DNA of 45,945 nucleotides from a virus, in IMG/VR virus record IMGVR_UViG_3300036766_000522, positions 1-45,945 of that record, one strand, 5' to 3'. Below are positions 1-45,945 of the stretch, piece after piece. The notes beneath the pieces are model-generated. The model was not told where the DNA came from and ran no database searches. It worked only from the letters and a program-made list of their open reading frames with translations. How positions within the stretch are numbered: position 1 is the stretch's first letter; the number at the start of each line of letters is the position of its first letter. The position numbers and the translations under genes are program-made.

Positions 1-58
1 GCCCGCTCTGCGAGACCGTGTAGTTCTCGCGATTTGGGTCGAAGGTGAACCTAGCCAT
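1..58 (-). CDS. Partial CDS, N-terminus of unidentified protein
   Basis: Only the first 19 codons lie in the window; the gene runs off the left edge. Translation from the ATG at 58 reads MARFTFDPNRENYTVSQSG with no stop. The ATG follows the stop of the preceding gene (TGA at 62-60) by one base, and AAGGTGG lies about 8 bases upstream as a ribosome-binding site, so the start is well supported. Too little is visible to assign a function. Its place at the end of the operon piece fits another phage gene. Confidence 0.6.
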   Translation of the reverse strand, partial: MARFTFDPNRENYTVSQSG

Positions 59-59
59 G

Positions 60-308
60 TCAGACCACCTTACGCCCACGCGGTTTCAAGACGTATGGCT
101 CGTGCGTAGCCTGATAGGCACGAATTGACGGCCACCCCTCTTTGACCACGCTATCAGGGACAAGGCAGCCCCCAAGGCGAAGATGCAGAACACCCTTGAT
201 GTACTCCGCCCCACCGCATCGGATAGGTACAACCATGCTGGCAGCTACCTTCTGTCGGCCTTCGGAGGTCGACAGAAGCTGTTTCAGTGCTTGATCTTTG
301 GTCATCAT
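60..308 (-). CDS. Small protein sharing the capsid N-arm motif
   Basis: About 82 residues if started at the ATG at 308. A longer form from ATG 371 is possible but would overlap the previous gene. The N-terminal 30 residues resemble the N-terminus of the major capsid protein at 17537-18415: both have an amphipathic helix followed by GRxKxAASMxxPxR. After the arm the sequence is short and basic, ends PRGRKVV, and has no recognisable domain. The match suggests a protein that uses the capsid-type arm to bind, or be processed with, the head, or a degraded capsid duplicate. The start at 308 was chosen because it aligns with the capsid N-terminus. AAGG lies 5-8 bases upstream. Function unknown. Confidence 0.6.
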   Translation of the reverse strand: MMTKDQALKQLLSTSEGRQKVAASMVVPIRCGGAEYIKGVLHLRLGGCLVPDSVVKEGWPSIRAYQATHEPYVLKPRGRKVV

Positions 309-354
309 GATGCCTTGGGGAAGGCCTCTACTGAGACGACTTACGAAAGGATCC

Positions 355-543
355 TCACCATCCCTCGTCATCAAATTCAGGAGCCGTCAAGTTGAAGGTG
401 ACGGGAGAAAGAGATGATGGTGCAGGGGGCGGTAACGGTGGGGGGCACGGAAGCGTATCTCGAACGTCTTCGAAATCCTCTTCTGTATCGTCCTCGATCT
501 TGATCTTGTCCTCTGGTCCAACCCCCGTCTTCATGGTGATCAC
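355..543 (-). CDS. Small acidic proline-rich hypothetical protein
   Basis: A 62-residue frame from GTG 543, with GAGG about 5 bases upstream; an ATG at 534 is the alternative. The first half is strongly acidic (EDKIKIEDDTEEDFEDVRD) and is followed by a proline run, PCPPPLPPPAP, and an acidic tail. No family is recognised. It fills the space between the 283-residue gene and the capsid-arm-like gene in the same direction, which is the main reason to accept it. The composition suggests a disordered protein. It could be a chance frame. Confidence 0.45.
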   Translation of the reverse strand: MITMKTGVGPEDKIKIEDDTEEDFEDVRDTLPCPPPLPPPAPSSLSPVTFNLTAPEFDDEGW

Positions 544-565
544 ATACCCTCGATAGAAGAAATCG

Positions 566-1417
566 CTAGACCCTTATGAGAACTTCGACGAGGTGAGGAA
601 CAAGAATCGTTGTCCCTACAGAGGGGCCCCAAAGCCAATCCCCCTCAGCTCTCCATGTAGGTTTCTCACCCATCGCAGTCTCGACTTCGTTGAAAAGCCT
701 AGCTGCCAAAGCCAAGTCGAACGCACAAAAGAAGCTCTTCCGAGCACCCAGAACCCGGCGTCTTCCTTCCCGTTCTGGCGTGACCAGAAGTCCCCGCAGG
801 TGGCCCTTCGAGAAAAGCGTCACCCAGGCTTCCAGAAGGTCTCCCGAGGTCTCCGCAACAACAAAGCCATCCGAACCCCGTTGGATGATGCGTGCCTCTG
901 CCAAGGGTTTCCCCAACGCTGGAAGAGCGCCTTGCAGCACATAGTCCCGAATCCACCCCACCCCGGTTGTAAGACGTTCCCCCATGTCCGCCTTCGAAAG
1001 GCCCACCGGGAAATACTGTCGAAGCAACCGTAAGAACCGTGCGAAGTCTCCCCCTACATGACCCAAAACAGGAAGACCTCTTCGATGGACGAGATCAACC
1101 TGAGCCACAAGTCCCGGCATGGCAGGAGCGATGGCGAGTTCTCGATGCAAAAACAACGCGATGGCAAAGAGCGTGTCCACATCCCGGATAGCCGGGGTTG
1201 CGAAGACAAGAGGTAAGGGACGCCCAAGGATCAAGTCCTCGAAGAAGCTCGTGAGCGCTCCGGGATCGGCTTGCCCAAATCCCTCCCCGTGATGTTCATA
1301 GACATACAGAGCAGGATCTGCGGCCTGCTCTCGCGAAGCCCCCGCTTCAAATGTAAGAGCCCCCTCAACGATTGGCGTGACGCGAGGCTCGATGATGATG
1401 CGGAACTCAAGGTTCAC
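566..1417 (-). CDS. Hypothetical protein, 283 aa
   Basis: A well-formed frame of globular composition with alternating hydrophobic segments, starting at GTG 1417; no in-frame ATG occurs before the middle of the protein. Conserved-looking features are YEHHGEGFGQADPG near residue 40 and RDVDTLFAIALFLHREL near residue 80. Their His and Asp residues could bind metal in the manner of DHH-type phosphoesterases, but no full signature is present and I do not assign that family. It lies downstream of the ADP-ribosylglycohydrolase and the HTH-like gene and may be co-transcribed with them. Confidence 0.75.
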   Translation of the reverse strand: MNLEFRIIIEPRVTPIVEGALTFEAGASREQAADPALYVYEHHGEGFGQADPGALTSFFEDLILGRPLPLVFATPAIRDVDTLFAIALFLHRELAIAPAMPGLVAQVDLVHRRGLPVLGHVGGDFARFLRLLRQYFPVGLSKADMGERLTTGVGWIRDYVLQGALPALGKPLAEARIIQRGSDGFVVAETSGDLLEAWVTLFSKGHLRGLLVTPEREGRRRVLGARKSFFCAFDLALAARLFNEVETAMGEKPTWRAEGDWLWGPSVGTTILVPHLVEVLIRV

Positions 1418-1435
1418 GCGCCGACTCTACACCAA

Positions 1436-1909
1436 CTAGCAGGGCGGAGGGCCCCCAGGTACTTGAGGACTGATCCCAGGGACATTGGGCACGATCCGAA
1501 TGGTTCGAGGCCGGAAATCAGGTTGAACCGACATCGCGTGCGTTGCCGGACGATGATCGAGGGTGCAGACGAGATCCGCCATCGCTTCCCACGCAAACAC
1601 GGGAAGAGGCACGTCCCTGGCTTCCCACGCTAGCAATTCATCGGGGGTGATCCCAAAAAATGTAGCCGTGTCGGCAACAGACATGGGAATCGAGGTACGC
1701 ATGAACGAGAAGATATCCCCCCGAACGAGGCCCATGAAAGAGAGTTGTGAGGCGGCTCGGTGAATAGCCCACTCGATCTGAATCGGGGTAAAGCTCAAGG
1801 TTCCGTCTGGGTTGATGACACCAGAAAGCGCGGCCACAAAGACGATCCCCGTGTTACCCACAGGAATGAGGTAGTCGAGCAGTTTCAGAGTTCCGACGTC
1901 GAACGCCAT
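1436..1909 (-). CDS. Hypothetical protein with HTH-like segment
   Basis: About 157 residues from ATG 1909. That ATG overlaps the stop of the upstream gene (TAATG) and has AGGAG 9 bases before it; the ATG at 1918 sits directly on that AGGAG and is less likely. The segment SVADTATFFGITPDELLAWE near residues 75-95 looks like a helix-turn-helix of the XRE/MerR kind (adva..lGit.del..WE). The C-terminal 35 residues are rich in proline and probably disordered. It may be a small DNA-binding regulator coupled to the ADP-ribosylglycohydrolase gene. The HTH call is by eye and tentative. Confidence 0.65.
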   Translation of the reverse strand: MAFDVGTLKLLDYLIPVGNTGIVFVAALSGVINPDGTLSFTPIQIEWAIHRAASQLSFMGLVRGDIFSFMRTSIPMSVADTATFFGITPDELLAWEARDVPLPVFAWEAMADLVCTLDHRPATHAMSVQPDFRPRTIRIVPNVPGISPQVPGGPPPC

Positions 1910-2802
1910 TAGGAGCATCTCCTGACAACGAAAGCCTCGATGAAGCTTTCAGCGAGATCCCGCCCTCGCATGGCATTGAGCCAACGAGCAGGGATAGCCC
2001 CAACGCCATCTCGTGCCCCGATGAGACCCCCTACGACCGCTGCTGTAGTATCGGTGTCTCCACCCAAAGAAATCGCCCCGGCAACACACGACTCGTAGTT
2101 TGTCCCTGCACGGGCTGCATGGATGGCGTAAGCCAGCGTATCTAGAACATACCCCGAGCCCATGGGTTTCGGTGGGATCTCAAGACGAACATGGGAGAGC
2201 TTCAACCCCTCAATGAACGCTCTCGCAGGGGACTCACCGCGCATCATCCGTCGAGCTGCCACGCAGTAGACGCCACAAGCAGCCTTGGAGTAATCATGGC
2301 CGTGAGTCACAGCGGAAAGCCGACCCGCATCTTGGTACAGCTCTTCGTCGCTCCCCTGATGCCACAGAGCGAGAGGGATCGTCCGCATGAGAGACCCGTT
2401 CCCGTTCGCGCTCACGTCGGTAAGACCCGCCACCCTGGCGGCGTGTCCTCGCATCATGCGCAAAATAGCTTCTTGTGTGGTGTTTCCCACGTCGTATGTA
2501 TGCCGATCCGGCGTGTAATCCGACTTGGTAAACCACAGAGTAGCCCTACGACCGAAATCCTCTTCGTCCACTCCTTTGCTGGCCGTGAGGGAATCCACCA
2601 TGGCCAACGTAAGAGAGCCGTCGTCACTCCATGTCCCATAGGGAACTTTCGGAAACGTCTTCCGGTAATCGGACGACATCACCATGTCGAAATCTTGAGG
2701 GATAGCACTTGCGTGCTTGAACTCGTGCGGCACACCCAAGGCATCCGCAACCAACACCCCCCACAGGGCCCCTCGAATCTGATCTTGAAGAGAGACAGGC
2801 AT
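1909..2802 (-). CDS. ADP-ribosylglycohydrolase (DraG/ARH family)
   Basis: This protein should hydrolyse ADP-ribose from modified protein or nucleic acid using a two-magnesium centre. Seen: GALWGVLVADALGVPHE (11-27), the metal-binding TWSDDGS motif (57-63, with D60 and D61), NGNGSLMR (133-140), a THGHD segment (166-170) and the C-terminal LGGDTDTTAAVVGGLIGA (246-263; D249, D251, T252). All hallmark residues are present and 297 residues is the usual family length, so it is probably active. It starts at ATG 2802 and overlaps the next gene by TAATG. In phages such enzymes could reverse host-imposed ADP-ribosylation (for example DarT-type DNA modification) or tune phage modification of host proteins; that role is inference. 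Confidence 0.93.
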   Translation of the reverse strand: MPVSLQDQIRGALWGVLVADALGVPHEFKHASAIPQDFDMVMSSDYRKTFPKVPYGTWSDDGSLTLAMVDSLTASKGVDEEDFGRRATLWFTKSDYTPDRHTYDVGNTTQEAILRMMRGHAARVAGLTDVSANGNGSLMRTIPLALWHQGSDEELYQDAGRLSAVTHGHDYSKAACGVYCVAARRMMRGESPARAFIEGLKLSHVRLEIPPKPMGSGYVLDTLAYAIHAARAGTNYESCVAGAISLGGDTDTTAAVVGGLIGARDGVGAIPARWLNAMRGRDLAESFIEAFVVRRCS

Positions 2803-2828
2803 CTGGGTTCACCAGGGTCGGTATACAC

Positions 2829-3224
2829 CTACCACGTGATGTACTTGCCAGCTTCGATCTCGTCCGATCGGCTGTCGTACTTCTCCATCGCATCTTCGAT
2901 ACGCTCCCGAAGGTTGTCCCTCCAGTTCTGCGTACGCTTCACGATAGGAAGCTTCCCTGACTGTAGCGGCCTGCCGTCCCGATAGAGACCGACCCGGATG
3001 GCATCACTCCCGACTCCTGCTCCTGTTTGTCCCCCATGGCCAACCGTCGTGTAGACCAGGATCGTCACACGGTCGCTCAAGGGTAGCTCGATGGCAATCT
3101 CCCCTCGAACGTTGACCTGTTTCTGAGGTTCGAGCGCATGAAACGCCCGCTTGAGGAACGTTTCCATGTCCTTGAGCGTGACCTCGGTGAACTGAATGGC
3201 CATCGCTTTGACAGGCTTGCTCAC
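2829..3224 (-). CDS. Hypothetical protein, 131 aa
   Basis: It starts at GTG 3224, whose GTGA overlaps the stop of the helicase gene, with GGAGG 5 bases upstream; this strong site favours GTG over the ATG at 3203. The protein has a predicted alpha/beta composition: a helix (VTLKDMETFLKRAF), beta strands around LSDRVTILVYTT, a glycine loop, DAIRVGLYRDGRPL, and a basic C-terminal helix with NWRDNLRERIEDA. I do not recognise a characterised family. The overlap suggests translational coupling to the helicase. Confidence 0.75.
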   Translation of the reverse strand: MSKPVKAMAIQFTEVTLKDMETFLKRAFHALEPQKQVNVRGEIAIELPLSDRVTILVYTTVGHGGQTGAGVGSDAIRVGLYRDGRPLQSGKLPIVKRTQNWRDNLRERIEDAMEKYDSRSDEIEAGKYITW

Positions 3225-6200
3225 GAAGGCCTCCGATCATAGGTGCCAGTCGAGAGGTCTTCTCCTGGGTCGTCCCCACTGGGAGTAGGTTGAAACAGAG
3301 CGATGACCGACAACCCTGGAACCCACCCCGCCATCTTGACGATAGGTTCTGGCGCAGGCTCCGGAGTCGCTTTCCCAGCCACGTTTTCACCCAAATGCAG
3401 ACCCGCTTCTTCTACGAAGATGCTCGGCTCCGAGGGGCGTCCGTTGCGATCATGCTTCGGACACAGAACCGTGAGGTCTTCCTTTGCACGAGTGAGCGCC
3501 ACGTAAGCGAGCTGGCGCTCCGTGAGAAAATCCTTCTCTCGACGCTGTTCAAGGATTTCCGCCTTCTCGGGCGTCAACATCTCCTCCCCCTTCAACTTGC
3601 GAGGGGGCATCGGGAACGTGCCTTTGGGCATCACGACAACGACGTTCTTGTACTGCGCCCCCTTCATGCTGTGAACCGTCGAAAGGGTCACACAAGGAGG
3701 CGGCAGACGCTTGGACGGGTCGGTCTGAGAAGCCTTCTGCTCCTCATCCCATGCTTTCAAATCGACGCGGAGTTCCTTCGCGTGCTCTTCCAGCTTGTCG
3801 AGATACGCCTTGAACTGCTTGGGATCGGACGGGTCGACGTCCTTTCGCATCGTTGTGGGCTGAGCCATGTGGAAGAGAAACTCGACGTTGCCGATCGGCT
3901 TCTTGTCTTCTTCGCCCTCTTCCTTCGGAGCGTCTTCCTCGGCATCCTGAGCCATCCAGGTGGGCATCAGATCATCACGAAGACGCGTCGGAGGCTTCCC
4001 ACGCTCTGCCATCCCTGTGATCGCCAAGATGTCGTTGAGCACATCGGACGTTGTGTACTTGCGCGTAGCGCCCAGCTCATCCGTCTTGGTGCCCTGCTCG
4101 ATGGCATCTTTGATGCCGTGAAGTTGGTCTCCGAGATCTTGAAGAATCTGCCGTTGTTTGGTGACCTTCCATCCCTCGTAGATCCCGGCCGCCTTGATGA
4201 TCTCGTTGATCCCTGCCGCATCGAAAAGGTCGAGAGGATTGACATTCGTACAGGACACGCCCATTTGCCGAGCCTTGGCATCGACTGCGCTCTTGATGAC
4301 GCGCTCTGCCTCACCCCCACCCCAACCGAAGAAACGCTGAGGCTTGTTGAGAGCGATTGCGAGAGCATCCTGCATCTTGGAGAAGTCTGTGCCCGACACA
4401 AGATTCATGTACGAGAGCACCGTCTGAGTCTCAGGGGACTTGAGGAAGCTCGTCCCACCCTTGCGACCGTAGGGCACACCAAGAAGTACACAAGACGTCT
4501 CAAAGTCGTTCAGTTCTTTGTTCGTGCGGGTGAGCACTGCATAGTCGGAAGGCTTCTCCCCGGCTTCGATTCCCTGAGAGATCTTCTCAACGGACCCTAG
4601 AGCCCCGCTGGCGTGGTCTGCGGGTCGTTCTACCACGACAGAAGCCTGCCCCCGAGGCTTACGGGGGTCAGGCTTCGCCTCCATCGGAATCCCACGCGGA
4701 TGGGTCGTCATGAGCTTGTTCGCTACATCGACGATCTCAGGCAAGCAACGGTAGTTGGTGCTGATGATACGGGTCTGCCACTCGGCCCCGGACTTGGCGT
4801 CCGTCTTGCCGTGGAACTGGGTGAACAACTCCGGACGCGCCCCCACGAAGGCGTTGACGCTCTGGATCTCGTCACCGACCACCCAGAGAGACTTGCCATC
4901 CTTGCCGTCCGTGACCTGCTCACTGATCATGTCGATGATCTGGTGCTGCACTTGATTGAGGTCTTGAGCCTCATCCACACAGATATGATCGTACCTGGCT
5001 TGGATCTCTTTGCGAGCACCCGGGTTGTCTCGCAGGACATCCCTGAACATGAGGATCATGTCCGAAAAGTCCCCGAGCCGGTCCTTGGGGCCCATACCCC
5101 GAAGCTTGTTGAGCCACCCCATCCAGTGTTTGTTGGCGTCATCGTTGGTGGCGACACAGGGGGGCTGCCAGTTGGGGATGATGTTCTTGTAGCCGAGGGT
5201 CCACTCGTACCACTCAGCCTGCTTTTCCTCATCGAGCCCGATGGCGTCATGCTTTGCCTGCTCGGGCGAAATGTCGTTCATCATCCACTTCTGGATGACC
5301 ACGGCTGAACCTGACGGAGGATCGTTGCGGAAGCATTCCTTCCAACAACGAGCCATGTAGCCCGCCATGGAACCCGGCGAAGGAGCCCTGGCAGGCGCCT
5401 CTTCTGCACCCTTGGACTTGCCTCGGTCGCCGCCGCCTTGGAACCATCGGGTGAGGGCTCCCTGCTGCTCCTTCGTGCCGTACTGCATGATGAACCGGCG
5501 GAAGATGGAGTGCATCGTCCCTTGGGTCATCTGCGACTTCACGTCGTCGCCCACCAACATCGCAAGACGCTCGGAGATCTCCGCCGCTGCCTTCGTGTTG
5601 AAGACGACCGCAAAGATGCGGCTCGGAGGCACGTGACGTTCCTGCACGAGATATGCAATGCGGGAGCAAAGAGCTGTGGTTTTACCAGATCCGGCTCCGG
5701 CCGCGAGGATGACCCGGCCGTCGGTCATGACAGCCTTCATCTTCTCAGGGTCATCCGCAATCGGACGAAGAGACGGAGGTACGTTTTGAAGAGCCTGAAT
5801 GGCAACTGCGGAAGTTGCGGCAGCCGTCGCGATGCCGATGGTCTCGGAACGAGTCGGCGGTACATCCGGCCGACCCGACTGCACAAGAGCCTGGGCTGCT
5901 ACTTCGGTAGCCTTGGTCTCAACCGTCTGTAGAACTGCGGCCTGGGTCTTCGAAGCTTCCGCATGCGCTGTAGAGGCCGGAGATTCAACCTCATGCACCA
6001 TGTGGGCATCACGTAGCTCCTCGGCGCTTTCACCGATTTGCTTGGCAGCTTCGTGGACAGGATTCACATCGACCTGGATGGGTTCCCCACCTGAAGTCGT
6101 AGAAGCTGCTGCCCGGACAATCCACTGCTGCAAACGCTTGTCCCGAAGAGTGATGGTCGAGAACTTTGCGAACGCTGTCGCAGCCTCTTCGACCATCGAA

Positions 6201-6631
6201 GACTCGATGGCATCGGTCACTTCACGACGAGCCCGAGTCGATGTTCCGAAGACGTGCTTGGCTGTCGTAGCACCGCCCTTGGAGAGGATGGTTCGAATAC
6301 GAAGGGCTCGAATGGACGCACCCTTCGCAGTCGGAGGGAGCCGCAGAGCGTTTTCGAGCATTCGCACCGAGCCCGGATTCGTGAGCCCGGCTTGGATGAA
6401 GGTGCCGATGCGTGCGAGGTGCTCCCGCTCCACGTTGTGGAGGAGCAACATCCCGCGTGAGAAAACCGGATCGCCGTGAGGACGCCCGGTCTCCTTCATC
6501 CAGCGCAAATACGTATCGAATGCGAGAAGGAAGACCACGTAGTCAGCGATTTGAAGCTCGCCGAACTTGAGGTCTTCCTCATCCCCCTCCGCCTTGCGCA
6601 GGGTCCCGACCCGGTCGTAGTTGAAGGTCAT
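3221..6631 (-). CDS. UvrD/Rep-like superfamily 1 DNA helicase with long N-terminal extension
   Basis: An ATP-driven 3'-5' DNA helicase by family. Motifs seen: Walker A AGAGSGKT (311-318), VVFNTKAAAEI (motif Ia region, about 342-352), the TMHS segment (about 372), Walker B VDEAQD (552-557), motif III VGDEIQSV (585-592), motif IV-V STVHSMKGAQYKNV, and motif VI VALTRAKEDL (about 1044). At 1136 residues it is longer than UvrD (about 720) because of a 300-residue N-terminal region without recognised motifs, rich in helix and alanine, and an acidic insert (EDAPKEEGEEDKK). It follows a strong terminator, so it probably begins its own transcription unit. Likely roles are replication, recombination or repair of phage DNA. 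Confidence 0.93.
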   Translation of the reverse strand: MTFNYDRVGTLRKAEGDEEDLKFGELQIADYVVFLLAFDTYLRWMKETGRPHGDPVFSRGMLLLHNVEREHLARIGTFIQAGLTNPGSVRMLENALRLPPTAKGASIRALRIRTILSKGGATTAKHVFGTSTRARREVTDAIESSMVEEAATAFAKFSTITLRDKRLQQWIVRAAASTTSGGEPIQVDVNPVHEAAKQIGESAEELRDAHMVHEVESPASTAHAEASKTQAAVLQTVETKATEVAAQALVQSGRPDVPPTRSETIGIATAAATSAVAIQALQNVPPSLRPIADDPEKMKAVMTDGRVILAAGAGSGKTTALCSRIAYLVQERHVPPSRIFAVVFNTKAAAEISERLAMLVGDDVKSQMTQGTMHSIFRRFIMQYGTKEQQGALTRWFQGGGDRGKSKGAEEAPARAPSPGSMAGYMARCWKECFRNDPPSGSAVVIQKWMMNDISPEQAKHDAIGLDEEKQAEWYEWTLGYKNIIPNWQPPCVATNDDANKHWMGWLNKLRGMGPKDRLGDFSDMILMFRDVLRDNPGARKEIQARYDHICVDEAQDLNQVQHQIIDMISEQVTDGKDGKSLWVVGDEIQSVNAFVGARPELFTQFHGKTDAKSGAEWQTRIISTNYRCLPEIVDVANKLMTTHPRGIPMEAKPDPRKPRGQASVVVERPADHASGALGSVEKISQGIEAGEKPSDYAVLTRTNKELNDFETSCVLLGVPYGRKGGTSFLKSPETQTVLSYMNLVSGTDFSKMQDALAIALNKPQRFFGWGGGEAERVIKSAVDAKARQMGVSCTNVNPLDLFDAAGINEIIKAAGIYEGWKVTKQRQILQDLGDQLHGIKDAIEQGTKTDELGATRKYTTSDVLNDILAITGMAERGKPPTRLRDDLMPTWMAQDAEEDAPKEEGEEDKKPIGNVEFLFHMAQPTTMRKDVDPSDPKQFKAYLDKLEEHAKELRVDLKAWDEEQKASQTDPSKRLPPPCVTLSTVHSMKGAQYKNVVVVMPKGTFPMPPRKLKGEEMLTPEKAEILEQRREKDFLTERQLAYVALTRAKEDLTVLCPKHDRNGRPSEPSIFVEEAGLHLGENVAGKATPEPAPEPIVKMAGWVPGLSVIALFQPTPSGDDPGEDLSTGTYDRRPS

Positions 6632-6649
6632 CTCAAGAATGTTCGTGGG

Positions 6650-6661
6650 ACAAGAGGAAAA
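6650..6661 (-). promoter_or_regulatory. 12-base intergenic motif, copy 1
   Basis: TTTTCCTCTTGT on the minus strand, 19 bases before the helicase start codon. The same 12-mer lies before the sheath gene at 11131-11142. These are the two longest gaps in the window, so a promoter or leader element is possible. No obvious -10 box is visible. Confidence 0.25.
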
Positions 6662-6722
6662 ACGGCCCTTCTGGTTCGACCGCCTCTACACCGACGGGAG
6701 AAGAAAGCCGCTCCCGAAAGCA

Positions 6723-6750
6723 AAAAACCCGCTGTTGCCAGCGGGTTTTT
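6723..6750 (-). terminator. Rho-independent terminator after the tail sheath gene
   Basis: A perfect 12-base inverted repeat (6723-6734 and 6739-6750) with a four-base loop; the GC core CCCGCTG/CAGCGGG is flanked by A and T runs. On the minus strand it reads hairpin then T-run, 28 bases after the sheath stop. It looks bidirectional by symmetry, but no gene enters from the left. Confidence 0.9.
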
Positions 6751-6777
6751 CACATCTACCGAGACGGTCTCTGATCC

Positions 6778-9700
6778 TCAGATCCTTGCCCGGAGGTTGA
6801 AGGTCAAAACCAAATACAGCAGCGGGAAGATCGGCTGGTAGAAGGCCTCGAAGTTGAGAACCGTCGGGTCGCTCGGGTCGATGGCCGACGAGATCCCCGT
6901 GAAGGCTCCGATGATCTCCGCCAGGATGAGCTGCTTGAAGAGGGACGTCATCGTGACGTTGACCTCGTTCGTACGGCCCGCCAAGAACTTCGTTCCCACG
7001 AAGTTGTCGAGCGCCTGACGCGACTGCTGCTGCACGAAGTCGGCGATCTGAGTGACCGTCGGCAACCTGGTGAGCACCGACGCCATGTTGGTCGTGAGCC
7101 CCTGCCGGATGCGGACGAGCTGCGACAGATCTTCGAGGATCGTGATGCCCTTCACGGCAGTCTGGTTCGCCTCGATGGGATCGAGGACACGCGGAATGCG
7201 TGTGAACCCTTGGATCCGACGGCGCGTGTAGGGCGTCGCCACATCCACCGTGGGGGAGACAACAGCACCGGAGACCGCAGCCGCGAAGAAGCTGCCGTCC
7301 ACGAGGCTCTCGAAAGCGTTGCCCAGTTCGTCCGTCAAGGTGATGACTGCCGAGTCCGGGTAGAACGCCACGATGCGGTTCGACACGAGAGCTTGCGCAA
7401 CCGCTTGAGCTGTCGTGGGAGTGGTACCCGACGCAAACCCGATGAAGCCCATCCGCTCCGCTTGGTTTTGCGGAAGCGATTGGGTTTCACAGTGCTGCGT
7501 GAGGAAGGCGTAGACCGCCGTCGAAGTCGCGAGAGGCACGATGATGTCCGGCTTGATGTTGCCGGGCAACGGCATCGCGAGATCTTGGATCGCCGTGATG
7601 AAGCTCGAATCCGAGGCCTGGTTCGTGTTAGGAACCTTGAGCACCTGCTTGATCCCAACGATGAGTGCCCCGTTAAGGATCGCGAGGTAGGCCGCGAGCG
7701 AGACCCGGTTTGTCGCCGACACGACGCCGAAGTTGGCTTCGATCGTCTTGAGCTGGCGGTAGAGCTGGGCCGAGAAGTCCTGCTTCAGGAACTGGTAGCT
7801 GATGTAGTAGAAGTCCCCGATGGCAGGCTCGACACCCGCAGGGTTGAACGTCTGCACCGTGCCGGTGTCGTTCGGGAAGACCCCCACAGTGTTCGAAACC
7901 GTGGTTTCGAGGCCGCCGATGGCGTACCAAGGACGGCTCGGATCGACCAGGAAGGTCGGGCTCACCGACAGGGTGAAGCTGCCCGCAGGCGAGTAGCTTC
8001 CTGTCGAGGCCGGAAGCACCGTGAAGCGAAGCCCTGTCCTTGAATCCGTGTAGGTCTGGCCAGGAATACCAGTGCCTACCGAACCCGCAGGGTTGTTCGA
8101 CGTGACCGCGTAGTTCTGCTGCGCGTCCTCGCCGTTGTCCCCATCGGTACCTGGCGTGATGCCGATACCCGTTGTCGTGTTGAAAGCCGAGTTCGCTGCA
8201 TTGGCGAACCCAACACTCGATGTGGCGGCCCCGACCGTGATAGACTCGAACGTGATATAGTTCTGTCCGTTGATCAGGTCGACGTAGCAGAAGCCATCCG
8301 TCGTAAAGCCCGCAGTCGCCATCAAGACGTCCACGATCTCTTGAGACGTGACGAGAACCTGGCTGGCTGCCTGGTTCTGCGTGAACCCAAGCACCGCATT
8401 CGCCGTCCCATCGAGGATGAGGATGGCGCTTGTGCTGTCGTTCACCTGGCTTGTGAGACGAACCTTGTTGAGGTTCGTAAGCGTACCGACCGATGCAGTT
8501 GCAGGCGCGAGCCCCGGAACCGCATTGATGGCACCCACGACAGCGGCAGCAGTGACCGCCGCCCCTGCCGGGAGCTGCACCTGGTAGTCCACGCCGTTGA
8601 CGCGAACCTTGAGGATATCGTTGAGGCCGTTCGTGATATTGAACGGACCTGCAAGCGACCCGAGAAGCGTTGCAGCCTTGTTGATCGCCCCAGGCGTCCC
8701 GAGGGCCGACTGGAATGTCCTGAAGCCGAGGGTTGCTTCTCCCGTGCCCTGGTTGATGCGAACCGACGAGACGGAGTCGAAGCCACCGGGGAGAGCCCCA
8801 GGTGTTGTCGCGCTCGTGATCGTGAAGATGTAATCGCCCGTTGCAGGACCGATCTGGAGGAAGGCCGCTACGCCGTTCAGAAGGAGAACAGCGTTGATCT
8901 GGCCGATGATGAACGTCGCCGTCTGGTTACCCGTCGTGAGGGTGACCGGATACACAACGCCATCGACGTTGATGTTGAGAACGTTCGCACCGACCTGAAC
9001 GTTGATCTTCCCCGCATCGGGACCCGACTGAATCGGCGTGACATGTCCCGAGACGACGATCGCCGGAGCTGCTGTGTTGAGGTTCGCCGTGATCGTTGCG
9101 GCATTGAACTTCTGAGTCCAGGTCGCCGAGTACGGCGAGAAGAAGCTGTACGACTCAGGATTGCGGTTCGTGAACACCGCGTTCGTTGCCGGAGAAGATC
9201 CGAACGTCACCGTCACCAACTCGGAAACGGCTGCCCCAGCACCCGTGTGGAGAGCATCGGGAATGGTCTCCACACCACGGGGCCACTGCACGGTCTGTGC
9301 AAGACCGGACTTGGTACCGAACCGAACCTGCAAGAGGTTCTTGTTCTGGATGCCAGAGAAGACCGTGTACTGACCCGATCCGACCGGACCCGGCACCGTG
9401 TTCGTGAAGATGTAGGTGTCGTCCTCAATCCGGCTGTAGAAAAACGTCGCGAAGACGGTCCAATCAGGCGGCAGAGGATCCTTGAGAGTGATGCGACGGT
9501 TCGTGCCGTCGACCGCGATGACCTTTGCGGCCGGACGCCCAAGAGCGTCACGGAGCGTACGACCGACACGAGCCACGATGAGATCCGGACGGTTCGTGGT
9601 GAGATCCTGACGCCCGTTGGTGACCGACTGGTAGAGCGTCAGACCGAGAGTCGTATCGCGCCCGTTGCCCGTTGTCGGCACCTCGGGGAGGAAGAAGTCC

Positions 9701-11028
9701 GTCGTCGAGACCTTGGCCGGGATGACCGAGGTATCGGTGAACGCCAAGCAGGGCGCCAGCCACATCTTGTCATCCACCAAAAGGCCCGTGATCTGCGCCT
9801 TGTCGAACGGCACACCACCGGTCGAAGTGGAGCCTGCTGCGACAACGAAGCTCGTACCCCAGTGAACGATCGAAACGTCCGGACTCGGGTTCGAGATGAC
9901 GAAGTCGGCACCCGAGATGTAGTCGGCGCGGTTCGGCGAGATACCCGCTCGAATGACTGTCGTGACGAGCTGGTTGGGCAGGTAGTCGAACGTGTCCTGC
10001 CACGTGTTCGCGAAGTACTGCACCGTGACCGTCGAACCAAGCGGAGGTGCCGACGGAAGAGTCACGAGACCGTTCGTGCCATCGAGGGCCGACGGAACGA
10101 TCTGCGTACCGCTGACTTTGACGACGACCTTCGAGGTGTCTGTGGTCGTGATACCGCCGCCGGACCCGTCCACGATGGGGCGGTTATAAACGCGGAAGAC
10201 CGCGTTCCGGTTTGTTGCCGTGTTCGCAGTCCACCCGAGCGGCCCGTTGGCGCTACCCGTTCCGATGACGATCGAGATCGGAGCAGTGAGCAGGACGTGA
10301 TCCAAACCGTCGTTGTCCGTGAAGACCGACGTACCGAGGTTGGAAATCGCCGCTGCATCGATCGCCGCTTTGACACCAGCGGCAGTGAGGGAACCTTGCG
10401 GAAGAACCACCGAGTAGCTCGTGCCACCCACCGAGAGCGCGAACAGGTCGTTCGAACCCGTTGTGATGGCGAAGGGTGCCACACCAGGGCTCGTGAGCTG
10501 TGCCGGGGTGGACGTGACCTGATCCGAAAGGTCGTCCGTGAAAGCCGTGTCTCCACGGTGGAAGAAGTACGTGCAGCGCACGACGTCTGTGGGCTGCGTC
10601 GGGACCTGAAGGGTCACGACACCCGACTGCCCGTTGACCAGCGAGACAGCGACAGGGATGCCGCCGACCGTCACCGTCACGGTGCGGGGGTTGTTCGTGA
10701 TTCGACCGAACCCTTGGCCATCGACGATCGGGATGTTCCGCACTCGGAACTGCGTCCGAGTGCCATCCTGCGCCCCGAGGATGAGGTGCTGAGGGTTGGT
10801 GGAGTCCACGACCCAGGACAGCGACACATCTTCTGCCGTGATCTGCTGGTCGATGTCAGCCGAAGAACCACGGACCAACTCGATGTTGTCCTGTTCGAGT
10901 TCTTCTTGCCCCACGCCAATGACAATGGGGATGCGAAGCCCCGCCACGACATTGGCGACGTTTGCTTCCGTCAGGGTGCGCGTGTAGACACCGGGCGGCA
11001 CGTAAGTGATGAAGGGCCCCAACGCCAT
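6778..11028 (-). CDS. Phage tail sheath protein, greatly enlarged
   Basis: This forms the contractile sheath around the tail tube. The N-terminus has the sheath signature YVPPGVYTR (9-17). The C-terminal 400 residues have the conserved sheath core: SNRIVAFYPDSAV, a Pro-Tyr-Thr-Arg-Arg-Arg stretch, KGITILEDLSQLVRIRQGLTTN and the C-terminal strands. At 1416 residues it is two to three times the usual 400-700. The extra length includes beta-rich modules that repeat. Module A (about 93-170 and 277-354) has PIVDG, a TV.G strand and YF. Module B (about 184-270, again about 790-885, weaker about 680-780) has NDil.v.V.G..Y.V.LP.G followed by a helix and LGft. These probably decorate the sheath exterior. 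It starts at ATG 11028 after GAGGAAG and is followed by a strong terminator. Confidence 0.93.
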   Translation of the reverse strand: MALGPFITYVPPGVYTRTLTEANVANVVAGLRIPIVIGVGQEELEQDNIELVRGSSADIDQQITAEDVSLSWVVDSTNPQHLILGAQDGTRTQFRVRNIPIVDGQGFGRITNNPRTVTVTVGGIPVAVSLVNGQSGVVTLQVPTQPTDVVRCTYFFHRGDTAFTDDLSDQVTSTPAQLTSPGVAPFAITTGSNDLFALSVGGTSYSVVLPQGSLTAAGVKAAIDAAAISNLGTSVFTDNDGLDHVLLTAPISIVIGTGSANGPLGWTANTATNRNAVFRVYNRPIVDGSGGGITTTDTSKVVVKVSGTQIVPSALDGTNGLVTLPSAPPLGSTVTVQYFANTWQDTFDYLPNQLVTTVIRAGISPNRADYISGADFVISNPSPDVSIVHWGTSFVVAAGSTSTGGVPFDKAQITGLLVDDKMWLAPCLAFTDTSVIPAKVSTTDFFLPEVPTTGNGRDTTLGLTLYQSVTNGRQDLTTNRPDLIVARVGRTLRDALGRPAAKVIAVDGTNRRITLKDPLPPDWTVFATFFYSRIEDDTYIFTNTVPGPVGSGQYTVFSGIQNKNLLQVRFGTKSGLAQTVQWPRGVETIPDALHTGAGAAVSELVTVTFGSSPATNAVFTNRNPESYSFFSPYSATWTQKFNAATITANLNTAAPAIVVSGHVTPIQSGPDAGKINVQVGANVLNINVDGVVYPVTLTTGNQTATFIIGQINAVLLLNGVAAFLQIGPATGDYIFTITSATTPGALPGGFDSVSSVRINQGTGEATLGFRTFQSALGTPGAINKAATLLGSLAGPFNITNGLNDILKVRVNGVDYQVQLPAGAAVTAAAVVGAINAVPGLAPATASVGTLTNLNKVRLTSQVNDSTSAILILDGTANAVLGFTQNQAASQVLVTSQEIVDVLMATAGFTTDGFCYVDLINGQNYITFESITVGAATSSVGFANAANSAFNTTTGIGITPGTDGDNGEDAQQNYAVTSNNPAGSVGTGIPGQTYTDSRTGLRFTVLPASTGSYSPAGSFTLSVSPTFLVDPSRPWYAIGGLETTVSNTVGVFPNDTGTVQTFNPAGVEPAIGDFYYISYQFLKQDFSAQLYRQLKTIEANFGVVSATNRVSLAAYLAILNGALIVGIKQVLKVPNTNQASDSSFITAIQDLAMPLPGNIKPDIIVPLATSTAVYAFLTQHCETQSLPQNQAERMGFIGFASGTTPTTAQAVAQALVSNRIVAFYPDSAVITLTDELGNAFESLVDGSFFAAAVSGAVVSPTVDVATPYTRRRIQGFTRIPRVLDPIEANQTAVKGITILEDLSQLVRIRQGLTTNMASVLTRLPTVTQIADFVQQQSRQALDNFVGTKFLAGRTNEVNVTMTSLFKQLILAEIIGAFTGISSAIDPSDPTVLNFEAFYQPIFPLLYLVLTFNLRARI

Positions 11029-11130
11029 GATCTTCCTCAGCTTTTTGGAATCAGGTTGTCTGGATCTGGGTCTTCATTACGGCAGCTTCTGGTCTGGATT
11101 GAGATCTGGGCCTTACACGTTGTCCGCTGC

Positions 11131-11142
11131 ACAAGAGGAAAA
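11131..11142 (-). promoter_or_regulatory. 12-base intergenic motif, copy 2
   Basis: TTTTCCTCTTGT on the minus strand, about 100 bases before the sheath start. It is identical to the copy before the helicase (6650-6661). A partial copy (TCTCTTGT) lies at 11203-11210. Function unknown; a promoter-associated element is one possibility. Confidence 0.25.
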
Positions 11143-11161
11143 CTCAGTCGACAGACATTCT

Positions 11162-11183
11162 CGTTCCTCAACGGCCAGGAACG
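11162..11183 (-). other. Hairpin in the sheath leader
   Basis: A 7-base inverted repeat (CGTTCCT at 11162-11168, AGGAACG at 11177-11183) with an 8-base loop. It lies in the 183-base gap between the zinc-ribbon gene and the sheath gene. There is no following T-run, so a terminator is unlikely. It may be a leader structure or an operator. The rest of the gap holds no gene I can support. Confidence 0.35.
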
Positions 11184-11211
11184 TGGCTCGGCAGCACCAA
11201 ACACAAGAGAA

Positions 11212-11661
11212 CTAGCGATTACCTCTAGCCTCCTTCGCGGTTCGCATGGCTTCGATCGCTTTCTTCGCCGTTGTCCGTCGAACCTGTCGTCCTGCGGCAC
11301 TCATTGCCTCATATTCGACGAAAGAACCGTCCTTCGCCGTCCGACGAATGAGCGCAGGCGAGCCTCCGACCGCTCGTACCTGGTTCTTCACCACATCACG
11401 CTCCCGGTGCTGTTCCCACCGCTTGTCGGCGTCTTTCCCCACCGCTTGGTCGGCTGTCGGGTAGTCGTCCTTGTGGACGCCCGTGTTGCCAGGCAGCGCA
11501 CCAGCCTTCTCTTTGAAGTCGAAAGAGAAGCCTTCCATGACCCGAGGAGCCTGATCATGGCAGTTGGGGCATTCGTGAGAAATGTGGGTTCCGATCTTCA
11601 AAGTCCGATCGAAGCGAAGGTCACATCCCTCAGTCTGACATTCGAACGTATAGCGCGGCAT
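11212..11661 (-). CDS. FmdB-like zinc-ribbon protein
   Basis: The 149-residue protein begins with an FmdB-type zinc ribbon: MPRYTFECQTEGC with C8 and C13, then C31-P-N-C34. The first strand (Y-T-F-E-C) and the CPNC knuckle are typical of the family. The remainder is basic and helical, with KRWEQHRERDVVKNQ and a C-terminal KKAIEAMRTAKEARGNR. Such domains are common in small phage proteins and probably bind one zinc for folding or for contact with nucleic acid or protein. It lies between a structural gene and the tail sheath, so a role in tail assembly is possible but not shown. Confidence 0.8.
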   Translation of the reverse strand: MPRYTFECQTEGCDLRFDRTLKIGTHISHECPNCHDQAPRVMEGFSFDFKEKAGALPGNTGVHKDDYPTADQAVGKDADKRWEQHRERDVVKNQVRAVGGSPALIRRTAKDGSFVEYEAMSAAGRQVRRTTAKKAIEAMRTAKEARGNR

Positions 11662-11683
11662 CTGGGTCTCCGTCTGATTTGGG

Positions 11684-12838
11684 TTAGAGGATTCTTTCGA
11701 AGTTGTTGTTGCGTCCTGCCAGGATGGGAGCTGTCACGAAGAACAGACTGGAAGGGCCGTCTTTTGCGCCACTCTGCACGAGGTTCTGCGTGACCTTCGA
11801 GATCGTGAGTGGCATCGGAACATGGATCTCCCAATCCGCTCGAAGCTGGATCGAGAGCGACGCGTTGTAGTAATAGTTGTCAGCCGTCTCGTCGTAGACC
11901 TCTTCGGCTTCACCCCCCATCGAAATGTCGATGATCTCGATACCCTCGAACTCCAACTTGGGTTTCTTCTGCCCCCAGAGGTACATGATGGCGAGGTCGG
12001 CCACCTCTTCCATTTGGGTGGGATCCCTCGCGATGACATCGAGGTCGAAAGTAGCTTCGAACTTCCCCCCGAAAGCCTGTGCTGCATCCACCCGATCGGG
12101 ATAGATGCGAAGCGCCACCTTGTCTCCTTGCTTCCCACGTTTCCCAAATGCCAGGACAACCCCAGGGATCGTCTTGACGTCGGAAACGTTCCACTGCCAC
12201 AGGACCGGCCCGATGCTGGGCACTGGATAGAAGTAGTCCGCAGTGAGCACCGCGTTTGGTTCGAAACGTCCTATGATCTCGATAGAACCGTCGAGGTAAT
12301 CCGCCTTGTAGTCTACGTTCTCCGTCAGAAGCACACGACGGTTGAGGTAGATACGGAGCGTCCCTTGAAGAGGGATGTTCTCCAGTTGGGCTTGCCGTTC
12401 GATCCCAGATTGAAAACGAAGCAGGGCTTCATCGGTCGCTTCAAGCAGCGGATCAACAGCAAACGTTCCCGAGTCGTTGGCGTTTTCCGGGACCGTGAGA
12501 ATCTCAATGTAGTAGATGCCCGCGCGTGTTGGGAAAACCCCTTGGTTTGCCTGGATGGCGCCCGCATCTTCCCGCACCCATTCGAGAGGATACGCGGGCT
12601 CGCCCACGTAGGTGAGCATGACGTGGCTTTCGACCGTCCCCATGAAGTTGTCACCCGAAAGCGCCACCTTGTTGGCGTTCGAGCCTTTGACGACAATCCC
12701 AAATTGAGGCCGCTCGGTGAACGTGTACTTGTTCTGGATGAAGGGAACGATCTTGGAGTAGATCGGATGCTGCTGAAAGCTGTCTTGCAGCTCTAGAACA
12801 AGGCGCCGTTTGAGGGAGCTGATCAGATAGTAATACAT
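11684..12838 (-). CDS. Probable virion structural protein (neck/tail region)
   Basis: The 384-residue protein opens with MYYYLISSLKRRLVLELQDSF, an amphipathic helix, followed by beta-rich sequence with many short strands and acidic turns. No catalytic motif is visible. It lies directly upstream of the sheath operon segment and downstream of the capsid block, the place where neck, tail terminator or sheath-initiator proteins are normally encoded. I infer a neck or tail-completion role from position only. The start at ATG 12838 is separated by one base from the stop of the small cysteine-containing gene. Confidence 0.75.
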   Translation of the reverse strand: MYYYLISSLKRRLVLELQDSFQQHPIYSKIVPFIQNKYTFTERPQFGIVVKGSNANKVALSGDNFMGTVESHVMLTYVGEPAYPLEWVREDAGAIQANQGVFPTRAGIYYIEILTVPENANDSGTFAVDPLLEATDEALLRFQSGIERQAQLENIPLQGTLRIYLNRRVLLTENVDYKADYLDGSIEIIGRFEPNAVLTADYFYPVPSIGPVLWQWNVSDVKTIPGVVLAFGKRGKQGDKVALRIYPDRVDAAQAFGGKFEATFDLDVIARDPTQMEEVADLAIMYLWGQKKPKLEFEGIEIIDISMGGEAEEVYDETADNYYYNASLSIQLRADWEIHVPMPLTISKVTQNLVQSGAKDGPSSLFFVTAPILAGRNNNFERIL

Positions 12839-12839
12839 C

Positions 12840-13091
12840 TCACGCCTCCCTCAAGATAACTTCCCATGCGGTTGGGCAAGGAGATGCTGGAGTATCGGAG
12901 CAGAGACACTGCAAGACACGAGTCATCCGTAAAAACGAAGCAATTGAACTTCGTCTTCCATCGTCTTCTCCCCGTCCGAGCATCGCGTAGATCTCTTCAT
13001 TCAAAGCACTTTCGTCACGAGATGCTTGAACGATGCTGCCCAGGGCTGCGCTAGAAGCGTGATCCGCTCCGCATCGTGAGCAGCGGACCAT
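12840..13091 (-). CDS. Small CxxC-containing hypothetical protein
   Basis: An 83-residue frame from ATG 13091, three bases after the stop of the actin-like gene, ending one base before the next start. This tight fit between neighbours is the main support. It starts MVRCSRCGADH (C4, C7, H11), a half zinc knuckle, and has further cysteines in CLCSDTPASPCP near the C-terminus that might complete a site. The ribosome-binding site is weak: GAGGAG lies about 15 bases upstream. No known family. Confidence 0.5.
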   Translation of the reverse strand: MVRCSRCGADHASSAALGSIVQASRDESALNEEIYAMLGRGEDDGRRSSIASFLRMTRVLQCLCSDTPASPCPTAWEVILREA

Positions 13092-13094
13092 GAC

Positions 13095-14114
13095 TCAGCC
13101 CGCGTGCTCCTCGGAAGCAAGAACCAAGAGCCCCTCTGCAACAGCCGTCATCGGGTCGACCGCCATACGGATCTCCGAGATCGGGATCGGGAAGCCCTTT
13201 TTCTTGACGGTCTCGAACTCCTCTTTGAAGACATCGAGGAAGCCGCCCGCTTTGCTGGTCCCACCCGAGACGATGAACGGGATGGGATTCGGCAAGCTCA
13301 TGGACGACTGCACACGCCGGAATTGCACAGCGATGTTGTCGAGGCAGTAGCGAATGAGCGCACGGATGTAGAGAACGATGGCCTCTTCCTCACGCGTCTT
13401 GACAGCGCCTGCGAGGTTCACACCCTTCTCCTTGATCGAGCATACCCTGGCGGACGTCGAGTTGAGAGCTTTGGCCGCATGGGTGTCGATCCAGTCCCCA
13501 CCTCTGGCGAGCGCGAAGTCCATGCCCTTCACGGTCTCGTAGGCGAGAGCCACGTTGCACATGCCGGAGCCGAACGAGATGGCGAGCCCCGAGAAGTTCT
13601 CCTTGGCACACTGGCTGTAAACGATAGCCATCGCCTCATTCATCGGATGCGCCTTGTAGCGGTGCTCCGAAATGATTTTGCGGAAAATCTCTTGGTGGTA
13701 GATGACATCCTGTTCGGGATCATCGATCGGGGACGCAGGAACCGAGTAGAAACAATGCTCTCCCTCGACAAGAGGCTCCTTGAGCACCTGGAAGACGAGC
13801 AGCGAAAGAATCTCCTGCGCTTCAATCTCCCCCGCCGCGATGACACCCCGCTGAAGTGGACGACGAACCTCTCGCTTGAAGAGATTCGCCATGTTGAGGG
13901 CGGAGTCCCCAATGACGATGAGGTTGCCGTCTTTCTCGACGTAGTTGATCTTCGAGAGCCGAAGCGTCCGCTTGGCTTCGGCGTCGAGGTCGATGAAAGC
14001 GTCACGGATGCGATTGGTGATGACCTTGTCGCTCTCCGTGGTCCTTGCAGAAACGATGTTCATCGTGCCGACGTCGAGACCGACGCCCGGCTTGTACTTC
14101 GGGGTTTCGCTCAT
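13095..14114 (-). CDS. Actin-like ATPase fold protein (MreB/ParM/Hsp70 superfamily)
   Basis: About 339 residues from ATG 14114, six bases after GAGGA; ATG 14120 touches that site and is less likely. Superfamily motifs seen: phosphate-1 GLDVGTMNIVSA (12-23), connect-1 EAMAIVYS (160-167), a phosphate-2-like SFGSGMCNVAL (180-190), the adenosine loop VSGGTSKAGGF (282-292) and connect-2 MTAVAEGLL (322-330). The aspartate that normally opens phosphate-2 (DxGxGT) is serine here (S180), so ATP hydrolysis may be altered. By family it could polymerise into filaments for positioning DNA or capsids. It sits among head and tail genes rather than with a partition partner, and no ParR-like gene is beside it. 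Confidence 0.85.
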   Translation of the reverse strand: MSETPKYKPGVGLDVGTMNIVSARTTESDKVITNRIRDAFIDLDAEAKRTLRLSKINYVEKDGNLIVIGDSALNMANLFKREVRRPLQRGVIAAGEIEAQEILSLLVFQVLKEPLVEGEHCFYSVPASPIDDPEQDVIYHQEIFRKIISEHRYKAHPMNEAMAIVYSQCAKENFSGLAISFGSGMCNVALAYETVKGMDFALARGGDWIDTHAAKALNSTSARVCSIKEKGVNLAGAVKTREEEAIVLYIRALIRYCLDNIAVQFRRVQSSMSLPNPIPFIVSGGTSKAGGFLDVFKEEFETVKKKGFPIPISEIRMAVDPMTAVAEGLLVLASEEHAG

Positions 14115-14164
14115 TTTCATTCCTCTTCATTTTCGGACCTGACCGGCCCCGTTTGATCTGGGTT

Positions 14165-14968
14165 TCACTCAGCTTTCCAGTGGGATGTATTTGTCGTGTC
14201 CCGTCGATCGTAGCTGGAAGCTGTCTTTGCCTGAATCCGTTGCTTGAGAAGATAGACGTGCCCTTCGTGCTCGTCCGCGATGCCTTGAAGGAGGTTGTCG
14301 ATCCCATGGGAGAGCTGATTCTTCGCTTCGAGAGCCGAGTACACCAACTTCAAAGCGACGAGCGTCCGAAGCGTCGCCCGTAGCGAAAGAACGGGGTACG
14401 CATCCGACGACGGGTTCTCTCCCGCATCTCTGTAGAGACTCTGTACCACCATCGAGCAATGTTTGGCGAGCAGGATGGGGTGCGCCAAGATGTGATGGCC
14501 TGAACCAATCATCCGCTCGGCAACCTTGTCGATTTCTCCGAAGACACCGTTGTAGATACGGTCGAACAACAAGTGGTCGCCGTAATCCCCACGCGTCTGC
14601 CAGTGATGCGCCTGATGTACCACCGCTTCGGCTCGAATGAATGCGAGAAGACTCGCCATCTCACTCATCGGGGTCGGACCGAAGTCCGATCGGATGTGAT
14701 CCAAGACCGCTACGATCTCGGTCATCTCATCCGCAGCCATCTTTTGCACGAGCGGGCGAGCCGTATCCTTCACAGTCTTTCGGTCTGACGTTGAAGCCGT
14801 CGCCATACGGCCCTTCGATTCCGGAAGATATGGGGGACCGTGCTTGACATGGTCGTATTGAGTAGGATCCTGCCACAGAGCGTAGATCGACTCTTCGTGA
14901 AGACCTGAGTAGGGATCCTTCACGGGACCAGGCACCCCTGGTAGCGTGGTGTCGTCTTCGCCTGACAT
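14165..14968 (-). CDS. Dps-like ferritin protein
   Basis: About 267 residues from ATG 14968 (GGAAGG 7 bases upstream). After a 75-residue non-ferritin extension comes a four-helix ferritin-like region. All five residues of the Dps ferroxidase site (E. coli H51, H63, D67, D78, E82) have counterparts with one two-residue loop deletion: H122 in HHWQTRGDYGDHLLFD, H132, D136, then D147 and E151 in GEIDKVAERMIGSG. The last helix, LLQGIADEHEGHVYLLKQ, is also typical. Dps proteins oxidise and store iron, form 12-mers and often bind DNA. The extended N-terminus is longer than in bacterial Dps and could attach it to the particle. It overlaps no gene and lies between structural genes. Confidence 0.85.
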   Translation of the reverse strand: MSGEDDTTLPGVPGPVKDPYSGLHEESIYALWQDPTQYDHVKHGPPYLPESKGRMATASTSDRKTVKDTARPLVQKMAADEMTEIVAVLDHIRSDFGPTPMSEMASLLAFIRAEAVVHQAHHWQTRGDYGDHLLFDRIYNGVFGEIDKVAERMIGSGHHILAHPILLAKHCSMVVQSLYRDAGENPSSDAYPVLSLRATLRTLVALKLVYSALEAKNQLSHGIDNLLQGIADEHEGHVYLLKQRIQAKTASSYDRRDTTNTSHWKAE

Positions 14969-14970
14969 GA

Positions 14971-15300
14971 TCAGACCTTCCAATCGTCCGACGCGTGCTT
15001 CGTCTTCTTCTTGGGAGAGCCCGCCTTGGGACCAGGAGCGCCTGCCGGAGCCTGCATTTCCTCCTTCATCTCCTTGCCGACCGCTGGGATCGTGAGCTTC
15101 TCAGGCTTGGCCGAAAAGCTCTTACCACTGTAGGGCGAGCGAACGGTCATCTTCTTGGCGGGGAGATAGAACTCCTGCCCATCAGGATCCACGTACTTCC
15201 AAAGCAGAGGAGTGCTCCCAAGGCCCACGGGTTTCTTGGCCGCGATCTTCTCGTTGATCTCGTTGGTGGTGGCGAGCAGGTTGGCTTGGCGTGGGTGCAT
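14971..15300 (-). CDS. Hypothetical basic protein, 109 aa
   Basis: It starts at ATG 15300, ten bases after AGGAGG; an upstream TTG is too close to that site. An N-terminal helix (QANLLATTNEINEKIAAKK) is followed by a short beta-rich section (LLWKYVDPDGQEFYLPAKKMTVRSP, split by turns) and a disordered Lys/Pro/Ala tail with KAGSPKKKTKHASDDWKV. No family is recognised. The stop is two bases before the Dps-like start, so the two are probably translated together. Confidence 0.7.
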   Translation of the reverse strand: MHPRQANLLATTNEINEKIAAKKPVGLGSTPLLWKYVDPDGQEFYLPAKKMTVRSPYSGKSFSAKPEKLTIPAVGKEMKEEMQAPAGAPGPKAGSPKKKTKHASDDWKV

Positions 15301-15339
15301 GGAACGCAATCCTCCTTCTACGGGGGTCCGAAAAGGGGA

Positions 15340-15915
15340 CTATTGAGCCCCACTCTTACGTAGCTTCCGAAGAGTAGTGGTGGCGGTGTTGACTCCAGCC
15401 CCTGTGCTCTCTTCGGATGTCGTCGAGATCTGTACCTCAACGCCTTCCGGCTTGATCTGGGATGGGATGAACGTCGGGACTTCCCCCGATACAACTCCAG
15501 CCGAAACGACCCGTTCGTGCGAAGTTTCGGAAGAACTCGTTACGTGGCTCCCTACAACACCCCCGACCCGTAGAATCGCCAAGATATCGTCGAGCTTTGT
15601 CTGCTGCTCCTGTTCCTTCGTCAAAAGGATAGCCCGCAGCCGTGCAGTTTCTTCTGTCAAAGCCTTCACCTGAGCCCTGAGAGCCTCAGTTTCACTGGTG
15701 TCTACAGGACGGGGAGACACGGGGAAATTCCCGTTGGGTCCTGGATGCAGTTGGAAAACATACTTCTGGGAAATAGCTCGCCAAAGGTCTTTTGAGACAT
15801 GGGCCTTCCCTGCTGGGATCGTGACGTAATGCCCATGCGGGACTTCCATCCCAATGTCTTCCAAAAGGGTCGTCGGTCCCCCAAGGCCGAAAACCATGAT
15901 ATCGCCTGCGTTCAT
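15340..15915 (-). CDS. Hypothetical protein with coiled coil
   Basis: The 191-residue protein starts at ATG 15915, whose ATGA overlaps the previous stop. Residues 1-60 form a small beta-like domain with GHYVTIPAGKAHVSKDLWRA. A heptad-type coiled coil follows at about 75-110 (ALRAQVKALTEETARLRAIL). The last 60 residues are rich in Ser, Thr and Val and look unstructured. No enzyme motif is seen. Its place downstream of the neck candidate suggests a minor structural or assembly role. Confidence 0.65.
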   Translation of the reverse strand: MNAGDIMVFGLGGPTTLLEDIGMEVPHGHYVTIPAGKAHVSKDLWRAISQKYVFQLHPGPNGNFPVSPRPVDTSETEALRAQVKALTEETARLRAILLTKEQEQQTKLDDILAILRVGGVVGSHVTSSSETSHERVVSAGVVSGEVPTFIPSQIKPEGVEVQISTTSEESTGAGVNTATTTLRKLRKSGAQ

Positions 15916-16445
15916 CGGAGTGCCTGAGCGAGCTGACGACGGATTTGTCCCGCGAGATGCTTCTTCATGAACTCACGAGCTTCTTCCCGAGCCCGATCAT
16001 AGAAGTGGCTCTTTTGCCGACCTGGGTGAACCCACTTGCCGTTCGCAAGGGATTTGGCCGTAGCTGATCGGAAAATGACTTTCCCTGACTCGGTGATGAT
16101 TGGGATCGGATGCTTCGCCTTGGCAAGCCACATCATCGATCCACTTCGTTGCCCTTCAACGAGGGGTTTCCATGCCGGGTGCTTCGCGATGATGATGAGA
16201 CTTGACGCTCCTACCTTGATAGTAAGCGCCTGCGAAAGAGCCTTCTTGGCGGCCTCAGAAAAGGTCTCCTGAGTGAGCCCTTTGCGCATTCGTTTGAGCA
16301 TCTCAGCCTTGAGCTTCCTCAAGGCGACCATGGGGTCTACGAGATCAGCGAAGTCACGAGCCAAAGGCTTGAGATAGACGGAATCTATCCGCACTTTCGG
16401 TGCGACCTGCCTCGAACTCTGCTGAGGAATCAGGGGGAGAGGCAT
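15912..16445 (-). CDS. Possible HK97 gp10-like tail-completion protein
   Basis: The 177-residue protein is basic and helical, with a central WVHPGRQKSHFYDRAREEA (about 145-163). A His-Pro-Gly followed by an aromatic residue and a helix of this kind is typical of HK97 gp10-like neck/tail-terminator proteins, whose usual length (110-180) also fits. The first 90 residues are helix-rich (LRKLKAEMLKRMRKGL). Position after the capsid gene supports a head-tail connector or tail-completion role. The family match is by short motif only. Confidence 0.5.
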   Translation of the reverse strand: MPLPLIPQQSSRQVAPKVRIDSVYLKPLARDFADLVDPMVALRKLKAEMLKRMRKGLTQETFSEAAKKALSQALTIKVGASSLIIIAKHPAWKPLVEGQRSGSMMWLAKAKHPIPIITESGKVIFRSATAKSLANGKWVHPGRQKSHFYDRAREEAREFMKKHLAGQIRRQLAQALR

Positions 16446-16480
16446 CCGTAGGTAGCTTTTCCACGAAAAGAAAAGGCGAG

Positions 16481-17425
16481 TCAGGTCTGGGAAGGCCGAC
16501 CCATCGTACGGGGATGCGGGATGCCGAACTCTTGAAGGTAGCGATCGATTGTGGTGTGAGACTGCCCCAACTCCTTCGCCATACGCCTGATGGGGACACC
16601 TCGGCTCGCCATCTCCCGAAGAAGCTCCTCAGGCAACGCCTTCCTGACCTGATAGTGGGCTCCCTGGAAGCCGAAATTCAGCTTGTACTGCATGCACTCA
16701 GGCATGTGCGGCTTCACCAAGGAAATGAACAAGTGGGCCTGATCCTCTCCTTCGAAGATAAAATCTCCTGTGTTGCCTTTGCGAGGAGCCCAACGTGGTT
16801 TGAGGCTGAATTTGGCGAAAATCTCGTAGGCGATTTCTAGACTCCGGGCGTTCATCCCGAACGTGATGTGGGGCCACCACTGGGCTGAGCCGTCGTCCAG
16901 GAACCACACCGCGAGAGCAAGCGCATCTACATAGTCCTTGATCTTGGCATCGAGACGCTTGGGGCCGCTCTCATCATAGAAGAGGGTCTGCCACTTGTTG
17001 AGACTCTGATGACTGACCGTGTGAAACCGCCACCCAGGGAAGTCCCCCGCCTCAGTGTGCCAGATGACCGGTTTCATGGGCTCTTTCACCCAAACACCCC
17101 ACTCGGAAAGCTTCCATCCGAGATACTTCTTCTGCGCCTCAGAATGATTCTCCTGATACCGGGAAGCATTCACGGTACGGGAAAGCCGACCGTCCCCCAA
17201 CATAGAGCCGACCAGAATAGACCGTAGGCGCCCTTCAATGGGCAGGACTTCATGCCGGTCGGTTCGACCAATGGTCTCGATACCAAAGTGGTGCCTCCAC
17301 GAACGGACTCGTTTGAGAGTAGCGCACTTGCCTAGGTACTCGACGATGGCTTCGTCCGTGAGCTTCTCTTCGAGGTAAAGATGACGGAGTTCTTCGTGAG
17401 GAATAGGACATTGAATGCGCTTCAT
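16481..17425 (-). CDS. LAGLIDADG homing endonuclease, free-standing
   Basis: The 314-residue protein has two LAGLIDADG-type motifs, ILVGSMLGDGRL (about 69-80) and ALAVWFLDDGSAQ (about 169-181). The acidic residues D78 and D176/D177 would be catalytic, so a single chain could fold as a pseudo-dimer and cut a long asymmetric site. An N-terminal segment (EEKLTDEAIVEYLGKCATLKRVRSW) and a C-terminal segment (VPIRRMAKELGQSHTTIDRYL) both look like helix-turn-helix modules. It is not inside an intron or intein that I can see. It sits just past the capsid terminator with an AT-rich leader and no clear ribosome-binding site, consistent with insertion of a mobile gene. Confidence 0.85.
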   Translation of the reverse strand: MKRIQCPIPHEELRHLYLEEKLTDEAIVEYLGKCATLKRVRSWRHHFGIETIGRTDRHEVLPIEGRLRSILVGSMLGDGRLSRTVNASRYQENHSEAQKKYLGWKLSEWGVWVKEPMKPVIWHTEAGDFPGWRFHTVSHQSLNKWQTLFYDESGPKRLDAKIKDYVDALALAVWFLDDGSAQWWPHITFGMNARSLEIAYEIFAKFSLKPRWAPRKGNTGDFIFEGEDQAHLFISLVKPHMPECMQYKLNFGFQGAHYQVRKALPEELLREMASRGVPIRRMAKELGQSHTTIDRYLQEFGIPHPRTMGRPSQT

Positions 17426-17459
17426 TAGTGTTAAGATAACAGCTAATCAGGACATTAGC
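17425..17459. promoter_or_regulatory. Paired palindromes at the endonuclease start
   Basis: Two overlapping inverted repeats in AT-rich DNA. The first is TTAG-t-GTTA-aga-TAAC-ag-CTAA (17425-17446). The second is GCTAAT-caggac-ATTAGC (17442-17459). The first touches the endonuclease start codon (17425-17423). They look like an operator or leader hairpins controlling the gene. Confidence 0.45.
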
Positions 17460-17470
17460 AAATACAAAAG

Positions 17471-17509
17471 CAGAAGGCCGGTGCTCCCTTGCGGAAGACC
17501 GGCCTTCTG
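17471..17509 (-). terminator. Terminator after the major capsid gene
   Basis: A perfect 12-base stem, CAGAAGGCCGGT at 17471-17482 paired with 17498-17509, with a 15-base loop. On the minus strand it is followed by CTTTTGTATTT. It lies 28 bases after the capsid stop and separates the capsid block from the endonuclease. Confidence 0.85.
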
Positions 17510-17536
17510 AATCAGCCTATTTCTAGGCAGCTTCTA

Positions 17537-18415
17537 CTACATGCGGGTGACAACGAGGCGGGTGAGCCCGCGCGGGTTGAAGGCGCCGATGCCGATATTT
17601 TCAAAACATGAAAATCCGATCGTGCGGGCCTTCGGGTCGTCGGCCGAGAGGACCGTCAGCTCCGTACGGACCGGGAACCGGCCGAAGTTCTCGGGCTCGG
17701 CGCACACGTACACGAACCCGACCGGCACGAGACGGCTCGTGATGATCTGCGCACCCCAGAGGACGGCCTGGAGGCCCGTCTTGAGGAGGGTCGCCTGGCT
17801 CTCGATGTCCAGGATGTCGCGCCCGAACTTACGGATATCCGCATAGTCCGTGGCGTTCATGTAGATGCGAGCCACGCGAAGGTCGTGGCGCTCGATCTCG
17901 GCGAAGGCATCCGCGAGGACGCTCGGCGAGATCGGGGCAACCACGGCCACGTCGGGGTTCGTCTGACCCGGGAGGGTGTCGAAGCCCGAGACCGCGATGC
18001 TGTCGAGAATCGCGAAGACGCGCTCGTCCTCGGCGGCCTGGATCTGCGCCTTCGCGAGATCCTGGGACCGCTCGATGAGGTCGAAGCGACGCTCCTTGAT
18101 CTGGGTGAGCGGGATCTCGGGGTTCGAGGCGACCTCGAACAGCGGGAAGATCACGCGGCGCGGCTTCTGAATGGCGAGGATGTTCTCGCCCTCTTCGCCG
18201 ACCACGAAGGCCGTGACCTCGGGATCCTTGTCGTAGATCGGAAGCGCACCGTCGGGGAGTTGCTCCACGAGGAACGTCTTGCGACCGACCGCCGTGTAGT
18301 CACGGCGGAGACGGAGGGGTTGGATCATCGATGCTGCGAGCTTCGCGCGGCCTGCGGCCGTCTTGATGTACTCGCTGATGATCTGCTGCTTGGTTTCGTT
18401 GGAAACTTGGCTCAT
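17537..18415 (-). CDS. Major capsid protein (HK97 fold)
   Basis: The main shell protein by sequence pattern and position. The 292-residue chain has an N-arm (TAAGRAKLAASMIQPLR) and an E-loop-like stretch (FLVEQLPDGALPIYDKD). Next comes a long spine helix (QDLAKAQIQAAEDERVFAIL, about 118-137). The A-domain includes YMNATDYADIRKF and GFVYVCAEPENFGRFPVRTELTVL, and the C-terminus is SCFENIGIGAFNPRG. Length fits a compact HK97 fold. It has GAGGAG before the ATG and its own strong terminator, consistent with high expression. The candidate decoration, scaffold and protease genes lie directly upstream. No long cleaved delta domain is visible, which fits a separate scaffold. Confidence 0.85.
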   Translation of the reverse strand: MSQVSNETKQQIISEYIKTAAGRAKLAASMIQPLRLRRDYTAVGRKTFLVEQLPDGALPIYDKDPEVTAFVVGEEGENILAIQKPRRVIFPLFEVASNPEIPLTQIKERRFDLIERSQDLAKAQIQAAEDERVFAILDSIAVSGFDTLPGQTNPDVAVVAPISPSVLADAFAEIERHDLRVARIYMNATDYADIRKFGRDILDIESQATLLKTGLQAVLWGAQIITSRLVPVGFVYVCAEPENFGRFPVRTELTVLSADDPKARTIGFSCFENIGIGAFNPRGLTRLVVTRM

Positions 18416-18452
18416 GACTTTTCTGGGCTCCTCTTTCTTCTTGTCCGTGTGA

Positions 18453-19109
18453 TCAGACGCGGAGGTCGACCACGAGGAGCGAGCTGTTGGCGTCCGGAGC
18501 GACCTTCACCACACCGAGCTTGGTGACGTAGACCGCTGTGGCGGCGTTGGTGCCCACGTTCTGGGCAGCGACCTGGAACTCGTAGGCATCGAGGATCTGG
18601 CTCGTGACGAGACCATTGACCGATGCGACGAGCTGATCACCAGGGTTGTACGTGATCGGCGTGCCGTTGCCGGAGCCGTTCAGGTTCTGGTTCTTGGTCT
18701 CGTAGACCGAGAGGGCGAGGCAGGATCCGCTGCCGCAGACGTACGGCCCACGACCCGAGGCCACGCCGGGCGTGTTCTCGAAGGCGTTGCCGATGGCGTC
18801 GTTGATGAAGATCCCGAGGGGCTTGCAACCCGCCGTGTAGGCCGCCGTGTTCGGGCCGCCGTGGAAGCCGTTGCCGAAGTCCGGCCGCGTGAACGCGACC
18901 GTGCCGCCGAGAACACCGACTTTGGTGACCGACGCGAGGGTGGTGGACTTGAGGCCAGCTCCGGTGCCCAGACAGGGGTTGGCTTGCGTGAACGCATCCG
19001 GCGTCAGAATGCCCTGAGCATTGCGAGTGACGACGTGGAGGAGTTGAACGCGAGCCGATGTTTCCCTGAAGTCACCCGAGCCCTGGCCGCCGATAGCGAA
19101 GCTGCTCAT
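18453..19109 (-). CDS. Probable capsid decoration or minor head protein
   Basis: The 218-residue protein is rich in Gly, Ala, Ser, Thr and Asn with many short beta strands (VTKVGVLGGTVAF, LVVDLRV) and few charged residues. This is typical of beta-sandwich virion surface proteins. It has four cysteines, two close together in YVCGSGSCLAL. Its place immediately upstream of the capsid gene matches where many phages encode decoration proteins. That role is inferred from position and composition. The start at ATG 19109 is preceded by AAGGAT. Confidence 0.65.
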   Translation of the reverse strand: MSSFAIGGQGSGDFRETSARVQLLHVVTRNAQGILTPDAFTQANPCLGTGAGLKSTTLASVTKVGVLGGTVAFTRPDFGNGFHGGPNTAAYTAGCKPLGIFINDAIGNAFENTPGVASGRGPYVCGSGSCLALSVYETKNQNLNGSGNGTPITYNPGDQLVASVNGLVTSQILDAYEFQVAAQNVGTNAATAVYVTKLGVVKVAPDANSSLLVVDLRV

Positions 19110-19198
19110 GTTGTATCCTTGCTCCGTTGTGGGGGGCGTGTGCTTGGTACTTCAAATCTGATCTGATCTGGGCACCGGCTAACCTGCCGGAGAAGGAT

Positions 19199-20533
<1,335 letters not shown>

Positions 20534-20580
20534 GATCAGGTTCACCTTTCCTCGTAGGCAGAGGTCTTATAGAAAGAGAA

Positions 20581-22086
20581 TCACAACCCCAAGGCGTACA
20601 AACGCCCTTTGGTGATTAGAGCCATCCGCTCGGAGTCGCTGATGTCTCGGCCCATGACCTCTCGGCACTGCCGGAGGTACGCTTGCTCATTTGCATCTTG
20701 AGGAAGACCGCCAACTGCGACGATCGCCCCGTAAACACGGCTTTCTCCAGCAACTCGGCGACGGTCTTGAGCCGTGTCGAGGAGCCTGGAGAGAGCCAAA
20801 ATCTCACGCCCCGAAAGGGCCTTGGACGCTGCAACAGCCTTCCAGCCACCAGAACGATATAGAATCATCCCGAGAAGAAGTTTTTTTGCAGCCGTCCGAT
20901 TTCCCCCAACCGATGCCAAAACAGCCTTGCCGATCTTGGCCCACGTGGGGTTCTTCAAAGCAGACTTGATGAGGGAGTCGTTTCGGTTCTCTTCGACCGG
21001 GCCCGACTCATCCTGATTCATCTCGCCGCGAACCTTTTCGATAGCCTTCTCACGAAGAAGATCGACAAGATCACTTACGGCCTTCGAGATCGGATCGCTG
21101 TCTTTCTTGGGTTTCTCTTTCTCAGCTTGGTCTTCGGGAGCACCGGGAGCGAGAGGATCCTCTTGGGATTGTTTTGGGATCGACGACCCCAAAGAAAACG
21201 CCGCCTTTGACATACGGTCGACCGAAGAAATGCGGGGAGGCTCGGAGAAAGCAATTGCCATCTTCTGCCCGACGCCTGCCATCTCCTGTTCTTCGGCCGA
21301 AAGGATGTTACGAAGCACTGCGCCTGTGAACGCAGGGTTTGCGACCCAACTGGCCTCGATGAACTTGACCGAACCAGGCTCCTCACTGAGGTGACCACAC
21401 AGCTCGGCAATCTTCCGCTTCTTGCCCCACTCGTCGATCCAATCGTTGCCCTTGAAGTAACGAATGTGGTTGCAGAGTTGGGTTTCGTCGTACGCGACGT
21501 TGCCACACTTCGTGCAGGTTGTGAACTCGACCTGGCAACCCATTGAAAGGGTGTTGAGCTGGTTGCTCGAAATTGCCGAGATGAGGGGCCGATGACGTCG
21601 ATTCGTAGCGATGAGCAAGTCGACGTAGATCGAATCCCCAACGTCACGAGCCGCTGCATCAATGATCTTCCCCTTGGACATCTCGGGGATCTGGATGTGC
21701 TCAACGTAGTTCTCGCCACCGATGAAAGTGCGGAAGCATGCGAGCAGAAGGTTGCGCTCCCAGGCGTCGTTGTTGTTGTTGATGTACTTCGACGTATCGG
21801 GAGTGATGAGCCAGTCGGCGTACTTGCGGTCGATCTGGAACCCATCAAAGATCTGCTTGCCAAGAGGTGCAGCGCTCTTCTCTGCATCGACTGAAGCGAT
21901 GATCGTGATGTGGGTGAGCAGGAATTCCTTGGGGCTAAACTCCTGGAGTACAACCTTCGCGGCCTTCCTGGAATCGAACGCGAACTTGAGGGAGTCCTGC
22001 GTCGCCAGATGCCGCACCTCGTCCCAACCGGTGAAATTGATGTCCGGCTTGACGACAGCAGCTTTGGCAAACTTGCGGAAGGCCAT
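20581..22086 (-). CDS. Probable prohead (capsid maturation) protease with zinc-knuckle insert
   Basis: The 501-residue protein has a layout like phage head proteases: a beta-rich N-terminal domain, NYVEHIQIPEMSKGKIID (about 127-143, candidate catalytic H130), a beta hairpin, then NTLSMGC (178-184, candidate nucleophile S181), and SFIEASWV-like KFIEASWVANPAFTGA (241-256). Directly after the serine lies a CxxC...CxH knuckle (C191, C194, C205, H207) likely to bind zinc. The C-terminal half is acidic and helical and could act as an internal scaffold or be cleaved off. Position before scaffold and capsid genes agrees. The catalytic residues are proposed by pattern, not by alignment. Confidence 0.6.
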   Translation of the reverse strand: MAFRKFAKAAVVKPDINFTGWDEVRHLATQDSLKFAFDSRKAAKVVLQEFSPKEFLLTHITIIASVDAEKSAAPLGKQIFDGFQIDRKYADWLITPDTSKYINNNNDAWERNLLLACFRTFIGGENYVEHIQIPEMSKGKIIDAAARDVGDSIYVDLLIATNRRHRPLISAISSNQLNTLSMGCQVEFTTCTKCGNVAYDETQLCNHIRYFKGNDWIDEWGKKRKIAELCGHLSEEPGSVKFIEASWVANPAFTGAVLRNILSAEEQEMAGVGQKMAIAFSEPPRISSVDRMSKAAFSLGSSIPKQSQEDPLAPGAPEDQAEKEKPKKDSDPISKAVSDLVDLLREKAIEKVRGEMNQDESGPVEENRNDSLIKSALKNPTWAKIGKAVLASVGGNRTAAKKLLLGMILYRSGGWKAVAASKALSGREILALSRLLDTAQDRRRVAGESRVYGAIVAVGGLPQDANEQAYLRQCREVMGRDISDSERMALITKGRLYALGL

Positions 22087-22090
22087 GGTC

Positions 22091-22435
22091 TTACTTGAGC
22101 CCCATCCGAAGGAAGGCGCTGTTCATGTTGTCGTAGGCTTCGACGATCTGCTCAGCGACTAGATGCCCCTTTTGAAGGAGAGTCCGCATCTCATCGATAT
22201 GCTGCTGAGGGGCATGCCGGTTCAAACCCTCGGCAGCCTTTGAATCAAGCCACTCCTCATCGCTGGAAACCATCTTCTCGATCTCACCAAGCAGATGGAT
22301 AGGCTTGAAGTTGGGACGACCCGTAGCGAACTCGTCCCACTTTTCGACTTCTTGGGCAAGAGCTGCCATGGGGGCGTTGTACTGCCCGGCAGTCTTCCAA
22401 CGGGGATCTGAGGCGGCTATTGTGTGACCGGCCAT
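22091..22435 (-). CDS. Hypothetical protein, 114 aa
   Basis: It starts at ATG 22435, overlapping the preceding stop. It is helix-rich and contains DPRWKTAGQYNAPMAALAQE near the N-terminus, a sequence start that resembles the next upstream gene (NDRRWKTAATKE). The pair may be diverged duplicates. The C-terminal half (HIDEMRTLLQKGHLVAEQIV) is an amphipathic helix. No family is recognised. It probably serves head assembly given its neighbours, but nothing in the sequence shows that. Confidence 0.7.
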   Translation of the reverse strand: MAGHTIAASDPRWKTAGQYNAPMAALAQEVEKWDEFATGRPNFKPIHLLGEIEKMVSSDEEWLDSKAAEGLNRHAPQQHIDEMRTLLQKGHLVAEQIVEAYDNMNSAFLRMGLK

Positions 22436-22767
22436 CAGGGGCTCCTCTTCGAAGCGCTCTTCTTGAGGTCTCGTGCCAAATGCTCCATTCGGCGGGCGGC
22501 ATTCCCAATCGCGTGATCAAGCGCGTACAGCGCATCCTTGGTCTCTTTGACCAGCGGATTGGCGTACATATCCTGGACGACAAGCCCCGTGGCATCATCG
22601 TAGGCATCTTGAAGCATGTCCTGATCGGCACGAAGCTGAACGCGGCTTGCAAAGAAACGATCGGCACCCTCAAAAAGGCGTTCGATCATCTGCTCCTTTG
22701 TGAGCTTGGCGCCACCTTCTTTCGTGGCAGCGGTCTTCCATCGCCTGTCATTGACATGAATCGACAT
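22435..22767 (-). CDS. Hypothetical helical protein, 110 aa
   Basis: The frame is open further upstream to 22911, but those codons lie over the preceding gene, which ends at 22773. The ATG at 22767 begins MSIHVNDRRWKTAATKEGG and is the likely start. The protein is mostly helical and charged (LTKEQMIERLFEGADRFF; RMEHLARDLKKSASKRSP). The RWKTA segment matches the neighbour at 22091-22435. No known domain. Its stop overlaps the next start (ATGA), so the two are probably translationally coupled. Confidence 0.7.
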   Translation of the reverse strand: MSIHVNDRRWKTAATKEGGAKLTKEQMIERLFEGADRFFASRVQLRADQDMLQDAYDDATGLVVQDMYANPLVKETKDALYALDHAIGNAARRMEHLARDLKKSASKRSP

Positions 22768-22772
22768 GGGAT

Positions 22773-23492
22773 TCACCACGCCACCGGCTCGCCGCCGGGT
22801 CCCATCATGTGCTGCTGGTGAATGAGGAAGAGATCCTTGGGGCATGCCCAAAGCTGATGCCGAGCACCCTCGGACATTGCGTAGGTAGTCTTTCGCATCT
22901 TCGTGCCACACCGTGGGCAGTTCGGCTTGCGACCGTCCAACTCTCCTTGGGTAACACGGTACTGACGATTCTGAGCGACCCAGTAGGCAGACGTTTTCGC
23001 TGCGTGCTGCTGAATCCGCAGATCGATGAGATTCTTCGCGACGAGATAGAACTTGCCCACCTCATCCTTGATAGCTCCGTCAGAAGCCCCTTGGCTCGCG
23101 TACCGCCGCCAGAGTTCGTCATACGCAAGGACTTCACTCGCCTTCCGCAACCACATGCGGGCGAGATCCTTGTGAAACCCCTGGGGTAGTTCGAGCGACC
23201 GCCAAGATTTCGCTTCCGATGCCGACCGTTCCTTCAACGTGTCGTACCCAAGATACGTCTGGTCGAGAGACGGGGGCAAATAGCGCATGAGTGCTGGATT
23301 CACAACCACCAGCTCGTCAGGTAGGACGCGCTCGTTGCCCGAAGGCCACTGCACATCGACCATCCCGAGCCCCTTGTGAACCGCAGTCACCCGACCCACA
23401 AACGGCGAAAGACCACCAGGATCTCCAGGCATGTACTTCTGAACGGTGTCACCCGCCTTAAAGCCATCACAGAGCTGCCAGTAGTCAATCAT
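22773..23492 (-). CDS. SH3/KOW-like plus zinc-ribbon hypothetical protein
   Basis: The 239-residue protein has an N-terminal beta-barrel-like part: FKAGDTVQKYMPG, then FVGRVTAVHKGLGMVDVQW and NERVLPDELVVV (11-64), the pattern of KOW or SH3-like domains. The middle is helical. The C-terminus has NCPRCGTKMRKT (C192, C195), H212 and C217, a zinc-ribbon-like knuckle with one ligand possibly replaced by histidine. It could bind nucleic acid or act as a structural adaptor. No family name is justified. Confidence 0.7.
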   Translation of the reverse strand: MIDYWQLCDGFKAGDTVQKYMPGDPGGLSPFVGRVTAVHKGLGMVDVQWPSGNERVLPDELVVVNPALMRYLPPSLDQTYLGYDTLKERSASEAKSWRSLELPQGFHKDLARMWLRKASEVLAYDELWRRYASQGASDGAIKDEVGKFYLVAKNLIDLRIQQHAAKTSAYWVAQNRQYRVTQGELDGRKPNCPRCGTKMRKTTYAMSEGARHQLWACPKDLFLIHQQHMMGPGGEPVAW

Positions 23493-23501
23493 GAGCTTGA
23501 A

Positions 23502-23870
23502 TCACACGCGAGAATCGAGGATTTTGCCCTTGGAATCGAGCAGATCCACATTCCCGTGGTCGTTGACGAAGTAGATATTCGGGTAGTACCCGTGCTGGTG
23601 CATCCGCTGGTTGATCGCTCGAAGCGCGTCGGCCATATCCGGATGGGATCCCATGTGCTTCCCATCGAAAGACACATCGTAGCCACCCCGACGATTCTCA
23701 CGAATGACCGCGCCGCTCGCCATCTCCTCGCGGGAGAAAGGATCGTCCATCGGTTCGTCTTGTTCAGACGAAGCACGCTTGACGGCGAGAGAGATCTCAG
23801 CGACCTCCCTCGCCATTTCGCGCTGCCCATGCTGCGCCAACGCAGCCGCCACTCGTCGGAGTCGTTCCAT
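23502..23870 (-). CDS. Hypothetical protein, 122 aa
   Basis: The N-terminal half is a helix starting MERLRRVAAALAQHGQREMA, loosely like the RVxARFL start seen in other proteins here. The C-terminal 65 residues look like a small alpha/beta domain: GGYDVSFDGKHMGSHPDMA, a helix ADALRAINQRMHQHG, then NIYFVNDHGNVDLLD. I do not recognise a characterised family. It is closely packed between neighbours (stop at 23502, next start at 23492). Confidence 0.7.
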   Translation of the reverse strand: MERLRRVAAALAQHGQREMAREVAEISLAVKRASSEQDEPMDDPFSREEMASGAVIRENRRGGYDVSFDGKHMGSHPDMADALRAINQRMHQHGYYPNIYFVNDHGNVDLLDSKGKILDSRV

Positions 23871-23876
23871 CTCAGC

Positions 23877-24254
23877 TCACTTGTGGGGCGTGAGCGGGCG
23901 ACCCGTGGTCGAGACGCCGTGAATGACGGCCGAGGACTGGTCGTCCGCGTATGCCTTCATGTACGGCTCGTCGGACTCCGTCTGACGGGGCTGCATCGGG
24001 TTCTTGAAGGTCGCCATGTACTTCTCGTCGGCCTCCTGCTTGACGACCTCGGCCTGGCGTCGCATGAACGACTCCTTGCCGAAGGCAGCCTCTTCGATCT
24101 CGTCAGCCGTCTTGTCGAGGTCGTTGACGACAGCCTTCGCGGTCTCGAAGGGCATCCCCCACGCTTCGTAGTTGGCCTGAATGGTACTGGCCATCTTGTC
24201 GAGACGGGTGAGGACGGTGTTGGCGGCGTCGGCGGCGATTCTGGGCATCGACAT
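23877..24254 (-). CDS. Hypothetical helical protein, 125 aa
   Basis: The first 85 residues are a helical pair (NTVLTRLDKMASTIQANYEA; KAVVNDLDKTADEIEEAAFG), followed by a polar tail ending STTGRPLTPHK that is probably disordered. It starts at ATG 24254, with a second ATG two codons on. No domain is recognised. It sits between the giant repeat protein and small head-region genes. Confidence 0.7.
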   Translation of the reverse strand: MSMPRIAADAANTVLTRLDKMASTIQANYEAWGMPFETAKAVVNDLDKTADEIEEAAFGKESFMRRQAEVVKQEADEKYMATFKNPMQPRQTESDEPYMKAYADDQSSAVIHGVSTTGRPLTPHK

Positions 24255-24296
24255 GTTTCTTCTCCGAAGAAGGTTGCGGAAGTGGGGGCTCTGGGC

Positions 24297-27200
24297 TCAG
24301 CCGAGCTGCTTGATCGTCTGAAGCACGGGCATGAAAGCCGCCCGCTGATTGGGGTTCGACTGCGCGGCCTTGATGACAGCAGCCTTGAGCGTCTTGTAGG
24401 ACGCCTGCTTCTGCTGCTCTTCCTGGCCCTGGCCCTCTTCCTTCTTCTCCTTCATGTGTTCCTTGAAGGCCTCGGGAACTTCCCCTGCACGCTTCGCAGC
24501 GGCCTGAACCTGCTGCTGACCCTGTGTCTGCTCCTCCTGCTCCTCTTCGGCGAGCTTGAAGGCCAGATTGGTGAGATCGAAGGCGATGCCGGGGTTGGAC
24601 TCGGCGATGGTCGAAGCGTACTTGCGGATGCGGGCGGATGCGCTCATGGGACGTTCCTCTCCTGTTGCTTGGGCATAAAGAGATCCGCTCGACGCCTCAC
24701 GGACCGTCAGTAGCGTCTCGGTTTCGGGCTGACCGGCAAGCCGAGCCAGCAAACGATTGTAGAGGGTCGGATGAAGCCCGACCGAGTACTTGCCATCGGC
24801 ATGGTCTCGAATCGCAAGATCAAGGGCGGCCCGGAACTGCGTATCGGGCACGATCCCCTCGATCGATGTCGAGAGCACCGACGACTTGAGCCACTGCTCT
24901 GCGGCGGTCAAGATGCCCTGGAAATCCGCTTCATTGAGGTCTCGGGCGTGGGCTTGTTCCCACCTGGGATAGAGCCCTGGAATCTTCCCAGCCGGGTACG
25001 GCTCGACACCCCAGTAAACAGAGGTCCGGGTCGAGGCAGATTTCGGCAATGATGACGGCTTACCCATCGTCTCTTCGTCCTCACAAGTAGAATACGCGAG
25101 GAAACGGGCAGCCACGCGCTCCGCCGAGGCAGCCTTACGACGCAGAAGCTTGTCCCAGAGCTTCTTACCCATGCCCCGAAGCCCCGCAGGCCCTTTCTGG
25201 GCCTCGTCATACCCGATGGGCTTCGACGGAAGAGGGTCCGGTTCGGGGGGTAGATGGATGCCTTGGGTCTTGAGCCGATCCTCGATTGACATGACGTGTC
25301 TCTGCATGTCTCCTCGATAGGGATGCCCAAGGTCTGCGTTGAACTCCGCCTCAGCCTTGTCGTACGCTTTCTGGTACTTCCGGCGAGCCTTTTCCCGTTT
25401 GGCCTTCAGGTCGTCGAAGACACGCTTCTTCTCATCCCACTCCTGGGCCTCGATCTGCATCATCTGAGGCTCGATCTCGGCTGCCTTTTCAGGAGCAAGG
25501 ATTCGCATCCTATCCATGACCCGATTTCGGAACTTCGCTACGGGATCCAGCGCCCCCCGGTACTCCTCCGGATACTCTTTCTGCTTCCCTTGAAGGAAGT
25601 GCATGGCCTTGAGGAGTTTCGCTGCAAGTCGCTGGGGCGGGTCCCGTTCGTCAATCTGGTCAGGACTATCGCTCGATAGGAACTTGTCCCGTGCGTCAAG
25701 GTAGTCCCGCGCTTGGAAGTAGGCGACGGCAGCCCGTTGCGATGCAGGGTCATGCTTCGTCCGCTCCAACGTCTCCTGAACCACACGATCGCCCAAAGGA
25801 TCTTGTTCCTGGCCCGACTTCATCACCGAATCAAAGATCCCCTGTGCGACAGCGCGAGCCTTATCCGCTTGCTCGTCTGGAGTTCCTTGCTTCTTTGAGA
25901 GCATCGAAGACGCCATCGTTCGAGCAAGATTCTCGGGGATCTGGGATCGTGCCATCAACGACTGCATGACCCGTTCGTGCAACGCAAAACTCGCAGCAAG
26001 CACCGTGTTCCGATGCCCTGCGTACGTGTCTGCTTGCTCCTCGGGAGTAAGGTCATCCCACTTTCGGATCTGCCCTTTCGCGTTACGCCCCTGCGTGGGA
26101 TACGGGATCTCCGCAGGATCGGTCACGTAGAAGGCACGCGCCTTCTCCACTGTAGACTCAATGTCGTTAGGCTTGATCTTAGGAGCTTTGAGCTGATGGA
26201 ACTGGGTAACGATGTCCTTCACATCATCGGGATGAAGGTCCAAAAGACTCACCCTAACCGCGAGTCCTGTACCCATGAAGTTCCGGTTGAGGGCCCCCTT
26301 CGCAGCATCCAATTCATCTTCGGAGACGGGTCGCCGTTCGGGCTCAGGGAGAGGCGGATAGGCCTTCTTCGACGCCGCAATGAGGTCCAAGACCGTCATG
26401 TCCGGCGGAAGCTTCACACCTTGTAGCTCGGGGATGGCCTTGACCACGTCCGTGGTCTTTAGATCGAGCCCAATTAGCCCCCGCAAGATGTCAGAACGAG
26501 GATTCGAAAGGGATCGGAGCACTTTTGCAAGCTCAGGGTCTGCTCCTGCAATTTGCTTCACGAACGTCTCGTGCTCTTGCTCTTTCCCGTGCTTCTGGAA
26601 GTCCTCGTAGAACTCTTTTTTGGCTTCCTCCGGAAGCTTGTTCCATGGGACACGTTTCTTCCCCCAAGGAAGTGGGAATAGCATCGATCCGTCTTTACCA
26701 ACGGTGATACGAGAATCCTGCTCTGCCCATTTTTTGAACGCAGGAGACTTTGAGCCGCCATCGTCTTCCCAAGCTGCAAACTCTTCCTTCTCGGTGAATA
26801 GCTCTGGCTTCGCTTGCACGAACTTCTGCAAGTCACCGATCGTCTTGATCCCCTCCGGAAGCTTCACGCCCGCCATCTCAGGAATGTGTTTCGCGATGGG
26901 GAGCTTCTTGAGGTCTAGCCCCTCCGTCTTGAGCTTTCGAAGACGTCCCGAAAGATCACTCCTAGGATCTAGAAGCTGAGAAATAGCCTCTTTTGCTTCT
27001 GGGTTGTCCTTGACGCTATCGGCAACAGATTCGAGAACCTTGTCGCTTTCGCTTGTGCGCTCGTAGTCCTCGATGATCTCTTGCTGTTGTGCCGGAGGCA
27101 GTTTTTCAAAGGGGGCAAAGTCCCTTGTCTTCTCGTTGTAAAAGCCGATATCTCCTTCCACTTCTTGCGTCGTGGGAAGGTTCTTGAGGTACTTCTTGAG

Positions 27201-28388
27201 CTTCGTACCTTCGGCCGGATCTGCGTGCAGCTTCTTCTTGAACTTATCGACAACGGCCTTCGCCTGCTCGCTAGCTTCGGCGTCTTCCCGCTCAGCTTTC
27301 TGGTCTGGCGTCTCTTTGGGGGGAGCCTTTGCCTTCTCGGGCGGCGCAGGAATCTTGTCTTTCTTTGGAGCAGGCTTCTTGGGCTCAGCAGGAGCCTCTT
27401 CCTTCGGAGCCTCTTCCTTCGGAGCCTCTTCCTTCGGAGCCTCTTCCTTCGGAGGCTCAGCAGCCGGAGCCTCTTCCTTCGGAGGCTCAGCAGCCGGAGG
27501 CTCAGCAGCCGGAGGCTCCTTCTTCTGCTCCTCGACCGTCTTCTTTGCTTCCGCGATCTCTTTCTTGATCGCAGGACGAGCTTCGGCCGGAGCCTGGGCC
27601 ATGAACCGTTCCATGACCGAAATCAACTTGTCTAGACGCTCAACAACCGGATCAGGAGCTTCGGCTCTCTCAGGAGCAGGCTTCTTTGGCTTGGCCTCGG
27701 GTGCAGGCTTCCCCTTCGGCTTAGTCTCAGGCTTCTTGGCCTTTGTCAGGGCCTGCTGCAAATCCCCCAGCGTTTCAACGCCTGCGGGAAGCTCCCGGTC
27801 CTTGAAGAAAGGTTTCGCGGGGTACTTCGGAGAAGCCTTCGCAATACCCCCGATCTCCGACTCGGGATCGGCAAGATTCTTGAGGAGCGACTTCAACGCC
27901 GGATCCGACTCAGCCTCATCCAAGAGCTGACGGCCCACTTCGGCAAGGTCGGCCTTCGGCTGGGGAGCCTTGGGCTCTTCTGCCTCGGGCTCAGCTTTCG
28001 GTTCTTCGACCTTGGGCTCTTCTGCCTTCGGCTCCTCATCAGTGATCGTCTCGTACTCACCCCCACGCTCTTTGAGCGTTTTCTCGGAGATGTAGACGAT
28101 GTTGCCCGTGTCCTTCTTGCGAACACGGACACGATCAGAAGGTTCATCTGCCTTGAGGAATCTCGCCAAGACCCTACTTGCAGACCCGCCCACGTTTTTG
28201 TAATTCAAGGACAAGTCTGGATCCCGAGACACATCAGGATCCGCATCCGTGTCAGGGTCGCGTTCCGGGTGCATATCCTCCCGCTGCCTATCATGGCGGG
28301 GAGGCTTGATCTTCGGGGCGGGTCGGACAAGGCGCTCGGCCTCGTCGTTCTCCCGCTCGAAGTCGTCTTTCGTGGCCCGGAAGTCCAT
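24297..28388 (-). CDS. Giant repeat-containing virion-associated protein
   Basis: About 1363 residues from ATG 28388; the ribosome-binding site is poor. A charged N-terminus with SRVLARFLK (about 73-80) leads into Pro/Glu/Ala/Lys linkers. Three copies of a 60-75 residue module lie at about 155-218, 455-528 and 609-676, each with DP(E/R)SD..., a variable segment, and LP.g..t.gDLq. A second motif, kLp.e.q.e.yed, recurs between them. The linker at about 290-345 is tandem EEAPK/AAEPP. A second RVAARFL lies near residue 1092. The C-terminus is helical and Gln/Glu rich, ending with AVIKAAQSNPNQRAAFMPVL. The gene lies next to the portal. A structural or internal head role is plausible; no enzyme motif is seen. 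Confidence 0.8.
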   Translation of the reverse strand: MDFRATKDDFERENDEAERLVRPAPKIKPPRHDRQREDMHPERDPDTDADPDVSRDPDLSLNYKNVGGSASRVLARFLKADEPSDRVRVRKKDTGNIVYISEKTLKERGGEYETITDEEPKAEEPKVEEPKAEPEAEEPKAPQPKADLAEVGRQLLDEAESDPALKSLLKNLADPESEIGGIAKASPKYPAKPFFKDRELPAGVETLGDLQQALTKAKKPETKPKGKPAPEAKPKKPAPERAEAPDPVVERLDKLISVMERFMAQAPAEARPAIKKEIAEAKKTVEEQKKEPPAAEPPAAEPPKEEAPAAEPPKEEAPKEEAPKEEAPKEEAPAEPKKPAPKKDKIPAPPEKAKAPPKETPDQKAEREDAEASEQAKAVVDKFKKKLHADPAEGTKLKKYLKNLPTTQEVEGDIGFYNEKTRDFAPFEKLPPAQQQEIIEDYERTSESDKVLESVADSVKDNPEAKEAISQLLDPRSDLSGRLRKLKTEGLDLKKLPIAKHIPEMAGVKLPEGIKTIGDLQKFVQAKPELFTEKEEFAAWEDDGGSKSPAFKKWAEQDSRITVGKDGSMLFPLPWGKKRVPWNKLPEEAKKEFYEDFQKHGKEQEHETFVKQIAGADPELAKVLRSLSNPRSDILRGLIGLDLKTTDVVKAIPELQGVKLPPDMTVLDLIAASKKAYPPLPEPERRPVSEDELDAAKGALNRNFMGTGLAVRVSLLDLHPDDVKDIVTQFHQLKAPKIKPNDIESTVEKARAFYVTDPAEIPYPTQGRNAKGQIRKWDDLTPEEQADTYAGHRNTVLAASFALHERVMQSLMARSQIPENLARTMASSMLSKKQGTPDEQADKARAVAQGIFDSVMKSGQEQDPLGDRVVQETLERTKHDPASQRAAVAYFQARDYLDARDKFLSSDSPDQIDERDPPQRLAAKLLKAMHFLQGKQKEYPEEYRGALDPVAKFRNRVMDRMRILAPEKAAEIEPQMMQIEAQEWDEKKRVFDDLKAKREKARRKYQKAYDKAEAEFNADLGHPYRGDMQRHVMSIEDRLKTQGIHLPPEPDPLPSKPIGYDEAQKGPAGLRGMGKKLWDKLLRRKAASAERVAARFLAYSTCEDEETMGKPSSLPKSASTRTSVYWGVEPYPAGKIPGLYPRWEQAHARDLNEADFQGILTAAEQWLKSSVLSTSIEGIVPDTQFRAALDLAIRDHADGKYSVGLHPTLYNRLLARLAGQPETETLLTVREASSGSLYAQATGEERPMSASARIRKYASTIAESNPGIAFDLTNLAFKLAEEEQEEQTQGQQQVQAAAKRAGEVPEAFKEHMKEKKEEGQGQEEQQKQASYKTLKAAVIKAAQSNPNQRAAFMPVLQTIKQLG
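27391..27523. repeat. 15-base tandem repeats coding EEAPK/AAEPP linker
   Basis: Four consecutive copies of GGAGCCTCTTCCTTC (plus strand) from about 27391, followed by alternating variants with GGAGGCTCAGCAGCC. They code for a Pro/Glu/Ala/Lys linker in the giant protein. Repeat number could change by slippage or recombination. Confidence 0.85.
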
Positions 28389-28418
28389 CAAACGAAGCGT
28401 CCGATAGAAAGGCTAGGG

Positions 28419-30236
28419 CTAGAAGCGGCTGTCGGGTTCGCCTTCGGGCTTCTGCGGGTTGAGCTTGAGGTACTTGACGATCTTGTCGGTGACGTCCGTG
28501 CTGTCCACGATCTTCTGCCCAACGGCACCGTAAACCCCGCGCATGACCTCGTTGAACGTCGAGTCGTTCACCGTAAACATGTCCTTTTCGAGCTTCACGC
28601 GTGTGTCGTGAGGGTCGATATTGAACATCTCCAGAATGAGGTCGATCGAGATCGAGCCCTTCTGGTAGAGATTGAACAGCGCGTCGTACGTGTCCTGGCT
28701 GTCCCGAAGGGGCAAACGCGTGAAGGACAAGCGCGGGAAGAGAACCTCTTCGTCCCCCCACTCGTCCGTCTCTACGAAGCCCTTTCGTCGCGCCACGGGC
28801 TTGAAGAGGTACTCCTCAACATATTCTTGGAGCATCTCGCGAAGGAACATGTACCGCGTGTTGATCACTTCGAGCTTGAGACGATCCCCCGAGTAGAGAG
28901 ACTCACCAGAGAGCAAGCTCTCAGTGACCCCGAGCCCGGCATGAAGCTGCTTGTCCGTGATCTCATACTCGCTGGATAGGTCGAGAAGACGGTCTTTCGA
29001 CCCCATCTCCTCCCAGTGGACTTCGTAGTTGGCGACGATGGAGTAATCAGGATCGACGAGGGAGAGGTCGACCTGCTCCCGTAGGTCATCCACGTCAACC
29101 TCGCTGATATCCTCAGCCCAGACGATCCGCTTCGGAGTCATCGCACGGCTTGCGATCTGAGTCTGTGCCTGACGGAGCTTCTCACGGTAGTAGAGCGTTC
29201 GTAGGCAGCGATCGAGGATGCTCTGACCTAGCTCTTCTCCCGCACCCTTGCGGCCTGCCAACGAGTAGACGAACGATCCCTCATCGGGATCGACACCAAG
29301 AGGGATGAGACGACCGTTTTCGAGATGCTCCCGAACCTCTTCGGGAATCTCTTGCGACATCTCTTCGGCGACGGGATCTCCCTGCTTCGCCTGTTCGATG
29401 AGCGAACGATCTCGATCCGAGGGGATCAGCTCAACGCGCGTTTTGTCCGTGAAGGAGAACGAAGTGACCTTCACTTGGTCGATCGGGAAGATGATGAGGC
29501 GGGACCACCCTTGGTAGTGCTTCTGGTAGTGCGCCAGCTCCTCTTCTTCGCGGTTGTTCTTCTCGACCCACTGCTCTTCTTGGTGCTCAACCGCCTCCCC
29601 CTCCTCGGTGAGAACCGATTGCTGGATGAGCTGACGGCTGTGGCCTACTTCTGCCGGGACTTGAACCTCAGAATCCTCGGCGAAGATGTGGATCGTACCG
29701 TCGAGCCAGTAGTGGTGGACCGAGGTGATGAGCCGCTGAAAGAGCTTGATGCGTTTGCACATCTTCTCGAAGAACGAAAGGATGTACCGGCCATAGCTGT
29801 CAGCATCCTTGAACCCCTTGGGATGCGTACGGGGCTTTGGAGCTGCCAAGCGGACCTTCGACATCGGTAGCTCCGTATGGAGATCGATGGCTTGGCCGAC
29901 GATGGGATCTGTGTTGTAGAAGTGCCGGTAGATCTCACGCTTCTCGCGGAGGCTCTGCGGCAGTTCGAGAAAGTCGGTCGAGAGCTGAGGCGAAAAGAAG
30001 CTCGACGTGCCCGACGTCACGGTATTGGCGCCAGAAATCGGATCGACGGCGAACCCATCTGCGGTACGCATCCGATGCCGCTCTTGGCGTGCCCGCCGTT
30101 CATTCGGCGTGAGCGGCATGATTCGCTGCCCGTTTGGCCCCTGGGACACGTACGGCGACGTATGCCGCATGTTGGACAGGTGTTGGACTGTCCCCAATCC
30201 GAGAGTTCGGGTGTTCGTGTAGCTACCGTTGGGCAT
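28419..30236 (-). CDS. Portal protein
   Basis: The portal forms the dodecameric gate at the capsid vertex and connects the packaging motor and neck. Evidence in the 605 residues: the N-terminal SLREKREIYRHFYNTDPIVGQ, whose last part matches the usual portal phrase about a repeated visit to the non-contiguous D.iv..AID. HTELPMSKVRL follows, then a central wing with acidic linkers, the QIASRAMTPKRIVW clip/stem region, and the C-terminal crown with LRDSQDTYDALFNLYQKGSIS and LILEMFNID. Length is in the normal 450-700 range. It starts at ATG 30236, overlapping the previous gene by 14 bases. Terminase lies a few genes upstream, as expected. Confidence 0.85.
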   Translation of the reverse strand: MPNGSYTNTRTLGLGTVQHLSNMRHTSPYVSQGPNGQRIMPLTPNERRARQERHRMRTADGFAVDPISGANTVTSGTSSFFSPQLSTDFLELPQSLREKREIYRHFYNTDPIVGQAIDLHTELPMSKVRLAAPKPRTHPKGFKDADSYGRYILSFFEKMCKRIKLFQRLITSVHHYWLDGTIHIFAEDSEVQVPAEVGHSRQLIQQSVLTEEGEAVEHQEEQWVEKNNREEEELAHYQKHYQGWSRLIIFPIDQVKVTSFSFTDKTRVELIPSDRDRSLIEQAKQGDPVAEEMSQEIPEEVREHLENGRLIPLGVDPDEGSFVYSLAGRKGAGEELGQSILDRCLRTLYYREKLRQAQTQIASRAMTPKRIVWAEDISEVDVDDLREQVDLSLVDPDYSIVANYEVHWEEMGSKDRLLDLSSEYEITDKQLHAGLGVTESLLSGESLYSGDRLKLEVINTRYMFLREMLQEYVEEYLFKPVARRKGFVETDEWGDEEVLFPRLSFTRLPLRDSQDTYDALFNLYQKGSISIDLILEMFNIDPHDTRVKLEKDMFTVNDSTFNEVMRGVYGAVGQKIVDSTDVTDKIVKYLKLNPQKPEGEPDSRF

Positions 30237-30708
30237 GCGTCACCGTCTCGATACCATAGAGTTCTACAAGGTCATTCATCGGGGCCGGGGCTTCGGGTTC
30301 CTTGACGGGCTTCACCTGGGGAGTTGGAGTAACAGGTTCAACATCCCTCGCAACTACCCGTTTATCTTCAAGTCTTCGCATGATGCGTTCACTGGAAGCG
30401 GTCCGTTTGACCCCTTGAAGGATCATCCCGGAAAACCGATGCCACGTGTTCGCGTAGAGTGTGTAGATGCTCGAAGCTTCGTTCAAAGCGGTCTGCCGAA
30501 GACGCTCAGTAGCCTCCCGAGAAGTATCCTCGGGGATGACGGCCGTTTGACGCGCCGACTCTCGAAAATCCGAACGGCGAGTTCGCGCATGAAGAAGCAG
30601 GGAAGCCGCCCCCATGTAGCGAGCCGTGTCTTCGAGGTCTTCACGAGCCCGACGGATCTCAGCAACAAGCTGATCCGGCGTGAAGTGAGAGATGTTGCGC
30701 TTTTCCAT
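30223..30708 (-). CDS. Hypothetical helical protein before portal
   Basis: The 161-residue protein is mostly helical in residues 1-105 (LVAEIRRAREDLEDTARYMG; ERLRQTALNEASSIYTLY), then has a Pro-rich linker (VEPVTPTPQVKPVKEPEAP) and a short C-terminal helix. No domain is recognised. The gene overlaps the portal start by 14 bases, so the two are probably co-translated. It could be a portal chaperone or minor head protein, but that is inference from position. Confidence 0.7.
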   Translation of the reverse strand: MEKRNISHFTPDQLVAEIRRAREDLEDTARYMGAASLLLHARTRRSDFRESARQTAVIPEDTSREATERLRQTALNEASSIYTLYANTWHRFSGMILQGVKRTASSERIMRRLEDKRVVARDVEPVTPTPQVKPVKEPEAPAPMNDLVELYGIETVTHAQR

Positions 30709-30714
30709 TTGGGT

Positions 30715-31272
30715 TCACATCGTGACTTGGATGCCAAGCCAGAACTCGTTCACGGCCTTCGGAGTCTGAGCAACTACCCCTGTCGGAATCGCCGGAGCAA
30801 ACGGCGATGCAGAAAGAGTCAGCTCGTCTTCCTTTGTCCAAAGTCCCCGTAGAGAAAAGTAGAGACGATCCTCGGGGGTATAGACAAGAGCCACCAAAGG
30901 CGGCACAAGACGGCTTGCATACGTGTACCGCTCATAGGTGCTCGTCGAGATGAGAGGGCTTCCGTAGACCATCAGGGCGTACTGGTACGTGGGCTGCTGC
31001 CGCGTCATCGCCGTGTACTGATCTGCGGATTCATCCGAACCCCAAATGAGGAACCCTCCCCACCGACCATCGGAATAGGTGACGATGGGCTCGTTGATGC
31101 CCGAATTGGTCCAGCGAACGCCTTGACCCCCCGGCCACCCACTCGCCACCATCGCTTGATCGATGACAGGAGTGAACGTCTCTCCCTTCGACCACAAGAT
31201 GCAGTCGCGAGAGCGGATCATGTCGATCCCCTGGAAGTCGATGACGAAAGAACCTACGGGAGGCGGAAACAT
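30715..31272 (-). CDS. Tandem paralogue A, beta-rich structural protein
   Basis: First (5'-most in the DNA, last transcribed) of three neighbouring paralogues. At 185 residues it carries an extra N-terminal MFPPPVGSFVIDFQGIDM before the shared start (IRSRDCILWSKG). Shared signatures: ASGWPGGQGVRW, GGFLIWGSDESADQYTAMT, a YERYTYASR segment and YFSLRGLWTKEDEL. The sequence is beta-rich with many aromatic residues and lacks catalytic motifs, which fits a virion surface or connector protein. Function unknown. It starts at ATG 31272, three bases after the stop of paralogue B. Confidence 0.8.
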   Translation of the reverse strand: MFPPPVGSFVIDFQGIDMIRSRDCILWSKGETFTPVIDQAMVASGWPGGQGVRWTNSGINEPIVTYSDGRWGGFLIWGSDESADQYTAMTRQQPTYQYALMVYGSPLISTSTYERYTYASRLVPPLVALVYTPEDRLYFSLRGLWTKEDELTLSASPFAPAIPTGVVAQTPKAVNEFWLGIQVTM

Positions 31273-31275
31273 GGT

Positions 31276-31797
31276 TCACCCTCTCCGCAGAGTCAGGTAG
31301 TTGTTCGTGACCGAACTTGGGATCGATATGACAGTTCCAACGATCCAGTCGTTTGGCGCACGCGGATCCAACGAAGCTGTCCACTCATCTTCATTCGTAA
31401 AGAGACCCCGGAGCGAAAATCGCAGCTTCTGTCCAGGCACGTAGACGTTTAGCACGAGCGGGCCTCCTTGTCGGCTCAGCCACGTGTACCGCTCGAAAGA
31501 CGACGTAGAGAAGACCCATCCGGCTCCGACACAGAGCACCCCGAACTTGTACCCGGGCTGGTTCCCCGTATACGAGATGAACTGATCGCTTGTCTCGTTC
31601 GAACCCCAAAGTAGGAATCCCCCAAGGGGGCCATCCGAGTATGTTACCTTGAAAGTATCGCTAGTCGGAGAATCGATCCACTGGACGCCCTGCCCGCCAG
31701 GCCATCCTCCCACCGCCATGGCGTTGTCGACCATCACAGGCAACGTCTTGCCTTTGACGAAGACCACCACATCGCGAGTGCGGAAGATTTCCGTCAC
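31276..31797 (-). CDS. Tandem paralogue B, beta-rich structural protein
   Basis: The 173-residue middle copy of the triplet starts at GTG 31797, whose GTGA overlaps the stop of paralogue C. It shares IFRTRDVVVFVKGKT, NAMAVGGWPGGQGVQW, GGFLLWGSNETSDQFISYTG, SFERYTWLSR and RFSLRGLFTNEDEW with its neighbours. The C-terminus (VIGTVISIPSSVTNNYLTL by pattern) differs most. No known domain. The overlap and near-equal size suggest a recent duplication maintained at similar expression. Confidence 0.8.
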   Translation of the reverse strand: MTEIFRTRDVVVFVKGKTLPVMVDNAMAVGGWPGGQGVQWIDSPTSDTFKVTYSDGPLGGFLLWGSNETSDQFISYTGNQPGYKFGVLCVGAGWVFSTSSFERYTWLSRQGGPLVLNVYVPGQKLRFSLRGLFTNEDEWTASLDPRAPNDWIVGTVISIPSSVTNNYLTLRRG

Positions 31798-32291
31798 AAG
31801 GCCACCTGAATCGTCATGTACCCGTTGCGCGAAGACGAAGGGATTTGCGCAACAAATCCTGTCTTCTCATCCAGCGGGTCTTCTTTCTCGTTCGTCCAGT
31901 AGCCCCGAAGACTGAAGTAGAGAGGGTCGTTCTCCGTGTAGACAATCGACACGAGCGGACCTGGATGGGTGCGCGAAAAAAGTGTGTACTGCTCGTAGGT
32001 AGGAGTCATGATGATCCACCCTGAGAAGCCGATGACAACGAACTTGTAGGCAGGCTGGTTCCGGGTCATCGCCGTGAACTCATCCGGCACTTCATCCGAT
32101 CCCCAGAGGCAGAATCCGGCCACTTCTCCTGCCGAAAGGTCCACAAGGAACCCATCTGTGGTCGATGCCGCCCATGCAACGCCCTGCGCACCCTTCCACC
32201 CACTGACCGCCATAGCGTCAGTGATGGAAACCGTCGTTGTTCTGCCCTTCTGCAAGACAACGCAGTCTCGGGTGCGGAAAAGCTCAGGCAT
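31794..32291 (-). CDS. Tandem paralogue C, beta-rich structural protein
   Basis: The 165-residue first-transcribed copy starts at ATG 32291, directly after the stop of the 84-residue gene. It shares LFRTRDCVVLQKGRT, DAMAVSGWKGAQGVAW, GFCLWGSDEVPDEFTAMTRN, YEQYTLFSR and YFSLRGYWTNEKED. The three copies differ mainly in loops, so they may form a hetero-oligomer or bind alternative partners. No enzyme motif. Position between terminase and portal is typical of head or connector genes. Confidence 0.8.
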   Translation of the reverse strand: MPELFRTRDCVVLQKGRTTTVSITDAMAVSGWKGAQGVAWAASTTDGFLVDLSAGEVAGFCLWGSDEVPDEFTAMTRNQPAYKFVVIGFSGWIIMTPTYEQYTLFSRTHPGPLVSIVYTENDPLYFSLRGYWTNEKEDPLDEKTGFVAQIPSSSRNGYMTIQVAL

Positions 32292-32546
32292 TCAGATCAC
32301 CTGATCAGTCGTATGCTCGCGTTCCGGCATTTGGCCCCACGCCGAAACCACCTTCGCAAGCAAGGTCAAGTGAACGATGTTCCCGTTGCCGATCTCGGTC
32401 CAAAGACCTCCCATCGAACGGAACGCCACCCGAAGAGCTTGGTAGTCGTCATAGTCGATGACAAGGTCGTCCCCAAACGCGTGCTCGATCATCTGCTTGA
32501 GCACGTGGTTGGCGAAGATGTGCGGCGGTGCGGGCTTGTCGTTCAT
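32292..32546 (-). CDS. Hypothetical protein, 84 aa
   Basis: A small protein from ATG 32546 with a helix (ANHVLKQMIEHAFGDDLVID) followed by FRSMGGLWTEIGNGNIVHLTLL and a polar end. No domain is recognised. It lies between terminase and the paralogue triplet and abuts the next start with no gap, supporting it as a real gene. Confidence 0.65.
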   Translation of the reverse strand: MNDKPAPPHIFANHVLKQMIEHAFGDDLVIDYDDYQALRVAFRSMGGLWTEIGNGNIVHLTLLAKVVSAWGQMPEREHTTDQVI

Positions 32547-32576
32547 GAACGTCTACTCCACCACCCGAAAGGAGGT

Positions 32577-34586
32577 TCATCGACTCCGATAGCGCGCACC
32601 AGGATTCCTGGGTGCCACCCGATCGCTGATCCCACCGTGACGTCGAGCCCGTACCGACTGGTAACGCGCCAAGGTCATCGAGTTCGCTCCGTGAACCCCC
32701 TGGCCTCCGGCACCCATGATATGCTTGCCGGTCACCATTCGTCGAGCTGCAAGCCACACAGAACGTACGAAAGCATCAGACATATCATCGTGGTTGCCTG
32801 CGGCTTCGGGGGCCGCAACCACGATCATGTTCTTCGAAGCCTGCTCCGCCTGAAGTGTGAGAAGCTCCTTGATGAAGGGGGAGTGCTTGGATGTCGTGTT
32901 TCCGGTCAACGGGTAGTCGTAGAGAACGATCTTCTCGTCGAACATCATCAGCTTGGCATTCTGGTAGATGCGGCTTGAGAGATCTTTCGTGAAGAACTCT
33001 GCCTTGAACTGGTTCAAGCCCGCCTTGTTGAGCGCCTGCTCCAACGGGATACCGTTCCATCGGTCGAAGATCCCATCCGCGATGTAGAAACGCTTCGTAA
33101 GAGCGATAATCCACTCCGCAATGGCGTCGAAGTCGAGCCTCTCTTGATCCTTGAGCTTCCGAGCATAGTCCGTCGAATACTCATTGGCTAGGTGGGGATT
33201 CGACTCGCGCCAGTCGACTCCCGCGTACCACGTTTCATGGTAGTCGAGAACGATTTTGTCGGCCTCACAGTGCGTGATGAAAATAGACGTCCCGTCTCCG
33301 ATGAGTCCCACGTCGATCCCCATGTGGTGGGGGTAACGAGGAATGCCGATCGACTTGGGACGCAAACCCTCATCGATGCACGCCAGCAGGTCGGCTTCAC
33401 GCTCGATCCAACCACGAACCCGATCACTGAACTGCGCACCATGCTCCGTCATGAAAGCAGACGGGTCGGCGTGGTACTTCTGCCGATAATAGTTGGTCTC
33501 GATCGTCGGATTCACCTCCCAGGTCGGCGCCTGGATGGCGATCATATTATCTGCGCCTTCTCCTCGGGCCATGGCCTGATTGTAGAGGTCGTAGAACTTG
33601 CCCGCCTTATTCAGCGGCGACGAGATACAGATGACCCTGGACTCGACTCGACCAATCGGCTGTGTTGAGTCTTTGGGATTCTTCGGCGAGAAAGCAGCGG
33701 TCGAAGGAGTAACCGCATCGTAGATCTCCTTTGCCGACGACCCACCTTCATCCTTGAAGTGGGCCATCTCATCTAGGATGACGACGATGTTACCGGAGCC
33801 ACGGAGACCCTTTGCGATACAGCTCTTGAACGTGACGCGGAGGGTGGCTTTGCCGTTGAAGCTTGTGAACTTGCCGTTCTCATGACGGATAGTACCGCCG
33901 TACCGCTCGATATCGTGCGGAGTTCGGAACTGGATGTAGCTCAGGGTGTTGTTTGCGATGAACGGCTTGAAGTACTCACACCGGCTCAAGTGGCTGGTCA
34001 CCTCGTTGAAAAGGATGCTTGCCTGATCCTTATCGGTTGCGATTGAGACGATCTGGATACGGTTGCCGGGCGGAAGACCGTAGTACCCTTGGGGGTGATT
34101 CAAGTTCAGAAGCCGGTAGACCTCATAGCTCGCAAAGATGCCGCTGAGGGTTGTTTTTCCGGCCCTCCGACCTATGGCCAGCAACAGATCTCGACGTTCG
34201 TGATCCTGCGCTCCGATGTTGCACCGACCCTCACTAAAGAGATAGTGCAAGTACTCTACTTCCGTGAAACGGTAGAGTACTTGGGTGTTGAACATGTCCG
34301 TGATCTGGATGGTCTTTTCACGGTCATTCAACGGTAGGTGGTAGTAGAGCTTGACGATGAAGCGCTGTACGGGGAACAGGCGCATCCCCAAGCCCCATTC
34401 CGACTCGATGTAGTCGAGAATGCTGAAAATCCTCGGTCGAATCGGAGCAGGGATATTCCCCGACATCTCATCCAGGATGTCGGGGACTGCTTGTTCTATT
34501 TGGATCTGGGAAGCTCTCTGCCCGGCCTCACGAATGAGACCTGCAACCCCCGGCCCGTATGTTTTTCGCTTGACAGGAGCAGCCAT
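32577..34586 (-). CDS. terL: Terminase large subunit (packaging ATPase and nuclease)
   Basis: The motor that cuts and pumps phage DNA into the prohead. In 669 residues: Walker A IGRRAGKTT (138-146), Walker B IVVILDE (267-273, with catalytic E273), coupling motif VICISSPLNKAGKF (318-331), and an RNase H-like nuclease with GIDVGLIGDGTS (423-434, D425), an acidic residue near ADGIFDRW (503-510) and NHDDMSDA (598-605). All key residues are present. Length is slightly above the common 450-650. The start is ATG 34586, three bases after the stop of the AT-hook gene. Location beside the candidate small subunit and before the portal is the usual order. Confidence 0.96.
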   Translation of the reverse strand: MAAPVKRKTYGPGVAGLIREAGQRASQIQIEQAVPDILDEMSGNIPAPIRPRIFSILDYIESEWGLGMRLFPVQRFIVKLYYHLPLNDREKTIQITDMFNTQVLYRFTEVEYLHYLFSEGRCNIGAQDHERRDLLLAIGRRAGKTTLSGIFASYEVYRLLNLNHPQGYYGLPPGNRIQIVSIATDKDQASILFNEVTSHLSRCEYFKPFIANNTLSYIQFRTPHDIERYGGTIRHENGKFTSFNGKATLRVTFKSCIAKGLRGSGNIVVILDEMAHFKDEGGSSAKEIYDAVTPSTAAFSPKNPKDSTQPIGRVESRVICISSPLNKAGKFYDLYNQAMARGEGADNMIAIQAPTWEVNPTIETNYYRQKYHADPSAFMTEHGAQFSDRVRGWIEREADLLACIDEGLRPKSIGIPRYPHHMGIDVGLIGDGTSIFITHCEADKIVLDYHETWYAGVDWRESNPHLANEYSTDYARKLKDQERLDFDAIAEWIIALTKRFYIADGIFDRWNGIPLEQALNKAGLNQFKAEFFTKDLSSRIYQNAKLMMFDEKIVLYDYPLTGNTTSKHSPFIKELLTLQAEQASKNMIVVAAPEAAGNHDDMSDAFVRSVWLAARRMVTGKHIMGAGGQGVHGANSMTLARYQSVRARRHGGISDRVAPRNPGARYRSR

Positions 34587-34589
34587 AAA

Positions 34590-35282
34590 TTACCGAAGAG
34601 CGTCCTCGGCCTTGTCCTCCCAACCGGTCATCTTCGTCTCGAAACAGTTGAAGAACAGGTTGAGGGTTTCGGGCTGCATCGTCTCAGCAGCCGCCTCTTG
34701 AATGAACTCGATGAAGAGCTTGATGACACGCTGGAACTTCTCGCTCCGCACATCGATGATCCCAGGACCGATCTTGTTGATCTCCAGCTCGATGTGGGCG
34801 ATCTTGGTGAGCGCGTCGATGCGGCGGGTGCTTGTCTGAGACGTGTCCCTACCGAACTTTTCGTTCTCGATACGCTGGAAGTGAAGAGCTGCCGCCTCTT
34901 TGGCAATCTCACTGCGGAGCTTGCGTAGAAGGTCGGGAGCATCGATCTTTCCCGAAGTAGCGATGACCACCGGATCCTCGGTGATGAACTTCGCTTTCTC
35001 CTCGGACATCTTCCCGTGGTATTCCAGGTCGGAAGTCGTCGGCATGGTCTCGACCTTTCGAGGCCGCCCCCGCTGCCGTGTGACTTTCAACGTGCCGCCA
35101 CCTGCCCCACGCTTCGGAGCTGCATGGACAGGTAGGAGCTGACGAACGTTGTCTGGCGTGCTTTCCGACTGGTCTTCGGGGTCATCTCCCTCGATCGGAT
35201 CGGAATCGTCCACAGGCGCGAGGTTCTCGACCTCGGGCTCAGACGTGCCTTCCGGGGCGTCGGGGATTTCGTTGGTACTCAT
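34590..35282 (-). CDS. AT-hook protein, candidate small terminase subunit
   Basis: The 230-residue protein has an acidic, disordered N-terminus (residues 1-50) and a canonical AT-hook core RQRGRPRK (69-76), which binds the minor groove of AT-rich DNA. A helical C-terminal half follows (LLRKLRSEIAKEAAALHFQ; RRIDALTKIAHIELEI; KLFIEFIQEAAAETMQ). Small terminase subunits are helical, bind packaging-site DNA and sit directly upstream of the large subunit, as here. The call rests on position and the AT-hook; the protein is not recognisable as a known small-terminase family. Confidence 0.6.
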   Translation of the reverse strand: MSTNEIPDAPEGTSEPEVENLAPVDDSDPIEGDDPEDQSESTPDNVRQLLPVHAAPKRGAGGGTLKVTRQRGRPRKVETMPTTSDLEYHGKMSEEKAKFITEDPVVIATSGKIDAPDLLRKLRSEIAKEAAALHFQRIENEKFGRDTSQTSTRRIDALTKIAHIELEINKIGPGIIDVRSEKFQRVIKLFIEFIQEAAAETMQPETLNLFFNCFETKMTGWEDKAEDALR

Positions 35283-35294
35283 GATCTCACCTTC

Positions 35295-35705
35295 TTACTT
35301 CGTCTTCTCGCCAACCGCTTTTGCACTACCCCCACCCTCCGTACGAACGAGGTACTGGGAGAGATTGGAAACGGCATCATGACCCTTGTCGTGCCGAATC
35401 TGGTCTCGCGTGACAGCTTCCATGTCCTGGTATGTCGAAGCATCCCCAGGCCACCCCCGTCGCGCGTAGTTCAAAACAGCCATGTTCTTGGGCTTCGGTG
35501 AAAAGACATCCTCGGGTCGGATATCTGTGTGAGAGGGAGGGACTGTTTCGTCGTGGGTCTCCTCCGTCTTCACATAATCACGAAGCGTCTCTCGGCTCAT
35601 CCCACGTGCGCGGTTGATTGGCTGCGTGAGACGTTGAGCCTCTTGCCGTAACCCCTTCGATTCGAGGTAACGAGCCGCTACCCTGCACGCAAGACGATCG
35701 TTCAC
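35295..35705 (-). CDS. Hypothetical protein with RVAARYL N-terminal motif
   Basis: The 136-residue protein starts at GTG 35705, overlapping the stop of the cysteine-module gene. Its N-terminus MNDRLACRVAARYLESKGL shares the R-V-x-A-R-aromatic-L pattern seen at the starts of two small genes at 41393-41941 and in the giant protein. The rest is polar and probably loosely folded, with KDYVKTEETHDE-like and DMEAVTRDQIRHDKGHDAVS segments. No function is recognised. Confidence 0.65.
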   Translation of the reverse strand: MNDRLACRVAARYLESKGLRQEAQRLTQPINRARGMSRETLRDYVKTEETHDETVPPSHTDIRPEDVFSPKPKNMAVLNYARRGWPGDASTYQDMEAVTRDQIRHDKGHDAVSNLSQYLVRTEGGGSAKAVGEKTK

Positions 35706-37978
35706 AGCTTCAGCCCTTGCCCTCCAGTGCCGAACTCGATCCCGATCTCGTTGGCAACCCTGGGCTCATCGACTTCGATCGCTCCCGTACCATGTTGAAT
35801 CTCGTACTCGGCCATCATCGACATGCCGTTGTTGACGAGATTGTTGAAATTGATCTCGGTCGACCGCCCCGAGGCAAGTACCTCACGCTGTTGTAGGGAC
35901 TTGTCAAAGTAGGGGGGATCTTGAACGAGCGCCTTGTTGATGACTGAACAGAAACCCGTTCGCGTCTGGTGAACACAACTCCCGCACTTGGAGCCGATCT
36001 TCACGTACTCGACCCCACCGCTTCGGTGAAGACGCGATGCCTCTTTGCATCCCTTGCCATAGTCATCGTAGACCGTCGGGTCGACATAGTAGACGCCTTG
36101 GAGACCTTGCTCCCCAAGGACCGAGCGAAGGTCCCCGGCTGCCGCCACGATGTCCCTGGACTCGAACCGTCCCTTGAGAGCGAACTTCAAATCCTCGCCG
36201 TAGAGCCCCTCGTTGAGGAACCGGCGAGCCATCTTGAGGATCTCTCCCCGTGTGATCGACGACGTGCGGTGCTCGGTCGTGCTTCCATAGAAGCCCTTCG
36301 CCATCGACTGCGAATGATGAACCACAGGAAGGTTCTTCGGTTCGGTGGTGAAGTGCAGGAACTGAAGCGCCTCGACAGGCGTCTTGCCGAAGTCGGCCGA
36401 CTGACGGTCATCCCATGCAGGAAGACGCCCAGCCACCTTGTGCTCGGCAACGAGCGCCTTGACCGTATCCTCAGTGAGAATCTCGTTGGCCTCCTTAACG
36501 AGCGGTTTGCCGTACATGAGGCAGCGGCCGATCTTGTTGTAGATGCAACCACCACACTTCTCTCCGGCCACCACCACCTTCACGCCAGGATTGTACTTCG
36601 CGAGGAAGTCTGCTCCCACGTGACAGTCCGAGAACGAATCCTGGGTTGTGTAGACGACTCCGTACGCCCCCATCTTCCGAATGACGGGCTCCCAATGCTC
36701 CTTCGTTGCCGCAAGGTCATCGGGCGAGAAAGAAAGCTTCATCGCGTTCGCGACATCCATGGGATAGCGACCCTTGAGCATCTCGCGTCGGATGATGGCG
36801 ATGACAGGCTCCGCCTTCTTGGCAGAGAGCATCCGTTGCGTCTCTTCGTCCCGCTTCTTCGTGAGACCCGAAGCCGCGATGAGTTGCTGATCGGCCTTCT
36901 CTTGTGAAACCGCAGCCATGGGGGCCTGTTGCCCAACCCCTGCGTACATCCGCTGGGGCTCGGGCTCGATCCCCAAAGCCTTCGCACGGATCATTTCGAT
37001 CGGAGCAGGCTCGGTCGCCATGCCGATGATGCGATACGCTTGCTGGGCGGCTTGAACGTTGATCTTTCCCGATTGAAGGGCGGACCCGACTGCTGCCTTC
37101 GCCGTCTCCTTGAAAGGAGTGAGATCGAGAGGCTTTACGAAGTCGGCCTCCGTGGTGCCTCCTTGCCGCATGAGACGCGCAACGTTGTCCTTCGGCTGGG
37201 GCATGGGCGACGGACCGGGCGCCCTGAAGTCATCGGCCAGCATGGCAAGACGAATGCGCTCCTTGGGCACGCTCGCCGTCACCGTAAGCTGCTTGCCCTT
37301 CGCTTGCTGCATCCGTTCGACTTCGGCCGCGAGGCTGTCCGTCATCGGAACTTCGACTTGGATCTCCTTGTGGAAGACAGAGCACGTCTCTCCCGACTGA
37401 TGTTCGTGCGCGTGAGCACATCCCGAGCATTCGGGTTTCGCGACGATGAACCGGGCGTCCCTCGCATAGCGCTTCACGAAATCCGAAGGCTTCGCCGACC
37501 CCGTGTGGCAAGTCGGGAAATCCGACGCGTTGATGTAGAGCTTCCCGAGCAACCCACGCTCAGCGATCACATCCGCGATGACGTTCTTGGCCGCATGGAG
37601 GCTATCCATGTCGTACCGGCTCGTCAGAGCATTCTTGAGCCGTTGAAGATCCGACGATTGCATGAGCGCGAATCGAGCGGTCTTCCGAATGTGCTCGGGG
37701 CTCGCACGCAAATGCCCATGGGCCTGACTCATATCCCCCATCGTGTGAGGATTCCCCATGCCACGAACGGACTCGACCGGAGTCACGTTCGGAATGAGGT
37801 AGTTCGTCGGGCTCTCTCCCTTGTGCGCCCACATGGCTTCCAGATCGGGAGCCACGTTGAGGTTCTGCTTCGGCAGTGTATCGTTTGCACGGTACTCCGC
37901 CTCGTCGACTTCGAGCCAGTCGAGATTCGAGACCGCACCCTCTCGCAGGAAGCTGCTGATGTCGCCTAGATCCGCCAT
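35702..37978 (-). CDS. Protein with triplicated four-cysteine module
   Basis: 758 residues from ATG 37978, preceded by AGGAG; the frame is open further upstream but overlaps the previous gene. Three copies of a roughly 110-residue module occur at about 95-205, 390-495 and 578-685. Each has a helical half (R..m..g.y..dl..al...fs..di.aA) and a GL.GvvY strand. Next come a cysteine, a CxGC or CGxC pair and a fourth cysteine: C157/C184/C187/C199, C452/C475/C478/C486, C644/C665/C668/C677. Four cysteines per module suggest a zinc or iron-sulphur site. Between copies the linkers are Pro/Gln/Ala rich. I do not know a named family. It lies upstream of the terminase in transcription order and could be a virion or internal head protein. 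Confidence 0.8.
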   Translation of the reverse strand: MADLGDISSFLREGAVSNLDWLEVDEAEYRANDTLPKQNLNVAPDLEAMWAHKGESPTNYLIPNVTPVESVRGMGNPHTMGDMSQAHGHLRASPEHIRKTARFALMQSSDLQRLKNALTSRYDMDSLHAAKNVIADVIAERGLLGKLYINASDFPTCHTGSAKPSDFVKRYARDARFIVAKPECSGCAHAHEHQSGETCSVFHKEIQVEVPMTDSLAAEVERMQQAKGKQLTVTASVPKERIRLAMLADDFRAPGPSPMPQPKDNVARLMRQGGTTEADFVKPLDLTPFKETAKAAVGSALQSGKINVQAAQQAYRIIGMATEPAPIEMIRAKALGIEPEPQRMYAGVGQQAPMAAVSQEKADQQLIAASGLTKKRDEETQRMLSAKKAEPVIAIIRREMLKGRYPMDVANAMKLSFSPDDLAATKEHWEPVIRKMGAYGVVYTTQDSFSDCHVGADFLAKYNPGVKVVVAGEKCGGCIYNKIGRCLMYGKPLVKEANEILTEDTVKALVAEHKVAGRLPAWDDRQSADFGKTPVEALQFLHFTTEPKNLPVVHHSQSMAKGFYGSTTEHRTSSITRGEILKMARRFLNEGLYGEDLKFALKGRFESRDIVAAAGDLRSVLGEQGLQGVYYVDPTVYDDYGKGCKEASRLHRSGGVEYVKIGSKCGSCVHQTRTGFCSVINKALVQDPPYFDKSLQQREVLASGRSTEINFNNLVNNGMSMMAEYEIQHGTGAIEVDEPRVANEIGIEFGTGGQGLKL

Positions 37979-37988
37979 CTCATTCTCC

Positions 37989-39740
37989 TCACGAGAGATC
38001 CTGCTTGGGATACGGCCCCTGAATTGGGTCGCGTTGGTAGTTGTAGTCGGGGCGCATGTTGTGGGTGTCGTCGTCCCATTTGACGTACGGTTGGTCGCCA
38101 TGCTCGACCCGATCCCCGAGGTTTGGCCCGAAGTCCTTGCCGTACTCATAGACGGAGTTGGACTCGTCTCCGGGTAGCTCTCCCGTAGCCGCAAACTCAT
38201 GTTCGTAGAGATGACTCGGACGAGCTTTCGTAGGAGCTTCGGGCTGAGGGGTGTTCCCACCCGGCAACTTGGCCTGTCCGTGGATCATCACATCGAAGTC
38301 GTTGCCCTTCGGTCCGGCGTAGTAATCCGAACGTGCCACAGGCTCATCTGTATCGTTGGGGAGTTCTCCCGCAGCATTCAGAGTGAACCCAGGAACGAGG
38401 TCGACCCACGTGACGATCTTCTTGGAAGCGGTGTTTACAGGGAGACCCATGTGACCCGTCTCCGAGATGCTTTTCTCGATCACAGGATTGCTATCCGACT
38501 CAGGATCTTTGGTCGCGCCCCCAGGGTCGTCCGGCAACTCCGCTTGCGGACCGTAGACGCCCCGATCGCCCTTGTTGCCAGGAGAACCTGGATTCCCTTG
38601 CCCGTAACCGCCTGCTCCTTGCCCGTGAGCATCGTTGCCGTTGCCGTCGCCAATCCCGAAGTCGTATCCTTGAGTAGGAGTCGACTCCGAGTTCGAGTCG
38701 GGGACACCTGATGCCGCATCCTTAAGAGGAAAGTGCATGGCCTCCGGCCAATTCCCACGACCTGCACTCTTGCCTGAGAGATCGGCATTCCATTCCGAAG
38801 GATAGGAGTAGCTGTCCCCCTCGTTCTGACTCATGGGCTCGCCAGAAACGCCGCCCGACTCGCCCCAGCTATCCTGAACGGGCTGCTCATCCTGGTTGTA
38901 CGAACCCCCAGGCCCTGTCTGATCCGAATCCCCTCGGTCGAGGTGTTGTACTCTCGGACCCCCGGGCTCGTTTTGGGGGGAAAGAGTGCTGTTCGCTACC
39001 CGACCATAGGAGTAGCAGGCATCAAGCGAAGCCTGCTTGTTCCGACGGTTCTCAGGATGGTCTTCAGCCGCAGGATGAGGCCCTTGCGACGGAAGCGTTT
39101 CCTTGTCTCCACCGGACGGGAGCTTCGAGCCGAAACCATGCTCGTCATCGAAGCGCTTCTTCTTGGCATTCGACCAAGGCTTCTTCTCGACGGTCTCGGC
39201 CTCTTCGTCGGCTTCCTCGTCAGGATTGTCGATCCAGTCCTCGGCATCCCCAAGAAGTCGCTCGACCTCATCCATGTCGTGCTTTTCGAGTTCCGCGATC
39301 TTGGGCTTCCAGTGCGGAGCGTTGATCTCGTCATGGAGGGTGTCACAGAGCGACGAAAGCTGCTCGCACGCCTCGAAGAGGTTTGCCCGAACATCCTTGA
39401 CCGGAAGCACGTAGCCCCGACCGCCCAAAAGACCGTCGGGAGAGAACGTCGAAGACTTGAGACGGCTGAATGCCCGATGAGCCGTCAGAGCATGACCCAG
39501 GGCGACGCTCATCGCCCAAAGGGTCTTGACGATCGGCTTCACCGCTTTCTTGTCGAACTGATGATCGACCGGGATCTGACGCTTCGTCGGAGTACCCGGA
39601 GACGGCTTCGAAAAGGGATTTTCGTCCCCTTCCTCTGCTCCGAAAGCGGGCTTCTTGAAGCTGTTTTTGGCAGCCACACGAGCGAAGCCTTCCCGAGCAT
39701 CTTCGGACAGGCGAATCGAGGTCTTACGGCGGGCGTCCAT
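37989..39740 (-). CDS. Low-complexity hypothetical protein, 583 aa
   Basis: It starts at ATG 39740. The N-terminal 160 residues include two helical stretches (PIVKTLWAMSVALGHALTAH; NLFEACEQLSSLCDTLHDEI) and then an acidic segment (NPDEEADEEAETVEKK). The remaining 380 residues are rich in Gly, Asp, Asn, Pro and Ser (for example GDGNGNDAHGQGAGGYGQGN), with repeated LPDD/LPND/LPGD/LPGG phrases. It looks mostly disordered and may coat or link virion parts. No domain is recognised. Tandem gain of the LP(G/N/D)D phrases is possible. Confidence 0.7.
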   Translation of the reverse strand: MDARRKTSIRLSEDAREGFARVAAKNSFKKPAFGAEEGDENPFSKPSPGTPTKRQIPVDHQFDKKAVKPIVKTLWAMSVALGHALTAHRAFSRLKSSTFSPDGLLGGRGYVLPVKDVRANLFEACEQLSSLCDTLHDEINAPHWKPKIAELEKHDMDEVERLLGDAEDWIDNPDEEADEEAETVEKKPWSNAKKKRFDDEHGFGSKLPSGGDKETLPSQGPHPAAEDHPENRRNKQASLDACYSYGRVANSTLSPQNEPGGPRVQHLDRGDSDQTGPGGSYNQDEQPVQDSWGESGGVSGEPMSQNEGDSYSYPSEWNADLSGKSAGRGNWPEAMHFPLKDAASGVPDSNSESTPTQGYDFGIGDGNGNDAHGQGAGGYGQGNPGSPGNKGDRGVYGPQAELPDDPGGATKDPESDSNPVIEKSISETGHMGLPVNTASKKIVTWVDLVPGFTLNAAGELPNDTDEPVARSDYYAGPKGNDFDVMIHGQAKLPGGNTPQPEAPTKARPSHLYEHEFAATGELPGDESNSVYEYGKDFGPNLGDRVEHGDQPYVKWDDDTHNMRPDYNYQRDPIQGPYPKQDLS

Positions 39741-39743
39741 GTC

Positions 39744-40010
39744 TCAGCCCTTCAACGGCTTGCCGTTGTCGTCAAACAGCCGTTCGATGTAGAGGTCGCC
39801 ATCGCTCTCTTTGCGGATCGCCCACAGGTCTCGCTGACTCCTGTGGATGAGAGTCTCCGCTGAAAGCCTGTCGAAAGGCTTGAGCTGCTGCACCGAGGCC
39901 ACCCGAACCCGCGCCGTCTTCGGCTGTACCATCTGGGGCTCTCGTTCAAAAAGCGCGTCGAGCCCACACGAACCGGCGGTCTGGATGTCCTTGAGGTCGA
40001 AGTCAGCCAT
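39744..40010 (-). CDS. Hypothetical protein, 88 aa
   Basis: It starts at ATG 40010 with GAGG about 7 bases upstream; a GTG at 40022 is less likely. The C-terminal 50 residues look like a compact beta domain: LKPFDRLSAETLIHRSQRDL, WAIRKESDGDLYIERLFDD, NGKPLKG. No characterised family. It overlaps no gene but is tightly packed (stop of previous gene at 40019, next start at 39740). Confidence 0.7.
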   Translation of the reverse strand: MADFDLKDIQTAGSCGLDALFEREPQMVQPKTARVRVASVQQLKPFDRLSAETLIHRSQRDLWAIRKESDGDLYIERLFDDNGKPLKG

Positions 40011-40018
40011 GGCATTCC

Positions 40019-40918
40019 TCACGAAATCGTCAGCGTAACGGGGACATCGATGTAGAAGTTGTCGGAGTACCCCGAGATGCGAAGCGTCTCTTGGTAGACG
40101 CCTGGGGACGTTCCTTCAGGCGGTTGCACGACAATCGTCACATTTTGGGCACCACCCCCAGGCAGGCTTCCAGAGATCGGGCTGTAGGCAACCAACCACG
40201 GAGAGTTGTTGAGGAGCTTCACAACCTGGAAGTCAAGGTTCGAGCCCGCAGGCCCCGAGTTCTGGACGGTCAGGATCTGGGTCGGAATCGGTGCAAAGGG
40301 CCCTGCGATAGGAGCCACACCGAAGAAGCTGAGCGCCGTCGGGGTCGACGAAATGTGGGCCTTGGGCCGCACCACGAGGACAAGGGAGACGACTTGGGGG
40401 GAGTTGCTCGCCTGAGCATCCTGAACGATGATGGTCGCCGCAATTGGGCTATCGCTTGCCAATAGGTTCGTCGAGTTGGCTGCAACCTGTGTCGTCCCCA
40501 TCTCGTTGAACCCGAGCCCCCCAAGGGTATCGGGGTTCACCGTCACATAGGGAGCACTCGTCGTCAGCGTTGCCGTGAGGAGGGAACCGAAAATCCCCGA
40601 GTTCGTGACCGAAAGCAACTGGGGATCCCCGAACCCACGGCCCTCGTCGAGATGGAACGTCATCGAGGAGGTGCTGAGCAAGATCGCTGGCGCAAAGGCA
40701 GACATCAGCTCGGTGATGGAGTCCCCCATCGCCTTCGCCACATCTCCAGGAATGGCGATAGAGTCTCGCAAGAGCCCAAAAGGGCTCCTGATGTCCGCAA
40801 TCGAGTACGCCGGGGCCGCGTGAGACATGTCCACACGCGTCGTCCAATACCAAGTCCCTTCAAGGACTTGGTACTTGAACTTGTACTCCTGGGACTGAAG
40901 AGATTGAGCCAGAGCCAT
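40019..40918 (-). CDS. BACON/Ig-like beta-sandwich protein
   Basis: The 299-residue protein has an N-terminal 75-residue region, then two Ig-type beta-sandwich domains at about 80-190 and 195-299. The second reads as a BACON-like or choice-of-anchor domain: TPTALSFFG, TQILTVQNSGPAGSNLDFQV, a P-W-L-V-A-Y-S-P turn, SGSLPGGGAQNVTIVVQPP, SPGVYQETLRISG and VPVTLTIS. In phages such domains are found in adhesins, tail or capsid surface proteins and may bind glycans. It starts at ATG 40918 at the foot of a hairpin. A surface or tail-associated role is inferred. Confidence 0.75.
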   Translation of the reverse strand: MALAQSLQSQEYKFKYQVLEGTWYWTTRVDMSHAAPAYSIADIRSPFGLLRDSIAIPGDVAKAMGDSITELMSAFAPAILLSTSSMTFHLDEGRGFGDPQLLSVTNSGIFGSLLTATLTTSAPYVTVNPDTLGGLGFNEMGTTQVAANSTNLLASDSPIAATIIVQDAQASNSPQVVSLVLVVRPKAHISSTPTALSFFGVAPIAGPFAPIPTQILTVQNSGPAGSNLDFQVVKLLNNSPWLVAYSPISGSLPGGGAQNVTIVVQPPEGTSPGVYQETLRISGYSDNFYIDVPVTLTIS

Positions 40919-40961
40919 GACGCCTAACGAGGCGTCCTGATAAGAGTTTCAACGAGACGCC
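40919..40961 (-). promoter_or_regulatory. Three-segment alternative hairpin before BACON gene
   Basis: On the minus strand, GGCGTC (40961-40956), GACGCC (40936-40931) and GGCGTC (40924-40919) lie before the ATG at 40918. The middle block can pair with either flank. The downstream pairing is a 6-base stem with a 6-base loop ending at the start codon, and covers the AGG that would act as ribosome-binding site. The upstream pairing would free it. No T-run follows, so termination is unlikely. Confidence 0.45.
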
Positions 40962-40977
40962 CAGAAGTGGGGTCGGG

Positions 40978-41328
40978 TTACTCCCCGTGCCGAGCCTTGG
41001 CTTCGCTTGCCAGCTCTTCCACCCATTGGGTCAGGCGCTTCATCTCTGGAAGGATCTTCGACTTCTCGATCTCAGCCCGAAGCGAGGCGGCATCGTTCAG
41101 CGTTGCCTCGATGTCGTCCCCTGGGGAAGGCACCCCCCACACCTTGTGGTAGTGGGGAGGCAGAAGTCCTGGGGCCTCCCGCTCGATGAGCTGAAGGGTT
41201 CGAACCACCTGTTCTAGGCTCGCAAGAGCTGCCTTGTAGTCCTTCTCGACACTCTGCGCGAGGGGAGTGAGCCGGTTGATCTGAGGCCGGGCGCCTTGGC
41301 GGTCGTACGAATACCCAGGATTACTCAT
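40978..41328 (-). CDS. Hypothetical helical protein, 116 aa
   Basis: The frame is open to 41367, but the ATG at 41328 (MSNPGYSYDRQG) is the likely start because a 21-codon gene occupies 41390-41325 and overlaps it by ATGA. The protein has a long amphipathic helix (AQSVEKDYKAALASLEQVVR), a loop with LLPPHYHKVWGVP and a C-terminal helix (LRAEIEKSKILPEMKRLTQW). No family is recognised. It may be a coiled-coil adaptor. Confidence 0.7.
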   Translation of the reverse strand: MSNPGYSYDRQGARPQINRLTPLAQSVEKDYKAALASLEQVVRTLQLIEREAPGLLPPHYHKVWGVPSPGDDIEATLNDAASLRAEIEKSKILPEMKRLTQWVEELASEAKARHGE

Positions 41329-41390
41329 AGCTTTGACGCCTTCCACACAGCCTCGCAGCCAGCACACTTGACGATGTAGGGGTCACCCAT
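41325..41390 (-). CDS. 21-residue micro-protein with CxxC knuckle
   Basis: ATG at 41390, two bases after the stop of the 94-residue gene, with AGGA at -12 to -9. The stop overlaps the next start (ATGA). The product has KCAGC (C9 and C12) in a short aromatic context, then Trp-Lys-Ala-Ser-Lys-Leu. It could bind metal only as an oligomer or with a partner. It exactly fills the gap between its neighbours. Expression is unproven. Confidence 0.45.
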   Translation of the reverse strand: MGDPYIVKCAGCEAVWKASKL

Positions 41391-41392
41391 GA

Positions 41393-41677
41393 TCACATTC
41401 CTACAGAAATGCCTTCGGCATGGTTTCCTTCGATCCAACGGAACAAAGGATGGCCGACGAGCTTCTTGAGCAGCTCCACCGTGAAGCGACCTGCCCCCTG
41501 ACCACCGTCGAATTCAACGATGTACCCATGGATGCCATCCCACGCCATCGTGGGTTTCAGGTTGTGCTGGGTGAGAATCTTCACGAGCTTCTGTTGAACT
41601 GGAGGAAGATCCTTCAAATCGATGGGAGAAGCGGCTTCGCGAGTGAACCTTGCTACAACACGATCTGCGATCTTCAT
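41393..41677 (-). CDS. Hypothetical protein with RVVARF N-terminus
   Basis: The 94-residue protein starts MKIADRVVARFTREAAS, the pattern shared with 41684-41941 and 35295-35705. A small alpha/beta domain follows (PPVQQKLVKILTQHNLKPTM; DGIHGYIVEFDG; RFTVELLKKLVGHPLFRWIEG). No family is recognised. It is one of a row of small genes with close spacing. Confidence 0.7.
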   Translation of the reverse strand: MKIADRVVARFTREAASPIDLKDLPPVQQKLVKILTQHNLKPTMAWDGIHGYIVEFDGGQGAGRFTVELLKKLVGHPLFRWIEGNHAEGISVGM

Positions 41678-41683
41678 GAGCTG

Positions 41684-41941
41684 TCAGTCCTCTCCCGTAA
41701 CCACAACACACTTCGCGTGATCAGTGCCGTCTGCGTGGTTCGAAGGCCCAAGGTGCATCTGCTCCTGGAAGAAGTGCCACTCATGCCCATTTGAGCACTT
41801 CGTGTCTCCGAGCCTGCAACGACACCTGGAGATGCCTGGGGCACCACAGACGGGACACAGGCCATAGCCGTCCCGCTGAGCCGCCGTCTTGGGTACAGGA
41901 GCCTTCCCAAGGAAGCGAGCCACAATACGTCGGGCATCCAC
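41684..41941 (-). CDS. Small zinc-binding protein with RIVARFL N-terminus
   Basis: The 85-residue protein starts MDARRIVARFLGKA, followed by a cysteine-rich centre: LCPVCGAPGISRCRC (C29, C32, C40, C42), KCSNGHEWHF (C49, H53, H56). This is enough for one or two zinc sites of ribbon or knuckle kind. The C-terminus is polar with several His and Asp. It probably contacts protein or nucleic acid. No named family. Confidence 0.7.
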   Translation of the reverse strand: MDARRIVARFLGKAPVPKTAAQRDGYGLCPVCGAPGISRCRCRLGDTKCSNGHEWHFFQEQMHLGPSNHADGTDHAKCVVVTGED

Positions 41942-41942
41942 G

Positions 41943-42500
41943 TCAGCCCCCGTATTTTCTCAGCAGATCATCGATCTTCTGCGCGGGAATCCCAGAGTTG
42001 TCTTTCACCGACACGACAACTTGCGTCGGCGAGACGATGATGATCTTGTCGACGTCGTTCGCCTTCACGCCCGTAGGAAGTTGCACCACGATGGGCTGAT
42101 CCGAGCCTGGAGGCGTCACCTTCACGGTGTCTGGATTCGAAAAGAGGCCGCCCGTATTCTCGATCGGGACGATGACCGCCTGGGTCTGCCCAGTAGAGTC
42201 TGGTGTCCCTTGGGGGATGAGGTTGCCGTTCTGATCTACACGGGTTGAGGGTACTGTGTTGGCCACATTGGGATCGGCCTTCACGTCCGCGGTTTTGCCG
42301 AAAAGTTTGGCAAGCAGACCCCCAATTTGCAGCTCCTTGAATCCCATCGAAACAAGGAGCACCGCCACGACGATGACCACAAGAGCGACCCCAGGAGCGG
42401 CGAGTTTGATCGCCATCCAGGATAGAATCGCCTTGAGTTTCGACCAAACAGTGCCCCAGAAGGTCGGCTCAGGTGCGGGAGTTGGGGTCGGGTCAGCCAT
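41943..42500 (-). CDS. Single-pass membrane protein, possible lysis-module member
   Basis: About 185 residues from ATG 42500, whose ATGA overlaps the stop of the multi-pass gene. A Pro-rich start is followed by an amphipathic segment (FWGTVWSKLKAILSWMAIK) and a transmembrane helix at about 35-53 (PGVALVVIVVAVLLVSMGF). The soluble C-terminal 130 residues are beta-rich, with VIVPIENTGG and KIIIVSPTQVVVSV. Pairing with a multi-pass membrane gene suggests a holin/spanin-type arrangement, but no lipoprotein box or holin signature is visible; a host-membrane or virion role is equally possible. Confidence 0.65.
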   Translation of the reverse strand: MADPTPTPAPEPTFWGTVWSKLKAILSWMAIKLAAPGVALVVIVVAVLLVSMGFKELQIGGLLAKLFGKTADVKADPNVANTVPSTRVDQNGNLIPQGTPDSTGQTQAVIVPIENTGGLFSNPDTVKVTPPGSDQPIVVQLPTGVKANDVDKIIIVSPTQVVVSVKDNSGIPAQKIDDLLRKYGG

Positions 42501-42958
42501 CACTTGACCGGAGGAGGATCTGCGGGTTTCACGTCCTCGGGCGCCGCAGGCGGCATCGAAGGCGTAGAAGACTTGGCACCGAGCTTGGCTGCAAACTTCT
42601 GGGCTACCGGAGAATTGCTATCCGCTGCCACACCAAGCCACGCGCGAATACGGCTGTAAACGAAGCCGCTTACGCCACCGCAAACGATCCCATACAGCAG
42701 CTTTGCACTCGTGATGTCAGCAATGGGCATCGGCCAGGGGAACTTCTTGGCCAGCAATGCGATAGCCATCCCGACGCCGAAAGGCCCCAAAGGCAGAAAC
42801 AGCTCGGTCCACAGGTTGTATGCAACCGACCCGGGTACCTTCACGGCCTTGATCGTCGCTTCGACGGTCGTACGCCCGCAGAACGTGATGAAGTAGATCC
42901 CCAGGCAGAAAATGACCGACTGCCAGTTGACGAAAACTTCGAACCCCTTATCGAGCAT
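42500..42958 (-). CDS. Three-pass membrane protein, holin candidate
   Basis: 152 residues from ATG 42958; the frame is open to 43027 but those codons overlap the next gene. Three hydrophobic segments lie at about 8-27 (VFVNWQSVIFCLGIYFITF), 50-70 (containing LPLGPFGVGMAIALLA) and 83-104 (AKLLYGIVCGGVSGFVY). A hydrophilic Pro/Ala/Lys tail (to KPADPPPVK) follows. Size, number of segments and charged tail resemble class I holins. No endolysin is seen nearby, so the call is tentative. A hairpin covers the ribosome-binding site, see 42963-42981. Confidence 0.55.
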   Translation of the reverse strand: MLDKGFEVFVNWQSVIFCLGIYFITFCGRTTVEATIKAVKVPGSVAYNLWTELFLPLGPFGVGMAIALLAKKFPWPMPIADITSAKLLYGIVCGGVSGFVYSRIRAWLGVAADSNSPVAQKFAAKLGAKSSTPSMPPAAPEDVKPADPPPVK

Positions 42959-42962
42959 GAGA

Positions 42963-42981
42963 GGCACCTCAAAGAGGTGCC
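42963..42981 (-). promoter_or_regulatory. Hairpin sequestering ribosome-binding site of membrane gene
   Basis: A perfect 8-base stem with a 3-base loop: GGCACCTC-TTT-GAGGTGCC on the minus strand (42981-42963). The GAGG in the 3' arm is 8 bases before the ATG at 42958 and is the only visible ribosome-binding site, so folding should reduce translation. Confidence 0.55.
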
Positions 42982-42993
42982 CCCATAGAAAGA

Positions 42994-43185
42994 CTAGGGT
43001 TTGAGCGGCAGCTCCCCACGTTCCCACTGACCAAGCCGCAACTGCTCTTTTCGCAAGTGCTCTGCTTGGTCAGGCGTGAGGAACGGATTGGCGAGCAAGG
43101 TCTTGATCCGCCCCCGAGCTTCGCTCGCTGCACGCGCCCGCTGCTCGGGAGACAGGTCAAGATAGGTGAGATGCTGCACGGCCAT
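42994..43185 (-). CDS. Hypothetical helical protein, 63 aa
   Basis: A basic, all-helical peptide: LDLSPEQRARAASEARGRIK, LTPDQAEHLRKEQLRL, and a short end WERGELPLKP. It starts at ATG 43185, overlapping the stop of the large structural gene. No domain is recognised. It may be a small binding or coiled-coil protein. Confidence 0.6.
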   Translation of the reverse strand: MAVQHLTYLDLSPEQRARAASEARGRIKTLLANPFLTPDQAEHLRKEQLRLGQWERGELPLKP

Positions 43186-45945
43186 CAGAAAGCCCTCTTC
43201 GTGAGCGGAATCGTGTTCGGATCGAGGTCCGTGCGAACGTTGTCGTTGAGCAGCGGGTGCCCCTCGATGCGGTAGAGATCCGCAGCCGAGTACCCCTCAG
43301 ACGAACCGTTTGTTCCGATGAGGGCAAGGCCCGGATTGGGGGAGGTGTTCGTCAAGCGAGAAGCTGAGGTCACGATGAGCAACATCAGCTCGTCGCCTGC
43401 CGAGACCTCAGTGGCACCGATAGTCGTGACCGTGTTCCGCACAAGACACGCCAGGGCAGAGAGAACGTTCGTGTGCCCCGTAGAAGAAGCCAGCAAATCC
43501 GAAACCCCGATGATCTCTCCACCTGGGTAACGTCCCGAAGCCGCGAAAGCCGACCCCCCTCGGAACGTACGGTAGTTCACGAGAAGCGAGTAGTTGCCCT
43601 GCTCTCCATCCACATGGACGAGAATGTTACCAGGCACTCCCATCGCAAACGAGGCACTGTCCACGATCGCTTCCGTCTGTTCGAGGGAAGACGAGACCGC
43701 AAGGCTGGCAAGAAACCCGTCGTACGAAGTGAAACTGTGCCGGAAAGGCGAAGGGGTAGAGAACGATCCCCCTCGGAAGTCCTTGTCTCGAAGGAGCGCT
43801 CCCAACGGTAGCCGTTCCGTACACCCAAGAAGTTCCGTACCCACTTCGACGACCGCATTGTCTCCCGTGAAATCGCTTGTGAGGGTTCGAGGCCGAGCCG
43901 CCACCGGACTCGGGGGCGGAAATGCCGCGGGATCTTCGTAACCAGGCGTTCGGATATCGTACGTGGGAGACGTTTGGGGATCTCCAGAGATACGGCCCGT
44001 TCCTAGCGACGTCGTGAAGAAGGTCGAAGCTAGCACTTCGAGTACCTTCTGGTTCGGTCGCGTGAGCGCGTTCGGATTCAACTGCGTCGTAGCAATCTGG
44101 AACGCAGTCCCTGATGCAAGCGGGCCAACCGTCTGCTGGATGTCGATGTAGTTCGTCTGCGAACCCCAAGCGTCGCCTTGATAGGGAGTACGCGAGTAGT
44201 TCACGACAACTGCATCCGAGGCCGTCAACGGCCCCGGCAAGATGCTGACAGGTCCCGCAATCTTGTTGTTGGTGCCAGCCGGAGTGACGTTGTTAGAACG
44301 AACAGGGTTGTTCGCTTGAGCCACCGCACGCTCTCGGGTGAGAACCAGCCGGAAATCCTGCGTCACATCGAACGAACCTCGGTCGAAACCAAAAAGATTG
44401 GCCTCGATGACGAAATTGCCAACCGCGAAAGATGCGATAGGGGTCGGCGACTTCGTGATGTCGATGCAATCTGCGTTGAGGATGAACGTCGAGTCGCCAT
44501 CAGCGTCGATCTCGATCCAGAACGTCGAACCCGCAACGTTCTGACGAAGAAGATTTGTCGCATGTCCTGCAACGAACGCCCGTGTGGACGAATTGTAAGA
44601 CGACCCGTTCGTGTAGAAATCCGTGGCCTCATAGACCGCGAAAAGCCTGGCAGTGCCGTAGAACGGCGGCAATTCGAGGCCTTGACGGTTGAGCCCCCGA
44701 GTGTCTGTGAACTTCCGCAGACCAGCAAGCGTCTTCCCCGATCCTACATCGATCCAGGAGGTGTTGTAGCCAGCCGGACCCGGAATCGGGTTATTGTTGA
44801 ACGTCGAAAGAGTCGAGAAGGTATCGATCCCACTCGTGTATGCAACGTAGTTCTGATCCCCAGCAGCAAAAGGACCCGCGCCCTTTGCCGAAAGGCTCAT
44901 GTAGTTGATACCCTCGAAGAACGGCGATGTGTCTTGCCAAAGAATAGGGATGTGGAGTTCGCCCCAACCAGGCACGAGATCACGAGGCAGTGTGACGTAG
45001 ATGTTCTTGCGAGCGGCCGTTGGATCCGTCGTTCCAGAAAAAAGGCCGAGAGGATCGGTCGTGGTCCACTTGGGGGTCACGCCATCCGCTTTGAGCAGCG
45101 GCATCACAGCTTGCGTATGCGAAATCGTATATGTCCAAGTACTCAGACCAGACGAGGGGATGGCTCGATCCAGAACAAGCTTCTCGTTGTCACCAAGGGG
45201 TGCAACCGTCTGGACAAAGTAGTGCCCCGGCTGCGGACCCCCTGTAGCGATCAGCACATCCCCGACCAGAACTCCATTCCCTGGGAAGTTCATCGTGAGA
45301 TCGGTGACCGTCGTTGAGCCATCCGAAGTCATGTTGGACCCGTTGACGACGGGCGCGTTCGCGTTGGCCTGAGTTCCATCGATCGCTCGGAACTCCGTCG
45401 GCCATTCGAGACGCCGGAACGGGGTGAAAGCGATCGTCTTCGAACCCAGATCCGCGTAGCACTCTGCCGTAACCGGAAGGATGCCCTTGTAGGTGGTGTT
45501 GCGGAACTTCGACCACAACGGAGCCCAACTGACGTGCATCGGCAAGTACTGCTGAGGCACACCGGTCGGACGAACAAGCATGTCTACCGACGGACTGAGG
45601 AACGCCGCCGAGTGTAGAGAGTCCGGCCGACGAGCTACCCCACGGCCAGGGCCATACTGTACGTAAGCCGTGATGTAGAGCTGTTGCGTCGTAGCCGCAG
45701 GGAACCCAGCATTGAGAGTGATGACGAGATCATCACTCGATGTCGGGTTCGCGGGCGTGATCGTATACGCGGAAGTCGGAAGCGGATCGATCTGGCCGTC
45801 AATACGAAGGATGACGCTATGCGGGCCATCATGAATAAACCGCACTTGGTCAGCATCGCCCCCAGGGAGTCCTCCCTTGAATTGGGAGACCGGGATGTTG
45901 AACACGTCACCGGAGTTGAATTGAGCCCCGACAGACTGTGTTGTC
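43185..45945 (-). CDS. Large beta-rich virion structural protein, partial at right edge
   Basis: At least 919 codons. A GTG at 45905 could be read as a start, but the frame stays open to the window end with sequence of the same character, so the true start is probably outside. The protein is rich in Thr, Ser, Asn, Gly and beta strands, with repeated Ig-like or jelly-roll phrases (SAYTITPANPTSSDDLVITL, VTDLTMNFPGNGVLVGDVLI). It has few cysteines and no catalytic motif. Likely roles are baseplate, tail fibre or large capsid-surface protein. The next genes downstream are membrane proteins. Confidence 0.75.
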   Translation of the reverse strand, partial: TTQSVGAQFNSGDVFNIPVSQFKGGLPGGDADQVRFIHDGPHSVILRIDGQIDPLPTSAYTITPANPTSSDDLVITLNAGFPAATTQQLYITAYVQYGPGRGVARRPDSLHSAAFLSPSVDMLVRPTGVPQQYLPMHVSWAPLWSKFRNTTYKGILPVTAECYADLGSKTIAFTPFRRLEWPTEFRAIDGTQANANAPVVNGSNMTSDGSTTVTDLTMNFPGNGVLVGDVLIATGGPQPGHYFVQTVAPLGDNEKLVLDRAIPSSGLSTWTYTISHTQAVMPLLKADGVTPKWTTTDPLGLFSGTTDPTAARKNIYVTLPRDLVPGWGELHIPILWQDTSPFFEGINYMSLSAKGAGPFAAGDQNYVAYTSGIDTFSTLSTFNNNPIPGPAGYNTSWIDVGSGKTLAGLRKFTDTRGLNRQGLELPPFYGTARLFAVYEATDFYTNGSSYNSSTRAFVAGHATNLLRQNVAGSTFWIEIDADGDSTFILNADCIDITKSPTPIASFAVGNFVIEANLFGFDRGSFDVTQDFRLVLTRERAVAQANNPVRSNNVTPAGTNNKIAGPVSILPGPLTASDAVVVNYSRTPYQGDAWGSQTNYIDIQQTVGPLASGTAFQIATTQLNPNALTRPNQKVLEVLASTFFTTSLGTGRISGDPQTSPTYDIRTPGYEDPAAFPPPSPVAARPRTLTSDFTGDNAVVEVGTELLGCTERLPLGALLRDKDFRGGSFSTPSPFRHSFTSYDGFLASLAVSSSLEQTEAIVDSASFAMGVPGNILVHVDGEQGNYSLLVNYRTFRGGSAFAASGRYPGGEIIGVSDLLASSTGHTNVLSALACLVRNTVTTIGATEVSAGDELMLLIVTSASRLTNTSPNPGLALIGTNGSSEGYSAADLYRIEGHPLLNDNVRTDLDPNTIPLTKRAF

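Follow-up and report, generated by a model that had tools for sequence, protein, structure and literature searches.

A triple four-cysteine module protein encoded upstream of the terminase gene in uncultured huge phages

The window, meaning the whole stretch of DNA analysed here, is a complete IMG/VR virus record of 45,945 bases (IMGVR_UViG_3300036766_000522) and probably represents part of a longer phage genome. On its minus strand, at positions 35702-37978, it carries a gene for a 758-residue protein that is conserved in about 83 contigs. The reading frame opens with an ATG at 37978, and the sequence GAGGAG lies at 37990-37985. All 12 cysteines of the protein fall into three sets that fit the pattern C-x(20-26)-C-x2-C-x(7-11)-C, each within a module of approximately 115 residues, and there are no cysteines elsewhere. 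We refer to these units as four-cysteine (C4) modules.

Module 1 (residues 92-214; 37337-37705) carries cysteines 157, 184, 187 and 199, module 2 (residues 384-500; 36479-36829) carries cysteines 452, 475, 478 and 486, and module 3 (residues 572-692; 35903-36265) carries cysteines 644, 665, 668 and 677. An earlier note made from the DNA letters had recognized the three copies of this unit, and the spacings it gave between the first and second cysteines (27, 23 and 21 residues) and from the pair to the last cysteine (12, 8 and 9) are exact; the strand of the gene, minus, was not given there. The GLxGxxY strand and preceding helices that it described are likewise seen in the modules. Ahead of module 1 is an acidic N-terminal tail (residues 1-91; 37706-37978) that is predicted with low confidence but includes the conserved segments DLDWLxVDxxxYR...LPKQNL...PDLEALW. 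Modules 1 and 2 are separated by a partly helical linker (residues 215-383; 36830-37336) with stretches of pLDDT below 50, and this linker is shorter in many relatives.

The surrounding genes, all on the minus strand, support the setting in a structural operon that had been proposed for this locus. Directly upstream of the C4 gene is gene U (37989-39740; 583 residues), a conserved neighbour. On the other side are a small conserved gene, S (35295-35705; 136 residues), and a second conserved gene, A (34590-35282; 230 residues), which encodes a weak AT-hook-like motif and lies just upstream of the gene for the terminase large subunit, TerL (32577-34586; PHROG 2, E 6e-22). The portal protein gene follows at 28419-30236 (PHROG 16240, E 5e-28). 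The conserved order is thus X (at 40019), V (39744), U (37989), the C4 gene, S (35295), A (34590), TerL and, after further genes, the portal.

Several other features of the window merit description. The portal protein is related to gp14 of Bacillus phage G (26% identity, E 3e-40) and to the portal of Tunturiibacter phage Tunturi_5 (36%). Between TerL and the portal are three tandem paralogous genes on the minus strand (30715-31272, 31276-31797 and 31794-32291) whose products of 165-185 residues match one another with pairwise E values of 1e-44 to 1e-47, and which are present in most relatives. A gene resembling those of homing endonucleases, which matches both LAGLIDADG and HNH, is located inside the structural region (16481-17425, minus strand), and a 1136-residue DNA helicase is encoded at 3221-6631 on the same strand (PHROG 1967, E 7e-71).

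A scan with an alignment of all three modules, together with follow-up scans, placed relatives on roughly 83 different contigs in IMG/VR, of which 27 exceed 200 kb and the largest is 529 kb; both contig counts were made by hand from the list of loci. Scanning viral contigs with the single protein alone gave no matches, so the three-module profile was needed, and a 15-row mixed module alignment proved too diverse as a query. In GenBank, one record carries a relative, the 485-kb genome of an uncultured phage (LR745208.1). No relatives were found in cultured phages or in the prokaryote genome contigs scanned. Most relatives have three modules and some have two, with module 2 absent or degraded in some cases, and in 15 whole records the module is confined to this one gene. 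The profile used to count modules has cysteine columns, and cysteine-free modules are therefore probably undercounted. The two largest scans for relatives, by comparison, used peptide patterns devoid of cysteine, so the conservation of cysteines among those relatives is not a product of the search.

In all 81 loci with room for it, TerL is found downstream of the C4 gene on the same strand, with a median gap of about 1 kb. Membership of the proposed family can be described by this location upstream of TerL (81/81 loci) and by C4 modules that match our A8 profile, with the pattern C-x(20-26)-C-x2-C-x(7-13)-C. A homologue of U is directly upstream of the C4 gene in 74 of 76 loci. In one of the two exceptions the reading frames overlap (L007). 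In the other (L052; IMGVR_UViG_3300031576_000001, positions 2992-6534), U and the triple C4 protein form a single reading frame of 1181 codons, which suggests that the two proteins act together, although this fusion is seen on a single contig and could be an artefact of assembly or sequencing.

The resemblance among the three modules is well beyond chance, in agreement with the earlier proposal that one unit was duplicated into three copies. Smith-Waterman scores for the module pairs range from 91 to 114, compared to maxima of 52-59 in 2000 shuffles (Z-scores of 14-18). Profiles that represent each of the three modules across the family, built from 18 relatives per module, also match one another with E values of 2e-14, 7e-18 and 5e-16 and probabilities of 98-99%. 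In a quick tree of 167 modules, the copies cluster by their place in the protein rather than by genome. Specifically, a branch with good support separates the second modules of three-module proteins from the rest, and the clustering of first and third modules is far above that obtained with shuffled labels. Judged by this clustering of module sequences, the triplication appears to be old and to have taken place before most of the family spread.

AlphaFold2 models are consistent with separately folded modules. For the whole protein (58-row alignment), the modules are predicted with pLDDT values mostly of 92-97, whereas several stretches of linker and tail fall below 50 and the overall pTM is 0.37. 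This combination of ordered modules, disordered linkers and low whole-protein pTM suggests that the modules behave as independent beads. Module 3 modelled alone (127 rows) reaches a pLDDT of 93 and a pTM of 0.85. Its predicted order of elements is four helices, a strand, a short helix that starts after the first cysteine, a second strand, the CxxC turn and further strands, and the order is identical in all three predicted modules. Fold searches with the whole model and with the modules returned no matches with E below 0.1 among PDB structures and viral models.

Sequence libraries also provide no established relative. Neither the protein nor its module matches any family in Pfam, NCBIfam or PHROGs, which agrees with the earlier remark that no named phage family is known to have this layout. 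The best PDB sequence match is the zinc-ribbon ribosomal protein eL42 (8ip8 chain WA), but this is a short likeness around the CxxC turn and the last cysteine that is not significant (E 0.03), and the single first cysteine of the C4 module has no counterpart in eL42. Given this E value and the fold search without a match, we rejected an identity as an eL42-type zinc ribbon. Full-text literature searches found no described cysteine-rich or zinc protein at this gene position. The moraphages, for example, are described as having T4-type core genes, and the text mentions neither zinc nor cysteine (PMC12619734). The protein and its module are therefore undescribed in the libraries and literature searched, and they belong to a huge-phage lineage. 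Repeated small four-cysteine metal-binding domains in a structural protein are nevertheless of a generally familiar kind.

The relative in LR745208.1 (414835-416262) is unannotated and unstudied, and it occupies the same place upstream of a TerL that is 48% identical to that of the window, in a genome whose portal is 50% identical. It aligns over its full length and has C4 module 3, but overall identity is 23%, module 1 lacks its cysteines and module 2 is not recognizable. Bacillus phage G, a megaphage with a related portal, encodes gp7 between TerL and the portal. A very weak viral fold match to it was also obtained (E 3.6). We considered this protein as a positional homologue and rejected it; gp7 has two cysteines only, and a sensitive profile detects no C4 modules in it. 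By eye, phage G gp7 (6287-9079 of our locus L129) seems to include three extended internal repeats in which cysteines are nearly absent and which are apparently unrelated to C4 modules. Tunturi_5 has a related TerL and portal, but no similar gene is annotated in the vicinity of its TerL, and tblastn gave no match.

The C-terminal part of 177 modules was inspected, and at least four cysteines are present in 165, zero or one in nine, and two or three in only three. Module 3 retains all four in 57 of 58 aligned relatives. For module 1, 50 rows of the 58-row alignment have either zero or four aligned cysteines, compared to a shuffled mean of 26.5, a figure in which the kinship of the rows is uncontrolled; several of the rows scored as zero for module 2 in the same alignment reflect a module that is missing altogether. 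Loss or rearrangement of the cysteine set is most frequent in module 1. In four relatives (L020, L021, L057 and L072) one ligand is lost and a new cysteine appears by the pair to give CxxCxxC, in L099 the loss is accompanied by an extra cysteine on the other side of the pair, and in L033 and L109 a ligand is lost and a replacement appears beside the pair. In L022 and L028 the second cysteine is an arginine and a new His-His is present beside the pair. In six others (L034, L036, L039, L040, L042 and LR745208) the entire cysteine set is gone while the remainder of module 1 is kept.

Four Cys or His ligands that are retained or lost together, as expected of a zinc domain, and that can be relocated, indicate a single metal site per module. 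The relocations also lend indirect support to a site in which the four ligands would lie near each other. On these patterns of substitution, the case for metal binding by the C4 modules is strong, and that for zinc as the metal is moderate. The earlier note had judged that the unit looks metal or iron-sulphur binding; the metal part of this reading stands, whereas a cluster appears possible but less likely than zinc. A [4Fe-4S] or [2Fe-2S] cluster would let the protein sense redox state or carry electrons during infection or packaging, and there are four cysteines per module to hold it. One to three of 127 modules give sporadic weak hits in Pfam, to HIPIP, Fer2_BFD and Fer4_11, but all matches to HIPIP, Fer2_BFD and Fer4 families are below the curated cut-offs, with a best E of 0.0043 in two of 127 modules. 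In addition, the exchange of a cysteine ligand for arginine along with the gain of His-His (L022 and L028) is a swap better suited to zinc, modules persist in the absence of the site, and no redox partner was found among the adjoining genes. CxxC pairs with a distant single cysteine are also common in zinc sites. Consequently, we consider this explanation quite unlikely, and redox sensing, one of the roles suggested earlier, has no evidence in its favour.

An even number of cysteines in every module and none free elsewhere would also suit disulphide bonds that cross-link the virion. However, phage assembly occurs in the reducing cytoplasm, and the C-x2-C turn, relocated single ligands and replacement by histidine suit a metal site, leaving disulphides very unlikely. 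The persistence of some first modules without their cysteines suggests that the metal is dispensable in some beads. The relatives constitute a small natural experiment on the loss, relocation and retention of a metal site with four ligands across repeated domains.

Residues conserved across the modules are Gly, Leu, Tyr, Phe, one Glu, one Lys and the cysteines, and the modules are mildly basic (median net charge of +2 to +3.5). The only point in favour of an enzyme, such as the nuclease raised in the earlier note, is that some nucleases are generally associated with Cys4 sites. The conserved positions include no acidic cluster or other catalytic residues, no enzyme families are matched in Pfam, NCBIfam or PHROGs, and the PDB fold search found nothing, such that we give an enzyme hardly any weight. 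The structural character of the conserved positions, the mild charge and the lack of enzyme signatures instead favour a multivalent, zinc-stabilized protein of the tether or scaffold type.

The main rival to this reading is a DNA-binding packaging accessory, either a small terminase or a helper, whose helices and metal site would bind DNA and bring the genome to TerL. The fixed place about 1 kb upstream of TerL and the mildly basic modules are in keeping with such a role, although a DNA-binding domain would be expected to carry more charge. Among TerS families there is a single weak match, to TerS_N in one member (L112; E 0.003), and isolated weak TerS or Lsr2 PHROG matches occur, but these involve single members, lie below the cut-off and are expected from so many comparisons. 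Moreover, the neighbouring gene at 34590-35282, with its AT-hook-like motif, would fit such a role just as well. We therefore regard a DNA-binding accessory as unlikely, though it deserves attention.

Our preferred interpretation, to which we assign roughly even chances, is that the C4 protein, stabilized by zinc and built like beads on a string, has a structural or assembly function in the head and DNA-packaging module of a lineage of huge tailed phages. Each module would consist of four helices and, after them, a small alpha/beta part, whose loop-rich C-terminal region may be held together by one metal ion, most likely zinc, bound by the four cysteines. Three such rigid beads on flexible linkers, flanked by acidic disordered tails, would make a probable multivalent binder or tether in head assembly or packaging, presumably working with the product of gene U. 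We infer the identity of the metal, presence in the virion or procapsid, the tethering role and the partnership with U, and a virion or packaging role rests on gene position. Adjacency to TerL is not proof of presence in the virion; huge phages such as Tunturi_5 also carry non-structural genes among structural ones. The role in virion stability entertained in the earlier note is compatible with the data.

A bolder and doubtful possibility is that the module represents a novel fold for metal binding that arose within this huge-phage lineage, and that the triple-module protein is an essential core component of the head or packaging machinery without a counterpart in model phages. In its extreme form, the metal sites would sense the redox or metal state of the cell and gate packaging or ejection. 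The C4 protein represents an undescribed family that consistently adjoins TerL across a widespread lineage of uncultured huge phages. Its gene can therefore serve as a marker, and the protein may help to explain the construction of very large heads.
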